This document shows positions 1-64,000 of a DNA stretch of 64,000 nucleotides, one piece after another; position 1 is the stretch's first letter, and every line of letters begins with the position of its first letter. This DNA comes from Fervidobacterium pennivorans DSM 9078. GTDB lineage: Bacteria > Thermotogota > Thermotogae > Thermotogales > Fervidobacteriaceae. A model generated the notes under the pieces. That model saw only the letters and a program-made list of their open reading frames with translations, did no database searches and was not told the DNA's origin. Both the position numbers and the translations under genes were made by a program. The stretch covers positions 558,001 to 622,000 of the forward strand of contig NC_017095.1 in NCBI RefSeq assembly GCF_000235405.2, read 5' to 3'.

Positions 1-52
1 CTTTTTCCCAATAATTATGATATGATATAATTACCTTTAGAACTGGTTCCAA

Positions 53-2719
53 GTGGTGTATTACCGATTTTCAAAAGAGGTGATATATATTCTCTTAGTG
101 TTGAACAAACTTTTGGCGTTGTCTGGGTTGCTGGTGTCCGTCGTTAACTTCGCATATGTATTAGATAGAAGAGTTTACAAAGTGTCTAAAGCTGCTATTT
201 ATGTAGCTGTACAGGTTTTACTGTTCGGTGGCATAGAGTTTTTCAAGTACGATGTGCCTAATATACTTTTTCTAGAAAGGTTTCAAGACATACTTTTACT
301 ATATATTCCAGTCGCTATCTTGTCTTTCAGCTTGGACTTGTCAGGTATTCAGAAATCTAAGCGAATGACTTTACCTGTATACTCTGTACCGACTTTTTAC
401 CTAATTTTAGCATCTACTAACAAATTTCACAAGTTGTTTTGGGTGAGTGAGATAAGAACCGAATTTTACGGTTCAGAGAAAATGCGCCCATATGGTGGGT
501 TCATTCCCTGGACGTATTTTATTTTTTCAGTCGTTTTACTCGCGCTCGCTTTTATTTATATAGTCAATAGTAGGAAACTCGACTTGAGAACGAAGTACCT
601 TGCAGGTTTGACTTTTGCCTTTGGAACACTTGGATCGGTTACAGCATATCTTCTGAATTTCAACTATACTTTTCTTTCTTTCATATTGTCACATACAACA
701 ATGTTCCTGGACCTTTTAGCTGTAAATTATGTGTGGAGGAAGCTATTACTTTCTGCACGATACAGTGCATACGAACACGCTGAAGAGGGATATATCGTGA
801 TTGATAAACGTAGTGAACGTGTTATTGATATTAATGAAAAGGCGGCTCACCTCTTGAATTTGGATAGAAAAGCTATAGTTGGGAGAAAAGATGAGAACGT
901 ACAAGCTTTAATTGAAAGGAGCGGAGAAATAGTCTTTGAAGCGAACAAATATCTGAAGATTTCTACCATCGAAGATGAGAAGAACGGAACGTTGCTTGTT
1001 GTTGTAAAAGACGTAACAGCAGAAATCATTTCTAAAAAAGATATTGAAAAAGTGCAAAGTCATTTCAAAACTCTTTTCGAGAATATTCCTGATGGAGCTG
1101 TGATTTTAGATGAAAAAGGAAAGGTAATTGAATGTAACAAGCAATTTTTATCGATGTTTGGGTATACGAAAGAAGAGGTATTGGGGAAAAATATAGGTGA
1201 CTTGATAGCGCCAGATGATTTGAAAAATGAACCAGAAAAACTTCAGAAATTAGCTATCGAACAAAAAGCATCAAGGGTTGAAACAATCAGGAAAAGAAAA
1301 GATGGTTCATTAATCGAGGTTAGAGTTACCGTATCCACTATGGAAACGGGGGAAGAAACATTTATGCAGGCGGTGTATACAGACTTAAAAGCAGAAAGAG
1401 AAGCGATGAACAGGGTTAGGAACATTTTACAAAAAGACACACTTACAGGACTTTACACAAGGCAGTATTTCATAAGAAAACTGAGTTCCGTAATCGAATT
1501 TTCTTCCACAAATGACTACAATGCGGTTATTGCAATTAATATTAGAGGATTCTCGTTGTTTAACAGTACCAGAGGACATAATTTCGGTGATGATTTGCTA
1601 AGAGAAATTTCAAGGAGGTTGAAGAGCGTACTTCGCGAAGGCGATACCATAGCTAGGCCCTACGCAGATGAATTTTGGATTTTGCTTGAAAAAGTTGGGA
1701 AAGACTACAGACAAGCTAAAGTAACAGTGGCAAACATCGTTGGGAAACTTGAATCAGAACTTAGGAAGTTCTACAACATCAATGGAGAAATTTTGGACAT
1801 AAGATTCTCAACCGGTATATACATCTTTACTTCAATGGATTCCCCGGAGGACGTGTTAAGAAAACTCAACTTAGCACTTGCACGTGCGAAAACATCGACT
1901 GATGGTGTGGTTTACTACAGTGCCCTTATTGATAATGAGCTCCAAGAATTAGCTGCCAGAGAAAGGGAACTGAAAGAAGCTGTCTACAACGGAGAATTAA
2001 AGATTTTCTTACAACCTATATGTAATTCATATTCGGAAGTGGTTGGAGCTGAAGCCTTATTGCGCTGGGTAAAGAAGGATGGTTCCGTAGTTCCGCCAAT
2101 GGACTTTATAAGAGTTATAGAGGAAAATGGGATGATAATAACTGTTGGCGAAGAAGTACTAAGACAAGTGTGTGAATTCATACTTGATAACGATACTTCT
2201 ATAGGTTTTATCGATGTGAATGTGAGTCCTGTACAGCTGAGATATCCAAATATGGCTGACCGCTTTATCGACATTATTTCAGCTCATAAAATTGATCCAA
2301 GAAAAATAGTAATTGAGTTCACAGAGAACATTCTTATAGAGATGAATCAAATAGTTAAGGACAACATAGAAAAACTGTTGAATTTTGGTTGCCAGCTTTG
2401 TATAGATGACTTTGGAACAGGATATTCATCGCTTTCTTACTTAACACTTTTACCGTTGAATAAAATAAAAATAGACAGGTCTTTTGTATCGCGAATACCA
2501 GAGGACTCGCGGTCAGTAAAATTACTTGAAGCGATTTTTAATATTGCACGGTCATTTAATTTGGATGCAATACCAGAAGGTGTGGAGAACGAAAAACAGC
2601 TAGAAGTGTTATCAATGATTGGTTACAGGCTATTCCAGGATTATTACTTTGGGAAGCCAATGCCTGTTGAAGATTTCGCCAAGATTTTACGTGAAAGGTC
2701 GAAGTTTACGAAAAGTTAA
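53..2719 (+). CDS. 7TM-PAS-GGDEF-EAL cyclic-di-GMP signalling protein
   Basis: Membrane protein of up to 888 aa. Residues about 5-235 form seven hydrophobic helices resembling the histidine-kinase N-terminal 7TM sensor. They are followed by PAS-like domains near 240-325 and 335-445, a GGDEF domain near 450-620 and an EAL domain near 630-885. The GGDEF signature is degenerate (YADEF near residue 535), so cyclase activity is doubtful. The EAL domain keeps EALLRW, DDFGTG and EGVE, as expected of an active c-di-GMP phosphodiesterase. The likely role is a membrane-sensed c-di-GMP hydrolase, with the GGDEF domain perhaps binding GTP. The start is uncertain: GTG at 53 gives the full frame, but in-frame GTG codons at 80 and 98 are possible. 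A TATGATATAAT-like -10 region lies at about 20-31. Confidence 0.88.
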   Translation: MVYYRFSKEVIYILLVLNKLLALSGLLVSVVNFAYVLDRRVYKVSKAAIYVAVQVLLFGGIEFFKYDVPNILFLERFQDILLLYIPVAILSFSLDLSGIQKSKRMTLPVYSVPTFYLILASTNKFHKLFWVSEIRTEFYGSEKMRPYGGFIPWTYFIFSVVLLALAFIYIVNSRKLDLRTKYLAGLTFAFGTLGSVTAYLLNFNYTFLSFILSHTTMFLDLLAVNYVWRKLLLSARYSAYEHAEEGYIVIDKRSERVIDINEKAAHLLNLDRKAIVGRKDENVQALIERSGEIVFEANKYLKISTIEDEKNGTLLVVVKDVTAEIISKKDIEKVQSHFKTLFENIPDGAVILDEKGKVIECNKQFLSMFGYTKEEVLGKNIGDLIAPDDLKNEPEKLQKLAIEQKASRVETIRKRKDGSLIEVRVTVSTMETGEETFMQAVYTDLKAEREAMNRVRNILQKDTLTGLYTRQYFIRKLSSVIEFSSTNDYNAVIAINIRGFSLFNSTRGHNFGDDLLREISRRLKSVLREGDTIARPYADEFWILLEKVGKDYRQAKVTVANIVGKLESELRKFYNINGEILDIRFSTGIYIFTSMDSPEDVLRKLNLALARAKTSTDGVVYYSALIDNELQELAARERELKEAVYNGELKIFLQPICNSYSEVVGAEALLRWVKKDGSVVPPMDFIRVIEENGMIITVGEEVLRQVCEFILDNDTSIGFIDVNVSPVQLRYPNMADRFIDIISAHKIDPRKIVIEFTENILIEMNQIVKDNIEKLLNFGCQLCIDDFGTGYSSLSYLTLLPLNKIKIDRSFVSRIPEDSRSVKLLEAIFNIARSFNLDAIPEGVENEKQLEVLSMIGYRLFQDYYFGKPMPVEDFAKILRERSKFTKS

Positions 2720-2760
2720 TTTTTTAGATTAATTGATACAAAGCATTTTTCACTTAATCT

Positions 2761-2800
2761 CACCTCAGAGGAGTATAATTATCTCTGAGGTGATTTTTTT
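2761..2800 (+). terminator. Terminator hairpin nested with comB promoter and RBS
   Basis: A perfect 10-bp inverted repeat, CACCTCAGAG at 2761-2770 and CTCTGAGGTG at 2783-2792, is followed by a run of seven T (2794-2800), the form of a rho-independent terminator for the upstream gene. Its loop contains TATAAT (2774-2779), a plausible -10 box. Its 3' arm contains the GAGGTGA that is the best ribosome site for comB, whose TTG start lies at the end of the T-run. Confidence 0.7.
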
Positions 2801-3575
2801 GATATATACAATTCTAAGTTCCAGAGAAGCTCAAGAATGGATAACTGAGCAGCGTAAGTTGTGTGTCAAACAATTCAACGTTTCCGTTGTTATTGATGTG
2901 CTGCGCGCAACATCTACTGTAATTACAGCACTGTCAAATGGTGCAAGAAGTGTTATACCGGTTTCAAACATTGAAGAAGCTCTGGAGTTGAAACATCGGC
3001 ATCCAGAATATATAATTGCTGGCGAACGCGGTGGACAAAGAATAGAAGGCTTTCAACTTGGAAACTCACCTACAGAGTACGCTGAGGCAGTTGTTAGGGA
3101 TAAAACCATTGTTCTTACCACAAGTAATGGAACAAACGCTATAATCCATGCCTCGAATTTGGCTGAGAGAGTTTTGATAGCATCTTTTCTAAATTTAACT
3201 ACTGTTGTGCACGAATTAGCCGGTTATGATTCTTCAACAAACATTGCTATCGTTTGCGCAGGCAACAACGGTGAGATTTCTTACGAAGATACACAAGTTG
3301 CAGGAGCGATTATCTCAAAACTTACCAAGAACCGTGCTCATTATTTATCTGACAGTTCTAAAATAGCAATGAAACTATGGCATGCTCTTAAAAAACCGAA
3401 TTTCTCAGGTGAACACGCAAAAAAACTTTCTCAGTTAGGTTTTGACAAAGATTTAGAATTCTGCCAAAAGGTGGATTACATACCGATTTTAGCCGAACTA
3501 AGGGATGGTAAAATAATTAAGGTGGAATATAACAGAAAATTCAAACGAGGTGAAAAAGATGTTAGAGCTGGTTGA
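2799..3575 (+). CDS. comB: 2-phosphosulfolactate phosphatase family (ComB-like)
   Basis: About 258 aa. Recognised from the ComB family pattern: an N-terminal SSREAQEW segment, VVIDVLRATST near residues 30-40, AGERGGQRIEGFQLGNSP near 75-92, TTSNGT near 108, and CAGNNGEISYED near 150. ComB is a Mg-dependent phosphatase for 2-phosphosulfolactate in coenzyme M synthesis; in bacteria without CoM its true substrate is unknown. The open frame runs up to 2733, but the start is placed at TTG 2799 because GAGGTGA ends 5 bases before it and homologues begin near here. Its last 17 bases overlap the next gene, so it is probably co-transcribed with the Suf pair. Confidence 0.78.
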   Translation: MIYTILSSREAQEWITEQRKLCVKQFNVSVVIDVLRATSTVITALSNGARSVIPVSNIEEALELKHRHPEYIIAGERGGQRIEGFQLGNSPTEYAEAVVRDKTIVLTTSNGTNAIIHASNLAERVLIASFLNLTTVVHELAGYDSSTNIAIVCAGNNGEISYEDTQVAGAIISKLTKNRAHYLSDSSKIAMKLWHALKKPNFSGEHAKKLSQLGFDKDLEFCQKVDYIPILAELRDGKIIKVEYNRKFKRGEKDVRAG

Positions 3576-4293
3576 GGTATCATACAAAACAAATGAGAAA
3601 GAGATATTGAGTAATGTGAGTATGAAGTTCCTACCTGGATACAAATATGCTGTAATAGGGACTAACGGTGCAGGTAAGAGTACTATTGGGTACGTTATAA
3701 TGGGGCTGAGTTCGTACAAGCCTTACAAAGGAAAGATTTTACTTAATGGAAAGGATATTACAGACTTGCCAGTAACAGAGAGGGCAAAGCTTGGAATTAC
3801 ATTAATGTGGCAAGAACCCGCAAGATTCGAAGGAATGACTATCGAAAACTACTTGACGCTCGGAGGGAAATTGTCGGTTCAAAAAAGTGAAGTAGCTGAA
3901 GCTATGGAGTTTGTAGGTCTCAATCCAAATCTTTACTTGAAGAGATTTGTTGATAAAACTCTCAGTGGAGGGGAAAGGAAACGCGTAGAACTTGCTTCCA
4001 TAATTCTACTAAAACCAAAGTACGCGATTCTTGACGAGCCGGATTCGGGTATTGATTTGATGAGTTTGAGCATAATTAACGATGTCGTCAACTACATTGC
4101 TCAATACGGTGGGACTCCAATAATTATAACCCATAGAGAGGAAATGGCCTATAACACGGATTATGGATACCTAATTTGTGCAGGAAAGGTGCTTATGCAT
4201 GGTAAAACAGAGGATGTTCTGAATGCATTTCGTAACACCTGCGAAACATGTGCTCATCCGAATATTCCTGAAATTAACGAACTTAGAAAGTAA
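3559..4293 (+). CDS. sufC: SufC-type Fe-S assembly ABC ATPase
   Basis: 244-aa soluble ABC ATPase that powers Fe-S cluster assembly on its SufB-like partner. Walker A is GTNGAGKST at residues 34-42, the signature is LSGGERKRVE near 134, and Walker B is AILDEPDSGID near 155. The Q-loop (LMWQEPARFEGM) and the D-loop are of SufC type. ATG 3559 is preferred to GTG 3550 because GAGGTGA lies 5 bases upstream. The gene overlaps the comB end and is 12 bases from the SufB/D-like gene. No sufS, sufU or full-length sufB/sufD pair is nearby, which fits the two-gene minimal Suf type seen in many anaerobes. Confidence 0.88.
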   Translation: MLELVEVSYKTNEKEILSNVSMKFLPGYKYAVIGTNGAGKSTIGYVIMGLSSYKPYKGKILLNGKDITDLPVTERAKLGITLMWQEPARFEGMTIENYLTLGGKLSVQKSEVAEAMEFVGLNPNLYLKRFVDKTLSGGERKRVELASIILLKPKYAILDEPDSGIDLMSLSIINDVVNYIAQYGGTPIIITHREEMAYNTDYGYLICAGKVLMHGKTEDVLNAFRNTCETCAHPNIPEINELRK

Positions 4294-4305
4294 GGGGATG
4301 AAATT

Positions 4306-5253
4306 ATGGACGTAAAAAGAGAATTTGAAGCCATTGTAAAGACTGCGGAAAAACTTGGAACTGATGCATCTAATTTTATGGATAAGCGTATTGCTTCAAT
4401 CATAATTAGTGGCAATAGAGTTATAGGTCTAAACAATGTTCCAGGTTTGAAGCTAGTTCCGACAACGTTGGAGAATGGCGTACAAGTTGATATGGAAATC
4501 GAGGAGAACACTCAAATTCCTTTTCCTGTACATGTGTGCACAGGTTATCTAGAGAAGAAAGGATATCAACGTGTTATATTCAATATCAGGGTAAAAAGGA
4601 ACGCCAAAGTCAAATTCACTGCACACTGCGTTTTCCCCCAAGCTGAAGAATTTACACACGAGGCAACGTCTAACGTTATTGTTGAAGACGGAGCTGTTAT
4701 GGAATACAACGATGAACATTACCATAGCGATGCGGGGACGATAACGTTGAAAACGATAACAAATGCGGTAGTCGAAAATGGAGGAGTTTATAGAAACACA
4801 TTTCATCTCACAAAAACCAGGGTTGGCAAGCTGGAAGTAAAGATGAACCTCACTTTGAAGGACAATGCTGTAGGTGAACTTGTCAGTAAGGTAAAAGCTT
4901 CGAAGAACGATGAGGTTGATATAAATGAAACAATTCATCTCGATGGTGAAAAGGCAAGAGGACTCGCTAAAACGGTCGTTGTTGGACTTGATGAAAGTAA
5001 GGTTAATGTTTTGAACGAGGCATATGGAAATGCACCTTATTCAAGAGCTCATATCTCGTGTGAGGAAATCACAAAAGGAGAAAAAGTCGTAGTAGCGACC
5101 ACACCTATTTTGAAAATCACAAACGACCTTGCAGAGTTAACCCACGAAGCCTCCATAGGACGTGTGAGTGAAAAGCAATTAGAAACTCTCATGGCTAAAG
5201 GATTAACAGAAGAAGAGGCAACCGAATTGATAATCAAAGGGCTTCTTATGTAG
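4306..5253 (+). CDS. sufB: Minimal SufB/SufD-like Fe-S scaffold
   Basis: 315 aa, much shorter than E. coli SufB (about 495) or SufD (about 423). The protein is dominated by the right-handed beta-helix core with the C-terminal segment typical of SufB/SufD (ALYGN-like NAPYSRAHISCEE, then the helical tail KQLETLMAKGLTEEEATELIIKGLL). This is the SufB-like partner of the preceding SufC and should act as Fe-S scaffold in the cytoplasm. The compact length and the sufC-sufB order match the ancestral or minimal SufBC (SMS) arrangement. The ATG start has a GGGGATG-like site 5-9 bases upstream. Which of SufB or SufD it functionally replaces cannot be decided from sequence alone. Confidence 0.82.
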   Translation: MDVKREFEAIVKTAEKLGTDASNFMDKRIASIIISGNRVIGLNNVPGLKLVPTTLENGVQVDMEIEENTQIPFPVHVCTGYLEKKGYQRVIFNIRVKRNAKVKFTAHCVFPQAEEFTHEATSNVIVEDGAVMEYNDEHYHSDAGTITLKTITNAVVENGGVYRNTFHLTKTRVGKLEVKMNLTLKDNAVGELVSKVKASKNDEVDINETIHLDGEKARGLAKTVVVGLDESKVNVLNEAYGNAPYSRAHISCEEITKGEKVVVATTPILKITNDLAELTHEASIGRVSEKQLETLMAKGLTEEEATELIIKGLLM

Positions 5254-5279
5254 CTTTTCCTCTGCAACAGGTGGTCTGA

Positions 5280-6644
5280 ATGATAGCTACGATTATCACT
5301 ATCCACTTGTTCTTTGCTACCGTTTATCTTGTTATTAAAGAACCGGAAGTTGTGGTAAAAAACAAAAAAGTTGTATTAGACTATGCTAGGGTTTCTTTGG
5401 GCGTGCTTGGATTGTTGCTGGCTTCAGGGATAGCGTCTCTTACAACGATAAAATCTGCTATAATGCCTCAAATGAATATAGTTCCCTGGCAGATACTTAT
5501 CATTTTCTTTGGCTCTGCTTACATATGTGGTTCCCTTGATGCCTCAGGTGTGCTTAAGCTCATCGCTTATAAATTTGCGAGCGTTTCAAAGAATGGAAAA
5601 AGGTTGTTCATAAATCTTGTTCTTCTTGCAGGTATCCTTACCGTATTCACGTCAAATGACATCGTAACCTTGACACTGACACCTATCATAGTTTATATAA
5701 GCCAGTATACAAATATAAACCCTATGCCTTATTTGATAGCTGTTTTCTTTGCTTCGAATACTTGGAGTATGTTTTTTTACATAGGAAACCCAACTAATGT
5801 TGTGGTTGCACAAGCCTATTCGCTTAACTTTATGGAATATGCAAAGCTGATGTTCTTTCCAACAATTGTGGCTATACTCACTTCATTTTTCGGTTTTTAT
5901 TTCAAGTATAGAAACATTTTACCAGGAAAGCTGAATATTGCATTCATTCGCGAAAATAGTAGGGTAGAACTTCAAAGTTTCATTAAAGACACGAAATACA
6001 CTTTTCTATCGACTGGCTTTTTTGTATTATTCTTTATCACCATAGCCATTGGAGATTTGATAGGTCTGCAACTTTGGAAATCAATTTTGCTATTTTCTGG
6101 TATATATCTTCTGCTGAATACTGCTTTTTCAGATGTGCTTTCTGAAAGAGATGAAATCGTTGTTGAAATTGGAGGATTCGAGTATAATCTCACATTTTTG
6201 TTTGACACGGTGAAAAGAGTTCCATGGAAGATGTTGCCACTGGTGCTGACTTTCTTTGTGTTTGTTCATATTTTTACCCGGTTTGGCATAACAAGGTACG
6301 TTGGTTCACTCTTTAACTTTCAAAACGAGTTAATTGCAACGATTATCACAACCTTTACTACGGCTTTTGCTGCAAACGTTATGATAAACCAACCTATGAC
6401 AATATTCTTTGCTCAAGCGTTTTATAAAAAGCCGATAAACTACGCAATGAGCTTAATTGTAGGTTCGAACATCGGTGGAAACATAACATTGATAGGTGCT
6501 TTAGCAGGTGTTATGTGGTCCAGAATACTAAAATTTTATGGAATAGAAATGAACAACAAAATATTTGTCAGGGAAACATTTTTTGTCGCCCTGTTAGTTT
6601 TATTTACCACTAGCATAGCGATTTATATGGTGTATATGCTATAA
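5280..6644 (+). CDS. ArsB/NhaD-like ion transporter (IT superfamily)
   Basis: 454-aa integral membrane protein with about 11-12 hydrophobic helices. The half-motif TSNDIVTLTLTPIIVY near residues 123-138 and the second re-entrant motif IGNPTNVVVAQ near 168-178 are typical of the ArsB / NhaD / SLC13-like ion-transporter superfamily. A second GSNIGGNITLIGA segment near 400 gives the expected internal pseudo-symmetry. The likely role is export or antiport of an anion (arsenite, carboxylate) or Na+/H+ exchange; the substrate cannot be told. The start is ATG 5280, with an AGGTGG site 5-8 bases upstream, 26 bases after the Suf scaffold. Confidence 0.8.
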   Translation: MIATIITIHLFFATVYLVIKEPEVVVKNKKVVLDYARVSLGVLGLLLASGIASLTTIKSAIMPQMNIVPWQILIIFFGSAYICGSLDASGVLKLIAYKFASVSKNGKRLFINLVLLAGILTVFTSNDIVTLTLTPIIVYISQYTNINPMPYLIAVFFASNTWSMFFYIGNPTNVVVAQAYSLNFMEYAKLMFFPTIVAILTSFFGFYFKYRNILPGKLNIAFIRENSRVELQSFIKDTKYTFLSTGFFVLFFITIAIGDLIGLQLWKSILLFSGIYLLLNTAFSDVLSERDEIVVEIGGFEYNLTFLFDTVKRVPWKMLPLVLTFFVFVHIFTRFGITRYVGSLFNFQNELIATIITTFTTAFAANVMINQPMTIFFAQAFYKKPINYAMSLIVGSNIGGNITLIGALAGVMWSRILKFYGIEMNNKIFVRETFFVALLVLFTTSIAIYMVYML

Positions 6645-6816
6645 TGTCACCGCTGGCTCTAGTATTACGGAAATGAACAATGATTGTCGTACCAAAGAAA
6701 GGAGAGTTAAAGAGAATTATAAAAATCTATAACACCTTAAGCGAAGCGTTGGGAGAGGAATAGTGACTTAGTGTTTCTTAAAAAATTCAACAGAAAAGTT
6801 TAAAGGAGGTTTGGTT

Positions 6817-7521
6817 ATGTTTAACTTTTTTGTGTTATTCTTAGAATACATACTTTCGGCCATGATAATTTTGTTGGCACTGAGGTTTATGAAAAAAGAA
6901 GGTGCTTACGTAGCACTTGCTACTCTTATTATTGCATCCAACCTCGGTGTTGCAAAACTCTTCAAATTGTTTGGAATTGAAATGACGGCGGCAAACATGA
7001 GTATGGGTATGGCGTTTGTTATTTATTCTATTTTGACAGAAGTATATGGCAAAGAAGAAGGAAAAAAAGCTGTTTGGACCGGTTTCTTTGCACAACTTGC
7101 TTTTGTTTTGCTTGGTTTGGTTTACACAAGTTATCTTCCTTCGCAAAATGATTTTGCTCAGAGTTACTTATCACAAGTTTTTGCGGTAACTCCTAGGATA
7201 GCATTTGCAAGCTGGACAGCATTCATACTTTCTGGTTATACAGCGGTATGGATACATCACACGCTTAAAGGAAGAACGAAGTTGTGGCTGAGAAACAACG
7301 TTGCAACAAAAATAGGACAGATTGTTGATAACCTGATATTTGTAACTATTGCATTCCTAGGTATTGTGGACTTTAAGACATATCTCCAGATATTTATCAC
7401 AACAAGTATCGTTGAATTCGCATTAGATTATGCAGATACATGGGTTGTATACCTCGGAGTTGGTTTTCTGAAGGATGAGGGGCACGATGGAAATTTTAAA
7501 ATAGCAGAAGCTAGGGATTAA
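6817..7521 (+). CDS. YhhQ/VUT-family queuosine precursor transporter
   Basis: 234-aa protein with six hydrophobic segments. It carries the VUT (DUF165) family pattern: an early IIASNLGVAKLF segment near residues 43-54, ILTEVYGKEEGKKAVW near 73-88, and a late region with KIGQIVDNLIFVTIAFLG near 166. Characterised members of this family (E. coli YhhQ) take up the queuosine precursors preQ0/preQ1. ATG 6817 is chosen because AAAGGAGG lies 7 bases upstream; TTG 6811 is in frame but too close to that site. It stands alone and is followed by a clear terminator. The substrate assignment is by family only. Confidence 0.82.
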   Translation: MFNFFVLFLEYILSAMIILLALRFMKKEGAYVALATLIIASNLGVAKLFKLFGIEMTAANMSMGMAFVIYSILTEVYGKEEGKKAVWTGFFAQLAFVLLGLVYTSYLPSQNDFAQSYLSQVFAVTPRIAFASWTAFILSGYTAVWIHHTLKGRTKLWLRNNVATKIGQIVDNLIFVTIAFLGIVDFKTYLQIFITTSIVEFALDYADTWVVYLGVGFLKDEGHDGNFKIAEARD

Positions 7522-7563
7522 ATTTTTCAACCAAATCGGTATAAAAAATCTTAGCTTCTTGCA

Positions 7564-7592
7564 AACAGGGGAGAAAGTTCCCCTGTTTTTTA
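7564..7592 (+). terminator. Rho-independent terminator
   Basis: A 9-bp stem around AACAGGGGA / TCCCCTGTT with a short GAAAG-like loop is followed by a run of six T. It closes the YhhQ-like gene. Confidence 0.85.
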
Positions 7593-7706
7593 TCGTTACT
7601 TGGGTTCAGTCAATCAATTGCTTAAGAGTAATTCGTCGAAAATTATACAGCTTATGATACAATTTATTCTGATATACATCTGACCTTTTAAAAAGGAGGG
7701 TGCCTT

Positions 7707-8948
7707 GTGATTTATAAATTCCTGTTCTTTATGTCAGTTTTTTTCATAGCATTTGGATTAGTTATTGGTAACGTCAGCATACCATCACAAATTGCCACAA
7801 TCATCAAATCGCCTGATTACTTGATAACGGATTATGTAGAAATTGCTGGAGTTGGTGGAGCATTCTTTAACAGCGGTTTACTTATGCTTTTATTTACATT
7901 GCTTCTCAAATTACTAAGGGTTGATCCTACTGGTGTTTCAATTGCTGCTATTATGACAATTGGTGGTTTTGCCCTATTTGGAAAAAATTTATTCAACGTT
8001 TGGCCAATAGTAACTGGTGTTTTTCTCTATACGTTAATGGTAGGCGAAAATCTCAGGACGTATCTATATGTGGCATTTTTTGGAACCGCACTGGCTCCAA
8101 TAACCACTCATCTGGTATTTGGTAACGAATTTAACATATTAGGGATTGTGATAGTTTTGTTTATAGGTTTTTTTCTACCACCTATTGCAAGCTTTGCGTT
8201 AACACTTCACAAAGGGTACAATTTGTATAACGTTGGTTTCACGGCAGGATTTCTAGGAATGTTCATAGGTGCACTTTTGAGAGCATATGATCTTCACCCG
8301 GAACCAAGGTTGATATGGCATGAAAGAAATCAACTTTTATTAGCTCTTTTCTTATTTTCTTTGTTCTTTACCATTTTTCTTTTTGGATTCAAGTTGAACG
8401 GTTGGAAATTAACCAGTTACAAAAACATACTCAAGTACTCAGGAAAACTTCTAACTGATTTTGTGTTGCTGGAGAACGAAGCAGTAACTCTTATGAATGT
8501 CGGAATTCTTGGATTGTGTGGCACCATTTATGTTCTCGCAGTAGGTTCAAAGCTCAATGGTCCCACGATAGGTGGTATTATGACACTTGCTGGTTTTGGA
8601 GCTCTTGGAAAACATCCCAAAAATGTTTTGCCTGTGGCAGTAGGAGTTATTATAGGAGCTCTAACGAATTCGCAACCTTTTAATAGCCCGGCTATGGTTC
8701 TAGCTGTTCTGTTTGGAACTACTCTTGCACCGATTGCTGGAGAGTTCGGCTTTTTGTGGGGAGTTGTCGCAGGTTACTTGCATAGCGCTTTGGTTATCAA
8801 TGTTGGTAGTCTACATTTCGGAATGAATCTATATAATAATGGCTTTTCTGGAGGGTTCGTTGCCATGTTCCTATTACCTATAATAGAGGCTTTTAGGAAT
8901 ATGAGAAATATATTTTTGGAACGAACGAAAGGAAAAAATGAGGAGTGA
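7707..8948 (+). CDS. DUF1576 membrane protein with internal duplication
   Basis: 413-aa polytopic membrane protein matching the DUF1576 pattern. Two halves of the protein repeat one another: GFALFGKNLFNVWPI near residue 90 against GFGALGKHPKNVLPV near 297; FGTALAPITTHL near 128 against FGTTLAPIAGEF near 336; and HKGYNLYNVGFTAGFLGMF against HFGMNLYNNGFSGGFVAMF. Function is unknown; the glycine-rich repeated elements suggest a transporter or channel with two-fold pseudo-symmetry. The GTG start at 7707 has AAGGAGGGTG upstream. It overlaps the leader of the next small gene and is probably translated together with it. Confidence 0.75.
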   Translation: MIYKFLFFMSVFFIAFGLVIGNVSIPSQIATIIKSPDYLITDYVEIAGVGGAFFNSGLLMLLFTLLLKLLRVDPTGVSIAAIMTIGGFALFGKNLFNVWPIVTGVFLYTLMVGENLRTYLYVAFFGTALAPITTHLVFGNEFNILGIVIVLFIGFFLPPIASFALTLHKGYNLYNVGFTAGFLGMFIGALLRAYDLHPEPRLIWHERNQLLLALFLFSLFFTIFLFGFKLNGWKLTSYKNILKYSGKLLTDFVLLENEAVTLMNVGILGLCGTIYVLAVGSKLNGPTIGGIMTLAGFGALGKHPKNVLPVAVGVIIGALTNSQPFNSPAMVLAVLFGTTLAPIAGEFGFLWGVVAGYLHSALVINVGSLHFGMNLYNNGFSGGFVAMFLLPIIEAFRNMRNIFLERTKGKNEE

Positions 8949-8953
8949 TAAGC

Positions 8954-9286
8954 ATGGAATTTGAAAAATTGATAGTGTCTGTTGTTAACGAAATGACCTA
9001 CTACCTTTTAAAAAACGGTGCCCATGTTGTTTCCACAGAAATTGTAACTTTGGAAAGAAGTTTTTACATAGTGTTAGAAGCTCGAATGAATGTCAAAGAT
9101 GAAATGTTAACTGAATTAAGGAAAATTTCCAAAATAAAAGACCATCCAGAACTGCGTTATTATTCAGCACTTGCGACAAGTGTAGGAAATTTGCAAGATA
9201 TATTCATCATTGCTCCGAATATGAAAAAGTTTGAAGTTTTTGAAGATGACAACGGTATAAAAATAGAGATATTTGTTGAACGGTAA
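8954..9286 (+). CDS. Hypothetical protein paired with DUF1576 protein
   Basis: 110-aa soluble alpha/beta protein that I do not recognise. It has no signal peptide, membrane segment or obvious catalytic motif. It starts at ATG 8954 with GAGGAG about 8 bases upstream; an in-frame GTG at 8945 sits inside that site. It begins 5 bases after the DUF1576 stop codon, so it is in the same transcript and may be a soluble partner. Codon use looks like its neighbours. Confidence 0.65.
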   Translation: MEFEKLIVSVVNEMTYYLLKNGAHVVSTEIVTLERSFYIVLEARMNVKDEMLTELRKISKIKDHPELRYYSALATSVGNLQDIFIIAPNMKKFEVFEDDNGIKIEIFVER

Positions 9287-9304
9287 ATTAAAAGTAAAGA
9301 CTGC

Positions 9305-9922
9305 TTGAGAGGAGTGTCAGATTCTCTTATGTTCTACCTTGAAAGGATGCGCCATCCCCTAAAGATTTCAAAACCTGCGATTTTGGTTATTGATGTTCAA
9401 GAATACTTTTTTTCTGAGTCTTCACCAGCCTTTCTCAGAGGTAGTGAGAGAGTAAAAGAGAATATTCGCACATTTCTTAAACAAATTCGCCAGTTGTCGG
9501 AAGAACTTTCTGTGAGTACACCTGTTATAGCAACCATACATAAAGGTGGAAGCGAAAATATGAAGCGATGGTGGGGGAACGCTGTGGAAGACGTATGGGC
9601 TAAACTTGCAATAGAGCAGGAGCTGGTTGACGTTGTAATTTACAAAGATACCTACGATGCGTTTTACATGACAGAACTTGGGGATATTCTCAAGGCAGAA
9701 TCAGTTGATCAGCTCATTATCACCGGTGTTATGACCCATCTTTGTTGTGAAACAACAGCACGTTCCGGATTTATTAAGGGATACGAAATTGTAATGGTCG
9801 AAGATTGTTTGTGGGACAAAGACGAGTGGTACCATTACGCATCATTGAAAAACCTGGCTCATGGATTCGTTGTTGTCTCCACAAGCCAGGAGGTTATTGA
9901 ACGACTTAAACTTATCAAATAA
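9305..9922 (+). CDS. Isochorismatase-family cysteine hydrolase
   Basis: About 205 aa, with the isochorismatase/nicotinamidase fold: AILVIDVQEYF with the catalytic Asp near residue 30, a Lys in ATIHKGG near 73, and GVMTHLCCETTARSGFIKGYEI near 140, where the nucleophilic Cys lies in the HLCC segment. It hydrolyses amide, ester or enol-ether bonds; the substrate is not evident. The start is uncertain: TTG 9305 gives the longest form, GTG 9314 and ATG 9329 are alternatives. A GAGAGGAG site lies at 9307-9314, which favours ATG 9329 or a close start. The gene ends 18 bases from the convergent Mpv17-like gene. Confidence 0.8.
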   Translation: MRGVSDSLMFYLERMRHPLKISKPAILVIDVQEYFFSESSPAFLRGSERVKENIRTFLKQIRQLSEELSVSTPVIATIHKGGSENMKRWWGNAVEDVWAKLAIEQELVDVVIYKDTYDAFYMTELGDILKAESVDQLIITGVMTHLCCETTARSGFIKGYEIVMVEDCLWDKDEWYHYASLKNLAHGFVVVSTSQEVIERLKLIK

Positions 9923-9940
9923 TTTTTCAACAGGGATTTC

Positions 9941-10660
9941 TTATTTAACTTCTGCAAGTTTAACTGAACGTTTCTTAAAGGAAAGCAAAATGCCAAGGAA
10001 CACAGAAAGCAAAGCAGCAACTAAAACCCTGTAGTTGGAAGGTAGTAAGAATGTCACTGTGTGAGCTGGGATCCAGAAGAACGGGATAGTTTTCCCAAGC
10101 ACAAACTTCACAAAAAACCTCCAATCAATAGCATTTAGAACATCATCGAATTTTGTGGTGAATATTTTCTTCAAATTGCCGTTGCCAAGGTCTATGTACG
10201 CATCTGTGATTCTGTGAAATGCCATGAATGTAGGAGCAAAGATTAGATTCATAAGAACGCTCGTATAAAAAGCTTGAAAGAAAGTTCTTGCATTGTTGGT
10301 ATAAGGAAGCAATTGCTTTTCCAGTAGTGCTTTTGTTCCTGAGAAGAAAAGTTCAAAGACAGTAACAAACACTACGCCCAAAAACCCCCATACGATAAAC
10401 CTATAAATTACACCCACCGGTGTTGAGTACTTTCCTTTCGATATTCTTAACGATAAAATCTCGCCGAATGTAGCTAAAATCCCAACTTTCAAAAAACCCA
10501 AGATGTAAGGATGTGATGAGTTCAAATTTACGTATATAGTTCTTGTCTTATCGTTTAACAAAAGGATCGCAAGTATCACGAAAAATAAAATTGTCAAAGT
10601 ATCACCAAAAAGCAGTCTCGGACTTTTTTCCTGAGCACTTCTAATGGTATGCTTCATCAT
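9941..10660 (-). CDS. Mpv17/PMP22-like membrane protein
   Basis: 239-aa membrane protein with four or five hydrophobic segments. The C-terminal part, with FFWIPAHTVTFLLP followed by YRVLVAALLSVFLGILLS, strongly resembles the signature end of Mpv17/PMP22-type proteins, and an internal FAPTFMAFHR fits the same family. Bacterial members have no established function. The gene begins at ATG 10660 behind AAGGAGG and is 22 bases downstream of the pgeF-like gene on the same strand, so it is probably its operon partner. Family assignment is moderate because only the C-terminal pattern is clear. Confidence 0.6.
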   Translation of the reverse strand: MMKHTIRSAQEKSPRLLFGDTLTILFFVILAILLLNDKTRTIYVNLNSSHPYILGFLKVGILATFGEILSLRISKGKYSTPVGVIYRFIVWGFLGVVFVTVFELFFSGTKALLEKQLLPYTNNARTFFQAFYTSVLMNLIFAPTFMAFHRITDAYIDLGNGNLKKIFTTKFDDVLNAIDWRFFVKFVLGKTIPFFWIPAHTVTFLLPSNYRVLVAALLSVFLGILLSFKKRSVKLAEVK

Positions 10661-10682
10661 TTTTGAGCCTCCTTAAAATTAA

Positions 10683-11492
10683 TTACTCAGCTAACCCAAC
10701 AACGGCAGCAAATCGCTTTTTTGTCTTTTCTCTTCGGTAAGAATAGAAAAACTCCGTATGTTTGTATGTATCCACGTTCGAGAATTCTATCCTGAAAACC
10801 CCTACAGAATTTAATGTTAACTGAACTGCTTTCCACAGGTCCACATATATCTTTTCTTCAACTTCTTTGACAACCTCTCTTCCAAACTTCATTAAAAATT
10901 CGGTAGCCACTTCTGGCCCAACTTCAAAACTATTTGGACCAATTGATGGACCAATAGACACAAAAATTTCTGAGGGTTCACTACCAAATTCTTCATTCAT
11001 TCTTAATATCATCTCTTTTGCAATTTCCAATAAAGTACCTCTCCAACCAGAGTGTGCAACCCCTACAACTCGTTTTACTGGGTCGTATGCAATGATAGGC
11101 ATACAATCAGCGTATGTGGTGACAAGAAAAAGCCCTTTCTCATTCGTTATCAATCCATCAACTTCTCGAAGTTTTCTATTCCAGTATGGTTTTCCTATGT
11201 CTTCACTTGTCACAACCTTGACGTTTTTGCTATGGACTTGGTGTGAAAATACACATCTTTCAGGATTGATTTTCACCTTTTTTGCAAAGAACTCAAAATG
11301 CTTTGGAAAATCCTCACAGCTGATAGCCAAGTTCAGCTCAGAAAAAGCGTTATGTTCTTCATTGCGCGTAATTTTTCTGGTAGTTACATAATGTACAAGT
11401 TCAGGAAACTGGCTGAGTAATGGAGATTGAGAAACCCAAACACCATCAATTTCTTTCAATAAATAATTGCCAATGTGCTTTATTTTATCCAT
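10683..11492 (-). CDS. pgeF: YfiH/PgeF-type multicopper polyphenol-oxidase-fold enzyme
   Basis: 269 aa with the metal-binding pattern of the YfiH (DUF152, laccase-domain) family: HQVHSKNV near residue 75, YADCMPI near 118 and VAHSGWRGT near 135 supply the His-Cys-His zinc ligands. Characterised members act as purine nucleoside phosphorylase/adenosine deaminase, or as PgeF in peptidoglycan editing. ATG 11492 is preferred to the longer frame (start at 11537) because GAGGTGA lies 4-5 bases upstream and homologues start here. It is transcribed divergently from the lysine operon, with about 0.35 kb between them. Confidence 0.85.
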   Translation of the reverse strand: MDKIKHIGNYLLKEIDGVWVSQSPLLSQFPELVHYVTTRKITRNEEHNAFSELNLAISCEDFPKHFEFFAKKVKINPERCVFSHQVHSKNVKVVTSEDIGKPYWNRKLREVDGLITNEKGLFLVTTYADCMPIIAYDPVKRVVGVAHSGWRGTLLEIAKEMILRMNEEFGSEPSEIFVSIGPSIGPNSFEVGPEVATEFLMKFGREVVKEVEEKIYVDLWKAVQLTLNSVGVFRIEFSNVDTYKHTEFFYSYRREKTKKRFAAVVGLAE

Positions 11493-11752
11493 TTTCTCAC
11501 CTCTTCTAATTGCACATTTTTTTACATGCAGGCCCAATTACTGAGCTACCTTCTTTCAATATTAATTATAGCATATATAGCATATGCTGCTGTGATGACT
11601 CGCTCTTTTCCTAACTTCTGCTTTTTTTGATAGCCACCGTTACAAACAGTACCTTAAACCTCTGCTAAGTTGAAACCGATTTTTCCTAAGCGTTTACAAC
11701 TACTCTTTTTCTTCCTTTCCTTTGGAAATCTCTTTCTTCCTTGAGTATGCAT

Positions 11753-11804
11753 TAGAAATTTCTAGTTTCCAACGTTAGAAAGAGCTTCTTATAAATGATA
11801 TACT
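11753..11804 (+). promoter_or_regulatory. Promoter and palindrome upstream of the lysine operon
   Basis: An extended -10 box, TGATATACT (TATACT at 11799-11804), lies about 48 bases before the first start codon. A weak -35 (TTAGAA, 11775-11780) sits 18 bases upstream of it. A perfect 12-bp palindrome, TAGAAATTTCTA (11753-11764), lies just upstream of the -35 and could be an operator. The rest of the divergent spacer 11540-11750 shows no gene. Confidence 0.45.
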
Positions 11805-11852
11805 GAATATTGGGAAAATTAGCACCTAGTGTTTTGGAAGGGGGGAGTGAAC

Positions 11853-12509
11853 TTGAAGGTAATATCCTTTGACGAAGCTGTTGAGTTTGTTAAACCTGGT
11901 AACACTGTTATGATTGGAGGATTCCTAGGAGTAGGCACTCCAGAAGGGATAATAGACAAAATCGTCGAAAAAGGTATTGGAAATCTCACAGTAATAGCCA
12001 ACGATACCGCTTTTGAAGACCGCGGAGTTGGAAAACTTGTTAAAAACAAGCTGTGCAAGAAGGTAATAGTCTCACACATAGGAACGAACCCAGAAACGCA
12101 GAGGCAAATGATAGCAGGAGAGTTGGAAGTGGAGCTTGTTCCGCAGGGCACTTTGGCAGAACGTATTAGAGCAGGTGGTGCTGGCCTTGGAGGTATACTT
12201 ACACCTACCGGCGTAGGAACTGTGGTTGAAAATGGCAAGCATGTTATTGAAATTGAAGGGAAGAAATATTTGCTTGAATTGCCCTTAAAAGCCGATATTG
12301 CACTAATAAAAGCCAAGAAGTGTGACTATTACGGCAACCTTGTTTACAACTTTACAGCCGAGAATTTCAACCCGCTGATGGCCATGGCTGCTGAAATTGT
12401 GATTGTCGAAGTTGAAGAGATCGTGCCCGTCGGAGTCTTGGCACCCAATGAGATAAGAACACCTGGAGTTCTTGTAGATTACGTCGTAGTTTCTCAGGGG
12501 GTGAAGTGA
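11853..12509 (+). CDS. atoD: CoA-transferase subunit A (AtoD-like)
   Basis: 218 aa, the usual length for the A subunit of acetate/butyrate/acetoacetate CoA-transferases. It has the glycine-rich [16 protein letters not shown] segment near residues 23-38 and the [16 protein letters not shown] loop near 105-120. In lysine fermentation this enzyme exchanges CoA between acetoacetate or butyrate and acetate. The TTG start at 11853 is chosen because GAAGGGGGGAG ends 7 bases before it; the frame is open from GTG 11829. The following subunit gene begins 1 base after its stop, so the two are translationally coupled. This is the first gene of an 11-gene operon. Confidence 0.85.
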
Positions 12510-12510
12510 T

Positions 12511-13161
12511 ATGCCAGTTGACCCAAAAGAAAAGATAGCAAAAAGAGTTGCTCAAGAATTAAAAGAAGGGGACCTTGTAAACCTTGGTATTGGACTCCCA
12601 ACACTTGTAGCTAATTATATACCAAAAGGCGTGCATATCTTTTTCCAAAGTGAGAATGGAATAATTGGAATGGGACCGGAACCGGAGAAAGGTTTTGAGA
12701 ATAAAGATTTGACAAATGCAGGAGCAGGGTTTGTTACCGCACAACCAGGAGCAATGACCTTCGATAGTGCATTTTCATTTGCAATGATTCGTGGTGGCCA
12801 TTTGGATGTAACTGTTCTTGGGGGCCTTCAGGTTGATGAAGAAGGTCACCTTGCAAATTGGATGATACCGGGCAAGATGATACCAGGAATGGGTGGTGCA
12901 ATGGACTTAGTTACAGGCGCAAAACGAGTTATCGTTGCTATGACCCACACAGCAAAAGGCGAACCAAAAATAGTTAAAAAGTGCACATTACCATTAACTT
13001 CCATCCGACGAGTTGACCTCATTGTGACAGAACTTGCCGTTATAAGACCAACCGACGAAGGACTCGTGCTTGAAGAAATAGCCGAAGAAACGACACTTGA
13101 AGAAGTACTTAAATTGACAGAAGCGAAATTGATAGTCTCCGAAAAGTTAAAGAAGTTTTAA
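12511..13161 (+). CDS. atoA: CoA-transferase subunit B (AtoA-like)
   Basis: 216 aa. The active-site glutamate lies in [11 protein letters not shown] (Glu near residue 48), as in class I CoA-transferases. The [23 protein letters not shown] segment near 92-114 and [14 protein letters not shown] near 118 are family hallmarks. With the preceding subunit it forms a heteromeric CoA-transferase that activates or releases the short-chain acids made from lysine. The ATG start has AGGGGGTGA upstream, within the end of the previous gene. Confidence 0.9.
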
Positions 13162-13191
13162 TCCAAGATTTGCTGTGGAGGATGAGAAAAA

Positions 13192-13611
13192 ATGGAAAAT
13201 GCAAAAAATTCACGGTTGCCAAAGGCAATGATTAGAGTTCGTATGAGCCAAGCAGATGCACACTATGGAGGAAACTTAGTTGACGGTGCAAGAATTTTGC
13301 AGCTTTTTGGAGACGTGGCTACTGAACTCTTAATCAGATACGATGGGGATGAGGGACTTTTCAGAGCGTATGACAACGTAGAGTTTCTCGCACCTGTTTT
13401 TGCCGGTGACTATATCGAGGCATATGGGGAAATTGTGGAGGTTGGTCGCACTTCAAGAAAGATGAAGTTTGAGGCCTACAAGGTCATTCATTCCAGACCG
13501 GATATAAACGATAGTGCAGCTGAAGTTTTGGATGAACCGATTCTTGTCTGTAAAGCGAGCGGAACCTGTGTTGTTCCAAAAGATAAACAGAGATACAACC
13601 ACGAAGAATGA
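13192..13611 (+). CDS. kal: 3-aminobutyryl-CoA ammonia-lyase
   Basis: 139-aa hotdog-fold protein. The start [25 protein letters not shown], the [31 protein letters not shown] core and the position inside a lysine-fermentation operon identify it as Kal. It removes ammonia from L-3-aminobutyryl-CoA to give crotonyl-CoA. It is 30 bases after the CoA-transferase B subunit and 54 bases before kce. The ATG start has a GGAGGATGAG site upstream. Confidence 0.88.
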
Positions 13612-13665
13612 TAAAGTAAGTCAAAGACTGTATCAGCAATTTGGTAATTTGTGAGGTGAAAACCT

Positions 13666-14484
13666 ATGGAAAAGTTAATTATTACAGTCGCAGTCACGGG
13701 AGCAGAAGTAACAAGAGAACAACAACCTAACCTGCCAATAACACCAGATGAAATTGCAGAAGAAGTTTACAGATGCTGGCAGGCTGGAGCATCTATTGCA
13801 CATATACATGCAAGATTACCGGATGGGACTCCCACTCAGTCAAAGGAAGTTTATGCCGAGATTAAACGAAAAATCCAAGAAAAATGTGACATAATCATAC
13901 AGTTTTCAACGGGTGGAGCTGTGTGGCACACACCTGAAGAGCGAATCCAATGTTTAGATGCTATGCCAGAAATGGCTACGCTTTCTGCTGGTTCTTGCAA
14001 CTTTGGAAACGATGTATTCATGAACTCTCCATCTTTCATGGAATTACTTGCCAAGACTATGAAAGAAAAAGGCATCAAACCGGAGATAGAAATATTCGAA
14101 CCAGGGATGATAGAAAATGCTTTGAGGCTTGTTAAAAAGGGATTGTTGGAACTGCCGCTCCATTTTGATTTTGTTTTGGGGGTTCCTGGTGCAATGACTG
14201 GAACTATCGAGGATTTGTTGTTCTTAGTCAAAAAAATACCAGAGGGTTGCACATGGTCGGTGGCGGGGATTGGTAGGTACGAACTTCCACTAGCTGTCCA
14301 TGCAATAGTTATGGGTGGACACGTAAGGGTAGGTTTTGAGGACAACATCTATTACAGGAAAGGCGAACTTGCAAAAAGCAATGCACAACTCGTTGAAAGG
14401 ATAGTAAGGATAGCAAGAGAAGTTGATAGAGAAATCGCCACACCTGATGAAGCAAGAAGAATATTGGGTATTAAGAAACAATAA
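13666..14484 (+). CDS. kce: 3-keto-5-aminohexanoate cleavage enzyme
   Basis: 272-aa TIM-barrel protein of the BKACE (DUF849) family. It begins with the typical TVAVTGAEVTREQQPNLPITPDEIAEE, followed by zinc-ligand segment AHIHAR near residue 45 and a late GGHVRVGFEDNIYY near 216-229 that supplies conserved His/Arg/Glu residues. Kce combines 3-keto-5-aminohexanoate with acetyl-CoA to make acetoacetate and 3-aminobutyryl-CoA, the substrate of the neighbouring Kal. The ATG start has GAGGTG upstream. Length and motifs are complete. Confidence 0.92.
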   Translation: MEKLIITVAVTGAEVTREQQPNLPITPDEIAEEVYRCWQAGASIAHIHARLPDGTPTQSKEVYAEIKRKIQEKCDIIIQFSTGGAVWHTPEERIQCLDAMPEMATLSAGSCNFGNDVFMNSPSFMELLAKTMKEKGIKPEIEIFEPGMIENALRLVKKGLLELPLHFDFVLGVPGAMTGTIEDLLFLVKKIPEGCTWSVAGIGRYELPLAVHAIVMGGHVRVGFEDNIYYRKGELAKSNAQLVERIVRIAREVDREIATPDEARRILGIKKQ

Positions 14485-14512
14485 ACGAATAGATTTTTCA
14501 GGAGGTATCAGT

Positions 14513-15550
14513 ATGAAAAACATTAAAGGATGTCCATTTGGAACACACAGGGTTATTGAACCAAAAGGGACTCTTCCTCAAGCAGCAACAAAAATTGATA
14601 ACACAATGGAAATCTACACTAACGAACTCCTAATAGATGTCAAAACCCTAAACGTAGATTCCGCTAGTTTCACGCAAATTAAAGAATCATGCCATGGAAA
14701 TGTGGAATGTATCAAGGATACTATATTAAAAATCGTTGCCGAACGTGGAAAATTGCAAAACCCAGTGACAGGTTCAGGTGGTATGTTGATAGGTGTTGTT
14801 GAAGAAATAGGTCCAGACTTTCCAACAGACCTAAAGGTTGGAGATAAGATAGCAACACTCGTTTCCTTATCGCTCACTCCTTTGAGGATAGATAAGATAC
14901 TTAATGTAAATGTTGATACCGACCAAGTGGACATAGAAGGTAAAGCGATCTTATTTGAAAGTGGTATTTACGCTAAGTTGCCTGATGATATACCAGAAAA
15001 GCTCGCGTTAGCAGTTTTAGACGTAGCAGGTGCTCCAGCTCAAACACGCAAGTTGGTCAAACCAGGGATGACAGTCTGTATTATTGGTGGCGGTGGAAAA
15101 TCAGGTGTGCTTTGCGCGTATGAGGCGATGAAAGCTGCTGGTAAAGATGGGAAGGTCATAGTTGTCGAATACTCACCAGAAAACGCAAAAAGGGTAGAAG
15201 AGCTCGGTCTTGCACACCATGTTATCATAGCGGATGCTACAAAGCCAGTTGAAGTTTATCAGAAAGTCATGGAAGTTACCGGTGGGCAGTACTGTGATGT
15301 AGTAATCAACAACGTTAATGTGCCAGCTACCGAGATGTCCTCAATTCTTATCACAAAAGATGAAGGTATTGTTTACTTCTTCAGCATGGCAACATCTTTC
15401 ACAAGAGCTGCACTCGGTGCTGAAGGTGTAGGGAAAGATGTGACGATGATAATAGGAAACGGTTACACGAAAGGTCATGCAGAAGTGGCCTTGAATATAC
15501 TCAGGGAATCGAAGAAGATAAGAGAACTATTTGAGAAATTGTATGTCTAA
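14513..15550 (+). CDS. kdd: L-erythro-3,5-diaminohexanoate dehydrogenase
   Basis: 345 aa. It oxidises 3,5-diaminohexanoate to 3-keto-5-aminohexanoate with NAD(P)+, the step before Kce. A Rossmann-type motif, CIIGGGGKSGVLCAYEAMKAAG, lies near residues 188-209, and the family start MKNIKGCPFGTHRVIEPKG is intact. The ATG at 14513 is chosen over the longer frame (14423) because AGGAGGT precedes it by 6-7 bases and the extra residues would overlap kce. The stop overlaps the leader of kamA. Confidence 0.9.
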   Translation: MKNIKGCPFGTHRVIEPKGTLPQAATKIDNTMEIYTNELLIDVKTLNVDSASFTQIKESCHGNVECIKDTILKIVAERGKLQNPVTGSGGMLIGVVEEIGPDFPTDLKVGDKIATLVSLSLTPLRIDKILNVNVDTDQVDIEGKAILFESGIYAKLPDDIPEKLALAVLDVAGAPAQTRKLVKPGMTVCIIGGGGKSGVLCAYEAMKAAGKDGKVIVVEYSPENAKRVEELGLAHHVIIADATKPVEVYQKVMEVTGGQYCDVVINNVNVPATEMSSILITKDEGIVYFFSMATSFTRAALGAEGVGKDVTMIIGNGYTKGHAEVALNILRESKKIRELFEKLYV

Positions 15551-15572
15551 CATGATGGGAGGTATCCTAAAG

Positions 15573-16856
15573 ATGGCGAGACATTTTAAAGAAATTCCAC
15601 TTTGGAGAAACGTTACGGAAGAAGAATGGAACGACTGGAAATGGCAACTAAGAAACAGGATAATGGATGTCGACACATTGAAGCAGGTTATAAACCTTAC
15701 ACCCGAAGAAGAAGAAGGTGTAAGGAACGCTTTGAAAACCCTGAGAATGGCGATAACACCGTATTACGCAAGTTTAATGGACCCAGATAATCCAAAGTGT
15801 CCAATAAGACGCCAAGCCGTTCCAACTGTAAAAGAACTTTACGTATCCCCATGGGACATGACAGACCCGCTCCACGAAGACGAGGATTCACCAGTACCTG
15901 GGCTTACTCACAGGTATCCTGACAGAGTTTTGATGCTTATTACCGATATGTGCTCAATGTACTGTAGACACTGTACACGTCGAAGATTCGCGGGTCAACA
16001 CGACCGGGCAAGAACAAAGCAGGAAATCGATGCCATGATTGAATACATCAGAGAAACACCTCAGGTAAGAGATGTGCTTTTGTCCGGTGGCGATGCCCTA
16101 CTGGTTGGAATTGAGATGCTTGAATACATTCTTAAAGAGCTCAGAAAAATCAAACACGTTGAGATAATAAGGATAGGAACAAGAGCACCTGTTGTCTTAC
16201 CACAAATCGTGACTCCAGAATTAACTAACATGCTTAAAAAGTATCATCCAATTTGGTTAAATACACACTTTAACCACCCAAAAGAGATAACACCTGAATC
16301 ATCAAGGGCATGTGAGATGTTGGCTGATGCAGGTATACCGTTGGGTAACCAAACCGTGCTTTTGAGAGGTGTCAACGACAGCCCATACATTATGATGGAG
16401 CTGGTTCACCAGCTTGTAAAAATAAGGGTCAGACCATACTATATTTACCAATGCGATCTATCTATGGGATTAACACATTTCAGAACCTCTATAAAGAAAG
16501 GTTTAGAAATAATGGAAGCGCTTATAGGTCACACATCCGGCTTTTGTGTTCCTTCTTTTGTTGTTGATGCACCAGCTGGCGGTGGAAAGATAAGAGTTAT
16601 GCCAAACTACGTCATATCCATGTCCGACCACACGGTTATACTGAGAAACTACGAAGGTGTCATCGTTGCTTACCACGAACCTGAAGATACCACTAGTGAT
16701 GTTGATGACTCAGAATACAGGGCAAAATACAAATTCTCGGGTGTTGCTAGCCTATTTACAGACAAAAAGATAAGTATCGAACCGGCACATCTTGAAAGAC
16801 ATGAAAGGATTAAGGAATGGAAAGAGAAAAAAGGAGGCAAGGAGAATGAACATTGA
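15573..16856 (+). CDS. kamA: Lysine 2,3-aminomutase
   Basis: 427-aa radical SAM/PLP enzyme that converts L-lysine to L-beta-lysine, the first committed step of lysine fermentation. The [4Fe-4S]-binding CSMYCRHC motif is near residues 127-134, followed by the SAM-binding LSGGDALLV near 170. PLP- and lysine-binding regions (YYIYQCDLSMGLTHFRT; PSFVVDAPAGGGKI) are intact. ATG 15573 has GGGAGGT about 10 bases upstream; the frame is open from 15531 but would overlap kdd. Its last 11 bases overlap the maoC-like gene. Confidence 0.95.
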   Translation: MARHFKEIPLWRNVTEEEWNDWKWQLRNRIMDVDTLKQVINLTPEEEEGVRNALKTLRMAITPYYASLMDPDNPKCPIRRQAVPTVKELYVSPWDMTDPLHEDEDSPVPGLTHRYPDRVLMLITDMCSMYCRHCTRRRFAGQHDRARTKQEIDAMIEYIRETPQVRDVLLSGGDALLVGIEMLEYILKELRKIKHVEIIRIGTRAPVVLPQIVTPELTNMLKKYHPIWLNTHFNHPKEITPESSRACEMLADAGIPLGNQTVLLRGVNDSPYIMMELVHQLVKIRVRPYYIYQCDLSMGLTHFRTSIKKGLEIMEALIGHTSGFCVPSFVVDAPAGGGKIRVMPNYVISMSDHTVILRNYEGVIVAYHEPEDTTSDVDDSEYRAKYKFSGVASLFTDKKISIEPAHLERHERIKEWKEKKGGKENEH

Positions 16857-17247
16857 TGATATTTACGTTGGTCAGGTTTACGAAGTGAAGAGAATTGTAA
16901 CAGATGAGATGGTTAAGCTCTTTGCCGAAGCTACAGGTGATAAAAACCCTGTGCATCTTGACGAAGAATACGCCAAGAATACCATCTTCGGTGGGAGGAT
17001 AGCGCACGGCATTCTATCACTTGGAATTATCTCATCTGTCCTCGGTATGGAATTCCCAGGCGCAGGGACAATTTACTTAATGCAAAATGCCAAGTTTAAA
17101 AGACCTGTTTACATCGGAGAAGAGGTCACTGTAAAGCTTATAGTCAAAGAAATCGATAGAGAAAAACGAAGAGTACTATTGGAAACCTACGTTGTAAAAG
17201 AAAATGGTGAAAATGCTATCGAAGGTGAGGCACTGGTAAAGATTTGA
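16846..17247 (+). CDS. MaoC-like (R)-specific enoyl-CoA hydratase
   Basis: 133-aa hotdog-fold protein with the MaoC/PhaJ hydratase motif: an AEATGDKNPVHLDEEYAKNTIFGGRIAHGIL segment carries the Asp-His pair near residues 26-56. Family members add water to trans-2-enoyl-CoA. Crotonyl-CoA is the product of Kal in this operon, so crotonyl-CoA to (R)-3-hydroxybutyryl-CoA is a reasonable guess. It overlaps the end of kamA by 11 bases and so is clearly part of the operon. The substrate is inferred from context only. Confidence 0.82.
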   Translation: MNIDDIYVGQVYEVKRIVTDEMVKLFAEATGDKNPVHLDEEYAKNTIFGGRIAHGILSLGIISSVLGMEFPGAGTIYLMQNAKFKRPVYIGEEVTVKLIVKEIDREKRRVLLETYVVKENGENAIEGEALVKI

Positions 17248-17253
17248 GATAAT

Positions 17254-18288
17254 ATGGCTGGAATAGAAAAAGTAGAAAGCGGAAGTGATTTTGAAAAGCT
17301 CATTAACGAAATCCTAAAAAGGAAAGTCATTGCTATCATAGGGCTTGAAAAGAACACAGGCAAAACAGAAACGCTGAACTTTATTGTAAAGCATGTAAGC
17401 CCTCAAAAAAGATTGGCACTAACATCCATAGGTACAGATGGAGAGGAAAAAGATTTAGTTTTCGGCACGTTTAAACCATCTGTATATGTAGATTACGGTT
17501 TTGTATACACAACAACCGAACTATTTTTCAAAAGAAAAACAGTGCTTTCAGAAATCATACATATTTCACAGCAACATACGCCAACTGGACGTGTTATCAT
17601 CGCAAAAGCATTAGAGCCGGGAAAAGTCGTACTTTCAGGACCACCAACAGCTGTGTGGATGGAAGAGACTGTAAGATTGTTGAAAGAGCATTCAGACATT
17701 GTTATCATCGATGGTGCGCTTTCTCGCTTTAGTCAGGCAACACCTTTTATCGCCGATGGTATAGTTCTTGCAACTGGCGCAGCCTATTCTTTGGATAAAA
17801 GAGAAATAGTAAAACATACCCGATACATTTACACACTCTGCCAGTTGCCTGAAGTAAGCATGGAAGACAAAGAAAAATTGGCGCTGGCCAATACCGTTCA
17901 CGTATTTCAAGATGGAGATTGGAAAGATTTGGGTATAGAGTCCGCACTCCAGCTTAATAAAATCTTTGATACGAGTTTAGATGCCAATACTAAAAAAATA
18001 TACATTCCCGGGGCACTTACCGATAACGTCTTGAGATTTGTAAGCACCAAGAGCGTTGATGAAGTAATAGTTAGAGATTTCACGAAGATTTTTGTTTCGT
18101 ATGAAAACTATATAAAATACAAGCCGACAATAAGAGTACTGAAACGTGCAAACATAATAGGTATCACTGTTAACCCGTTTTCCCCAACAGGGTATGTATT
18201 AAATTCACATGAAATTATCAAAGAGCTTAAGAAACATGTCGATGTTCCTGTAATCGACGTGAAACTAGAAACAGTTAACAATATTTGA
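17254..18288 (+). CDS. kamB: Lysine 5,6-aminomutase reactivase, KamB-type
   Basis: 344 aa with a P-loop, GLEKNTGKT, at residues 30-38. The operon position next to a MutS-like ATPase and kamDE matches the KamB component of the lysine 5,6-aminomutase reactivation system, which exchanges damaged cobalamin. It begins 6 bases after the hydratase gene and ends 12 bases before kamC. No membrane segments. The biochemical role is known only from the family annotation. Confidence 0.8.
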   Translation: MAGIEKVESGSDFEKLINEILKRKVIAIIGLEKNTGKTETLNFIVKHVSPQKRLALTSIGTDGEEKDLVFGTFKPSVYVDYGFVYTTTELFFKRKTVLSEIIHISQQHTPTGRVIIAKALEPGKVVLSGPPTAVWMEETVRLLKEHSDIVIIDGALSRFSQATPFIADGIVLATGAAYSLDKREIVKHTRYIYTLCQLPEVSMEDKEKLALANTVHVFQDGDWKDLGIESALQLNKIFDTSLDANTKKIYIPGALTDNVLRFVSTKSVDEVIVRDFTKIFVSYENYIKYKPTIRVLKRANIIGITVNPFSPTGYVLNSHEIIKELKKHVDVPVIDVKLETVNNI

Positions 18289-18300
18289 CCAGTTAAGTGG

Positions 18301-19779
18301 GTGAATTCTCTTATGTCACTTAAAACAATTCCTCCCAAAAGGGAAGACTTTGAAAGATTAACAGGGTATGAGTACATTAAAAATAAACTTAATCCCAAAA
18401 CACAGATGGGACAAAAATACTTTAAACACATTCAACCGATGACTTACGAGCATATACTCGAGCACTTTGATGATACCGCATTTGTCATACGCTTGATTGA
18501 ACGTGAAGCTAAATTAATCGCTGATATTGAACATGATTTAGAATGCATCCTTGATGTTTCAAGAACGATAGAGAAAATAACAAACAGCGAAATACTTGAT
18601 GAGATAGAACTGTTCGAATTGAAGAATTTCGTTCTTGTTGCACAGGAAATCAGAAATAAAACCCAGCAGGTGTTTTCTAGTCATGAACGTTTTTCATTGC
18701 CCGATTTAGAAGAAGTAATAGACCTTCTTGACCCTGAACGCCTCAGACTCCCGACGTTTTACATTTACGATGCTTACGACGAACGTCTTTCTCAAATCAG
18801 GAAACAGAAAAGAGAGTTATTACAAAAGAAAAATGCAAAGGATGATAATTTAAAAGAACGAGAAAGTATTGAAGACGTTGTTCTTCAATTAACAGAGCAG
18901 GAAAGAAGTGTAGAAAACGAAGTATTAGAAAGGCTATCTAAAAAACTTTGGAATTTCGCTGATTTATTGGAAAAAGCTCTTCAAAAAATTAAATATCTCG
19001 ATATCATACTCGCAAAAGCTAAGCTATCGGTAGAGTTAGAACTTTCAAAGCCAATTGTACATAGTAAAGACCACGAGCTCCAGAACATACGAATAACTGG
19101 AATGTTTAACCCCCAATTAAAAGAAGAGCTTGCAAAACATGGCAAAAGCTACCAACCTGTTGATGTAACGATTAAGCGTGGGGTTACTGTGATTGTTGGA
19201 GCGAATATGTCAGGTAAAAGTGTGGTCTTAAGAACTGTTGCATTAATTCAATACATGGCACTCTTAGGATTTTTTGTACCGGCAAAACATGCAGAACTTC
19301 CGTTTTTGGAACTCATAGCACTTGTAACTGAGGATTTTCAGCGACCATTGAGCGGACTTTCCTCGTTCGCTTCGGAGATAACTTTAATAGATAGCGCGTA
19401 CAGAGATTCTCAGAATACTTCTGCACTTATACTGATAGACGAGCCTGCAAGAACCACAAATCCATACGAAGGTACAGCAATAGTTAACGCACTTGTAAAA
19501 TGCTTTGAAAAAACAAAAAGCTTTGTAGTGATAGTTACTCACTTTGATGATGTTGAATGTCATACACGTTTCAGAGTCAAAGGTTTAAAGGAAGATGCAC
19601 TGAAAAATATCCAATCAGTTAACGACATACAAGAACTGATGGATTATGAACTCATTCCCGATGATGGAAAGACAGTTCCAAAAGAAGCTATAAGAGTGAT
19701 GGATTTGTTAGGCGTGAGCAAAGATATAGTATCGCAAGCATTGAAACTCTTGGACAGACATTCCGAAGAATACAAATAA
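18301..19779 (+). CDS. kamC: Lysine 5,6-aminomutase reactivase ATPase, KamC-type (MutS-like)
   Basis: 492 aa. A MutS-type ATPase domain fills the C-terminal part: Walker A GANMSGKS near residue 300, Walker B LILIDEPARTTNP near 378, and a VVIVTHFDD switch near 411. The N-terminal half is helical and charged (RKQKRELLQKKNAKDD). It lacks the mismatch-recognition domains of true MutS, and its place in the operon marks it as KamC, partner of KamB in reactivating KamDE. The start could be GTG 18301 or ATG 18313. Confidence 0.83.
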   Translation: MNSLMSLKTIPPKREDFERLTGYEYIKNKLNPKTQMGQKYFKHIQPMTYEHILEHFDDTAFVIRLIEREAKLIADIEHDLECILDVSRTIEKITNSEILDEIELFELKNFVLVAQEIRNKTQQVFSSHERFSLPDLEEVIDLLDPERLRLPTFYIYDAYDERLSQIRKQKRELLQKKNAKDDNLKERESIEDVVLQLTEQERSVENEVLERLSKKLWNFADLLEKALQKIKYLDIILAKAKLSVELELSKPIVHSKDHELQNIRITGMFNPQLKEELAKHGKSYQPVDVTIKRGVTVIVGANMSGKSVVLRTVALIQYMALLGFFVPAKHAELPFLELIALVTEDFQRPLSGLSSFASEITLIDSAYRDSQNTSALILIDEPARTTNPYEGTAIVNALVKCFEKTKSFVVIVTHFDDVECHTRFRVKGLKEDALKNIQSVNDIQELMDYELIPDDGKTVPKEAIRVMDLLGVSKDIVSQALKLLDRHSEEYK

Positions 19780-19820
19780 CATAAGACAATTAGATCCTAC
19801 TATCAGGGAGGGGAAAATCG

Positions 19821-21392
19821 ATGGAGCATTTTGAAAGCAAACTGGGGATAGATCCGAAAAGGGTGGAAAAAGCCCGGCAATTGGCAAAAGATATCGCAGT
19901 TGATGTTGTTAATTTTGTTCAAAAATACTCAACTGTTAGTGTTGAAAGGACCATTTGTAGGTTCTTTGGAATAGATGGAATTAACGAAGAAGGTGTGCCA
20001 TTACCAAACGTTGTTGTTGACCATCTAAAAGAAAAAGGAGCTTTAGAAAATGGTGCTGCCTTATACATCGGTAATGCTGTGCTTGAGACCGGTATGACTC
20101 CTCAAGAAATTGCCGAAGCCATTGCTGCTGATAAACTCGACCTCACAAAATTACCGATGCATAACATTGATGATATCAAAGGCGTTGTCGATGAGTTAGC
20201 TGACAAAGCAATTAAAATCATTGACGAGAAAAAAGCAGAAAGGCAAAGAATGCTTGAAGAACTGGGTGACCCACCACAACCTTACATATACGTTATCGTC
20301 GCAACTGGAAATATATACGAAGACGTTGTACAAGCACAGGCCGCAGTAAGACAAGGAGCAGATATCATTGCAGTTATCAGGTCGACCGCCCAAAGCTTGC
20401 TAGACTACGTGCCTTACGGAGCAACAACGGAAGGGTTTGGTGGGACATACGCAACACAAGAGAACTTCAGAATAATGAGAAAGGCACTTGACGAAGTGGC
20501 AAGGGAGGTAAAAAGGTACATAAGACAAACGAATTATAGTTCAGGTCTATGTATGCCTGAAATTGCAGCACTTGGTGCCTTGGAGAGACTTGATGTAATG
20601 CTAAACGATGCATTGTACGGTATTCTATTTAGAGATATTAATATGATAAGAACAATGGTTGACCAGTACTTTTCCAGAATTATACTCGGGTATGCTGGGA
20701 TTATTATCAACACAGGTGAAGATAATTATCTAACAACAGCCGATGCCTACGAACAAGGTTACACTGTAATCTCCTCACAACTCATCAACGAACAACTCGC
20801 GTTACTCGCAGGTATTCCTGAGGAGCAGATGGGACTTGGGCATGCATTTGAGATGGACCCATCACTGGAAAACGGATTTCTGTACGAATTGGCGCAAGCA
20901 CAGTTATCAAGAGAACTTTTCCCAAAAGCGCCTCTTAAATACATGCCTCCAACAAGATTCATGACCGGTAACATCTTCCGCGGTCTTGTCCAAGATGCTA
21001 TGTTCAATGTCGTTGGTATTTGGACAAAACAAGGTATCCAACTACTCGGAATGATGACAGAAGCCATACACACACCGTTCCTCTCAGACAGATATGTGGC
21101 TATCGATACAGCAAAGTACATATTCAACAACATGCGTAACATCGGCGATGAAGTTATTTTCAAGCCCGGCGGAATAATCCAAAGAAGGGCTCAACAAGTA
21201 CTTGAGCAAGCGATAGAACTGTTGGAAAAGATGAGAGAAGACGGTTTATTCAAATCACTTGAAAAAGGCGTTTTTGCCAATACAAAACGTCCGATAAAAG
21301 GTGGAAAAGGACTTGACGGAGTCTTCGAAAAAGGAAAATATTATTACAACCCGTTTGTTGAAAAGATGCTCAAAAAGCAATTAGACCTGTGA
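19821..21392 (+). CDS. kamD: Lysine 5,6-aminomutase alpha subunit
   Basis: 523 aa, the usual length for KamD. It carries the PLP/adenosylcobalamin-dependent TIM-barrel and pairs with KamE to move the 6-amino group of beta-lysine to carbon 5, giving 3,5-diaminohexanoate. Recognisable regions include DPPQPYIYVIVATGNIYEDVVQAQAAVRQGADIIAVIRSTAQSLLDYVPYGAT near residues 150-200 and the long EGFGGTYATQENFRIMRKALDE. The ATG start has GGGAGGGG upstream. The beta-subunit gene follows 10 bases downstream. Confidence 0.95.
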   Translation: MEHFESKLGIDPKRVEKARQLAKDIAVDVVNFVQKYSTVSVERTICRFFGIDGINEEGVPLPNVVVDHLKEKGALENGAALYIGNAVLETGMTPQEIAEAIAADKLDLTKLPMHNIDDIKGVVDELADKAIKIIDEKKAERQRMLEELGDPPQPYIYVIVATGNIYEDVVQAQAAVRQGADIIAVIRSTAQSLLDYVPYGATTEGFGGTYATQENFRIMRKALDEVAREVKRYIRQTNYSSGLCMPEIAALGALERLDVMLNDALYGILFRDINMIRTMVDQYFSRIILGYAGIIINTGEDNYLTTADAYEQGYTVISSQLINEQLALLAGIPEEQMGLGHAFEMDPSLENGFLYELAQAQLSRELFPKAPLKYMPPTRFMTGNIFRGLVQDAMFNVVGIWTKQGIQLLGMMTEAIHTPFLSDRYVAIDTAKYIFNNMRNIGDEVIFKPGGIIQRRAQQVLEQAIELLEKMREDGLFKSLEKGVFANTKRPIKGGKGLDGVFEKGKYYYNPFVEKMLKKQLDL

Positions 21393-21402
21393 GGTGAAGA
21401 AG

Positions 21403-22197
21403 ATGGGTGGAGGACTCTACTCTCTCGAGAAAAAAGATTTCGATAAAACGTTGAATTTAAAAGCCATAAAGCCATATGGCGACACAATGAACGATGGTAA
21501 AGTTCAAGTTAGCTTTACATTACCTGTTCCAGATGGTGATGAGGCTGTAGAAGCGGCAAAACAACTCATGAAAAAGATGGGCTTAGACAACCCAATGATT
21601 GTTTACCATTACCAACTCACACCGGGGTTTACGTTCTTCATAGGCTATGGCGACTGTGTGCACACTGTAGATTTCACAGCTATTAAGGTTCCAAAAGTAG
21701 AAGTTCACAAAATGACGATGGAAGAAATAGACGAGTTCATTGAGAAAAACATTGGAAGAAAGCTTGTAGTCGTCGGTGCAACAACCGGAACAGATGCACA
21801 TACAGTTGGGCTGGACGCTATTCTTAACATGAAAGGGTTTGCTGGTCATTATGGACTTGAAAGATACAAAATGTTTGAAGTATACAACATGGGAAGCCAA
21901 GTACCAAACGAAGAATTTGTTGCGAAAGCTATAGAAGTGAAAGCCGATGCTTTACTTGTTTCACAAACCGTAACGCAAAAAAACATTCACATAAAGAACT
22001 TGACGCACCTCATAGAATTACTTGAGGCGGAAGGGATCAGGGATAAAGTGATAGCTATCGTTGGAGGTCCAAGAATTACCCACGAACTTGCAAAGGAACT
22101 TGGTTTCGATGCTGGTTTTGGTCCCGGAACATTTGCCGAAGATGTTGCCGCATTCATTGCACAAGAGTGGGTTAGAAGGTTCGGAAATAAGAAATAA
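21403..22197 (+). CDS. kamE: Lysine 5,6-aminomutase beta subunit
   Basis: 264 aa. The cobalamin-binding DxHxxG motif is DAHTVG at residues 131-136, followed by a Rossmann-like B12 domain ending in IAIVGGPRITHELAKELGFDAGFGPGT. With KamD it forms the B12/PLP mutase. ATG 21403 is preferred over GTG 21394 because GAGGTGA lies 5-6 bases upstream. This is the last gene of the operon, with a strong terminator 20 bases after the stop codon. Confidence 0.95.
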   Translation: MGGGLYSLEKKDFDKTLNLKAIKPYGDTMNDGKVQVSFTLPVPDGDEAVEAAKQLMKKMGLDNPMIVYHYQLTPGFTFFIGYGDCVHTVDFTAIKVPKVEVHKMTMEEIDEFIEKNIGRKLVVVGATTGTDAHTVGLDAILNMKGFAGHYGLERYKMFEVYNMGSQVPNEEFVAKAIEVKADALLVSQTVTQKNIHIKNLTHLIELLEAEGIRDKVIAIVGGPRITHELAKELGFDAGFGPGTFAEDVAAFIAQEWVRRFGNKK

Positions 22198-22216
22198 AGT
22201 CCATAAAAAAAGAAAA

Positions 22217-22239
22217 AAGCCCTGGATTTTCCAGGGCTT
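22217..22239. terminator. Bidirectional terminator of kam operon and tRNA-Ala
   Basis: A 10-bp stem, AAGCCCTGGA / TCCAGGGCTT, with a TTT loop has T-rich sequence after it on both strands. It ends the lysine operon on the plus strand and lies 8 bases beyond the tRNA-Ala 3' end on the minus strand, with runs of T there too. Confidence 0.88.
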
Positions 22240-22246
22240 TTAATTT

Positions 22247-22322
22247 TGGTGGAGCCGATGGGATTTGAACCCACGGCCTCTACCGTGCGAAGGTAGCGCT
22301 CTCCCAGCTGAGCTACGGCCCC
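22247..22322 (-). tRNA. tRNA-Ala (CGC anticodon)
   Basis: A 76-nt cloverleaf on the minus strand from GGGGCCG to an encoded CCA. The D arm is GTAGCTCAGCTGGGAGAGC, the anticodon stem CTACC/GGTAG holds the loop TTCGCAC (anticodon CGC, reading GCG), and the T loop is TTCAAAT. The acceptor stem contains a G3-U70 pair, the alanine identity element. It converges on the lysine operon and shares its terminator. Confidence 0.97.
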
Positions 22323-22348
22323 ACACATAGTATCTTTGTACCTCCGAA

Positions 22349-22377
22349 ATTTTAGCACATAAGTTCTATTTTTTCAA
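22349..22377 (-). promoter_or_regulatory. tRNA-Ala promoter
   Basis: On the minus strand TTGAAA (22372-22377) and TAAAAT (22349-22354) are separated by exactly 17 bases and lie about 27 bases before the tRNA 5' end. Confidence 0.65.
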
Positions 22378-22422
22378 GAGGGTCATCAACAGAAGAGAAG
22401 TTGTGTATGCAAACTAAGTCAG

Positions 22423-22450
22423 TTAAAAATTCCACGAAAAAGGGTATAAT
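22423..22450 (+). promoter_or_regulatory. Promoter of the 22.5-kb gene
   Basis: TTAAAA (22423-22428) and a perfect TATAAT (22445-22450), spaced 16 bases, lie about 50 bases upstream of the GTG start at 22501. Confidence 0.6.
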
Positions 22451-22500
22451 AGTATCAGAAGATAGTAACACTTTGTTATTCATAAAAGGGGGTATGATAC

Positions 22501-24390
22501 GTGAGGAGATACATTTTTAAGAAAGGTCGGAGGTATACGTTCTTATCGATAGTTTTAATAGGAATCGTCGTTGTTATACTCCTGGCTTTAGTGTACTACA
22601 ATTCACTTAAAGGCATAGTCGAAAGGCACTACGGTGATTTCAAGGTACTCACAATCAGGGAAGCTTTCGAAAATGCATTCAAGAACGTGTCAATTCAACC
22701 TTCTGGATTTGCAATAGTCACTATAACGGCCATAGATGAAATGGGTAACATATATACTGCCCGTGTAACAAAAGAGGGTTTGATGAGTATCGCTATTGGT
22801 AACCAAATTAGTCAAAATCCAGAAGAGCTGTATAAAGCAATCTACGCGAAGGCGTTTTATAACCTGGTCTTAACCCAACCCATTGCAGACTTTGAATCTT
22901 CGGACCCAAAAAATGTGTTGAAGTATCTAAACGATGTTAGCTATGATTATTTCCAAGAAGATGGACGAGAGTATGTTGTGTTGGTTGGAAAGGACGAGCC
23001 TGGAAACACGATACAAATCGTATACAACATCAGCAAAGTCAACGGTAAAATAAGAATAATTGCTGAGAAAGTCTTTGTGAATGGCAAGTTATTGAGCGAT
23101 GCTGGAAAGAGAATTTTCCTTGCGAAGGTGTATAAAAAATCCATAGAGTATGACCTTATTGAAGTTGTAAAAAATAGCTTTTTGAAAGATTATCCCGGAG
23201 TATCGATCGGTGAGGTATTTTCCAAACTAAACAACGCAAGGTGGACGATAAAAAACGAAGGTAAAAAGATGGTAGAATTTAACGGAATGGATGTTATAGA
23301 GGGAAAAGAGACTGTTATAACCATTGGCTTTAAAATAGACGAAAACGGCGAAACTATTGTTTCTTATGCCTTGTTGAACGGTCAGGATGTGGATAAAGAG
23401 AGTATACCCTATTTACTATCATATTTGTATAACAGATATTCTAATATCGATAGGAACAAGGAACTTGACAAGTACAAACAAATCATATTCTCAACAAAGA
23501 TTCCAAATTCAACGAAAACCTTTGGAGAGCTTTTCACAGAATATGCTACGAATGACAAGTGGAATATAGAATATGCTATCGACAGTGTAAAATTAAGTGT
23601 TACAGCACAAACTATGAAGAACGATAAATTCTATATGGAGTTCATCTTCAGAAAGGATGGAGTTTATCTTGGCAAAGCTACGCTTAATGGTGAGGAAACA
23701 GAGTTTGACGTTTTAACCAACGTGATATTTGGAAATAATGCTGACAAAGTACAAAAAGTTAAATCAGGCAAGATTGTGAAGTACTCAAGCTTTACAAACA
23801 ACGAAGAGGCTTTCAGAAGCTATCTGAAAAATCCTACATGGTCATATGATAAAGAAAAGGACAGAGTCATATTGACAGGTGTTGGGAAGTACGGAACGAA
23901 AAACTGGAACTTCACATTCGTTTTTGACCTTTATTTCGGGAGGGAACCCATTCTTGAAAGTATGTATATGGACGGAATTGCTGTCATCGATGAGGTATCG
24001 GACTATATAGTTTCTAAGATCTTCAAAGTTGACACCTTAGGTAACAACTTAGTTGAACTTGTAAAAAATTCCATATTCATATCGAAGACGTATGAGGAAA
24101 TACTGGGACCAAAGGGTTGGAAACTTGATAGAAACAACGATAGAGTCCTCTACACAAGCGATAATTTGCAAATAACATTTGCAGTAGAACCGGCTGGTCA
24201 GGTAAAAGTTGTTCAACTTTTCTACAACGGTGAAGATTGGACAACAAGATCTTATGATGTCTTAAAAACACTTGAGAATGGTGGTAGCCTCATATCTTTA
24301 GAACAATCGCAACAGAAACCAGTGGAACCAGAACAACCTCAGGAACAACCTCAAGAACAAACAACAACACCGCAATATGGACAGTTCTGA
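22501..24390 (+). CDS. Membrane-anchored hypothetical protein
   Basis: 629 aa. An N-terminal RRYIFKKGRRY stretch precedes one hydrophobic helix (residues about 14-35), so the rest should lie outside the membrane. Related segments recur through the body: the words LVKNSIF, VVKNSFL and the pattern W-x-Y-D or W-x-I-x-x-x followed by a hydrophobic strand appear near residues 215-260, 345-375, 455-480 and 520-560, which suggests repeated small domains. It ends in a Gln/Pro/Glu-rich tail (about 600-625). I do not recognise a family. GTG 22501 has AAAGGGGG upstream. It is a single-gene unit with its own promoter and terminator. Confidence 0.75.
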   Translation: MRRYIFKKGRRYTFLSIVLIGIVVVILLALVYYNSLKGIVERHYGDFKVLTIREAFENAFKNVSIQPSGFAIVTITAIDEMGNIYTARVTKEGLMSIAIGNQISQNPEELYKAIYAKAFYNLVLTQPIADFESSDPKNVLKYLNDVSYDYFQEDGREYVVLVGKDEPGNTIQIVYNISKVNGKIRIIAEKVFVNGKLLSDAGKRIFLAKVYKKSIEYDLIEVVKNSFLKDYPGVSIGEVFSKLNNARWTIKNEGKKMVEFNGMDVIEGKETVITIGFKIDENGETIVSYALLNGQDVDKESIPYLLSYLYNRYSNIDRNKELDKYKQIIFSTKIPNSTKTFGELFTEYATNDKWNIEYAIDSVKLSVTAQTMKNDKFYMEFIFRKDGVYLGKATLNGEETEFDVLTNVIFGNNADKVQKVKSGKIVKYSSFTNNEEAFRSYLKNPTWSYDKEKDRVILTGVGKYGTKNWNFTFVFDLYFGREPILESMYMDGIAVIDEVSDYIVSKIFKVDTLGNNLVELVKNSIFISKTYEEILGPKGWKLDRNNDRVLYTSDNLQITFAVEPAGQVKVVQLFYNGEDWTTRSYDVLKTLENGGSLISLEQSQQKPVEPEQPQEQPQEQTTTPQYGQF

Positions 24391-24437
24391 TTTTCGTACC
24401 CCAGCAGATGAAACAATTTTAACCTTTAACACACAAG

Positions 24438-24466
24438 GCAGGCTGACTTCAGCCTGCGCTTTTTCT
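24438..24466 (+). terminator. Rho-independent terminator
   Basis: GCAGGCT (24438-24444) and AGCCTGC (24451-24457) form a stem with a GACTTC loop, followed by a T-rich GCTTTTTC run. It closes the gene that ends at 24390. Confidence 0.85.
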
Positions 24467-24583
24467 TTTCTTAAAGCTGAAAGAATGTGAGGCTTCCCGT
24501 CCAATTAGTTCGTCACTAAACTTGAAGAATGCCGAGTGGCAAATAGGAAAGTACTTCAAAAGTGCTTAAAGAGAGGAACATAT

Positions 24584-25294
24584 ATGGAAAACAAGTGTGA
24601 TTTGAGGCTTATGGTTTTAGCAGTCCTATTCCTGTTGGCAATTACTGTTTATTTACTCAGAGCGAAAGTCGAATTTCTCGAACTTATGGAAACTAGCGTA
24701 GAGACCGAATTTGAAAAATCCACATGCAGATTCCAAAGTTTGGAAATACATATAATTCTGACTTTGAAGACAGTTTAAACAGTAACGTTCAGGAGAAGGT
24801 CAGAAATATAGTCGAAGAGGTTAAAGCTGTTGCACACCAAGTTGCAAAAGATAGGATGCTACGAAGCAAATACGAAGTCCGCATTTCGACAGAAGTAAAG
24901 TTTAAATCGAAAGATTTTGTGAGCTTGGTAATATACTGCTACACATTCACAGGCGGTGCTCACGGTGTTACTACCTTTGACACATACAACGTTGACCTCA
25001 AAAATTCAAAACTCCTTACACTGAACGACATTTTCTTTGACACATGCGATTACGGGTAAACCATTAAGGATTTTATCACTAAGCAAGTAAGGAATCGAAA
25101 AGAAGAATTCTTCCCAGAAGCGGTTGAATACATCAAAAAAGAGGACATAACCAAACACCCATTTACAGTTACAAAAAAAGCCACTTCAGATTTGCTACGA
25201 CGACTACGAATTCGCGCCACATGCAACAGGATTACCCGTATTTGAAATTCCACTATCAATTTTCAGGACTTGTCTTCGAATTAAAATTGACTAA
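24584..25294 (+). pseudogene. Broken DUF3298/RsiV-like membrane protein gene
   Basis: Read across three frames, this segment gives one protein. It starts at ATG 24584 with a membrane helix (LMVLAVLFLLAITVYLL) and shifts frame near 24720 into QIPKFGNTYNSDFED. It continues through the typical YTFTGGAHGVTTFDTYNVDLKNSKLLTLNDIF core, hits an in-frame TAA at 25057-25059, and continues as TIKDFITKQVRN. It shifts frame again near 25180 to end in CYDDYEFAPHATGLPVFEIPL. That order is characteristic of DUF4163/DUF3298 proteins such as RsiV. At least two frameshifts and one stop make it a pseudogene. A related wreck lies at 26518-26814 on the other strand. Confidence 0.8.
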
Positions 25295-26517
25295 ACGAAA
25301 AGTTCTTATAGCCTAACAATACAATCTGTACCATACTTACTTAGGTTATGTTAAGAACCATTGTGTTGTCTTATTTTCTTTAGAACAAGATAATACATAA
25401 GACTATACTATCATATATAGTCTTAATAGATGTCATTAGTATAAACTACTTCTCTATCATCTAACCCACATATTTAGTGCTGACTTTCTTACATGGTGCC
25501 TATCTCCAATTAACACATATGCTGTACTTTCTGCCCTAGAAGATAAGAATCACATGAATACAGAGCTAAACAATACGCTTATGTTGGTTACAGTCTTTTT
25601 TAAATTTAAAATCTTACCATCGTGACTTTTGCAGGCAAATGTGGATAGCAATTTCCATAACAGAGTTCTAAGAGAGGCATAAAAGCTTGTTTTTCGAAGC
25701 CTTGCCTTTAGAACGGCCTATAACACTTTTCAATGGAACGTTTTGATAAAAATATCGCGTTTCTCCAAAACACGCTGTTATAAGCCAAATAAAGCGGACG
25801 AGGTTTTCTTAAGCAGTTAGGCTATTGTTTGAAGAAGATTTTAGAGATTTCTCTTCTGCTTTTCCAGGGTAGACCAAAAAATGCAATATAAGGTTTCTTA
25901 TATTGCAGTTTTTGTTCCCAATGTCAATCTTCATATAAACAATTAATTTGAGATTATTTCAAGCCGATTTAAAACACCATCCTTTTTATTTGACCTATAA
26001 AGCATTTCATGACAGCCGATAATTCTTAATATATCTTCTCGTTTTTGAATGTGTTATAGGGCATTTTACAAGGGTGGCGTTCAAAAACTTTTATTTATAC
26101 TATTTGTTGCGCGGTATGTTATGTGATTAGCATACAAACAATTGAGAAGTGCGGTGCGAAGGATAGTATTTAATACGATAATAGACGACTGTAAGACCGT
26201 ACTCTGTTTTCTTATTTGTCTGTAAGATAAATACTGACGAAATGTGAATTTAAGAGCCTAAGAATAAGGGAAGACCATATAACTTAGGTATAGCTATGTT
26301 ATATCTATGGTAGAAATTACACAGTTCTGACTAAGAAAATAATATATAAGAAAAGTACATTTGTCAGGCATAATAAAGTAGTCAAGATATATACAGTGTG
26401 GTTAAGCGCCGTTACTTGCTATTGGCATACTAAATTGTGTCATGGTAATCATGATAGATATACTAAGTAACAATATGAGCACTAATGAAATTTATATCTC
26501 AAACAGGTTTCAAGTTT
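25295..26517. other. 1.2-kb decayed region without readable genes
   Basis: All six frames are closed by frequent stops, and the base composition is strongly A/T-rich with no convincing ribosome sites. Two hairpins stand out: 25399-25424 (9-bp stem AAGACTATA) and 25882-25907. No tRNA, CRISPR-type repeat or recognisable protein remnant is seen. It joins two wrecked genes and lies just before a tRNA fragment and the restriction cassette, so it is probably old accessory DNA in decay. Confidence 0.6.
25882..25912 (+). terminator. Terminator-like hairpin in decayed region
   Basis: A perfect 11-bp stem, TGCAATATAAG (25882-25892) and CTTATATTGCA (25897-25907), has a GTTT loop and is followed by GTTTTTG. 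No intact gene precedes it, so it is probably left over from a lost gene. Confidence 0.5.
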
Positions 26518-26814
26518 TCAAAATGGAATTTCGAAGATTGGCATACCAGTTAAGTAAGGGGCAATCTCGTAATCTTGGTAGCATATTTGCAAGGCACCTT
26601 TTGTTATCGTAAATGGTCTTTGTGACAGGGAGGCTTTTTCAACATACGCAACGGTATCTTCGAAGTGAACATCTTTCTGCAAATTGATTTTGAGTTCACA
26701 AAAAACACTGCTAATAATCAATACGACAATAAATGCTACCAAAAGTGTGATTAAAAAACCAAAGTTTTTCCCTCTGTTTCCTCCCACATTAGATGAAGGA
26801 GTATGTCTTCGCAT
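26518..26814 (-). pseudogene. Internally deleted DUF3298-like gene remnant
   Basis: A 98-aa open frame. The first half has a membrane helix (FGFLITLLVAFIVVLIISSVF). The second half, FEDTVAYVEKASLSQRPFTITKGALQICYQDYEIAPYLTGMPIFEIPF, closely parallels the C-terminal part of the broken gene at 24584-25294 (EAVEYIKKEDITKHPFTVTKK, then CYDDYEFAPHATGLPVFEIP). The whole conserved middle of the family is missing, and the end is cut short. I read it as an internal-deletion derivative of the same family, in inverted orientation to its relative. Expression as a small membrane protein cannot be excluded. Confidence 0.65.
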
Positions 26815-26832
26815 ACATTATTAATTATACAG

Positions 26833-26875
26833 CGCACGATAAAGGCCATGGATTCGAATTCCATCGGCTCCACCA
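26833..26875 (+). pseudogene. 3' fragment of a tRNA-Ala gene (possible att site)
   Basis: 43 nt running from the anticodon CGC to an encoded CCA. It matches the 3' half of the intact tRNA-Ala(CGC) at 22247-22322 at 37 of 43 positions. All six differences are transitions, and two of them restore base pairing in the T stem (ATGGA/TCCAT in place of GTGGG/CCCAT). The 5' half is absent. Such tRNA 3' ends are left by integrative elements at their attachment sites. Confidence 0.75.
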
Positions 26876-27149
26876 GATTTAACAACATATTGATGCGATG
26901 GATATGAGCCTTGAGAAATCAAGCCTATGCGTTTTAAAGGATGAACAAAGATAAGGTGAAAAATGAAGTGGTTCGACAGCAAAGTGAAAGCATTGAAAGG
27001 TCTAAAAAGTCGGTTGATGTAAAGAAAAAAAGAAAGTATTTGAAATATTCGGGCGATATGATATATATGATATAATTGTGATGATATACTAAAGTTGTAA
27101 CATATTAACCTAATAGATGTAATAGACCTATAAGAAAGGAGAGGTACCT

Positions 27150-27368
27150 ATGCAAGAATATTAGGTTAAGTGGTTAAGCGGAAAATATGGAGTTTCATTT
27201 AAAACAAACTTAGCTATTCTGATAGTAGTACTTTATTTTGTTAATCCCATAGATGCCCTACCAGATGTTATTCCTTTTCTTGGTATAACAGATGATGCAG
27301 GTGTATTTGCGCTAATAATAAACCAAATTAGAGTTGAGTTGGATAGATACAAAGGATGGAAGCAATGA
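27150..27368 (+). pseudogene. DUF1232 (YkvA-like) pseudogene, left copy
   Basis: A good ribosome site (AAGGAGAGG) leads to ATG 27150, but codon 5 is TAG. After it the frame is open and encodes WLSGKYGVSFKTNLAILIVV, then the family core YFVNPIDALPDVIPFLGITDDAGVFALIINQIRVELDRYK. That matches the C-terminal half of the intact DUF1232 protein at 35268-35645. The N-terminal 60 or so residues are missing. Its TGA stop belongs to the insertion-sequence end fused behind it, as in the intact copy. Confidence 0.75.
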
Positions 27369-27475
27369 GTTATTCATCTTGCGAACCTACCTTTTTCAAG
27401 AGTTGTTTGTGAGTGTCTCATATTTAAAGGATAATGTGCTTTTTGGAAAGTTTCAATAGTTTTAATAAACATTAT
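27171..27475 (+). repeat. Left direct repeat flanking the type I RM cassette
   Basis: About 305 bp, alignable over its whole length with 35446-35754. It includes the last 60 or so codons of a DUF1232 gene and an insertion-sequence end. Shared landmarks are TGGTTAAG, TTATTTTGTTA, AATAAACCAAATTAGAG, TGAGTTATTCATCTTG, and TTTTTGGAAAGTTTCAATA. The copies differ at many positions, so the duplication is old or the copies came from different strains. Confidence 0.8.
27366..27475 (-). mobile_element. Insertion-sequence end remnant, left copy
   Basis: Read on the minus strand this is the terminal repeat, leader, ribosome site and first four codons (ATG AAT AAC TCA) of the transposase of the element at 62727-63113. 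It is then cut off at the DUF1232 stop codon. No transposase body follows. Confidence 0.72.
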
Positions 27476-27503
27476 AATAAATTTATTAATTGGAGGGATC
27501 GAT

Positions 27504-29944
27504 TTGGCTGGTGACAAAATAACCTTAAGACAGCTTGAAACACATCTTTTCAAAGCAGCTGATATACTCAGAGGTAAGATGGACGCCTCTGAATATAAAG
27601 AATATATTTTTGGTATGCTTTTTCTAAAATATGCATCAGATGTCTTTGAGGAAAAAAGACAGGAGTTAAAAGATACCTATAAGCTCATGGGATTTTCTGA
27701 AGAGCAAATACATGAGCTCTTAGAAGATCCAATCTCTTATGGCGATGCCTTTTTTGTACCTGAAAAGGCAAGATGGGAAAATATTTTGAAATTAAAAGAG
27801 GATGTAGGAAATCAACTAAATAAAGCCCTGAGCGCTTTAGAAGAAGCAAATCCAGAGCTTGATGGAGTTTTGAAACACATAGATTTTAACGCAGTAAAGG
27901 GAAAAACCCGACTAAAGGATCAGCAGCTTATTGACCTTATTAATCATTTCAACAAGTATAAACTGACACCTTCAAACTTTGAATTTCCTGATCTGCTTGG
28001 TGCTGCTTATGAGTATTTGTTAAAGGAATTTGCCGATTCAGCTGGTAAAAAAGGAGGCGAATTTTACACACCGCCACATGTCAAAAAATTAATGGTAAGA
28101 TTAGTTAAGCCCCGTGAGGGCATGTCAATTTATGACCCAACTGTGGGCCTGGTGGTTTTTTGATTGAAGCGTTCCACTACGTTGAGGAACAAGGACAAAA
28201 CCCAAGAAACTTAGCTCTTTACGGGCAAGAACTCAATGGATTGACATGGTCTATATGCAAAATGAATATGATTTTGCATGGCATCAATGATGCAAAAATT
28301 GAAAACGAAGACGTACTAACAACCCCCATGTTTTTGGAAAATGGATACATAAAAAGGTTTGATAGAATATTAGCCAATCCACCTTTCTCAGAAAATTATA
28401 GCCGCGCAAATATGCAGTTTGAAGAAAGATTTAAATATGGCTTTACTCCTGAGAATGGGAAAAAGGCAGACCTTATGTTTTTGCAGCACATGATTGCAAG
28501 CCTGAAAGATGACGGAGTAATGGCAACAGTTATGCCCCATGGAGTTTTGTTCAGAGGCGGTCAGGAAAAGGTTATAAGGGAAGGGATTGTAAGAGATGAT
28601 TTGATTGAGGCAATAATAGGACTGCCACCGAAGCTTTTCTACAACACCGGAATACCTGCTTGTATTATTGTGATTAATAAAAACAAGCCAGAACATTTAA
28701 AAAATAAGATCTTGTTTATTAACGCTGATAGAGAGTATGGAGAAGGTAGAAATCAGAATTTCTTGAGACCAGAGGACATAGAAAAAATAGTTACAGTGTT
28801 CGATGAAAAGAAAGAAATACCTAAATACTCCAGGTTGGTTGATATAAAGGAGATAGAAGAAAACGATTTTAATCTCAATATTAGGCGTTATGTGGACAAT
28901 TCTCCAGATCCTGAAATCGAAGATGTTCATGCCCATCTTTTTGGTGGTGTACCGAAGAAAGAAGTATTGCTGTATGAAAAACTGTTGAGGAAATTTAACT
29001 TGAGTTATGATATTTTGCTGGCAGAGAAAAGCGAAAATTATTTGGAGTTTAAAAAAGACATTACTGACAGAAATCAAATTAGGGAACTGATTGATAATTG
29101 CACTGAAGTGAAAGTTACAATAGAAGAACACAAAGAAAAACTTTTGGAGTGGTGGCAGGTTGTAAGAACTGAAATTGAGCAGTTTTACGGCAAAAACAAT
29201 CTTTGGAAGTTTAGAAATGAAGCTTTAGAAAAATTGAAAGATATCTTATTGCCAATTGGAACATTTGATGAGTTCAAAATATCGGGCATATTTGCAAATT
29301 GGTGGGAAGAACTTGTTTATGATTTTAAAAGTATAGTTTCTGCGGGTTGGAACAAGAATTTGGTTGAAAGAGAAAAAATTAAAGAAAAATATTTTAAAGA
29401 ACATATGGAAGAAATTGAAGATCTTGAAAACAGACTTGCCGAAATTGAAGCAGACTTAAGTGAGCTTTTAGAAGAGGTTGAAGACTGGGACGAAGAAGAG
29501 CAAGGAGATAAAACTGCAAGCAAGGTCAAAGAGTTTCTGAAGGACTTGGTTAAAGATTTAGAATCAAAAGACAGCGAGGCTGCAAGAAGAGAAGCAAAAA
29601 AATGGAAAGATTTATTAGAAAATATTGCTCAAAAAGAAAAGGAATTTAAAAATGTAAAAAGTGAGATAGGCAGAAAGCAAAAGGAACTTGAAAATAAGAT
29701 TGATGAAAAGATTGAATCTATTACTGAAGAAGAAGCAAAAGAGCTATTGCTTGAAAAGTTCTTTGAATTAATTAGCAATCAACTTGAAAAGTACTTAAAT
29801 GCAGAGAAAAAAGAACTGATAAAGATTTTTGAAAAGCTGTGGGATAAATACAAAGTTTCTTTGCAAGACTTGAAAGCTGAAAGAGATGAAGAAATCAAAA
29901 AATTGGAGGAATTTTTACAAAGGCTGGGATATTGCTATGAGTGA
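27504..29944 (+). pseudogene. hsdM: Type I restriction-modification methyltransferase HsdM, frameshifted
   Basis: Two open frames, 27504-28163 (219 aa) and 28160-29944 (594 aa), together make one HsdM. The first begins at TTG 27504 behind GGAGGG and carries the N-terminal helical domain ([17 protein letters not shown]) up to [10 protein letters not shown] and MSIYDPT. There the expected C-G-x-G-G of SAM motif I is read as VGLVVF and then a stop. Adding one T after CCCAAC restores [12 protein letters not shown]. The second frame holds motif IV NPPF and a long coiled-coil C-terminus. The single-base loss should abolish methylation unless it is a sequencing error. The gene overlaps hsdS by 8 bases. 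Confidence 0.85.
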
Positions 29945-31211
29945 GAATGTTAATTTGCCTGATGGATGGCAGAAAGTAAAACTGAGCGAAATAATTGAAG
30001 AAGTTAAAGAGAGAAATATTACTAATAATAAAGAGTATCCTATATTAACTTCTTCTCGTAAAGGAATATATATTCAAGAAGAATACTTTAATCGTGTTGT
30101 TGCAAGTGAAAACTTATCTAATTATAAAATCATCAGAAAAAATGAGTTTACGTATCGCTCGATGAGCGATGACCAAACTTTTGTTTTTAATAGACTTGAA
30201 TTACTTGAGGTTGGATTAGTGAGCCCTGCTTATTATGTTTTCAAAGCAAAAAATTCTTTGAGCACATTCATTAAATATTTTCTAAATAATTCACAAGAAA
30301 TAAAATCGCAGATTTCTAAAGTAATAGAAGGAACAACAAGGACAGCTCTAAGATTTAATCAAGTTTTAAAGTTTGTAGCAATGGTTCCCCCTCTTCCCGA
30401 ACAACGCAAAATCGCTGAAATACTTGAGACAATTGATAATGCAATTGAAAAAACTGATGCCATTATAGAAAAATACAAACGCATAAAACAGGGCTTGATG
30501 CAGGATTTACTCACCAAAGGCATAGATGAAAACGGCAACATCAGAGATGAAAAAACACACAAGTTTAAAGATTCACCACTTGGCAGGATACCAGAAGAGT
30601 GGGAAGTTGGTTATGTTAGTAATTTTACTGAGATAAATCCTATTACAAAAATTAACCCAAAAGAATTATACCCATTCATTGAAATGGACGCTACTCCTAT
30701 TATGGGAAAACAATATAAATACATCACTCTCAGAAGAGGCATTGAGGCAGGATCCAAATTTAAGAAAGGTGACATTTTGCTTGCAAGGATAACTCCAAGT
30801 GCAGAAAACGGTAAAGCTTTACTCGTTCCTGACAATATAGAAATTGGGATAGGATCGACAGAATTCATAGTTTTTAGAGCAAAAGAAAATATTGATAATA
30901 ATTTTCTCTTCTATCTTCTAATAAGTAATTATGTTAGATCAATTGCTATTGGATTAATGGAAGGGACTTCTGGGAGACAAAGGATACCGAAATATGTTTT
31001 TGAAAAAGTAATCAAAGTTGCTATTCCAAAATCTAAATCCGAGCAACAACGCATAGCTTCAATTTTATCCCAAATAGATGAAGCCATAGAAAAAGAGCAA
31101 GCCTATAAGGAAAAACTTGAAAGAATAAAAAAAGGCTTAATGGAAGATTTGCTAACAGGCAAAGTTAGGGTAAACCATCTTATTGAGGAGGGAAATAAAG
31201 ATGGTAACTAA
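29937..31211 (+). CDS. hsdS: Type I restriction-modification specificity subunit HsdS
   Basis: 424 aa. Two target-recognition domains, about residues 8-145 and 225-370, are each followed by a conserved helical region: PPLPEQRKIAEILETIDNAIEKTDAIIEKYKRIKQGLMQDLLT near 150-195, and SEQQRIASILSQIDEAIEKEQAYKEKLERIKKGLMEDLLTGKV near 370-412. It decides the DNA sequence recognised by the HsdMR complex. ATG 29937 overlaps the hsdM stop and is preferred to the earlier in-frame ATG at 29886. Both TRDs look complete. Confidence 0.93.
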   Translation: MSENVNLPDGWQKVKLSEIIEEVKERNITNNKEYPILTSSRKGIYIQEEYFNRVVASENLSNYKIIRKNEFTYRSMSDDQTFVFNRLELLEVGLVSPAYYVFKAKNSLSTFIKYFLNNSQEIKSQISKVIEGTTRTALRFNQVLKFVAMVPPLPEQRKIAEILETIDNAIEKTDAIIEKYKRIKQGLMQDLLTKGIDENGNIRDEKTHKFKDSPLGRIPEEWEVGYVSNFTEINPITKINPKELYPFIEMDATPIMGKQYKYITLRRGIEAGSKFKKGDILLARITPSAENGKALLVPDNIEIGIGSTEFIVFRAKENIDNNFLFYLLISNYVRSIAIGLMEGTSGRQRIPKYVFEKVIKVAIPKSKSEQQRIASILSQIDEAIEKEQAYKEKLERIKKGLMEDLLTGKVRVNHLIEEGNKDGN

Positions 31212-34200
31212 ATTGGATGAGGAGCATTATGTTGAAAATCCATTCCTCTTTCAGCTTAAAAAGCTTGGATGGAAGATTTATAGACAAAACAAAGATAATC
31301 CTGAGGATACAAAAGAAATAATATCGTTCACTTCTTCATTAGAACCTGAATATGGTAAAAGCCAAAAATTCAGAGAAAGTTTTAGAGAAGTGGTCCTTGA
31401 GGAAGTTTTAAGTGAGTCTTTAAAGAGAATAAACCCATGGATAGAAGATGACCAAATAAGTGAAGTTGTTCGAAAAATTACAACACCACAGTCAAACTCT
31501 CTTTTAGAGGCAAATAAAGAAATCCATGACTTGCTTTTAGAGAATACCTCGGTTTCTGAAAATAGAAAAACAGGAGAAAAGAGCCCAACTGTTAAGTTTA
31601 TTGATTTTAAAAACCCAGACAATAATTCATTCATTGCGATATCACAGTTTAAAGTGAATATAACAGGGACTGAAAAACATATTGTTCCCGATATAGTTCT
31701 TTTTGTAAATGGTTTGCCTCTTGTGGTGGTTGAATGCAAATCTCCAGCAATTGCTGACCCAATTTCTGAAGCAATTACTCAGCTTATGCGCTATTGTAAC
31801 AGACGTGGTGCAAGTGAGGGAAATGAAAAGCTTTTCTGGTACAACCTATTTGTAGTAGCTACCTCTAACCAGGTTGCGAAGTATGGTACAATAACCTCAG
31901 ACTACGAGCACTTTGTTGAGTGGAAAGACCCTTATCCTTTTTCACTGTCAGACGTAAATCCAGATGGAAATGTAACAAGCCAGCAAATTTTGATTCATGG
32001 TATGCTTTCAAAAGAAAACCTTCTTGATTTGCTTCATACATTTACCATCTTTAAAGAAGATCCAAAGAGCAAAATGATTAAGGTTGTTGCAAGATATCAG
32101 CAATTTAGAGCAGTAAAGAAGATGATAAAAAGACTAAAAGAGGGCAAAACACCAGACGAAAAAGGGGGAATTGTTTGGCATACTCAAGGTTCCGGTAAAT
32201 CTTTGACAATGATGTTTATGGTTCGAGAGCTTTATCACAATCCTGAGTTTGGAAACTACAAAGTCGTTTTTGTCACAGATAGAAAAGATCTTGAAAAGCA
32301 ATTAAATGAAACATCAAGAAGTGTTGGATTTACAGTTAAGTTAGCAAGAAGCATTCAGGAGCTTAAAGAACTTTTAAAAACTGACACACCCGAACTTGTT
32401 ATGGCTATGGTTCATAAATTTCAAGAGAGGGAATTAAAAAGTGAATTTCCCGTCCTTAATACATCACCTAATATACTAATAATGATAGATGAAGCACACA
32501 GAACCCAGTACAAGCTTCTGGGCGCAAATTTAAGAAAAGCTCTTCCAAATGCAACAAAAATAGCATTTACAGGCACACCTATAGAAAAGACCGAGATGAC
32601 ATTTGGCGATTACATAGACAAGTACAGCATAAAGCAGGCAGTTGAAGATGGTGTGACTGTTGAGATTGTATATGAAGGAAGAGTACACAACGCAGAGCTT
32701 TCAGACGAAGAGGCAGCAAATGCAAAGTTTGAAGATGTTTTCAAAGACGCTGATAAAGATACAAAAAGAATGATAATGGGAAGATTTACATGGAGAGCAT
32801 ATCTTGAAGCTGAAGAAGTTATCCGTGACAAAGCAAGAGATATGATAGAGCACTATATAACTCATGTATTCCCAAATGGATTAAAAGCTCAAGTTGTTGC
32901 AGTATCTCGCTGTGCTGCAATAAGATATAAAAAAGCACTTGAAGAGGCTCTCAAAGAAAAGATTTCTGAATTGGAAAAAGAAAATAATTCAAAAATAGAT
33001 TTAGAAACATTGAAAAAGTTAGAGGTTGGTGTGGTTATTTCAGGAGCTCAGAATGACCCACCTGAGTATCATCCTTATACTGACCCAAATGATCACGAAA
33101 GGATAATCAAAAGTTTTAAACTCCCATTTGACAAAGTAGATGAAAATGGTATCAACGGCAATGTTGGTATTTTAGTTGTTCAAAATATGCTAATAACTGG
33201 TTTTGATGCACCTGTAGAGCAGGTTATGTATCTTGATAATGTGATTAAAGGACATAACTTGCTGCAAGCTGTTGCAAGGGTGAATAGAGTATACAAAAAT
33301 AAGTCTTGTGGTTTTGTTGTAGATTATGTAGGTGTTTTGAAACATTTGAAAGAGGCACTTGCTATTTACGCAGATGAAGATATTGACGAGATTTCACAGG
33401 TAGTTCGGAACAAAGCAAAAAGCGTTGATGAATTGAAGTTGAATCACCGCAGGATTGAAGAGTTCTTTGAAAAATATAAGATTAAAAATTGGCGTCAGAA
33501 TATAGACGAGTGTATTGACATTCTTGTAGATGAAGAGATTAGAGATGAATTCATAGCACTTGTAAGACAATTTAACCGTAGTATGGATGCAGTTCTTCCC
33601 GACCCAGAGGCCTTAAAATATGTACATGATTTAAAAATTCTGGGTTTTATAAAAGAATCAGCAAGGAATAGATACAGAGATGACAAACTAAGTATAAAAG
33701 ATACAAGTAACAAGATAAGGGGGATTATTGAAGAGTATCTACATTCTCAAGGTATTGATCCTAAAATACCACCCACTCCGCTTTTTGAAGACAAATTTCT
33801 CGAAAAACTTCACAAGGAACCAAGTAAAGCAAGGACACAAGAACTTCAATATGCCATCGTTGAGCATATTGAGAAACATTGGGAAGAAGACCCAGAACTC
33901 TATGAAAGATTTTCTGATAGGTTGAAAAGACTACTTGAAGAATATAAAGAAAATTGGGACGTTTTGTATGATGAGCTTGAAAAATTAAGAGGAGAGATGA
34001 AAAAGGGAAGAGAAGTTGAACAAACATTTGGACTTGATCCTAAGAAAGAAATGCCATTCTTTGGTCTGCTCAAAAGTGAAATATTTGGTAAAAAACCTGT
34101 CAGTGAACTAACTGATAGCGAGATAGATTTTCTTGTTAACACGACTAAAGATATTATAGAAATAATAAGTAGAGAGGCTCAGAATGTTGATTTTTGGGAA

Positions 34201-34407
34201 AATGCAGTCAAACAAAAGAGGCTTAAATCTCATATAACTTCACAGTTGCTTAAGAAAATATCATCTTCTACTCTTAAAAATAATGATACTGTAAGTGAAG
34301 AGACTGTACCTTATATGGTTAATTCTATAACCGATATTGTATTCGGCAAAAGAAATGAAATAGCTCAAAAATTAATAGAACTTGCTTATCATCACTTCAG
34401 GAAGTGA
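31201..34407 (+). CDS. hsdR: Type I restriction endonuclease subunit HsdR
   Basis: 1068 aa. The N-terminal nuclease domain has PDIVLFVNGLPLVVVECKSP near residues 163-182 (the PD-ExK core). The translocase motor has Walker A GSGKS near 329, DEAH near 430, the motif FTGTP near 457, and the motif QAVARVNR near 690. The C-terminal helical region binds the methylase core. ATG 31201 has GAGGGAAA upstream and overlaps hsdS by 11 bases. The enzyme looks intact although its methylase partner is frameshifted. That would be toxic if the cassette were active and hsdM truly broken. Confidence 0.93.
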   Translation: MVTKLDEEHYVENPFLFQLKKLGWKIYRQNKDNPEDTKEIISFTSSLEPEYGKSQKFRESFREVVLEEVLSESLKRINPWIEDDQISEVVRKITTPQSNSLLEANKEIHDLLLENTSVSENRKTGEKSPTVKFIDFKNPDNNSFIAISQFKVNITGTEKHIVPDIVLFVNGLPLVVVECKSPAIADPISEAITQLMRYCNRRGASEGNEKLFWYNLFVVATSNQVAKYGTITSDYEHFVEWKDPYPFSLSDVNPDGNVTSQQILIHGMLSKENLLDLLHTFTIFKEDPKSKMIKVVARYQQFRAVKKMIKRLKEGKTPDEKGGIVWHTQGSGKSLTMMFMVRELYHNPEFGNYKVVFVTDRKDLEKQLNETSRSVGFTVKLARSIQELKELLKTDTPELVMAMVHKFQERELKSEFPVLNTSPNILIMIDEAHRTQYKLLGANLRKALPNATKIAFTGTPIEKTEMTFGDYIDKYSIKQAVEDGVTVEIVYEGRVHNAELSDEEAANAKFEDVFKDADKDTKRMIMGRFTWRAYLEAEEVIRDKARDMIEHYITHVFPNGLKAQVVAVSRCAAIRYKKALEEALKEKISELEKENNSKIDLETLKKLEVGVVISGAQNDPPEYHPYTDPNDHERIIKSFKLPFDKVDENGINGNVGILVVQNMLITGFDAPVEQVMYLDNVIKGHNLLQAVARVNRVYKNKSCGFVVDYVGVLKHLKEALAIYADEDIDEISQVVRNKAKSVDELKLNHRRIEEFFEKYKIKNWRQNIDECIDILVDEEIRDEFIALVRQFNRSMDAVLPDPEALKYVHDLKILGFIKESARNRYRDDKLSIKDTSNKIRGIIEEYLHSQGIDPKIPPTPLFEDKFLEKLHKEPSKARTQELQYAIVEHIEKHWEEDPELYERFSDRLKRLLEEYKENWDVLYDELEKLRGEMKKGREVEQTFGLDPKKEMPFFGLLKSEIFGKKPVSELTDSEIDFLVNTTKDIIEIISREAQNVDFWENAVKQKRLKSHITSQLLKKISSSTLKNNDTVSEETVPYMVNSITDIVFGKRNEIAQKLIELAYHHFRK

Positions 34408-35087
34408 GATTAATGGAAGACATAAAAATTGAAAAGATAATACGCTCGAAAAGAAAGACCATAGCTTTGCAGATAACAGAGAATGCAACGCTAATCGTTA
34501 GAGCACCATTTGAGTTAGATGAACAGACTATTTGGAAAGTTATAAATAAACATAAGAAATGGATTTATAAAAATAAAAAAGAGATAGAAGCAAGAGATCC
34601 AAAAGTTTTGCCCAAAGAATTTGTGAGTGGAGAAGGATTTTTATACCTTGGCAAGTATTATAAATTGCATATAGTAGATGGGCAAGAACAGCCGCTTAAA
34701 TTTGAAAATGGGTTTTATCTTTCAAGAAGTGCTTTGCCAGAAGCAAAAAAGGTGTTTATAGATTGGTATAAAAAAGCTGCTTACGAGAAGATTATAGAAC
34801 GGGTAAACTGGTGGGCTCAAAAAAGAGGTTTTAAATATAACAAAGTAAATATAACAAATGCCCAAAGAAGATGGGGGACTTGTTCTTCTAAAGGGAATTT
34901 AAACTTTTCTTGGCGGCTTATTATGGCCCCCCTTTCTGTTATTGATTATGTTGTTGTGCACGAACTTGTGCATCTTGAAGAAAAAAATCATAGCAAGGCC
35001 TTTTGGACAAAAGTAAAGATGCTTATGCCTGATTATAAAAAATATGAAGATTGGTTAAAAAAGAATGGGTATTTACTGAAACTCTAA
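34404..35087 (+). CDS. YgjP-like zinc metallopeptidase (M48/DUF45)
   Basis: 227 aa. The zinc site HELVHLEEKNHSKAFW (HExxH near residue 186, with a downstream His and the typical W) and the preceding RRWGTCSSKGNLNFSWRLIMAP place it in the YgjP/DUF45 family. These are SprT-like metalloproteases that often travel with type I restriction genes; the role is unknown, perhaps control of the restriction complex. It overlaps the hsdR stop codon (GTG 34404; ATG 34413 is an alternative), so it belongs to the operon. Confidence 0.88.
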   Translation: MRLMEDIKIEKIIRSKRKTIALQITENATLIVRAPFELDEQTIWKVINKHKKWIYKNKKEIEARDPKVLPKEFVSGEGFLYLGKYYKLHIVDGQEQPLKFENGFYLSRSALPEAKKVFIDWYKKAAYEKIIERVNWWAQKRGFKYNKVNITNAQRRWGTCSSKGNLNFSWRLIMAPLSVIDYVVVHELVHLEEKNHSKAFWTKVKMLMPDYKKYEDWLKKNGYLLKL

Positions 35088-35110
35088 TGAAATTTGTGGA
35101 GGGTGGTAAA

Positions 35111-35281
35111 GTGCAAGAGATATTTAAAAAATATAAAGAAAGGTTGGTTAATTTAAGCGGCAGAAACAGAAGTTTGATGATGAAAAAGATATATAAAAAG
35201 CATTCATTTGATTTGTATCTATTAAAGAACTTTCAAGATAAAGATATTTATGCAGGAGGTATTATTTATGAACAATTCTGA
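35111..35281 (+). pseudogene. N-terminal fragment, possibly of a DUF4011-type helicase
   Basis: About 56 aa from GTG 35111 (GGAGGGTGG site upstream; the frame also allows ATG 35087). The stretch QEIFKKYKERLVNLSGRNRSLMMKKIYKK resembles the start of large DUF4011-type SF1 helicases, whose N-terminus carries a similar L-x-L-S-x-R-N-R motif. The fragment stops after a short unrelated tail that overlaps the DUF1232 start. I infer a gene truncated by a rearrangement. An independent short protein is possible. Confidence 0.4.
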
Positions 35282-35645
35282 ATACGAATCTGAATATAAA
35301 AAATATAGGAATAAAGCTGAAGAATATATAAATGATAGAGAGAAAACCAGAAATCTTTTAGAACAAGCTACGAAAAAGGCTAAAAAACAAGGGCCTTTAG
35401 ACAAAATATGGGATGATATTCAACTTATGTTTGGATTATTAGGCGATTGGTTAAGTGGAACATATAAAGTTTCAACAGGAACAATCTTAGCTATTTTGGG
35501 AGCAGTAATTTATTTTGTTACTCCCATTGACGCTATAGCAGATTTTATTCCTGTTCTTGGTTGGATGGATGATGCAGCTGTATTTACGCTAGTAATAAAC
35601 CAAATTAGAGCTGAGTTGGATAGGTATAAAGAAAGGAAACGATGA
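35268..35645 (+). CDS. DUF1232 (YkvA-like) membrane protein, right copy
   Basis: 125 aa. A charged coiled N-terminus (about 1-50) is followed by the DUF1232 core with a hydrophobic segment and YFVTPIDAIADFIPVLGWMDDAAVFTLVINQIRAELDRYK. The function is unknown; family members are small membrane proteins. ATG 35268 is chosen because GCAGGAGG lies about 8 bases upstream. The stop codon TGA is supplied by the insertion-sequence end joined here, so the original C-terminus may be longer. A damaged relative precedes the RM operon at 27150. Confidence 0.72.
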   Translation: MNNSEYESEYKKYRNKAEEYINDREKTRNLLEQATKKAKKQGPLDKIWDDIQLMFGLLGDWLSGTYKVSTGTILAILGAVIYFVTPIDAIADFIPVLGWMDDAAVFTLVINQIRAELDRYKERKR

Positions 35646-35754
35646 GTTATTCATCTTGGGAAACCTGCTTTTGTCAAGAGTTAGTTGGGGGTGTTACCTA
35701 TTTAAACGATAATGCGGTTTTTGGAAAGTTTCAATATTTTTAGTCTACATTATC
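35446..35754 (+). repeat. Right direct repeat flanking the type I RM cassette
   Basis: The counterpart of 27171-27475, in the same orientation and with the same DUF1232-to-IS junction at the stop codon. Together they bracket about 8 kb from hsdM to the DUF1232 gene. Identity is visibly high but far from complete. Confidence 0.8.
35643..35754 (-). mobile_element. Insertion-sequence end remnant, right copy
   Basis: On the minus strand: terminal sequence GATAATGTAGACTAAAAATA, the leader with GGTTTCCCAAG, then ATG AAT AAC TCA, cut at the DUF1232 stop. It aligns with the left end of the element at 62727 up to the fourth transposase codon. Confidence 0.72.
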
Positions 35755-35779
35755 TTACTAGAAAGAGGAGGAGTTATTT

Positions 35780-37135
35780 GTGATTGAAACAGACATTTTA
35801 GTTATCGGTGGTAGTGCAGGAGGTATACTTACAGCAACCACGGCAAAAAGAATCTATCCAGACAAGAGGGTCGTCGTGGTAAGGAAAAATAAAACAGTTA
35901 TGGTTCCTTGTGGGATTCCTTACATATTTGGTACTCTCTATGACACCTCAAAGAACAGAATTCATGATGAAATGGTTAAAAGTGCTGGCGTTGAACTACT
36001 CATAGACGAGGTCATTAGTATTGACAAAGACAAAAAAGTAGCGATTTTGAAGAGTGGTGAAGAAATCAAATGGGACAAACTTGTTCTTGCAACAGGTTCA
36101 CTGCCGGTTATTCCAAAGTGGCTACCTGGGCACGACCTTGAAAACGTCTTCCCAATTATCAAGGATGAAGAATATCTCTCAAACATGCTCAATAAACTCA
36201 ACGAGATTAACAAAGTTGTTATAATCGGTGCAGGGTTTATCGGTGTGGAATTTGCTGAGCAACTTGCACTTGCTGGCAAAAGTGTAACACTTGTTGAGAT
36301 AGCTCATAAGATACTTTGGCAAGCATTTGATGACGAATTCGCATCAATTGCAGAAGAAGATCTCGAAAGCCATGGTGTTACACTCAAGCTGGGTACTAAA
36401 GTCAAAGCAATCCTTGGGAACGGTAAGGTAGAAGAAGTGGAATTTGAAACTGGAGAACGAGTCAAAGCAGAAGCAGTCATACTCTCCATGGGTGTCACGC
36501 CAAATACGGAGCTTGCAAAACAGCTTGGACTTGACCTCACAAGAAAGGGTGCAATAGTTGTTGATGAGTACATGAGAACAAGCGCTCCGGACATTTTTGC
36601 TGTTGGTGACTGTGCGCTAAAAAGAGACATCTTCACCAGTAGACATGTTCCAATACTTCTTGCATCAACTGCCGCTATGGAGGCAAAAATTGCAGCAGCC
36701 AACCTGTATGGTATCAAGTTCATTAGAGAAAACAGAGGTACTGTAAGTGCATTCTCTACAAAAATATTTGGTAAAACGTACGGAGTTGCCGGTATAATCG
36801 AAAGATTTGCAAAAGAAGATGGGTTTGACTATGTGATTGGAAGAGCTGCCTCTATGGATAGACACCCGGGGTCTTTACCAGGAGCAAAGAAAATTGAAGT
36901 TAAACTGATCTTCTCAAGAACATCAGGCGTTCTTATAGGTGCCCAGGTAGTTGGTGGTGATAGTGTTGGAGAAATGATTAATATACTAAGTCTTGCAATC
37001 CAAAAAGGTCTAACAGCTAACGAACTTAACACTATGCAAGTTGCGACACATCCACTCGTGACTGCTTCACCTGTGACTTATCCAATAAATGCAGCAGCGC
37101 TCGATGCTCTTGTAAAAATCTGTACAAAATGCTGA
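35780..37135 (+). CDS. NADH oxidase / CoA-disulfide-reductase-like flavoprotein
   Basis: 451 aa. FAD-binding GGSAGG at residues 10-15, a redox-active Cys in VPCGIPY (Cys44), an NAD(P)-binding GAGFIGVEFAEQLALAGKSVTLVE near 152, a second FAD motif FAVGDC near 275, and a dimerisation domain ending in ATHPLVTASP. The single Cys and lack of a CxxxxC pair place it with NADH oxidase, CoA-disulfide reductase and NAD(P)H-sulfur reductase types. In anaerobic thermophiles these reduce oxygen or sulfur species. GTG 35780 has AAGAGGAGGAG upstream. It sits just outside the right repeat, with a terminator after it. Confidence 0.88.
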   Translation: MIETDILVIGGSAGGILTATTAKRIYPDKRVVVVRKNKTVMVPCGIPYIFGTLYDTSKNRIHDEMVKSAGVELLIDEVISIDKDKKVAILKSGEEIKWDKLVLATGSLPVIPKWLPGHDLENVFPIIKDEEYLSNMLNKLNEINKVVIIGAGFIGVEFAEQLALAGKSVTLVEIAHKILWQAFDDEFASIAEEDLESHGVTLKLGTKVKAILGNGKVEEVEFETGERVKAEAVILSMGVTPNTELAKQLGLDLTRKGAIVVDEYMRTSAPDIFAVGDCALKRDIFTSRHVPILLASTAAMEAKIAAANLYGIKFIRENRGTVSAFSTKIFGKTYGVAGIIERFAKEDGFDYVIGRAASMDRHPGSLPGAKKIEVKLIFSRTSGVLIGAQVVGGDSVGEMINILSLAIQKGLTANELNTMQVATHPLVTASPVTYPINAAALDALVKICTKC

Positions 37136-37152
37136 ACAAAAGACTATATATA

Positions 37153-37184
37153 AAAGGTCTGGGGTGTTCCCAGACCTTTCTTAT
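37153..37184. terminator. Terminator between convergent genes
   Basis: An 11-bp stem, AAAGGTCTGGG / CCCAGACCTTT, with a GTGTT loop is followed by CTTATT. It lies between the convergent flavoprotein and membrane-protein genes and can serve both strands. Confidence 0.8.
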
Positions 37185-37212
37185 TAACCAACGGCACCGG
37201 TAATTTACTAAT

Positions 37213-38178
37213 TTACTTTTTAACCAACGTTCCAAACCTTTTAAGTGCAACTACAGCAATAACTGCTCCGAAGGCTATTGTTCCAAGTTTTCCACCAGCA
37301 CCACCAAAATATGGGGCACTAAAGATGAAGATAATGCCACAAAAAATCCCAGCAATAATCGCATAAAACTCGTTTGGTAGTCTCTCCTTACTCGACATAC
37401 CAGCAAACGAAGCACAGATGACTACCAATGCCAAAATCGGACCTATCTCTGGAAATATTTCAGGTAAGACAAGTCCTCCGGTGAGTCCTACTGTTGCCGA
37501 ACTCAAAACAGGACTCTTTCCATACCTCACATTCAATGTGTAAGTTGCCAAGATTCCAATTACAGCAAAAATAATTATCAAAAGCCCTACTTCCCTTCCT
37601 GGCAATGAACTTTTGGTAAATTCTCGCCCCGTGATAACAGCGGTAAGAACTCCTCCAATCAATGCCACAGTTCCAAGCTTACCACCAACTCCCTTGAATA
37701 TACGCTTGGTAATTACAAAAATTATCCCAGCAAGTACAGAAGCTATTAACAGATGCTCCAAATCATATACTGATGCGGAGCTCATTCCTACAAAGCTGCC
37801 ACAATAAATTGGCACCTCGTATTTCGGTGCAACGACGTAGCCAAGAATTCCAACAATTCCGGCAGCAACAACCGCACCCAGTCCGACATGATTATTTAGA
37901 TAAAAGGTAACCACCGCACCTACCACAACTGCAAAAAAGTCTGCTAACTTAATAAACCACCGTTCACTCTCATCACCTTTGGTATATTTGCCCGAGCTTA
38001 TTTTATTCTTAATTTCCTTGTATCCTTCAAATATCAATAAACCGGTTAAAAGAAAAATCAAAAGTGAAATGAGTCCAAACCCTTCGTTTCTCAACGACTC
38101 AAAAATACTAACAATAAAAAGGATAATTGCTTTACCTAACAACAGTAAACCACCGAGGATTGTTGTTATCATAACCAT
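37213..38178 (-). CDS. Polytopic membrane protein with internal repeat, unknown function
   Basis: About 321 aa with nine or ten hydrophobic segments. The two halves repeat a motif: CGSFVGMSSASVYDLEHLLIA ... GVGGKLGTVALIGG near residues 133-190, and CASFAGMSSKERLPNEFYAII ... GAGGKLGTIAFGA near 250-315. This duplicated F-x-GMSS plus GGKLGT pattern suggests a transporter-like protein with two-fold symmetry. I do not recognise a named family. The start is ATG 38178 or ATG 38172, with GCAGGAG upstream; the frame is open to 38190. It stands alone. Confidence 0.68.
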   Translation of the reverse strand: MVMITTILGGLLLLGKAIILFIVSIFESLRNEGFGLISLLIFLLTGLLIFEGYKEIKNKISSGKYTKGDESERWFIKLADFFAVVVGAVVTFYLNNHVGLGAVVAAGIVGILGYVVAPKYEVPIYCGSFVGMSSASVYDLEHLLIASVLAGIIFVITKRIFKGVGGKLGTVALIGGVLTAVITGREFTKSSLPGREVGLLIIIFAVIGILATYTLNVRYGKSPVLSSATVGLTGGLVLPEIFPEIGPILALVVICASFAGMSSKERLPNEFYAIIAGIFCGIIFIFSAPYFGGAGGKLGTIAFGAVIAVVALKRFGTLVKK

Positions 38179-38190
38179 CAACTCCTGCAA

Positions 38191-38541
38191 GAGAAGTCAT
38201 CGCATAGCAAATCCAAAGATTATTTTACCATAGAGAATCGAGAAGATTGGAGGTATTAATATCGATGCACGAAAATCAGTTAATGACTTTATAAACACTA
38301 TGAAAGAACTTGCGAAGGTCGATAAAGCATATAAGGATCTGAACAAAGGATAAAAAAGTCCTGGATTTTTCACAGGATTTTTAGTTATTTTACTTACAAA
38401 GGATAGTCATGAAGAATTTTAAAAGTAGTATAATTAAATTACAATGTTTTGCTTCAACTTGAACCATGAGCGGATAGACGGCTTCAAGTCGTTCAAAAAT
38501 GCATAGTTAGTTCCAAACCTTATAGAAAGGGGGAAATCGGT
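38191..38541. other. Intergenic region with -10 box
   Basis: About 350 bases without a convincing gene. A short open stretch ending at the TAA near 38353 (SVNDFINTMKELAKVDKAYKDLNKG) has no good start and looks like a gene tail. A weak hairpin, TCCTG/CAGGA, with T-rich sequence lies near 38360-38385. TATAAT at 38429-38434 may be the -10 of the next gene. Confidence 0.4.
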
Positions 38542-40284
38542 ATGGCAAGAAAGTTTGTTTTGACAGTTGTTTTCGGCATGTTGTTTTCGACATTATACCT
38601 ATTCGCTATCACCATATCCGTTCCAGGAAACTCTGATTTCGTTATGTACATTAACCTTAATAACATCGCTGATCAGGAACTTACAACCATATTCCAAGAT
38701 GCGGGTATTACTCCAATAATCTCTGTGTATGGAAAACTTTCATTCGGTAGTGCACTAAACCTCTCTTTTTTCGAAGAACTTGAAGATTTTTCGCTTAAAG
38801 CGCTAGTCGGTTCACCAATAGGTGTAGTGCTTCCAGGAAAAATTGGTGACAAGAGTTTAGAATTTTTGCTTAACTACGTGTTTGATGCCAACGTCCGAAT
38901 CCCAAAATTAACGGTCAATGAAGCGACGATGGTCACAATTGATAACAAGAAATTCTACATCATACGCTCAAAAGATAATATTTACCTATGTTTCAACAAA
39001 GACATTTCCATGTTCACAAAAGACATGCTAAATTCCAAGATTTCAAGTATATCTCTCTCACCAAAAGATGACGTTGTAGCTTACTTTAAGACATACAAAA
39101 AATCACTCATAGGCGAACTCTTATACACGTTCGGAGATTATTTTGGTATTCCTGTTTCCGATGAACTTGTTATCACCAAGAAAGGTGAAAACTATCGCTT
39201 ATCGGCGACAATTAACAAAACATTTTCTGACTACGAGAAAAAACTAGTACTTACCAGAAGGGGTATTCTGAAAGGACTTTCCTATCTGGATAGCGCCAAC
39301 GTAATTGTTGCGTTAGGCACAAGCGACATTGAAGACTGCCTTCTTTTGAGTGGTGATTTGGATATGGATATTCCACAAGAAATACAAGAAGTATTCGAAT
39401 TCTTAGACATCTTTAACTCAATTGCGTTTTCTTCAACCCTTGATGGATACTTCGCATTTTCAGGTATATACAAACCTGAAAATGAACAAGATGCACAATT
39501 TATAGCATCACTAATGAAAAATCAACTCTCAAGCATGGGATATCAAGTGCTTGTCGAAAATCAAAAAATAAATATATATCCAGCCGAGATAGACAAAACC
39601 TTGCTAAAGTCGATAACCGAAAACGCTTCGTTTATACTCTCAATGAACTACTCTGATGAAGAAAACTCGGCAACACTTAATATAAAAACTGAAATTTTAG
39701 ACAACGGAAATTTGTCAATAACTGGAGAGTTTGAAAACTTAGCCTGGTTATTTGAAAACATCGAAGAAGTTGTAGAAGCATTTTTCGAAGAAACATATGA
39801 AGAGGAATGGGAATACGATGAATATGAGGAAGAAGAGGAGTCGGACGAAGAATATGAAGAAGACTACACGACAGAAGAAACCATAGACTACACAACAGAA
39901 GAAGAATACTATGAAGAATGGTATGAGGAAGAATACACAACAGAAGAATACAGCTATTCTGAGCTTGAATACGAAATAGTAGATGAGATTGTCAAAATAT
40001 TTAACGCATGTGCTGATTACATTCGTGACCAAGGAGCTCAAGAGGTTACTTTAGAAGACTTGTACGACTATGGCTATATCGATTACATACCAGACTACTT
40101 CGATGTAAAAAGTGCTGTTATGAACGATGGGACGGTTTATGTTGTTATACATGTTGACGTTTCACAATATGACGTCGAACCAAGCAATATTGTAGATATA
40201 CTCTATTACGACAACGATATCTACTCAGATATAATCAACGGAAAAATAAGTGTGTTTCTGTACGTTGTACCTCAGCAAGAATAA
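38542..40284 (+). CDS. Secreted acidic protein of unknown function
   Basis: 580 aa with a clear signal peptide (RKFVLTVVFGMLFSTLYLFA). The body (about 25-410) alternates beta strands and helices with segments such as VPGNSDFVMYINLNNIAD and ASFILSMNYSDEEN, a little like DUF3352-type surface proteins. A very acidic E/Y/D/T-rich linker (about 415-475) leads to a C-terminal helical and strand domain (SELEYEIVDEIVKIFNACADYIRDQG). It is probably exported to the periplasm or toga. GAAAGGGGG precedes ATG 38542. It is a single-gene unit with its own terminator. Confidence 0.75.
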   Translation: MARKFVLTVVFGMLFSTLYLFAITISVPGNSDFVMYINLNNIADQELTTIFQDAGITPIISVYGKLSFGSALNLSFFEELEDFSLKALVGSPIGVVLPGKIGDKSLEFLLNYVFDANVRIPKLTVNEATMVTIDNKKFYIIRSKDNIYLCFNKDISMFTKDMLNSKISSISLSPKDDVVAYFKTYKKSLIGELLYTFGDYFGIPVSDELVITKKGENYRLSATINKTFSDYEKKLVLTRRGILKGLSYLDSANVIVALGTSDIEDCLLLSGDLDMDIPQEIQEVFEFLDIFNSIAFSSTLDGYFAFSGIYKPENEQDAQFIASLMKNQLSSMGYQVLVENQKINIYPAEIDKTLLKSITENASFILSMNYSDEENSATLNIKTEILDNGNLSITGEFENLAWLFENIEEVVEAFFEETYEEEWEYDEYEEEEESDEEYEEDYTTEETIDYTTEEEYYEEWYEEEYTTEEYSYSELEYEIVDEIVKIFNACADYIRDQGAQEVTLEDLYDYGYIDYIPDYFDVKSAVMNDGTVYVVIHVDVSQYDVEPSNIVDILYYDNDIYSDIINGKISVFLYVVPQQE

Positions 40285-40332
40285 GACCCAGGACCAAAAA
40301 GAGAATTCAGTAACTTCGCATAAAATTGAGCA

Positions 40333-40364
40333 AATCGTGTCCCAACTGGGACACGATTATTTTT
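40333..40364 (+). terminator. Rho-independent terminator
   Basis: An 11-bp stem, AATCGTGTCCC / GGGACACGATT, with an AACT loop and the tail ATTTTTG ends the secreted-protein gene. A TATAAT at 40373-40378 directly after it is the likely -10 for the next gene. Confidence 0.88.
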
Positions 40365-40412
40365 GAAGGTAGTATAATTGTAGAGGTGAGCCACATACAA
40401 GGAGGCTTAAAA

Positions 40413-41207
40413 ATGCAAAACAACAGTCCATTAATTACCATCGGTTCAACTAATTTAACCATTCTTTGCGATGATACTCTTCAATCACCACTACACTCTG
40501 AACACGGCTTTTCTTTGCTGGTAGAAAGAACAGGAGAGCCGACTATTCTTTTTGATACCGGCACGACAAATATTTTTATGAAAAATGCTGAAATACTCGG
40601 CAAAGACCTCACAACAGTAGAATACATCGTTATCAGCCACGGTCACTATGACCATGCAGGCGGTTTGAAATATTTAACTTATCTTGGCAAAAAATTCAAA
40701 GTTTATCTTAGGCAAGATGCATTCTTACCCAAATACAGTGGTGAGAGATTCACAGGAATAGACTGGGAAGTCATAAAAGATGCATTCGAATATGTAATTG
40801 TCAAAGACAAAATCGTCAAAATAACAAATTTCATTTATGCTTTTGGACCTGCATGGATGAGAAACAACTTTGAAGAGCCAGATCCTAATTTTCAGATTAT
40901 AAAGAACAACGAACGGGCCAGGGACTTTTTTGAAGAAGAATTAAACCTTATCATAGACGAAGGCGATGGAATTGTTCTCATAACCGGATGCGCACATAGA
41001 GGGATAGTAAACATTGTTCTTGATGCACTTGAATTGTTTGATAAGAAAATCAAACTTCTCATTGGAGGATTTCATCTCTACAAATCATCGGAGGAAAAAG
41101 TTGATAAAGTTGTCTCGATTCTTAAAAGCTTGCCAATTGATCAGATAATACCACTACACTGCAGTGGGGAATTGGCGAAAATGAAATTGACAGTAAGGAT
41201 ACTTTAA
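40413..41207 (+). CDS. MBL-fold metallohydrolase with replaced C-terminus
   Basis: 264 aa. Metal ligands are in SHGHYDHAGG near residue 74-83, GCAHRGIVN near 193, and a late PLHCSGE near 249. The order matches the MBL group that includes dihydropteroate/aminobenzene phosphate synthase-like enzymes. Homologues usually continue about 20-30 residues beyond the HC(T/S)G motif. Here the frame runs into inverted DNA of a different gene and ends in AKMKLTVRIL, so the natural C-terminus is missing. ATG 40413 is chosen because AAGGAGG lies 7 bases upstream (open frame from 40326). Activity is uncertain. Confidence 0.78.
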   Translation: MQNNSPLITIGSTNLTILCDDTLQSPLHSEHGFSLLVERTGEPTILFDTGTTNIFMKNAEILGKDLTTVEYIVISHGHYDHAGGLKYLTYLGKKFKVYLRQDAFLPKYSGERFTGIDWEVIKDAFEYVIVKDKIVKITNFIYAFGPAWMRNNFEEPDPNFQIIKNNERARDFFEEELNLIIDEGDGIVLITGCAHRGIVNIVLDALELFDKKIKLLIGGFHLYKSSEEKVDKVVSILKSLPIDQIIPLHCSGELAKMKLTVRIL

Positions 41208-41436
41208 CGTGTCCAGTTCAAAAGCAAAATGGGGCTGATGTTTCATATATTTTGTAATCATCCAAATAGAACTCGACTTTTTCAAAACTGTTCGTTGGGT
41301 CGTCAACTTCAACCTTAACTTAAACAACACCCGCAACCGTTGAACCGTCTTCAGGGCTCATGATTTTTACATCAACTCCAAAAACGAATGTTGCTATGAC
41401 TACAGCAATTAAAAATATCCAGAATGTTTTTCGCAT
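41160..41436 (-). pseudogene. Truncated Ig-domain secreted protein pseudogene
   Basis: From ATG 41436 (GGAGGGGCGGGT upstream) the minus strand encodes a signal peptide, MRKTFWIFLIAVVIATFVFG, then VDVKIMSPEDGSTVAGVV, an in-frame TAA, and KVEVDDPTNSFEKVEFYLDDYKIYETSAP. A frameshift then gives FAFELDTLKYPY. The order parallels the N-terminus of the large PQQ-repeat protein at 58093 (VKIISPKNGGYVSSEFLVGVSASD ... VELYVNGFKISEKSNEPYNFQF). It is a dead fragment of that family, joined tail-to-tail to the MBL gene. Confidence 0.75.
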
Positions 41437-41632
41437 ACCCGCCCCTCCTGTTTAAAAAATGTAATCCAAAGTTTTCTTCGAATATTATACCGCTACCAAG
41501 CAATTGCAAACAGCTAAGTCAATTCTGCAAAATACCTAAGCGCTTGTGGAATTTTTTTCTTTTTGCGAAAAGATGTGTTACGTGAATAAGAAAGTGAGGT
41601 ATAATATTCATAGTATGATTCAAAGAGTATCA

Positions 41633-41668
41633 AATTCTCCGTTTTTTTTACTATAATGGGGGAGAATT
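41633..41668 (+). promoter_or_regulatory. Promoter/RBS hairpin before the defence operon
   Basis: AATTCTCC (41633-41640) and GGAGAATT (41661-41668) form an 8-bp inverted repeat. The loop holds a T-run and TATAAT (41652-41657), and the 3' arm overlaps the GGGGGAG ribosome site of the gene at 41676. Another TATAAT lies at 41600-41605. It could couple promoter, RBS exposure and autoregulation; this is inference. Confidence 0.45.
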
Positions 41669-41675
41669 ATTTTGC

Positions 41676-43031
41676 ATGAAAATACGCCTTCATTCGCATC
41701 AGGTTACAGCAATCGACATGTGGTTTAATAATAACTGCCGTGGGATAATTTCGATGGCAACGGGCACTGGAAAAACATTCACTGCAATTGGTGCTGTAGA
41801 TAGATTGTTTAAGGAAATTGAGAAGAATGCAGTATTTATCTCTGCCCCGTATTCTCACCTTGTTACGCAATGGAAAAGTTCAATCGAGCGGTATGGTTTG
41901 AATGCCGATTCAATTATAGAATGCCACTCAGGTATTCCAAATTGGCATGAAAGAGCGCTAAAGGTTCTTAGAAAAGTTAAACTCGGTATCTTCAAGAACG
42001 TTATATTTCTCTCTACGCACAATACCATTGTAGGAGAAAAAATGAACAATCTCATCGAGGAAATTGCTCTTGATAAATTCGCGAAGTTAACTATCATTGC
42101 GGACGAGGTACACGGCATCGGTTCTAAAATGCGAAGGAAAAACCTTTCTAATCACTTCGAAAACAGGCTCGGATTAAGTGCAACACCCAAACGTATGTAT
42201 GATGAAGTTGGAAACAGCTTCCTTCACGAGTACTTTGGAGAGATAGTATTTGAATTTTCACTTTGCCAAGCTGTGAATAATGTGAATCCTGACACATTGA
42301 GAACATACCTGACTCCATATTACTACTATCCGGTCCCATGTTATTTAACAGATGAAGAGATGAAGAAGTATAGGGAAGTTACAGAAAAGATAATCAAGAA
42401 AGCTAACTATCTACAGAAGTTTAATTATGGAGACCTTGAAGATGATCCTGAGCTTCAGAAATTGCTGTTCAAAAGAAGCAAAATTCTCAAGGCTTCGGTC
42501 TCGAAATACGAAGCTCTACATCGAATACTGAACCTGCTAAAAGCACATGGAAAGATCCAAAAAACAATAATCTTTTGTGATGAACAACTCATTGACCAAG
42601 TTATGGACATTCTAGACGCAGAGAAAATAACCGCTGTTAAATTTATACAAGAACTTTCCAAACAGGAAAGAGAGTATGTCCTCAAGCTCTTTCAAGAGGG
42701 GCAGATAGACATTCTTGTAGGAATTAAAATGCTTGATGAAGGTGTAGATGTCCCGGGAGTGGACAAAGCTATAATTCTCTCGAGCTCTACAAATCCTCGT
42801 GAATATATCCAGAGACTTGGTCGGGTATTGCGTATAGCTCCTGCAAAGAAATCTGCATATGTATATGATGTTGTAGTATTCCCGAAACCAACTGGTTTTG
42901 AAAGTGATAAGGTCTATAAGCGAATCTTAGAAGTGGAGTTTTCTCGAGTTGAAATAATGGCTCAATGTGCTGAAAACGCGTTTGAAGCGATACAGACTGT
43001 GTCCGGAATAAAGAGGGGGTTTTTCACATGA
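41676..43031 (+). CDS. SF2 DEAD/DEAH-type helicase of the defence operon
   Basis: 451 aa, a compact superfamily 2 helicase with no fused nuclease visible. Walker A ATGTGKT is at residues 28-34, Walker B DEVH near 139, motif III LSATPKR near 167, motif V GIKMLDEGVDVP near 348, and motif VI QRLGRVLRIAPAKK near 377. This is the ResIII/SSL2-like arrangement common in DNA defence systems. It is the first gene of a six-gene cluster and overlaps the next by 4 bases (ATGA). It probably translocates on or remodels DNA for the SMC-like and Mod/Res components. The start ATG 41676 is preceded by GGGGGAG about 12 bases upstream. Confidence 0.85.
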   Translation: MKIRLHSHQVTAIDMWFNNNCRGIISMATGTGKTFTAIGAVDRLFKEIEKNAVFISAPYSHLVTQWKSSIERYGLNADSIIECHSGIPNWHERALKVLRKVKLGIFKNVIFLSTHNTIVGEKMNNLIEEIALDKFAKLTIIADEVHGIGSKMRRKNLSNHFENRLGLSATPKRMYDEVGNSFLHEYFGEIVFEFSLCQAVNNVNPDTLRTYLTPYYYYPVPCYLTDEEMKKYREVTEKIIKKANYLQKFNYGDLEDDPELQKLLFKRSKILKASVSKYEALHRILNLLKAHGKIQKTIIFCDEQLIDQVMDILDAEKITAVKFIQELSKQEREYVLKLFQEGQIDILVGIKMLDEGVDVPGVDKAIILSSSTNPREYIQRLGRVLRIAPAKKSAYVYDVVVFPKPTGFESDKVYKRILEVEFSRVEIMAQCAENAFEAIQTVSGIKRGFFT

Positions 43032-43300
43032 AACCAACAAGAGTTTCCGAACAACTCTACAAAATAATTTTAGAAGACTGTTCATCAGTATTTGGAGCAG
43101 ATGGTGATCTGGTTGCAGATTTTGTAATGGAGATTTTCGGAATATATCTAAGCGAAGTTGGTTGGGAAAACGAAAGGAGAGTACTCGAAAAAGTGAAAGA
43201 AAAAATTGAAAATTTCCTTGCAGAAGATTTGAAAGATTGGAATAGGAACGATTCAAACCTACCTCAAAAAGAAAACGTTGAAAACAGCAAGGAGATGTGA
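43028..43300 (+). CDS. Small acidic protein in the defence operon
   Basis: 90 aa, mostly helical and acidic (VSEQLYKIILEDCSSVFGADGDLVADFVMEIFG ... ERRVLEKVKEKIENFLAEDLKD). No known domain is recognised. It overlaps the helicase by 4 bases and ends 3 bases before the SMC-like gene, so it is translated with both. That tight coupling suggests a stoichiometric partner or adaptor of the helicase or ATPase. Confidence 0.7.
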   Translation: MKPTRVSEQLYKIILEDCSSVFGADGDLVADFVMEIFGIYLSEVGWENERRVLEKVKEKIENFLAEDLKDWNRNDSNLPQKENVENSKEM

Positions 43301-43303
43301 AGT

Positions 43304-45295
43304 ATGAAGCTTACTAAAGTTGAGATTGCTAACTATCGTCAGTACGTTAATGCTCAGTTCGACTTCGAAAACAATAAAAACAGCGAGCTCCATGTAATTG
43401 TAGGAAAGATGGGGTCAGGAAAAACAACGTTCCTTGAGGCTGTTAACTGGGCACTGTTTGGTGAAGAATTCTTTTCTACAAAAAGACACTATGGACCAGC
43501 AGATATTAATAACATTGAAACTTCTCTCGATAGTGGCAGGAATTCAAGCTCTGTTCCGGATATAGGCATATTGTCAAAGATTCGCTTACAGAATGATGGT
43601 GATTATAGAACATATGTCAAATTGGTTTTCGTTGGGGAGAAGGAACACTTAAGAATCAACAGAAATGCAAAATTCCTTGTCTCAAATGGCAAGATTAGTC
43701 CATCAATAGAAGCCGTGCCTTTGTCTGTTTTTTTGAATAATTCTCCTGTAACGGTTGACAGAGAGTTAGAAATTCAAAAACGTTTTCCGAAAGATCTAAG
43801 AGAACACTTCTTCTTTGATGGTGAAAGCCTTGATGTTTACTTAAAAGAAGCACGTGGTACGCATATAAAGAGGACCGTGGAACGTTTGTCTGGAATATCA
43901 AATATTCAGGACTTCACAGATTTCCTCTCAGGAGTCAGAACCAAAGTAATATACAAGGAACTTCGCAATATGGAAAAAAAGGGTAACAATCGGTTAGAAG
44001 AAATTTCGCGGAAAATAGAAGTGCAGGAAAGGACTCTAAAAGAACTGAACACACGGTTAGAGGAAGCAAAGCAAGAAAAAGAAAAAGTCACGAGAAGGCT
44101 CGAAGAAGTGGTTCAGAAGCTTCAGTCTCTTCAAGACTACGAACAATTAAAGTCTAAACTTGAGCAACTTGAGTCAGAAAAGCAAGCAAAAATAGAGAAT
44201 AAAAAACGATTAATAAGTGAAAAGCTACTTCTTACTCTTGATGAAGCCTCGTATTTGTTTGGCTGGAAAGCAGTTGAAGAGTTCTACAAATTTGCTGGAA
44301 CAAAGGAATCTTCTATCTTAAAAGAATTACCCAGGCCAGCTGTTGAACGCATGATTAATGAGAAAACATGTGCAATCTGTGGAAGTCATCTCTCTGAAGA
44401 GCTTTTGAACATACTCTACAAGTCTCTGACTTCAGAATCATTAGTTATTTCTGAGGAATATTATAATTTGCTAAAAAGAACAATTGTTAAGAACATATAC
44501 CAAATAAGGATTCTAAATGAGCAAATCAGTGTTGTTGAAAAAGAAATTTCAGAAATTGACAAAAACTTGAATGAACTTTCAAAGAACCTTCCAAACGATG
44601 TATCGTCTGCCTTGGAACAATACCAGAATGAGAAAATCGAACTTGAAAGGCTTAAGGAAAACATTCAACAGAAAATATATGACATAACTAACAACATAAA
44701 AAGCATACAAAAAGAGCTGGAACAAAACAAAAGAGAATTGCAAGAAATTTTAGAAAGCAACAAATCGCTTGCGATTATAAAAAGGCAACTTGAGTTTGTA
44801 CAGACACTTGAAGATATCTTAAGTAGAGGACTGGGGAAATTGAGGCAAATCATCTCCGCGGACATAACATCTCACACAAAGGAATACATAAACCGTGTCA
44901 TGTGGAAGAAGGACATAATAGATAGTATCGCCTTCACTGAAGAATTTGAATTAATCGTGTCTGATAAATCCGGAGTAATCCAAATAAAAGAACTCTCTGG
45001 AGGGGAACGTTCAATTCTCACACTTGCTCTTGCTCTGGCAATACATAAAACAGCGGGTGTCTCAATTCCCATCTTCATTGACCGACCATTGACCAATATC
45101 TCGGGCGAGTCGTATTATGAACTGATAGAACTATTATCAAGATTTTCAGAAGAAAGGCAGATAATAATAACCATGACAGACCGAGAATACGATGATTTAA
45201 AGGAGCGTTTGGTAAAATTAGCCTCTACGGTTCACTACCTAAACACAGAAAAAAAGGGTGATTACTACATAACTACCGTGGAACGGTATCTGTGA
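43304..45295 (+). CDS. DndD/SMC-like ATPase of the defence operon
   Basis: 663 aa with SMC/Rad50 architecture: Walker A GKMGSGKTT at residues 34-42, two long coiled-coil arms (about 215-310 and 400-500), a CAICGSHL zinc-hook-like motif near 355, ABC signature LSGGERS near 565, and Walker B IPIFIDRPLTNIS near 590. The D-[RT]-P-L form of Walker B, without the usual catalytic Glu, is like DndD of DNA phosphorothioation systems. It likely binds DNA ends or senses DNA and hydrolyses ATP. No dndA, dndC or dndE is present, so it is not part of a standard Dnd system. It is 3 bases after the 90-aa gene. Confidence 0.85.
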   Translation: MKLTKVEIANYRQYVNAQFDFENNKNSELHVIVGKMGSGKTTFLEAVNWALFGEEFFSTKRHYGPADINNIETSLDSGRNSSSVPDIGILSKIRLQNDGDYRTYVKLVFVGEKEHLRINRNAKFLVSNGKISPSIEAVPLSVFLNNSPVTVDRELEIQKRFPKDLREHFFFDGESLDVYLKEARGTHIKRTVERLSGISNIQDFTDFLSGVRTKVIYKELRNMEKKGNNRLEEISRKIEVQERTLKELNTRLEEAKQEKEKVTRRLEEVVQKLQSLQDYEQLKSKLEQLESEKQAKIENKKRLISEKLLLTLDEASYLFGWKAVEEFYKFAGTKESSILKELPRPAVERMINEKTCAICGSHLSEELLNILYKSLTSESLVISEEYYNLLKRTIVKNIYQIRILNEQISVVEKEISEIDKNLNELSKNLPNDVSSALEQYQNEKIELERLKENIQQKIYDITNNIKSIQKELEQNKRELQEILESNKSLAIIKRQLEFVQTLEDILSRGLGKLRQIISADITSHTKEYINRVMWKKDIIDSIAFTEEFELIVSDKSGVIQIKELSGGERSILTLALALAIHKTAGVSIPIFIDRPLTNISGESYYELIELLSRFSEERQIIITMTDREYDDLKERLVKLASTVHYLNTEKKGDYYITTVERYL

Positions 45296-45316
45296 AGCTT
45301 GAGAGAGGTGAAATAT

Positions 45317-45817
45317 ATGGCATCCGAAACTATAATCTTAAGACTAGATAAGGTAAAAAATGAAAGACTGGAAGAGATAATCGATTCTCTTAAAAAAATA
45401 TATCCGCAAATCAGAAAAATAAAGGTTTACCTACTTGCAGGTTTCTATGGCTACTACTTAGGTGAGAGAAAACCATCACAAGGTGAGAAAATAGACGTTT
45501 CCCGTGGTGAATTCTTGGAAAAGAGCGAGTATAAAGACTTTAACCTTTATATCAAGGCAATATATGAACTCGCTCTAAAAGAAAATGAAAATAAAGGCGT
45601 CGAAGGACGACAAAGGACAATGAAAGATATGTATTCACTATTCGAAGAATATGTTAATGCTGGTGTGGACAAACTAAGTGAGCTTTTTCAAAGAGCCAAT
45701 AAACCAGAGGAATTTCTGGAAGAATTAGAACTGGAGATACAAAAATCATATGAATCACTTGGACTAAAATATTTTGAACAGGAGGCACAGAGCGAATATG
45801 GACATGAAGAAGTTTGA
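45317..45817 (+). CDS. Unknown 166-aa protein of the defence operon
   Basis: 166 aa, charged and mostly helical after a short strand-rich start (TIILRLDKVKNERLEEIIDSLKKIYPQIRKIKVYLLAGFYGYYLGERK). I do not recognise a family. ATG 45317 is chosen because GAGAGGTGA lies 5 bases upstream; the frame is open from 45299. Its last 20 bases overlap the Mod gene. The position between an SMC-like ATPase and a methyltransferase makes it a candidate specificity or bridging subunit. Confidence 0.7.
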   Translation: MASETIILRLDKVKNERLEEIIDSLKKIYPQIRKIKVYLLAGFYGYYLGERKPSQGEKIDVSRGEFLEKSEYKDFNLYIKAIYELALKENENKGVEGRQRTMKDMYSLFEEYVNAGVDKLSELFQRANKPEEFLEELELEIQKSYESLGLKYFEQEAQSEYGHEEV

Positions 45818-48347
45818 AAGAGAATTTTACCAAGCTCTTGAAGACCTTTTCATCGGAGCAAAGATTGAAGGAAAATCTGGGTACATCAACCTTATGAAAT
45901 TCAAAAGTGGGTATTACAACAATGTTGTAAAACCGGCTTTGATAGAACTTGTTGACCAAGAGCTTGAAAAAAATGGAATAGAAGATTTCAGAGAGGAACT
46001 TTTTGAAAAGCTCTACACATTTTTCAAAAGATACTTTTCTGAAAGTGGTTCAATATATTTTACCTACACACCTTGGAGTGAACGCATTTACGAGCGTGTT
46101 TATGACCCAGAAAGCGATGTTGCGCTTTTCTGGAAAACCCACATGCTTTACTATGTGAAAACTGAGAAAAACTATCAAAGCATGGAAGTAACGATAAAAG
46201 GTGTCAATGGCGAGGAATTATCGTTCTGGTTTGATGTCAGCAATTTGGAACACAAGAAAGCTAATGAAAAGAAGGAACTTAACTTTATATTTAGAAACAT
46301 CGACGAAAAAGGAAGAATAATACTTGATTGTTATTACAAAGAAGGAAATAAAGAAACGAATGTTGAAGAAATTGTTAAGCAAGTTAGAAGCAAAGTGAAA
46401 GAGATATCTTCCGAAGAAATAAGGAAGAAACTGCAGAGTATAACGACAGATGATATAGAGAGGGCATTTCAGATTTTCAATAAGCAGTCGGAAGTGGATT
46501 ATTTTATAAACAAAGATGCAGAGAAATTCTTGAAGGAACAACTCGACATGTTTATTTACCAATACATGTTCGATTCAGAGAACATTTGGTCAGCAAAAAG
46601 AGTAACGGAGATACAAACGTACAAGAAAATAGCAGAGAAAATTATAGAATTCATTGCTCAGTTCGAGAATGAACTTGTCAGGATATGGAACAAGCCGAAA
46701 TTTGTTTTCAACAGCAATTATGTAATAACACTCGATAGGATATTAGCAAAACCAGGTGGAAGAGAAGTAATAGAAAAGTTACAAAACCATCCTGGCATGG
46801 AAAATCAGATAGCCGAGTGGAAAGAGTTGGGAATAGTGGAAGAAGGTTTTACTTTTGAGGAAGTCTTTAATACTAAAACAGGTAGTCTATTTAATGAGGT
46901 TAATGCAGAAATCAACCCAAAATACAAATTCTTACCGATAGATACTAAGTATTTTAAAGGTTTGGAAATAGAAATAATTAAGTTGTTTGACAGGCTCGAT
47001 GATGAACTTGATGGATGGCTGATAAAGAGTGAGAATTATCAGGCATTGAATACAATACTACAAAAATTCAAAGAACAAGTGCAAACAATTTATATTGACC
47101 CACCGTTTAACAAAGGACAAGAAGCAGATTATCTATACAAAGTAGGTTATAAGGATGCTACATGGATAACAATGCTTGAGAATAGAATAAGATTGGGAAG
47201 GGATTTATTGAATGAAAAAGGGAGCATTTTTGTTAGGTGTGATTACAACGGAAATGCTTATGTTAGGCTTTTGATGAATGAGATTTTTGGGGACGAGAAT
47301 TTTAGAAATGAGATAGTGATAAATAGGACAAAGAAAATTTTTACGGGTGTTAAAGGTTATAATGTAGCCACAGACAGCCTATTCTTCTACACAAAAACAG
47401 AGGAATTTAAGTTTTATGCTCAATATAAGCAAAGAGAAAAAGAACAGAAATGGTTAAATATGCATTCTCCTGGAGAAAGAAGACCGCCTGAAAGAATTAT
47501 ATTTGGTAAGGTTTTTTATCCTCCTAAAGGGAGACATTGGACGTTCGTTCAAGAAACCATAGACAAAATGATCCAAGAGGGAAGAATAAGAATAAAAGAA
47601 GATGTGGAATATGTGGATTTAATGGGAAATAAAGTAAGGGGAATGCCACAGTACTTAACCGGTGAGGAAGAACTTTTAGATTCTAATTGGACAGACATCC
47701 CAGGTTACTCTCAAACCCAAGGTTTCCCCACCGAAAACTCCGAAATTCTTCTTAAGCGTGTCATAGAATCCACTTCCAACGAAGGAGATCTGGTTTTAGA
47801 CTTCTTCCTTGGTTCAGGAACAACAACAGCAGTAGCCCACAAGCTTAAAAGAAAATGGATAGGCGTTGAGATGGGCGAACATTTTTATACAGTGATTTTA
47901 CCAAGAATGAAGAAAGTTTTGGCTTATGATAAATCAGGAATTAGCAAAGAAAAAGATGTAAAAGAAAAATACAATGAAAAACAAGCAGGTGGCTTTTTCA
48001 AATACTACGAACTTGAACAATATGAAGATGTTCTTAGAAATGCAAAATATGAACATGCAGACCTCATGCTCCAGCCTTCACAAGGCAAAGATGTCTTCAG
48101 TGAATATGTCTTTATGCGCTCTCCAAAGTTTGTAGAACATGTTTTGGAAAAAACAGATTCAGAATTTAAAGTGTCGTTTGAGAAGTTGTATCCAGATAAG
48201 AAGATAGATATAGCCGAGACTTTGTCGAATGTTTTGGGCGAAAAAATCTTAAGGATTTTAGACAACGCTGTTATTTTAGAAAAGAGTGGAAAAATAGAAT
48301 TCGACAATATTCCTATCGAACACATTAAGCCTTTGATTTGGTGGTGA
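45798..48347 (+). CDS. Type III-like DNA adenine methyltransferase (Mod)
   Basis: 849 aa, unusually long for Mod (typically about 550-680). The first 420 residues are a helical region (EIVKQVRSKVKEISSEEIRKKLQ and more). The catalytic part has motif IV DPPFNKG near residue 434, and motif I DFFLGSGTTT near 668, in the order of beta-class N6-adenine methyltransferases such as type III Mod. The region between (about 500-640) is the likely target-recognition domain. ATG 45798 has GGAGG about 12 bases upstream and overlaps the previous gene. The next gene, Res-like, begins 4 bases later. Confidence 0.88.
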   Translation: MDMKKFEREFYQALEDLFIGAKIEGKSGYINLMKFKSGYYNNVVKPALIELVDQELEKNGIEDFREELFEKLYTFFKRYFSESGSIYFTYTPWSERIYERVYDPESDVALFWKTHMLYYVKTEKNYQSMEVTIKGVNGEELSFWFDVSNLEHKKANEKKELNFIFRNIDEKGRIILDCYYKEGNKETNVEEIVKQVRSKVKEISSEEIRKKLQSITTDDIERAFQIFNKQSEVDYFINKDAEKFLKEQLDMFIYQYMFDSENIWSAKRVTEIQTYKKIAEKIIEFIAQFENELVRIWNKPKFVFNSNYVITLDRILAKPGGREVIEKLQNHPGMENQIAEWKELGIVEEGFTFEEVFNTKTGSLFNEVNAEINPKYKFLPIDTKYFKGLEIEIIKLFDRLDDELDGWLIKSENYQALNTILQKFKEQVQTIYIDPPFNKGQEADYLYKVGYKDATWITMLENRIRLGRDLLNEKGSIFVRCDYNGNAYVRLLMNEIFGDENFRNEIVINRTKKIFTGVKGYNVATDSLFFYTKTEEFKFYAQYKQREKEQKWLNMHSPGERRPPERIIFGKVFYPPKGRHWTFVQETIDKMIQEGRIRIKEDVEYVDLMGNKVRGMPQYLTGEEELLDSNWTDIPGYSQTQGFPTENSEILLKRVIESTSNEGDLVLDFFLGSGTTTAVAHKLKRKWIGVEMGEHFYTVILPRMKKVLAYDKSGISKEKDVKEKYNEKQAGGFFKYYELEQYEDVLRNAKYEHADLMLQPSQGKDVFSEYVFMRSPKFVEHVLEKTDSEFKVSFEKLYPDKKIDIAETLSNVLGEKILRILDNAVILEKSGKIEFDNIPIEHIKPLIWW

Positions 48348-48351
48348 AAAT

Positions 48352-51324
48352 ATGCCAAGAGTTTCAAACAAAACTAAGTCGTCAAAAAATACAAGCTCTA
48401 TGGAAATCATTCCACTACTTAGGGAATTTGTGGATACCAATGCCCCGGATTTTGAAAACCTTCCTGCAGAATGGAAGGAGATAGATATCCACAGTTTCTC
48501 GAACGAAAAAAGTCTCTGGGAATTCCAAGTTGAAGCAATCAAGTATGCTATACGCGCCTTGTATTATTACTATGGCATTAAAAACGGAGACAAATATGCG
48601 TTCTGGGAAGAATTAAGAAATTTCTCATTGCAAGATTTTAATATGGATTTAGAGAATGCTCTAATGATAAGTCCGTCAGATGGGGATATATTCTCAATTC
48701 TCAGTAAGTTTTTCTACAGCTATGATGAAGGCATTTCATTTGGTAACTTCTCAAATAGAATGAGCTTTTGGATGGCTACCGGAAGCGGGAAAACGCTTTT
48801 AATTGTGAAGTTAATTGATATTCTTGCAACCTACATGGAACGTGGGCTCATACCAAAAAGAGATATACTGTTTTTGACATATAGAGACGACTTGATTGAA
48901 CAATTTAAAAAACATTTTGAAGAATATCGATTCAACACAAGCAAGAAACCATATCTATTCGAACTGAAACAGTTTGGTGATGTAAAAGAAAAGGGAGATT
49001 TCCTATTGTTGCCAGTTTTCTACTACAGGTCGAACAACATTAAAGACAGGCAAGGAGACAAGACCATTGACTTCAAAGACTACGACAACAACGGAAATTG
49101 GTACATAATCCTCGATGAGGCACACAAAGGTGATAAGGAATCGAGCAAGAGCCAGCAGTATTTTTCAATACTGTCAAGAAACGGGTTCCTTTTTAATTTC
49201 TCGGCAACCTTTACGGACATTCGTGATATTCTAACAACAGTCTACGAATTCAACCTTCGCTCGTATATCAGGGAAGGCTATGGTAAGGTGCTGAGAATCT
49301 TTCAGGAAAATTTAAATATAGGTGCCAAAGTAAAGAAGAGTGAGGATTTTACCAGTAAAGAGAAGGAACTCATAATACTAAAGATATTACTTTTGCTGGC
49401 TTATTTGAAAAAGAAAGCAAAGGAAATAAGAGAGCACACGGAACTAAGTGTTGAATATCATTCCCCCCTTGCAGTATTTTTGGGAAACTCAGTAAACGTT
49501 GATGATTCTGATGTGAAGCTTATATTTGAAAAGCTAAAGCAGATATCTTCTATTGAAGGATTTGAAAAGTACCTTGATAACAAAGAGGTTTTTGAGAAAC
49601 TAAAACAAGAACTGCTTAGCTCACCGGTAAGTCGTCCGTTTGATGAGAACGAAGAAGATGATGATAATTTAAGGCTATCCAAGGAAGAATTCTTGTTAAT
49701 AACACCCGGTGATGTATTGAGGGAAGTTTTCAATGCCGAGACTCCTGGGGATATTGAAATCATAACCTCTAATTCAGATAAAGAATTTGCTCTGAAATTA
49801 ATGACCAGTGATAAACCATTTGCCCTTATAAAGGTCGGAGATGCTAAGAAACTTGCCGATATGCTTATAGAAGAGTTTAACCTCAAGGTGCAAGAACGGT
49901 TTGAAAAGGTTGATTATTTCTCTAATTTGGATGAATATGAGCATATAAATATACTCATTGGTTCAAGGGCATTCTACGAAGGTTGGGATTCCAACAGACC
50001 GAATATTATAGCTTTCGTAAACATCGGAACAGGTGACGAAGCTAAGAAATTTGTGCTTCAATCAATAGGAAGAGGACTCAGAATCCAGCCAACAAAAAGC
50101 GGTGACAGAAGAAGGTTAGAAACTGACAAACGTTTTAGAAGATACTGGAACTTAATAAAGCCTCTGGAGACGTTATACATATGGGGTACAAAGAAAGATA
50201 TAATTGGAAAGATACTTGAAAACGTTAAAATTGTGTCTGATTTCTCGGGTAAGGAGATTACATTACGCAAGAATGAAAAAAGGATAGGTAACAACAAGCT
50301 TCTTATACCTGTTGCAAGAAAAATCGAAGTAGAATTTGACAAACACTTCTTGGAACGTTTTAATCCCCTGTCCGCTTACGAAAGGGATTACCTTGACGCA
50401 AAGAGCGTTGTTGAGAACACATCTGATGAGATGCTGTATTTTATGTTCTTTTATAGAAGCAAATATGCCAGTGTCAAGATACAACTACTCAGAGAGATTT
50501 TTAACGAGAGTAATAAAAACAAGTTCTTCGTGATAGACCATTCACGAAAAACAGGTATAGGTTGGTATTACACAATTCAAAGATTAGTCAAAGCAATTGA
50601 AAATAACTATGGCTATAAATACACCACTTTGTTCTCAGATGATGATGAAGAACATATTAATCATTACAAAAGGATTCTTATCAGACTTCCAGAGGATAAA
50701 GTCCAACATGTAAGGGAAGCCGTTGACGAAATCTATGGAGGTAAGAAAGGAAGAGAATTTCTCTCAGTTGGCGAATCCTCAGGGATTGACCTTTTGATAG
50801 AGTTCTTTGAAGAACACTATTACGTTCCCGTCTTAGAGGCACTTAACCGAGAAGTAGTTAGAAACAAAATAGCTGATTTGATTAAAGAACCAAGCGAAAT
50901 CGAGTTCTTAAACGAGTTACGCTCAGCGTCAAACAAGTTCGAGGTTGACTGGTGGCTTTTCAGTAAACTCGTTGAACGAAAAGATAATATTTACATACCG
51001 TATCTTGATAAAGATGACCAGGAGGCACGCTTTTATCCTGATTTCATATTCTGGTTCAAGAAAGGCAACAGATATTTGGTCGTTTTTGTTGATCCAAAAG
51101 GTACCGAACATGTTGATGCAGAAAGAAAAATAGATGGTTTTGAGGAACTTTTCACAGACAATGGGGTGCCGAAAAAATTCCACGTTGAAAATTACGAAGT
51201 AAAAGTGAGATTGTTCTTGTATAACAAAGAACGAGAATCTTCGAAGAAATATTCGCAATATTGGATAAGGAGTATCAACGCACTTGTTGAACAGGTGAAC
51301 AGTGAGTTCACAAATGAGTGGTAA
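48352..51324 (+). CDS. Type III-like restriction helicase-nuclease (Res)
   Basis: 990 aa. Walker A GSGKT near residue 143, DEAHKGD near 254, FSATF near 284, motif VI QSIGRGLRIQP near 569, and a C-terminal PD-D/ExK-like nuclease core (YPDFIFWFKKGNRYLVVFVDPKGTE near 895-919). This is the Res pattern: an ATP-dependent translocase with a C-terminal endonuclease. With the preceding Mod it can form a restriction complex. The ATG start is 4 bases after the Mod stop. Last gene of the cluster; an Mrr pseudogene starts 1 base after its stop codon. Confidence 0.88.
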   Translation: MPRVSNKTKSSKNTSSMEIIPLLREFVDTNAPDFENLPAEWKEIDIHSFSNEKSLWEFQVEAIKYAIRALYYYYGIKNGDKYAFWEELRNFSLQDFNMDLENALMISPSDGDIFSILSKFFYSYDEGISFGNFSNRMSFWMATGSGKTLLIVKLIDILATYMERGLIPKRDILFLTYRDDLIEQFKKHFEEYRFNTSKKPYLFELKQFGDVKEKGDFLLLPVFYYRSNNIKDRQGDKTIDFKDYDNNGNWYIILDEAHKGDKESSKSQQYFSILSRNGFLFNFSATFTDIRDILTTVYEFNLRSYIREGYGKVLRIFQENLNIGAKVKKSEDFTSKEKELIILKILLLLAYLKKKAKEIREHTELSVEYHSPLAVFLGNSVNVDDSDVKLIFEKLKQISSIEGFEKYLDNKEVFEKLKQELLSSPVSRPFDENEEDDDNLRLSKEEFLLITPGDVLREVFNAETPGDIEIITSNSDKEFALKLMTSDKPFALIKVGDAKKLADMLIEEFNLKVQERFEKVDYFSNLDEYEHINILIGSRAFYEGWDSNRPNIIAFVNIGTGDEAKKFVLQSIGRGLRIQPTKSGDRRRLETDKRFRRYWNLIKPLETLYIWGTKKDIIGKILENVKIVSDFSGKEITLRKNEKRIGNNKLLIPVARKIEVEFDKHFLERFNPLSAYERDYLDAKSVVENTSDEMLYFMFFYRSKYASVKIQLLREIFNESNKNKFFVIDHSRKTGIGWYYTIQRLVKAIENNYGYKYTTLFSDDDEEHINHYKRILIRLPEDKVQHVREAVDEIYGGKKGREFLSVGESSGIDLLIEFFEEHYYVPVLEALNREVVRNKIADLIKEPSEIEFLNELRSASNKFEVDWWLFSKLVERKDNIYIPYLDKDDQEARFYPDFIFWFKKGNRYLVVFVDPKGTEHVDAERKIDGFEELFTDNGVPKKFHVENYEVKVRLFLYNKERESSKKYSQYWIRSINALVEQVNSEFTNEW

Positions 51325-51325
51325 G

Positions 51326-51620
51326 ATGCTTTCCAACGACGAATTAAAACTGAGAATTCTTGAAAAGAGCCCTCAGTTTTTTTTGAGGAGCTCGTTTTGG
51401 AATTTATTGTGAAGATGGGATATGGTAAGTTGTTCGAAGAAGCAAGAAGCAAGCAAAGTGCTTGGAAAAAGTGGGGATGAAGGTGTTGATGGCGTGATTA
51501 AGGAAGACGTTCTCGGGTTGGATAATATATACCTTCAGGCGAAAAGATAAAATCTTGAACAATCGAGAGGTAGAGATAAGTAGAAAGGAAATACGAAGCT
51601 TTGGCGGTTTATTTTGAAGA
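51326..51620 (+). pseudogene. Broken Mrr-family restriction endonuclease gene
   Basis: Three frames together give an Mrr-like core: LKLRILEKSPQFF, then after a frameshift FEELVLEFIVKMGYGK, then after another VLGKSGDEGVDGVIKEDVLGLDNIYLQAKR, then an in-frame TAA, and a tail resembling EIRSFGG. This order (FFEELV, G-x-SGDEGVDG-x-I-x-ED, LQAKR) is the catalytic domain of Mrr-type enzymes that cut methylated DNA. The winged-helix N-terminus is absent. At least two frameshifts and a stop show it is dead. Confidence 0.75.
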
Positions 51621-51661
51621 GGAATAATTTATTCTGATTAAAATACAATCCCCAATAAAAA

Positions 51662-51695
51662 AACTGAGCGGAGCAACTTTCCGCTCAGTTTTTCT
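51662..51695. terminator. Bidirectional terminator
   Basis: A 10-bp stem, AACTGAGCGG / CCGCTCAGTT, has an A-run before it and a T-run after it. It ends the defence block on the plus strand and the thioredoxin-like gene on the minus strand. Confidence 0.88.
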
Positions 51696-51713
51696 TGATT
51701 ATCAAGCAATTTT

Positions 51714-51953
51714 TTACTTACTCAGCAATGCCTTTGCTTCATCCAATGTTGGTATCTTTCCGCTTAAAACTATTTTCCCATCAATTGCCACTGCGGGTGT
51801 TGCGACTACTCCTCTGGAAATGATTTCGTTGATTTCTTGGACTTTTTCGATAACCGCATCGATTCCAAGTTCTTGAACTGCCATTTCCATGATTTTGATA
51901 GTTTGTTTACACTTTGGACAACCAGCACCGAGAACTTCGATTTTCTTTGCCAT
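51714..51953 (-). CDS. Small thioredoxin-like redox protein
   Basis: 79 aa with a thioredoxin/glutaredoxin fold. The redox pair CPKC is at residues 12-15, and VVATPAVAIDG provides the cis-Pro. It matches the small TM0996/MTH895-type redox-active disulfide proteins that sit next to DUF318 permeases. It could reduce a metalloid or transfer metal to the permease. ATG 51953 has GGAGGAGG upstream. It is the last gene of the arsR operon, 33 bases after the permease. Confidence 0.88.
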   Translation of the reverse strand: MAKKIEVLGAGCPKCKQTIKIMEMAVQELGIDAVIEKVQEINEIISRGVVATPAVAIDGKIVLSGKIPTLDEAKALLSK

Positions 51954-51986
51954 ACAACTTCCTCCTCCTTGTATACTTTTGTCATA

Positions 51987-53090
51987 TTAGGCTATTAGCC
52001 CGTATATCATTCCAAATACTGTTGAAAAGAGTACAACCAGTCCGAAATATGTAAATGCTTTCTTTTTACCCAGAAGTCTTGTGATAACTATCATACTTGG
52101 CAAGCTAAGTGTGTTTCCAGCCATGAGCAATGCAAGTGTAGGACCTTTTGCCATTCCAAGTTGTGTGAGTGCTTGAACTATGGGGACTTCTGTAAGGGTT
52201 GCAAAGTACATTAGTGCACCGATAACAGAAGCTATAAAGTTTGAGAAGAGATTATTTTTTCCAAGTAGGTAAACAACCACATCTTGAGGCAATAATTTTG
52301 TAATTACTCCTGCAAGAAATACACCGACAAATAGATATGGAAGTATCTTTTTTGCAAAATCCCACGTTTCAGCTATCCAGCTCTTTGTTTGGTCTTTTTC
52401 AAACGCAAATACTGCCATTGCTAATGTACTTATTCCAAGGACACCCAAACTCGAGTATTTGACGGTTGGGTTAATCTTTAGTCCCGAGACAATGATGAAG
52501 AGTAGTTGAATTAGGAAGAAAACTACTGCTTTTACATTGTCAGTACCATCCGAGGTTGTTTGAACAAAGCCTCCGATACCTTTTTCTTTGAAGAGAATTT
52601 CCATTATTAGACCAATTATTATCGCTGCCGTAATTGTTGCTATCATTCTGGCAATACCTAAATCCCAACCAAGTACGCGAGCTGTTAAGAATATAGCAGC
52701 GATATTTATTGCAGGTCCTGCGAATAGGAATGTCGTAGCTGGTCCTATCCCAGCACCTTTTTTGTATATACCTCCAAAGAGTGGAAGAATTGTACAAGAA
52801 CACACAGCAAGAATAGCACCGCTGACTGCAGCAATCGGATAAGAGATGTATCGTTTAGCGTCAGGACCAAGTAGTTTTAGAATAGCATCCTTTTTTAGCA
52901 TGACAGAGATTGTTCCAGCGATAAAGAATGCGGGAACAAGGCAGAGAAGGACATGTTCACGTACATATTCATTGAGCATCTTGAAACCGTTCAAAATACT
53001 TTCACTGACAATAGGTGAATCAAATGGAACAAAGTAGAAAATCAAAAAGACGATAAGGAGAGCTATAAACAGTTTAATCTCACTTACCAT
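51987..53090 (-). CDS. DUF318-family permease (ArsP / SO_0444-like)
   Basis: 367-aa polytopic membrane protein of the DUF318 permease family. The N-half has CSCTILPLFGGIYKKGAGIGPATTFLFAGPAINIAAI, with a Cys-x-Cys motif near residue 96, and the C-half repeats the type (ATLTEVPIVQALTQLGMAKGPTLALLMAGNTLSLPSM). Relatives export organoarsenicals or divalent metals. The ArsR upstream with a CVC metal site and the redox protein downstream support an arsenic or heavy-metal efflux role. It starts 11 bases inside the arsR 3' end behind GGAGGTGA. Confidence 0.85.
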   Translation of the reverse strand: MVSEIKLFIALLIVFLIFYFVPFDSPIVSESILNGFKMLNEYVREHVLLCLVPAFFIAGTISVMLKKDAILKLLGPDAKRYISYPIAAVSGAILAVCSCTILPLFGGIYKKGAGIGPATTFLFAGPAINIAAIFLTARVLGWDLGIARMIATITAAIIIGLIMEILFKEKGIGGFVQTTSDGTDNVKAVVFFLIQLLFIIVSGLKINPTVKYSSLGVLGISTLAMAVFAFEKDQTKSWIAETWDFAKKILPYLFVGVFLAGVITKLLPQDVVVYLLGKNNLFSNFIASVIGALMYFATLTEVPIVQALTQLGMAKGPTLALLMAGNTLSLPSMIVITRLLGKKKAFTYFGLVVLFSTVFGMIYGLIA

Positions 53091-53379
53091 TTATACTCAC
53101 CTCCGAATTCGTGTGTCTTTCGATGATTTCTAAGATTTCGTGCAATAGTTCGTTATCTGAGAGTCGATATCTGATAGTATTACCCACTTTGTTATTTTCA
53201 ACCAATCCACTCAATCTCAGAATCGATAGGTGTTGAGAAAGGTTCGGTTGACTTACTTTTAGCAAAGAAAGAAGCTCACAAACACACAATTCAGCATTTT
53301 GTTTTAGAAGCTGTAGTATTTTTAATCTTATTGGATGACCGATTATTTTTAATAATTCTGCCACGTTTTCCAATTCCAT
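53080..53379 (-). CDS. arsR: ArsR-family metal-sensing repressor
   Basis: 99-aa winged-helix repressor. The ELCVCELL segment gives Cys32 and Cys34 on the recognition helix region, as in As(III)-sensing ArsR. DNA-binding pattern VSQPNLSQHLSILRLSGLVENNKVGNTIRYRL follows. ATG 53379 has GGAAGGTGG upstream (open frame from 53388). The first gene of a three-gene operon that it probably represses when metal-free. A clean promoter lies 40-68 bases upstream. Confidence 0.9.
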   Translation of the reverse strand: MELENVAELLKIIGHPIRLKILQLLKQNAELCVCELLSLLKVSQPNLSQHLSILRLSGLVENNKVGNTIRYRLSDNELLHEILEIIERHTNSEVSINGK

Positions 53380-53418
53380 ATAGACCACCTTCCATAATGA
53401 ATTTTGATTTCTAGTTTT

Positions 53419-53447
53419 AGTATATAAGAAAATTCGAATATTGTCAA
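53419..53447 (-). promoter_or_regulatory. arsR operon promoter with palindromic spacer
   Basis: On the minus strand TTGACA (53442-53447) and TATACT (53419-53424) are spaced 17 bases. The spacer contains the palindrome ATTCGAAT (53432-53439), a likely part of the ArsR operator. Confidence 0.8.
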
Positions 53448-53683
53448 TAACGAAATATGAAAGTCAGGGGCCTTGATTTTAATTACTTGGAAGTTGAATG
53501 AGAATTATTAGATTTTTGAGTATTGAGTATCGACTATTAGGATAATCAAAGAAGCCCTTTACTTGTATAACCTGGATATTTATACCTTCGCACCAAGCAA
53601 GTATTTTGTATTTTTTTGATTTGCAAAAACTTTTTATGTAATGCTTTGCTTTGATTCGGTTTTGAAAAGCGGAAGGTATAATG

Positions 53684-53718
53684 AAAAAGCACGGCTTCAA
53701 AAACGATTGAAGCCGTGC
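53684..53718 (-). terminator. Terminator of the PQQ-repeat gene
   Basis: A perfect 12-bp stem, GCACGGCTTCAA (53689-53700) and TTGAAGCCGTGC (53707-53718), has a 6-base loop. On the minus strand it is followed by TTTTTC, so it ends the giant gene 53783-58093. The 53460-53683 spacer holds no convincing gene. Confidence 0.87.
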
Positions 53719-53782
53719 GAGATGAACTGCGGAATATTTTACATATCACGTTTCGCAGGTAAGAATTTGTGCAGTTTCAGAT

Positions 53783-56700
53783 TTACCATTTTACAAACAC
53801 CCGGATTACATGTTCGCTTGCATTCCCGAAAGTGTCGTAAGCAACAGCCTTAATTGTGACTGCACCGTCCGATACACCATACTTATCCCCAGACCTTCCT
53901 GTGTTTAGGTTATTTGCTCTGTCTTTGGGCCAAGGTGTGTTAGCCAATCCAAATGATGTTGTGTAAAGTGCGTAAAGGTGGTTGTCATCGCTTCCAAAAT
54001 ATATTACACCATCTTTACTAATTGTCAGACCGGAAGCTATATCTTCGTCAGCTTGGAATCTCCATTTGAGCTTTCCGTCAGGAGTCATCGCGTACAAATT
54101 GTTATCGTTGCTACCTATGTATATAACGCCATCGGCACCAATCACTGCGGAGGAAGTTATCGAATCTCCAGTTCTGAGTTTCCAATTCAACCTTCCGTTA
54201 GGTGATACAGCATAGAAATGGTTGTCTGTACTGCCAAAATAAACCGTGCCATCAGGTCCTATCACCGGACATGAGAGTATTTCACCATTTGTTTTGAATT
54301 TCCATTTCAATTTTCCATCAGGTGAGATTGCATATAGATAGGTATCTCTGCATCCAACATAGATTGTACCGTCAGCTCCGAGAGCAGGTGAGGATAATAC
54401 TTCTGCATCCATTTTAAATTTCCATTTTAATTTCCCTGTGGGCGAAATTGCATACAAGTGCTTGTCAGTGCTTGCTACGTATATGGTGCCGTCGTTACCA
54501 ATCGCTGGGGAAGAGTAAATCCAATTTCCGGTTTGGAATATCCATTTCAGTTTGCCTTGAGGTGTAAGAGCGTAAACGTAACTATCTTTGCTTGCAATAT
54601 AAATCGTTCCATCGGGAGCTATAGCAGGTGATGACCAGATTTCATAGCCAGTTTTAAATTTCCACTTTAGTTTACCATCTGGTGTAACAGCATAAAGATA
54701 GCTATCACTACTTCCAATGTATATTGTTCCATCATTGCCTATAGCAGGTGATGACCAAATCTCATAGCCAGTTGGGAATTTCCATTTGATTTCCCCATCA
54801 GGAGATATTGCATACAAGAAGCCATCAAGACTTCCAACGTAGATTGTTCCATCATCTGCCACGGCTGGTGTTGAGAGTATGTCACCGTTAGTTTTTATTT
54901 TCCACTTAAGTGCACCTTCACTGAGGTTTAAATTGAATTCGTAAGGTTCAGAGGTTACCTCACCTACTTTTTGTCCGGCAACGTACAATTCAACTTTGGA
55001 AACTCCGTTCTCATCACTTGCTGTTACAGCAATCCTCGACTCTTTCGTTATTGTTGAAGCATCTGTCAAATCTATAAATGATAATTTCGGAGGGGTTCTA
55101 TCGATGATGAGGGTTATGTATTTTTCTGATTTGTTTCCATACTTGTCCTGTGCAACTACTTTCAATGTGTATGGTTTTTCTTCGAATTCTGAAGTATTGA
55201 TGTTCAAAAGCCCAAATCCTGTGTTAGCTTCGTGGACTTTTTGTTCGCCTAGGTATGTTTCCAGTTTTTCTATCCCGCTCTTATCAAATGCGTAGATAGT
55301 GACCTGGATATTTCCAGTAACTACTGTTTTCTCATTGTAGGGTGAGATGTAAACCTGAGGTTCACTGTTGTCTATTTTAACAAATACCGTTTGCTTCTTT
55401 TTGTTTTCCGCAACGTCGTAAGCAACTACGGTTAGTTCCAATTTGATTCCTGAATAGTCAAGTTCATCGAGGATATTTGCCGTATTTGCGAGATTTCTGC
55501 CAAGCTTGGGCCAAGGACTTGCTGCTAATCCCAACGAAGAAGATTGAATTGCAAACAAATAACCATTTGAACCTGAGATGTACAACCTGCCGTCATCACT
55601 AATTGTTGGAGGCATTAAAACCCCTGCATCTTCTTCAAGTTCTAAAACCCATTTCTTTTCACCTGAAACAGTTATCGCATATAGATACTTACCAGCTGTA
55701 ACGTAGATTAAATTATCAAAGCCAAGTGTAGGAGATGAGGTAACAGGATTATCAGTTTCAAATTCCCACTTTAGCTTACCATCTGGTGAAATTGCGTAGA
55801 GTTTGTCGCTGCCTATGTAAATCGTCCCATCTGGACCTATTATTGCTGAGTACTTTATACCATCAGGTGTCAGGAATTTCCATTTGAGTTTTCCCTCGGA
55901 CGTGATTGCGTAAAGGTATTTATCACTACTTGCGATAAATATGCTACCATCAATGCCTAGTGCTGGAGATGTGTCTATTTCACCTTCTGTTTTAAATTCC
56001 CAAAGTAATTTACCTGTTGGTGTTAGTGCATACAGATGCCCGTCCTTACTACCGATATAAATTGTCCCGTTATAGTCTATAGCTGGTGACGAAAGAATTT
56101 CACCTTTTGTTTGGAACTTCCATTTCAGTTTTCCATCAGCATTCACAGCGTATATGAATCCATCTCGACTTCCAAAGAAAATAGTACTATCTTCTGTGCT
56201 AATGGCTGGTGATGAGTATATTGCATCCCCAATTTTAAAATTCCATTTCAAGGAACCATCCGGGCAGAGGGCATATAAATACCCATTGAGATTTGCAACA
56301 TATATGGTTCCATCGTTCGATATCGATGGTGAAGCGTGAATTCTTCCGTTTGTTTGGAATTTCCATTTAACTTGTCCAGAAGGGGTTAACGAGTACACAA
56401 AACCATCGTAAGTTCCTATGTACATTGTTCCGTCTCTTGCCAGCGCAGGACTTGACCATACTTCAGTATTCAACTTTGCCTTCCATATTTCTCTTCCTAC
56501 GTTTTCTATGTTTGGAGTTCCAATTTTTGGAATTTGAACTGTGTTCAGGTCGATAACAAATGTATATGGCGGAGTTAGTTTTTCTGCTATCTTCTGACCT
56601 TGTAAATACAATTCTACTTTGCTGATACCATTATCATCTTTTGCTTCAGTTTCTACAGTGAACTCCTTTTTTACAAAATCTCCATGCTTTGGAGCTTTGA

Positions 56701-58093
56701 AGTAAAGAACTGGTGGCACGTAATCTGGAATGACTTTTATAACTTCCTGTGCCTTGTTACCAGATTTGCTATACGCAATTGCTTTAAGCTCCAAATATGA
56801 GCTAATTCCCGATTTGTCACCAAAAAGTGCTGTATTGCAGGCATTTCCTTTGAACTTGGGCCACGAACTGTTCGCAAGACCAAACGAAGAAGTTTGAACT
56901 GCATAGATAATTCCATTTGCCGTTGTGAAGTAAATCGTTCCACCGAGATTTATAGCAGGTGATGAGATAATAGCAGCTGCTGCTTTGAAGCTCCAGGATA
57001 ACTGGCCATTGGAAGATAGACAATAAAGCATGTTATCTGAACTTGATACGTAAATCTTGCCATCAGCACCTATTAGTGGAGAGGAGGTTATTTCTTTCTC
57101 TGTTTTGAATTTCCACTTTTGTGTTCCGTCCGGAGAAATCGCATAGAGATAGCCATCTTTACTTGTTGCGTAAATCGTTCCATCAGGTCCTATAACAGGT
57201 GAAGAGACGATGTCATCACCAGTTTCGAACTTCCATTTTAGTGTTCCGTCAGGATTGATTGAATAAAGGAAATTGTCGAGGCTTCCAAAGTAAATTGTTC
57301 CATCGTTTGAAATTGCAGGTGAAGAGGTTATATCGTTATTCGCCTTGAACTTCCAAATGAGTTTACCTGTGGTGGTGACTGCGTAAAAGTAGTCGTCAGA
57401 ACTTCCAAAGTATATTGCATTTTCTGTAATAGCCGGTGAAGAGGAAATCCAACCACCGGTTTTAAATTTCCATAAAAGCTTACCATCCTTCGTAACAGCG
57501 TAAAGATGCCCATCGTAGCTTCCAACATATATCGTGCCGTCTTTTCCTATGGATGGAGAAGAAACTATGCGGTCGTTTGTTTTGAACTTCCATTTCAGTG
57601 AACCATCTGGTTTTATAGCGTAAAGATATGTGTCTGAACTACCGATATATACAGTTCCGTCCGGTCCTACTGCAGGTGAAGAAAGGACCTCACCACCGGT
57701 TTTAAACTTCCATTTTATTTTTCCATCAGAAGATATGGCGTAGAGATTAGTATCTTTACTCGCGATATAAATTGTTCCATCTGCTGTCAGTGCCGGGGAA
57801 GATGCTATGTAGTTGCCAATTTGAAGTCTCCACTTGAGTTGACCAACGTTAACCGGAAATTGGAAATTATAAGGTTCATTGGATTTTTCCGAAATTTTGA
57901 AACCGTTAACGTATAGCTCTACTAATTTAATACCCTTTTGGTCGCTGGCTGAAACACCAACTAGGAACTCTGATGAAACGTAGCCCCCATTCTTAGGAGA
58001 GATAATTTTTACGTCGAGTGCAAATGCCAAGAGTGACAAAAAGATTAGGATAACAGGCAAAACTTTAAATCCCCGTTTCCGATGGAACTTCAT
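53783..58093 (-). CDS. Giant secreted protein: three 8-bladed PQQ-type propellers nested in Ig-like domains
   Basis: 1436 aa with a signal peptide (GFKVLPVILIFLSLLAFA). It contains 24 PQQ-type blades of about 39 residues (pattern KWKFKT-x-SSPAI-x-DGTIYIGS-x-LYAI-x-PDG) in three sets of eight, at about 85-415, 540-880 and 1076-1410. Each set ends with a signature close to SSFGLA(N/A)xPWPKxxxNxxNT. Each set is inserted in an Ig-like domain: the first half (EPYNFQF) precedes and the last strands (LELKAIAYSKSGNKAQEVIKV) follow. A fourth Ig-like domain (about 925-1015) is uninterrupted. The protein is probably a surface scaffold or adhesin. ATG 58093 has GGGGGTGA upstream; open frame from 58114. 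Confidence 0.88.
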   Translation of the reverse strand: MKFHRKRGFKVLPVILIFLSLLAFALDVKIISPKNGGYVSSEFLVGVSASDQKGIKLVELYVNGFKISEKSNEPYNFQFPVNVGQLKWRLQIGNYIASSPALTADGTIYIASKDTNLYAISSDGKIKWKFKTGGEVLSSPAVGPDGTVYIGSSDTYLYAIKPDGSLKWKFKTNDRIVSSPSIGKDGTIYVGSYDGHLYAVTKDGKLLWKFKTGGWISSSPAITENAIYFGSSDDYFYAVTTTGKLIWKFKANNDITSSPAISNDGTIYFGSLDNFLYSINPDGTLKWKFETGDDIVSSPVIGPDGTIYATSKDGYLYAISPDGTQKWKFKTEKEITSSPLIGADGKIYVSSSDNMLYCLSSNGQLSWSFKAAAAIISSPAINLGGTIYFTTANGIIYAVQTSSFGLANSSWPKFKGNACNTALFGDKSGISSYLELKAIAYSKSGNKAQEVIKVIPDYVPPVLYFKAPKHGDFVKKEFTVETEAKDDNGISKVELYLQGQKIAEKLTPPYTFVIDLNTVQIPKIGTPNIENVGREIWKAKLNTEVWSSPALARDGTMYIGTYDGFVYSLTPSGQVKWKFQTNGRIHASPSISNDGTIYVANLNGYLYALCPDGSLKWNFKIGDAIYSSPAISTEDSTIFFGSRDGFIYAVNADGKLKWKFQTKGEILSSPAIDYNGTIYIGSKDGHLYALTPTGKLLWEFKTEGEIDTSPALGIDGSIFIASSDKYLYAITSEGKLKWKFLTPDGIKYSAIIGPDGTIYIGSDKLYAISPDGKLKWEFETDNPVTSSPTLGFDNLIYVTAGKYLYAITVSGEKKWVLELEEDAGVLMPPTISDDGRLYISGSNGYLFAIQSSSLGLAASPWPKLGRNLANTANILDELDYSGIKLELTVVAYDVAENKKKQTVFVKIDNSEPQVYISPYNEKTVVTGNIQVTIYAFDKSGIEKLETYLGEQKVHEANTGFGLLNINTSEFEEKPYTLKVVAQDKYGNKSEKYITLIIDRTPPKLSFIDLTDASTITKESRIAVTASDENGVSKVELYVAGQKVGEVTSEPYEFNLNLSEGALKWKIKTNGDILSTPAVADDGTIYVGSLDGFLYAISPDGEIKWKFPTGYEIWSSPAIGNDGTIYIGSSDSYLYAVTPDGKLKWKFKTGYEIWSSPAIAPDGTIYIASKDSYVYALTPQGKLKWIFQTGNWIYSSPAIGNDGTIYVASTDKHLYAISPTGKLKWKFKMDAEVLSSPALGADGTIYVGCRDTYLYAISPDGKLKWKFKTNGEILSCPVIGPDGTVYFGSTDNHFYAVSPNGRLNWKLRTGDSITSSAVIGADGVIYIGSNDNNLYAMTPDGKLKWRFQADEDIASGLTISKDGVIYFGSDDNHLYALYTTSFGLANTPWPKDRANNLNTGRSGDKYGVSDGAVTIKAVAYDTFGNASEHVIRVFVKW

Positions 58094-58267
58094 AACTTCA
58101 CCCCCTGATTGCATTTACTCTGATTTTACTAGAAGTACATTATCCCCCCTATTTTGCTCTGCATAAAACAAATCAATTAGTCAACTATTTTAGAGTTAGC
58201 TTTGGCACTCAACATGGTATTATTCAAAAATAAAACAAGCTTGCATGTTTACATACAATCACCATAG

Positions 58268-59364
58268 TTATTTTTTGAACAACACCATAGTTATATCGTC
58301 TTCTTGTAAAACAGAAGCACGCAAATGCAATGTTTTGAGATATATTGTTGATGTAGTATCACTTGGTGAAATTATATCAAGCAACCCCTGAGTAGTAAGC
58401 ATCCCTGATTTTGTCTTCATTTCCGTTAATCCATCGGTGTACAACAGCAAGTTCCCATCGCTTAGATTGTAAGTGTTGATGATGGATTCGTCGTATTCTT
58501 CAGAGAATCCAAATCCGACGGGTATCACATTTTTCGTTTCAATCAATGTCTTCTTGGTCACATTTATTGGTGAAGGATGTCCCATGTTAACGAATCTATA
58601 AACCCCTTCGCTAAGTTGACCAATAACGCCTGTGAGGTATATGTTTTGAAAGCTGAATTTTTTGAGTTCGTTTTCCAGAAGGAACGGTAAACCTTGTAAT
58701 GGAGGGTCGAACGCAATTATTGTATCCAAAGTAGTACGAACAAGCATACTTACAAGCGCAGCCGCAATACCGTGTCCGCTTATGTCTATTATGCCTACCC
58801 AAGGTGGATTGTAATATATCATATCCCCTCCAAGTCCAGTAGATGGACGATAGAAGAATTCGATATTTTCGGTGTTTTGTGGGACAAAACTTTCTTGAAT
58901 TCTTATAGCAAGGCTCATATCTGCATCCATTTTTTCGGCATCAGTGAATAATTCAATGGCACCAAGTACTTCGTTATCCTTTTTTATGGGCAAACCAACA
59001 ACTGAAAACTGGCGCCTTTTTCCTGATTTGGTAAGTCCATACACCGCAAATGGTACTTGAACTTAAGTCCATACACCGCAAATGGTACTTGAACTGGGAT
59101 ACCATTTTTGATTGATTGATAAAGTGGACACAGCTCAGTATTACACACAGGAATACCCGTTCTGTCAACATGGTTCAATACTTGTTCAGCACAAAATTTA
59201 CCAACTACTTCATTTGCTTCGTAACCTGTTAACTTTGTAGCCTGCTTGTTCCAAAAAACGATACGTCGGTTTTTATCTACAACGTACGCAGGTATTTCTA
59301 GCTCATCAAGAAAATCTACAACTTTCGTTTCTTGAAGATGTTCTAATATCCCTTCTGAGAACAT
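58268..59364 (-). pseudogene. PAS-SpoIIE-type phosphatase, frameshifted by tandem duplication
   Basis: Two overlapping frames, 58984-59364 and 58268-59044, make one protein. The first (MFSEGILEHLQETKVVDFLDELEIPAYVVDKNRRIVFWNKQATKLTGYEANEVVGK) is a PAS domain. The second is a SpoIIE/RsbU-type PP2C phosphatase with GLGGDMIYY, GIIDISGHGIAAALVSML, and LLLYTDGLTEMKTK. A perfect 32-bp tandem duplication at 59032-59095 shifts the frame between VPFAVYGL and TKSGKRRQFSVVG. Removing one unit restores a protein of about 355 aa. It would relieve an anti-sigma-type switch. It may be recent damage or a reversible on/off state. Confidence 0.85.
59032..59095. repeat. Perfect 32-bp tandem duplication
   Basis: Two identical 32-base units, 59032-59063 and 59064-59095, beginning TAAGTCCATACACCGC and ending GGTACTTGAACT. 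Since 32 is not a multiple of three, the extra unit breaks the PAS-phosphatase gene. Confidence 0.95.
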
Positions 59365-59395
59365 ACTCTCACCACCCTAAGATTTTTTGCTGACT

Positions 59396-60670
59396 TTATT
59401 TTATTCTAGAAATGAATTCTTTAAGCCAGTCTTTGTATGCCGTTTTGTCGAACAGCAGACTTTCATTAAAGGTCAGATTAACAATTTGAATCTGGTCCTC
59501 TTCTAAATTGTTTTCAACGATTACCTTTGATAACGGCATTACAATATAAGCTCTTGTGTTTGGAAGAATCTTCCAAAACTCGTCTGTGTAGAATGAAAGG
59601 TCTGAGAAAAGTGTGCTTGTTTCATTCTCTGTTGTTAGCACTTTCCCAATCTTATTAGTTGCAACAAAAGAAAGCAGAATTTTGTGGGGTGTGTAAAAAC
59701 AAGAACTGTCTACAATGAAATAAACGTCTTTGGAAATTCTGGCGCTGTCTGGTTCAATGGGAATTTGCTTCTTTTCTACTTGACGGTATCTATAGCGTGT
59801 TATTAGTTTCGGGTAAAGATAAGTTGGTTCATCTATAAGTCTTGAGATGATGGCTGAAGGGATGGTAGCATCACCATCAGAGGCGTAACGCAAATCGAAA
59901 ATTATGCTTCCGTTCTTGTTTGACAATTTTTGAAATACATCTTCTACGACTTTCATATCCTCTTTTTTTGAAATATTAAAGGTGTTAATCTTCACAATGG
60001 TGTATTGTCCCAGGTTGTATAGTTCAACGGGTGTTAAATGCATATCTTTTTGAAAATCTTTAAAGGAAATGGTTTTGATGTAAGATGTGCGCTGAGCAGA
60101 TGAATTGGGTAGTTGATACTTTATTTGTAAAGTACTTGCATCAATTATCTTAGGATAGTGTGGTAGGAGCTTATCTACGAAGGAGTAGACCTGTTGGAAG
60201 TTCTCACACGTGGGATACAAATTCTTATACTTTTCTAAGATATCCTCTATAGGATAACCATTTATCGACAATATAGTCGAACCAACGGGTATTTCACATT
60301 CGCTCATCGAAACAACGACTTTTCCATCGACGTACTTAAACCTTAAGGGTAATACTTTGTCCGTTGATTTTAGTGGTATTTCCAAACGGGTTGTGTTGTC
60401 TTTAAAAATCGAAAGTAACGGGTAAACCGCGAGGGCAAACTCGTATGGTGTTTGACGTTTATCGATTGTTAGTTTTGTGTTGGTTAATTCATAAATTAAT
60501 TTGGCATCAACGAGGTCAACATGTCTGTCTCTAAGCCATTCTATGACAACTCCTAAATCGACTTGCAGAGCATATGGAGAGTAACGAAAGTGCTCGTAAG
60601 CATAAATGGCGATGCCACCTATTACGAATACTGCAATTATGAAGATTATAGTAAAATTAATCCCTTTCAT
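59396..60670 (-). CDS. S41-peptidase-like exported protein, probably non-catalytic
   Basis: 424 aa with an N-terminal membrane helix (TIIFIIAVFVIGGIAIYAY). A PDZ-like segment (EIPVGSTILSINGYPIEDIL near residue 128-147) precedes an S41-like core: IIFDLRYASDGDATIPSAIISRL near 255-277 and VYFIVDSSCFYTPHKILLSFVATNKIGKVLTTE near 318-350. In active C-terminal processing peptidases the latter region is T-x-SAAE; here it is DSSCFYTP, so the catalytic Ser/Lys arrangement is doubtful. ATG 60670 has GAGGTGA upstream. A TATAAT (minus strand, 60711-60716) lies about 40 bases upstream. Confidence 0.68.
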   Translation of the reverse strand: MKGINFTIIFIIAVFVIGGIAIYAYEHFRYSPYALQVDLGVVIEWLRDRHVDLVDAKLIYELTNTKLTIDKRQTPYEFALAVYPLLSIFKDNTTRLEIPLKSTDKVLPLRFKYVDGKVVVSMSECEIPVGSTILSINGYPIEDILEKYKNLYPTCENFQQVYSFVDKLLPHYPKIIDASTLQIKYQLPNSSAQRTSYIKTISFKDFQKDMHLTPVELYNLGQYTIVKINTFNISKKEDMKVVEDVFQKLSNKNGSIIFDLRYASDGDATIPSAIISRLIDEPTYLYPKLITRYRYRQVEKKQIPIEPDSARISKDVYFIVDSSCFYTPHKILLSFVATNKIGKVLTTENETSTLFSDLSFYTDEFWKILPNTRAYIVMPLSKVIVENNLEEDQIQIVNLTFNESLLFDKTAYKDWLKEFISRIK

Positions 60671-60760
60671 TACCTATCACCTCACTTTTAAATCGTGTTT
60701 CTTCGTTTTTATTATACTACTTTTTTTCAAACAAGTGTGTGAAGTTAGGGCTGTGGTTGG

Positions 60761-60788
60761 TTGAAAAGTAATAGATTGAGAGTATAAT
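60761..60788 (+). promoter_or_regulatory. Promoter of PAP2-phosphatase gene
   Basis: TTGAAA (60761-60766) and TATAAT (60783-60788) are spaced 16 bases, about 36 bases before the ATG at 60824. Confidence 0.75.
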
Positions 60789-60823
60789 CTTTTTAGAACG
60801 CGGTCTGCCAGGAGTGAGATTGG

Positions 60824-61498
60824 ATGGGGAAGTTAAAATTTTTAAACATAAATGTTATTTTTGCAGCAATGACTCTAGTAATATTGCTCAGTTTCAGTCT
60901 ATCATTTGGTCAAACTTGCGGTAGTGCGGATTATTTTGACGAGTTGAAAGTGGACTTATCGTCTTTATTTAAGACCAATGATTCGCAAATTTATCTGTTC
61001 TCATTAGGAGCGTTTAGCTTCGCACTCGACAGCACTGTTAACGAAAGTCTCCCGAGCTCGGATTTTTTCAAAGTCTTGAATGACATTGATATTTTTGATT
61101 TTGCATTAATTTCAATAATAGCATCGGGATTGATATTTCCATTTGATAGCTACACAGCGTGGACTGTTATCGAAAGTTTTGCAGTGAGTGTGCTTATAAC
61201 AGGAACTATAAAATTTCTGGTGGGGCGTGCAAGACCTTTTGTTAATGGAAATCCTTTTCTTTTTAAATTCTTTTCAATGGAAAACGCCTACCAGTCGTTC
61301 CCATCAGGACACGCCGCGATAAGTTGGGCGATATTTACACCTATTGCCGAAAGGTTCGGGAAGTTTTGGTACGTTGTTCCGACAATATTCTCACTTCAAC
61401 GACTTTGGTCAAAAAACCACTGGTTTTCAGATGTTTATTATGGATTTCTTCTTGGATACACAACGGGATATTCTTTGTATTATTCCAGAAGTGAGTGA
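60824..61498 (+). CDS. PAP2-family membrane phosphatase
   Basis: 224-aa membrane protein with an N-terminal signal-anchor and further helices. PAP2 motifs are present: KFLVGRARPF near residue 129 (KxxxxxxRP-like), PSGHAA near 160, and QRLWSKNHWFSDV near 192 (R-x5-H-x3-D). In the last motif the usual Ser-Arg is Gln-Arg. It probably dephosphorylates a lipid phosphate such as undecaprenyl pyrophosphate or phosphatidic acid at the outer face. The next gene begins within its stop region. Confidence 0.85.
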   Translation: MGKLKFLNINVIFAAMTLVILLSFSLSFGQTCGSADYFDELKVDLSSLFKTNDSQIYLFSLGAFSFALDSTVNESLPSSDFFKVLNDIDIFDFALISIIASGLIFPFDSYTAWTVIESFAVSVLITGTIKFLVGRARPFVNGNPFLFKFFSMENAYQSFPSGHAAISWAIFTPIAERFGKFWYVVPTIFSLQRLWSKNHWFSDVYYGFLLGYTTGYSLYYSRSE

Positions 61499-61542
61499 AC
61501 AGATATTTCAAACAATGTTCACCTTTGATGGGGGTGATAGGA

Positions 61543-62508
61543 TTGTTCATCTACGAGTATGATAGGACACTACCGTTTAACCTTGAGGTTGAAAAAACAG
61601 AAAAATACGAGCTATTGTCATATGATACAGTATACGAGCCTGATATCCCCGAATCAAAGAAGATTTACACATATCGTTTCCGTGCAACAAATCCTTGGGC
61701 AAAGGTTGTATTTTTACACGGAATAGGCAATGGACATATACCCTATCTTATGTGGTTTGGCGAGTATTTTGCTTCGAAAGGTATCGAAACGTTTTTTGTG
61801 ATTCAACCCTATCATATGCAGCGTGCCAAACCTAACTGGAATGGTGGCGAACCGTTCTTCCATCATTCACCGGCACATTGTATCGTTAGATTTCACCAGG
61901 CAATCAAAGATGTCAGAAGAACTATTGATTTGCTTGAGACACTCGAAGATGTTAAAAATCTTCCAACGGGTATCATTGGATTTAGCTTCGGTGGTATGAT
62001 AACGGCAATGAGTATGGCTTTAGATAAACGATTGGAGGCTGGTATCATCGCATTTTCAGGCGGAGATTGGCGTTGGATAAATTGGTATTCACCATATGTG
62101 GAACCCGTTAGGGAAGGATACGCGAAATACAGTAACGAATGGGGATGCAAGGATGAGCAAAAATGTGTTGAACTAAGGAGCGCGAGTAGAAAAAAGGTTC
62201 ACACGCTGAAAAGCATAGACGAGATATTCTCACTTACTCCAACGTGTTTTCATTACGACCCAATTTCGTATGCGAAGTTTATCGACCAACCAGTTTTAAT
62301 GTTCACAGGGGTGTTTGATAAAGTTATTCCGCCTCAAGCCTCTAATGGTTTTTACAGATTACTACCAAATGCAAAAAAGATATCTGTGCCATCTGGTCAC
62401 AAGTCATCATATTTGTTTAGAAGGTTCATCGGTAGAGCAAGTGTAAAATTTTTGAGAGATTGTCTTATCAAAAATCGAAGCCAAAATGCTAATCTTAATA
62501 TCGTTTGA
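61543..62508 (+). CDS. Alpha/beta hydrolase
   Basis: About 322 aa. The nucleophile elbow GFSFGG is near residue 145, an oxyanion-region FLHGIGNGH is near 56, the acid lies in FTGVFDKVIPP near 254, and the His in PSGHKSS near 284. No signal peptide is evident. TTG 61543 is the preferred start because GGGGGTGA ends 5 bases before it; ATG 61528 and ATG 61495 are also in frame. Substrate unknown. It lies directly downstream of the PAP2 gene and probably shares its promoter. Confidence 0.75.
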   Translation: MFIYEYDRTLPFNLEVEKTEKYELLSYDTVYEPDIPESKKIYTYRFRATNPWAKVVFLHGIGNGHIPYLMWFGEYFASKGIETFFVIQPYHMQRAKPNWNGGEPFFHHSPAHCIVRFHQAIKDVRRTIDLLETLEDVKNLPTGIIGFSFGGMITAMSMALDKRLEAGIIAFSGGDWRWINWYSPYVEPVREGYAKYSNEWGCKDEQKCVELRSASRKKVHTLKSIDEIFSLTPTCFHYDPISYAKFIDQPVLMFTGVFDKVIPPQASNGFYRLLPNAKKISVPSGHKSSYLFRRFIGRASVKFLRDCLIKNRSQNANLNIV

Positions 62509-62546
62509 CGTTTCATTTTTAAGAAGTCTTCTCAAACTGTCGGTTC

Positions 62547-62702
62547 TTATGGATAACCTTTCAAACGAAGTCCCAGGAGGAACCACAATTTGCCAAGTAT
62601 TACGACAGTTATAATAAGAATAACGAGCACCGCTACAAGAACACTGCCGTTTCTAAATTTTTCTAATGATTTCAGGAATAGAGCATTTTTTCGTTTTTTC
62701 AT
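62547..62702 (-). CDS. Small single-helix membrane protein (possible)
   Basis: 51 aa, too short to be obvious. The start is ATG 62702 with GGGGGAAA upstream; a charged N-terminus (KKRKNALFLKSLEKFRNG) precedes one strong hydrophobic helix (SVLVAVLVILIITVVILGKLWFLLGL). The frame looks like real membrane-protein coding. No homologue is recognised. It is tail-to-tail with the hydrolase gene, and the IS-like element starts 25 bases upstream. Confidence 0.4.
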   Translation of the reverse strand: MKKRKNALFLKSLEKFRNGSVLVAVLVILIITVVILGKLWFLLGLRLKGYP

Positions 62703-62726
62703 GAAAATTTCCCCCATCCCCGAAAC

Positions 62727-63113
62727 GATAATGTTAACTAAAAGTATTGAAACTTTCCAAAAACCGCATTATCCTTTAAAGATGGGACACCCCCAACCAA
62801 CTCTCGACAAAGGAGGTATCCCGATATGAACAACTCAACACTCTCTTGTCCCAAATGCGGTTCCACCAGCTTGTACAAAAACGGTCATGACAAATACGGT
62901 AACCAACAATTCCTTTGCAAAGCCTGCCATCATTCTTTCAAACTTTCCCATTCTCACAAACACAAAAACTTCCCTTTCCCTTATCCCAAATGCACTTCTT
63001 GTGGTAAATCTAAGGTTTTTGTGTAGTGAAGAATCTTTGGAAAACGCACAATGGTAATATCAATCTCATTCTTTCACACTTACACTCTTTCATCACTACA
63101 AGTTAACACTATC
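62727..63113 (+). mobile_element. 387-bp IS-like miniature element with 26-bp inverted repeats
   Basis: The ends 62727-62752 (GATAATGTTAACTAAAAG...) and 63088-63113 (reverse complement GATAGTGTTAACTTGTAG...) match at 20 of 26 positions as terminal inverted repeats. The element carries only the first 66 codons of a transposase, so it cannot move by itself. No clear target-site duplication is visible. Its left end occurs twice more, at 27366-27475 and 35643-35754. Confidence 0.75.
62826..63026 (+). pseudogene. Truncated zinc-ribbon transposase
   Basis: 66 aa with two zinc-ribbon pairs: CPKCGS ... FLCKAC near residues 8-31 and YPKCTSCGKS near 54-62. It then stops. This resembles the N-terminus of IS6/IS240-like or related DDE transposases; the DDE catalytic domain is missing. 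The AAAGGAGG ribosome site is intact. Family assignment is tentative. Confidence 0.65.
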
Positions 63114-63143
63114 ATATATTTTTCAATTTATCTTAATACGTGA

Positions 63144-63149
63144 TATAAT
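63144..63149 (+). promoter_or_regulatory. Extended -10 promoter of the amidotransferase gene
   Basis: TGATATAAT, an extended -10 box (TATAAT 63144-63149), lies 48 bases before the ATG at 63197. A -35 box is weak (TTTCAA, 63121-63126). Confidence 0.5.
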
Positions 63150-63196
63150 AATTATACCACATAATTTTGAAAAACTACAAACGTGGAGGAATTGTT

Positions 63197-63880
63197 ATGT
63201 GTCGAATGGCGGGATTCAGTTCGAGTGATGGTCTAAGAATAGCAAGAATAATCGATTTTACAAAACATATGGCAAATTACGGTATGGAATCCCCACACAA
63301 CGACGGCTGGGGCATTATTGCTATGAACGATGAAGAAAAAATTATTTTCAAATCAATTAAGCCTATATACAAAGATTCAAAAGTTAATCTTTTTTCTGAT
63401 AACACGATATACACTCTTGGCATTGTTCATGCAAGATTAGCATCTGCAGGTTTACCAAAGACCACGCTCCAGCTTCATCCATTTTATATCGATGGAAAAT
63501 ATTTTGCACACAACGGTACAATCAAAAGTGCAAAAAGAGAGAATATATACAGCAGCGATACTTATGAGTATTTCGAAAATATCGCTTTATTTAAAGATAC
63601 GTTTGACCTTGGTCAAAAGATAAAAGATTATGCTCAGAAAAATGAATACAGTGGAATGAACTTTTTGATGATAGATGAAATTGAAAAAGCGTTGTACGTG
63701 TGTTGTCTATATACCGATTCCGAGAGGAATCGAGAGTATTTTACCTTACACTATTACAACGATGATGCCGATTTCATAGTTTACTCAGAAAAATTTTCCA
63801 ACGACTACAAATCGATGGAAAACGGTGAACTGATAAAAGTAGTCGCTGGAAAGATAGTTGATAGACTTATTGTGCTTTGA
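63197..63880 (+). CDS. Class II glutamine amidotransferase
   Basis: 227 aa. The start MCRMAGF exposes Cys2 as nucleophile after Met removal, as in class II (Ntn) amidotransferases. The PHNDGWGI near residue 34 and HARLASAG near 84 with LHPFYIDGKYFAHNGTI near 103 are typical of the YafJ/DUF-type group. It hydrolyses glutamine; the acceptor is unknown. ATG 63197 has GGAGG 6-7 bases upstream (open frame from 63167). Confidence 0.87.
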   Translation: MCRMAGFSSSDGLRIARIIDFTKHMANYGMESPHNDGWGIIAMNDEEKIIFKSIKPIYKDSKVNLFSDNTIYTLGIVHARLASAGLPKTTLQLHPFYIDGKYFAHNGTIKSAKRENIYSSDTYEYFENIALFKDTFDLGQKIKDYAQKNEYSGMNFLMIDEIEKALYVCCLYTDSERNREYFTLHYYNDDADFIVYSEKFSNDYKSMENGELIKVVAGKIVDRLIVL

Positions 63881-64000
63881 TATCTCCACGTTTTACAAAT
63901 TGCAGTGTAATCAAAGATAACGTCAAGAAAGTTATCGAGAGAGCAAAGAGTGTGTTGTAACCGATATAATCGATAAACAATCCAGCAAGCGGTGGAGCTA
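63867..64000 (-). CDS. MFS transporter, C-terminal end (partial)
   Basis: The last 44 codons of a minus-strand gene that runs off the window: APPLAGLFIDYIGYNTLFALSITFLTLSLITLQFVKRGDIKAQ. A PPLAGxxxDxxG loop followed by a last hydrophobic helix is typical of the C-terminus of a major facilitator superfamily transporter. Its stop overlaps the end of the amidotransferase gene by 14 bases, tail to tail. Confidence 0.7.
   Translation of the reverse strand, partial: APPLAGLFIDYIGYNTLFALSITFLTLSLITLQFVKRGDIKAQ

Follow-up and report, generated by a model that had tools for sequence, protein, structure and literature searches.

The window analysed here is a stretch of 64,000 nucleotides from the thermophile Fervidobacterium pennivorans DSM 9078 (NC_017095.1, positions 558,001 to 622,000), and all positions given below are counted from its first letter. 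It contains an operon of six contiguous genes, all on the plus strand, as the first-pass annotation had described; the ORF coordinates were checked, and the gene order recurs in relatives. The features of the locus are as follows.

41676..43031, +, PbeA, 451 aa, SF2 helicase without the N-terminal HKD/PLD nuclease domain (PADLOC PbeA, TIGR04095)
43028..43300, +, PbeB, small protein of 90 aa (located between pbeA and pbeC; each cassette has a homologous small ORF)
43304..45295, +, PbeC, 663 aa, CxC-type (DndD-sister) ABC ATPase with Walker B DRPL (PADLOC PbeC, TIGR03185)
44369..44380, +, cysteine hook CAIC of PbeC at the coiled-coil apex (CxC/CxxC across PbeC homologues)
45317 (ATG; alternative 45299, TTG)..45817, +, PbeD, 166 aa, DndE-like double ribbon-helix-helix protein (hhalign, AF2, DndE fold match)
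45798 (ATG; alternative 45774, TTG)..48347, +, Mod, type III DNA methyltransferase of the beta class, N-terminal extension of ~400 aa (PADLOC, PF01555, PDB)
47097..47108, +, catalytic motif IV of Mod, DPPF, upstream of motif I (about 47799)
47301..47775, +, target-recognition region of Mod, approximate, exchangeable between cassettes (identity contrast, no correlation)
48352..51324, +, Res, 990 aa, type III restriction subunit with SF2 motor and C-terminal nuclease (PF04851, PADLOC REase_III)
48775-48795, +, Walker A of Res
49114-49125, +, DEAH of Res
51037..51099, +, PD..DPK nuclease site of Res (P896, D897, D914, P915 and K916 invariant)
51371..51388, +, terminator-like hairpin 3' of res (consensus scan only)

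The genes pbeA and pbeB overlap by 4 bases, pbeB and pbeC are separated by 3 bases, mod and res by 4 bases, and 21 bases lie between pbeC and the pbeD ATG at 45317, which is preceded by GAGAGGTG. The earlier statement that gaps and overlaps were of 4 bases or less, the 21-base gap being noted, holds for these junctions but not for mod, which, counted to its ATG at 45798 (preceded by AGGAGG), overlaps pbeD by 20 bases.

On profile and fold grounds, and for PbeB by size and position, the first four genes are identified as PbeA, PbeB, PbeC and PbeD, in the order of the PbeABCD (CxC-ATPase/DndE) module. PbeA matches the PADLOC PbeA profile (E=8.8e-142) in an alignment that begins at profile position 250, and covers the whole TIGR04095 model with 380.9 bits, which is under the curated cut-off of 600. 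The HKD domain of 250 aa is kept in PbeA of four cassettes of the same family (L034-L037) and is missing in the window, L003, L038 and L039; a search upstream of pbeA in the window found no HKD remnant. A strict nuclease swap, by which the presence of Res would entail loss of the HKD domain, was rejected, as four of seven Res-linked PbeA proteins retain the domain and Lactiplantibacillus plasmids encode HKD-less PbeA without Res. At most, the domain is dispensable in cassette PbeA. A homologous small PbeB ORF is present in each cassette, and its profile comparison with PbeB of other Pbe systems gave 5%, a divergence at which homology is undetectable. PbeC matches the PADLOC PbeC profile (E=9.8e-91) and, under the cut-off, the DndD model TIGR03185 (100.9 bits), and is the sole full-length DndD-like match in the genome. 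It has an LSGGE motif, the DRPL Walker B is invariant among cassette PbeC proteins, and all 19 PbeC homologues inspected have a CxC or CxxC hook. PbeD reached 95.3% in hhalign against annotated PbeD/dnd_assoc_4 proteins; its AF2 model (pLDDT 82) shows a strand-helix-helix unit repeated twice, and its best PDB fold match is DndE (4LRV, probability 0.77-0.82, Foldseek E=0.3). The whole genome has zero matches to TIGR03183, the DndC model, so that the usual PbeABCD mark, phosphorothioate (PT), is absent. With the DndC sulfurtransferase missing, a Dnd phosphorothioation (DndABCDE) system was ruled out.

Judged by their sequences, genes 5 and 6 encode the Mod and Res of a type III system, with Mod in a long form. 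Type III enzymes methylate an asymmetric site on one strand and cleave in an ATP-dependent reaction that needs two sites. Mod matches the PADLOC family MTase_III (PDLC03638, 1186 bits), PF01555 and the type III Mods 6k0w, 7dsu and 4zcf in the PDB. Motif IV (DPPF) precedes motif I (DFFLGSG) in all seven homologues, which places it in the beta class, the DPP of motif IV is invariant in 14 Mods and also in A3, and the protein has the internal target-recognition domain expected of a type III Mod. Res, whose gene adjoins mod, matches PF04851 (E=1e-15) and PADLOC REase_III (E=1.5e-26), and its Walker A, DEAH and C-terminal PD..DPK are invariant in 12 homologues from several phyla. A literature search for an F. 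pennivorans methylome paper found none.

These assignments bear out several features that had been read from the DNA before, namely the order of the Mod motifs, the SF2 motor and PD-D/ExK-like site of Res, and the D-R-P-L Walker B of the SMC-like ATPase. The reported absence of dndC/E stands for DndC, genome-wide, but not for DndE, since gene 4 is itself a DndE-like double ribbon-helix-helix protein. The view of an unknown hybrid resembling no known system is refuted by PADLOC, NCBIfam (TIGR04095), profile and fold evidence: the four extra genes correspond to PbeABCD in order, and the two supposed orphan small proteins are assigned as PbeB and PbeD. BREX, DISARM, Wadjet and Gabija were also rejected, the best PADLOC families being PbeA, PbeC, MTase_III and REase_III.

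The exact six-gene order is found in seven of 20 genomes of the same family, spanning three genera; all seven carriers have all six genes, in agreement with the earlier claim of a six-gene composite defence unit, and 0 family genomes have just one half. Besides the genome of the window, then, six genomes have the order, with PbeC identity falling to 29%, and it is not due to chance. Beyond the family, 33 other PbeAC loci were found on plasmids and in other phyla, and about 16 Mod-Res loci elsewhere are Pbe-free. A pairing of Pbe with Mod-Res in other phyla was rejected, with 0 cases in these loci, some of which are truncated by contig ends. Co-occurrence, which the first-pass annotation had proposed as support for a single system, is complete in the family (7/7) and fails outside it (this Mod-Res in 0/33), and homologues of the extra genes apart from Mod/Res, which it had named as contrary evidence, exist outside the family but not inside. 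The cassette thus joins two modules that were already known, in a combination restricted to this lineage, and does not represent an unknown system. In a plain scan of genomes, PbeC matched the MAG GBS-1 only. Standalone PbeA-like helicases of G029, G053, G149 and G293 are without PbeC and were rejected as Pbe systems, and the Mod of an Acinetobacter plasmid, a candidate three-gene system, belongs to an ordinary two-gene type III system.

The five larger cassette proteins co-diverge across seven genomes (r about 0.93-0.99) independently of host rpoB. Distance matrices correlate with r of 0.99 for PbeA-Res and PbeC-PbeA and 0.97 for PbeA-Mod flanks and PbeD-Res; against rpoB, r is 0.31-0.45, and about 0 for PbeC. 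Partial Mantel values given rpoB are 0.93-0.99, reached by 1-3 of 5040 permutations. In trees with compatible branching, cassette Res and cassette PbeA each form one 100/100 clade. The cassette of G005 clusters with genus g5 for every gene, and rpoB puts G005 with G000. By these phylogenies, the cassette has been transferred between genera as a whole unit. Co-divergence among seven genomes is shared inheritance, not proof of shared mechanism.

Selection on PbeA and PbeC is purifying (dN/dS 0.07-0.15), and weaker on PbeD (0.10-0.42). Between cassettes, the target-recognition region of Mod has identities of 23-76%, against 65-92% for the N-terminal region, and is uncorrelated with any other cassette gene (r at most 0.11, all seven); the cassettes of G017 and G012 share 90-94% identity outside the Mod core and 26% inside. 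The target-recognition domain is thus the sole part that evolves independently. Because Mod specificity shifts while PbeABCD is unchanged, Pbe must either act irrespective of sequence context or take its specificity from Mod-Res; the lack of co-variation between PbeD and the Mod target domain speaks against the idea that PbeD sets the methylation target of the cassette. PbeC is damaged in three of eight cassettes (frameshift in L034, C-terminal deletion in L037, deletion in L003), and since Mod-Res stays intact in two of these, Pbe is dispensable for Mod-Res. L034, the case of the target-domain swap, is the one with the frameshifted PbeC.

Among known systems, PbeABCD with DndCDEA from Natrinema/Haloterrigena jeotgali A29 (Xiong 2019, PMC6459918) has the same four families in identical, compact order, including a small PbeB and a DndE-like PbeD; the cassette differs in being without dnd genes, in its type III Mod-Res partner, and in its HKD/PLD-less PbeA. 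That PbeABCD, the sole one tested, depends on its own DNA mark rather than on the Dnd proteins, halts replication without cleavage, and gives zero protection without PT; many solitary PbeAC lie close to methyltransferases (PMC6459918). The coupling of PbeABCD to DndC is a common association, not a universal one (PMC6459918, PMC10853773). Rakesh, Aravind and Krishnan (2024, PMC10853773) describe systems that, as here, have a PT-decoupled core of CxC ABC ATPase and DndE near a cytosine methylase; theirs is a lone C5 or N4 methylase, whereas the cassette has a full type III Mod-Res, and in the passages covered neither this pairing nor an HKD-less PbeA was found. Pbe + Ssp loci (L045, L046, L132, L143, L144, L146-L150) likewise place a PbeA/PbeC module beside a DNA-marking module, but their mark is a single-strand phosphorothioate made by Ssp proteins, and their PbeA is full length.

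For the Mod-Res half, we take L036 to be F. nodosum (G005), L037 T. melanesiensis (G015) and L086 D. thermolithotrophum (G112). The corresponding enzymes are FnoB1III, TmeBIV and DthLIII, of which FnoB1III methylates CGCC and DthLIII CACC, both as m4C and only with Mod and Res; in E. coli, FnoB1III methylates from Mod and Res alone, without Pbe (Murray 2021, PMC8259958). FnoB1III is described there as two genes, with the upstream PbeABCD unmentioned, and the DthLIII match L086 is, unlike the window cassette, Mod-Res without Pbe. By analogy with these sister systems, and not from its own sequence, the mark of the cassette is probably N4-methylcytosine rather than m6A. Compared with L036 and L037, the target-recognition domain of the window Mod is at most 49% identical, which makes a different methylation motif probable. 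BspHIV and Eco86II resemble the cassette by position and class, with an SF2 ATPase gene directly 5' of mod; they have this one extra gene only, PbeC and PbeD not being reported (PMC8259958).

Our preferred reading, with a probability of about 0.58, is that the locus is one mobile two-armed cassette in which an HKD-less PbeABCD and a long-Mod type III pair share a methyl mark. Mod and Res would write the mark without help from Pbe, as in the sister systems (m4C, at CGCC in F. nodosum), and would cut unmethylated invader DNA in the type III manner. PbeABCD would be the second arm, taking methylation instead of phosphorothioate as self mark and blocking replication of unmarked DNA; the coupling of the two arms is what we infer. 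The precedent in PMC6459918 suggests such a mark-requiring restriction arm rather than the sensing or loading module for Mod/Res that had been proposed before. A bolder version, in which PbeABCD reads base methylation by Mod-Res (probably N4-methylcytosine), takes its specificity from the exchangeable Mod and not from the DndE-like subunit, and has passed the nuclease role to Res after HKD loss in two lineages, is a tentative proposal that could well be wrong.

The strongest competitor, in our view unlikely but worth taking seriously, is two independent systems in one transcription unit: Mod-Res would be a standard type III enzyme that writes m4C, PbeABCD would respond to its own trigger without reading the Mod mark, and the two would stay together because carrying both is favoured. 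Related Mod-Res works alone (PMC8259958) and stands alone in the roughly 16 other loci, PbeC decays while Mod-Res persists, and target recognition changes without any change in Pbe. Moreover, several Pbe-free loci hold other defence genes (CBASS, Schlafen-like, RhuM-Fic, AAA_13) between mod and res, so Mod-Res may merely host passengers. Those passengers vary, however, whereas the Pbe pairing in the family is exclusive and has outlasted divergence of PbeC to 29-33% identity; transfer between genera without re-assortment and the mark dependence of the only tested PbeABCD (PMC6459918) also speak against two independent systems.

We consider it improbable that PbeABCD is inactive for want of phosphorothioate, with Mod-Res alone working and the Pbe genes being decaying cargo. 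The unprotective haloarchaeal PbeABCD without PT (PMC6459918), the PbeC lesions and the HKD losses would fit this, but purifying selection on PbeA and PbeC, intact catalytic motifs and retention of the cassette in three genera speak against it. Equally improbable is the idea of the first-pass annotation, hinted at also for the BspHIV/Eco86II helicase, that the extra genes serve the type III enzyme as an accessory subunit for loading or translocation. More than 500 further type III loci keep a helicase-like ATPase 5' of mod (PMC8259958), and loss of the HKD domain suits a motor-only role; against this, FnoB1III needs only Mod and Res for methylation in E. coli (PMC8259958), and elsewhere PbeABCD is autonomous with Dnd or Ssp and free of Res.

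Xiong et al. posed the question whether PbeABCD could be paired with methylation in place of phosphorothioate (PMC6459918), and Rakesh et al. put forward that target specificity is set by DndE-like subunits (PMC10853773). The cassette makes both ideas testable, the first because relatives inherit and exchange all six genes as one unit. PbeABCD is here locked to a methylating enzyme with a sister system of known mark (m4C at CGCC), in strains that are cultivable and DndC-free (DndC absence being shown for the F. pennivorans genome), and natural Mod swaps beside near-constant Pbe genes make sequence specificity separable from mark reading. Genes that lie 5' of an already published type III system are also seen to be inherited with it as one unit and, if the bolder version of the shared-mark reading is true, a restriction module would have become mark-agnostic through a borrowed type III enzyme.

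In the window, a cassette of six genes was characterized in which neighbouring genes are separated or overlapped by only a few bases:

41676-51324, forward strand: packed genes for PbeA, PbeB, PbeC, PbeD and the type III Mod and Res
45317, forward strand: preferred ATG start of gene 4 (PbeD), after a 21-base gap
45798, forward strand: preferred ATG start of gene 5 (Mod), giving a 20-base overlap

The first-pass annotation had described a six-gene composite that it could not match to BREX, DISARM, Dnd, Wadjet or Gabija. The composite is real and conserved, but PADLOC, profile and fold comparisons assign its parts to known families; the joining of a complete type III enzyme to a PbeA lacking its nuclease domain is a new combination of known parts.

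Gene 1 encodes the PbeA helicase (PADLOC, E=8.8e-142) and scores 380.9 bits against TIGR04095, under that model's cut-off. Its alignment to the PbeA profile begins at profile position 250, indicating that the N-terminal HKD/PLD nuclease domain is absent, and no remnant of this domain was found upstream of the gene. Gene 2 occupies the PbeB position, and all sister cassettes encode a homologue; no match to distant PbeB proteins was obtainable. Gene 3 encodes PbeC, a CxC ABC ATPase (PADLOC) with a CAIC hook, and it carries the DRPL Walker B motif reported earlier. Gene 4 encodes PbeD, reaching 95% in profile comparison with proteins annotated as "DNA phosphorothioation-associated protein 4"; its AlphaFold model contains a strand-helix-helix repeat twice, and its best PDB match is DndE (4LRV, probability 0.77-0.82, but with E only 0.3). 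No DndC was found in the whole genome, and PbeC is its only full-length DndD-like protein, with one further marginal partial match (E=9e-4). The last two genes form a type III pair: gene 5 encodes a beta-class Mod, and gene 6 a Res whose PD..DPK site is invariant.

Among 20 genomes of the family, PbeA and Res were both present in seven and both missing from 13, and all seven carriers keep the identical six-gene order, so the joint occurrence expected of a single unit holds within the family. Cassette proteins formed one clade in both the Res tree (23 proteins, on a long stem) and the PbeA tree (25 proteins), with compatible branching. Pairwise distances among PbeA, PbeD, the Mod flanks and Res correlated at r 0.94-0.99 across seven genomes, and those of PbeC with the other genes at 0.93-0.99 across five intact copies. 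Correlation with host rpoB was weak (0.31-0.45; about 0 for PbeC). In partial Mantel tests given rpoB, 0.93-0.99 remained, a level reached by 1-3 of 5040 permutations, in statistics based on few genomes and non-independent pairs. By rpoB, genome G005 belongs with G000 and G008, but every one of its cassette genes sides with genus g5, so whole cassettes move between genera.

Only the target-recognition region of Mod departs from this shared divergence (r <=0.11 with any other part, all seven cassettes). Between the cassettes of G017 and G012, identity is 90-94% for PbeA, PbeD, Res and the Mod flanks, but 26% for the target domain of Mod and about 50% for the catalytic motifs next to it; this swap is read with caution, as PbeC of G017 has a one-base frameshift. 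G008 and G013 have similar target domains (71%) in otherwise diverged cassettes. PbeD showed no co-variation with the target domain (partial r about 0), so in these cassettes it is apparently not the subunit that sets the methylation target.

Values of dN/dS were 0.07-0.15 for PbeA and PbeC and 0.10-0.42 for PbeD, whose top value comes from the closest pair and from small counts. For Mod and Res they were 0.04-0.19, except 0.34 in the swapped Mod pair. PbeC is damaged in loci L034, L037 and L003; Mod and Res remain intact in the first two, indicating that Mod-Res does not need PbeC. In L003 (MAG GBS-1, 10001-12701), a deletion took out PbeD, Mod and most of Res, leaving the start of the cassette and fusing PbeC coding sequence to what remains of Res, its C-terminal third.

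PbeA without HKD occurs in the group of the window, L003 and L038, and in cassette L039. The Res tree (support 92/89) and the retention of HKD in the outgroup PbeA proteins L107 and L108 favour two separate losses, and these do not strictly follow the presence of Res. On Lactiplantibacillus plantarum plasmids (L048, 8759-16034; L049, 7530-14977), HKD-less PbeA also occurs with PbeBCD, without phosphorothioate (PT) genes nearby; ahead of these genes lies one for a 1080-1141-aa protein that includes a Sigma70 region 4-like domain.

Genome G008 carries the cassette at the chromosomal site that it occupies in the window. In the close, same-genus G007, the cassette is absent from the site equivalent to window 41.2-51.3 kb (L126, 4823-13182); there the conserved flanks border genes for a type IIG-like protein, an HKD-SNF2 helicase and a GajB-like UvrD fragment, which marks the site as a defence hot spot. 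Elsewhere in the window lie a type I restriction operon (27504-35087; hsdM, hsdS, hsdR and a YgjP-like peptidase), with hsdM broken at motif I into two frames that overlap, and a 1443-aa protein (53783-58114, reverse strand) whose many PQQ-like (YxxxxDGxLKWKF) repeats fall into three blocks, with Ig-like stretches between them.

Outside the family the two halves occur apart, contrary to the single system first proposed. Among 33 other PbeA/PbeC loci, some on stretches stopping at contig ends, none adjoins a cassette-type Mod-Res; at least 11 adjoin DndC, 10 Ssp genes and one a lone N6/N4 methylase. In L045, L046, L132, L143, L144 and L146-L150, the module adjoins SspB/SspD, joining PbeABCD to single-strand phosphorothioation, a pairing of which no discussion was found in the accessible parts of the cited literature. 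Fifteen sampled genomes and one Rhodothermus plasmid have a Mod-Res of the cassette family without Pbe; on a 43,534-base contig of G063 (class Thermotogae) this Mod-Res is the locus of Athalassotoga plasmid pATS2. In several such loci, mod and res are separated by other defence genes. On Rhodothermus marinus plasmid pRHOM17201 (L079, 10509-11962), a CBASS pair, SMODS cyclase and Cap15 receptor, lies within the mod-res gap of a type III system of this family. The other long-Mod loci L082, L084, L088, L092 and L081 have differing defence-like genes next to mod and res or in between, namely Schlafen/AlbA, RhuM-Fic (PDC-S23), AAA_14/DUF4143, AAA_13 (PDC-S06), and Ppl-like plus Schlafen genes; this variety suggests a recurrent insertion slot.

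We take L036, L086 and L037 to be FnoB1III, DthLIII and TmeBIV, respectively; the target domains of L036 and L037 are 75% identical, consistent with a common CGCC motif. Published m4C type III systems include FnoB1III (F. nodosum, CGCC; counted there as two genes), DthLIII (D. thermolithotrophum, CACC) and TmeBIV (T. melanesiensis, CGCC, predicted), and methylation by the first two was obtained with Mod plus Res, with none by Mod alone (Murray et al. 2021, PMC8259958). By analogy with these sister systems, Mod-Res would write m4C without Pbe, and it may cleave unmarked DNA. PbeABCD depends on the PT mark, not on Dnd proteins, halts replication without cleavage, and where PT is absent often lies near methyltransferases (Xiong et al. 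2019, PMC6459918); Rakesh et al. (2024, PMC10853773) redefine it as a CxC-DndE system, with cytosine methylases in many. In the cassette, PbeABCD may use the mark written by Mod-Res to block replication, in the window strain presumably without a nuclease of its own. As Mod specificity changes freely, Pbe would then either recognize the mark whatever sequence surrounds it or work by way of Mod-Res. The principal alternative to this shared-mark reading is that PbeABCD and Mod-Res are two independent systems travelling in one bundle. The pairing of PbeABCD with a complete type III enzyme makes it testable whether PbeABCD can work with methylation in place of PT.
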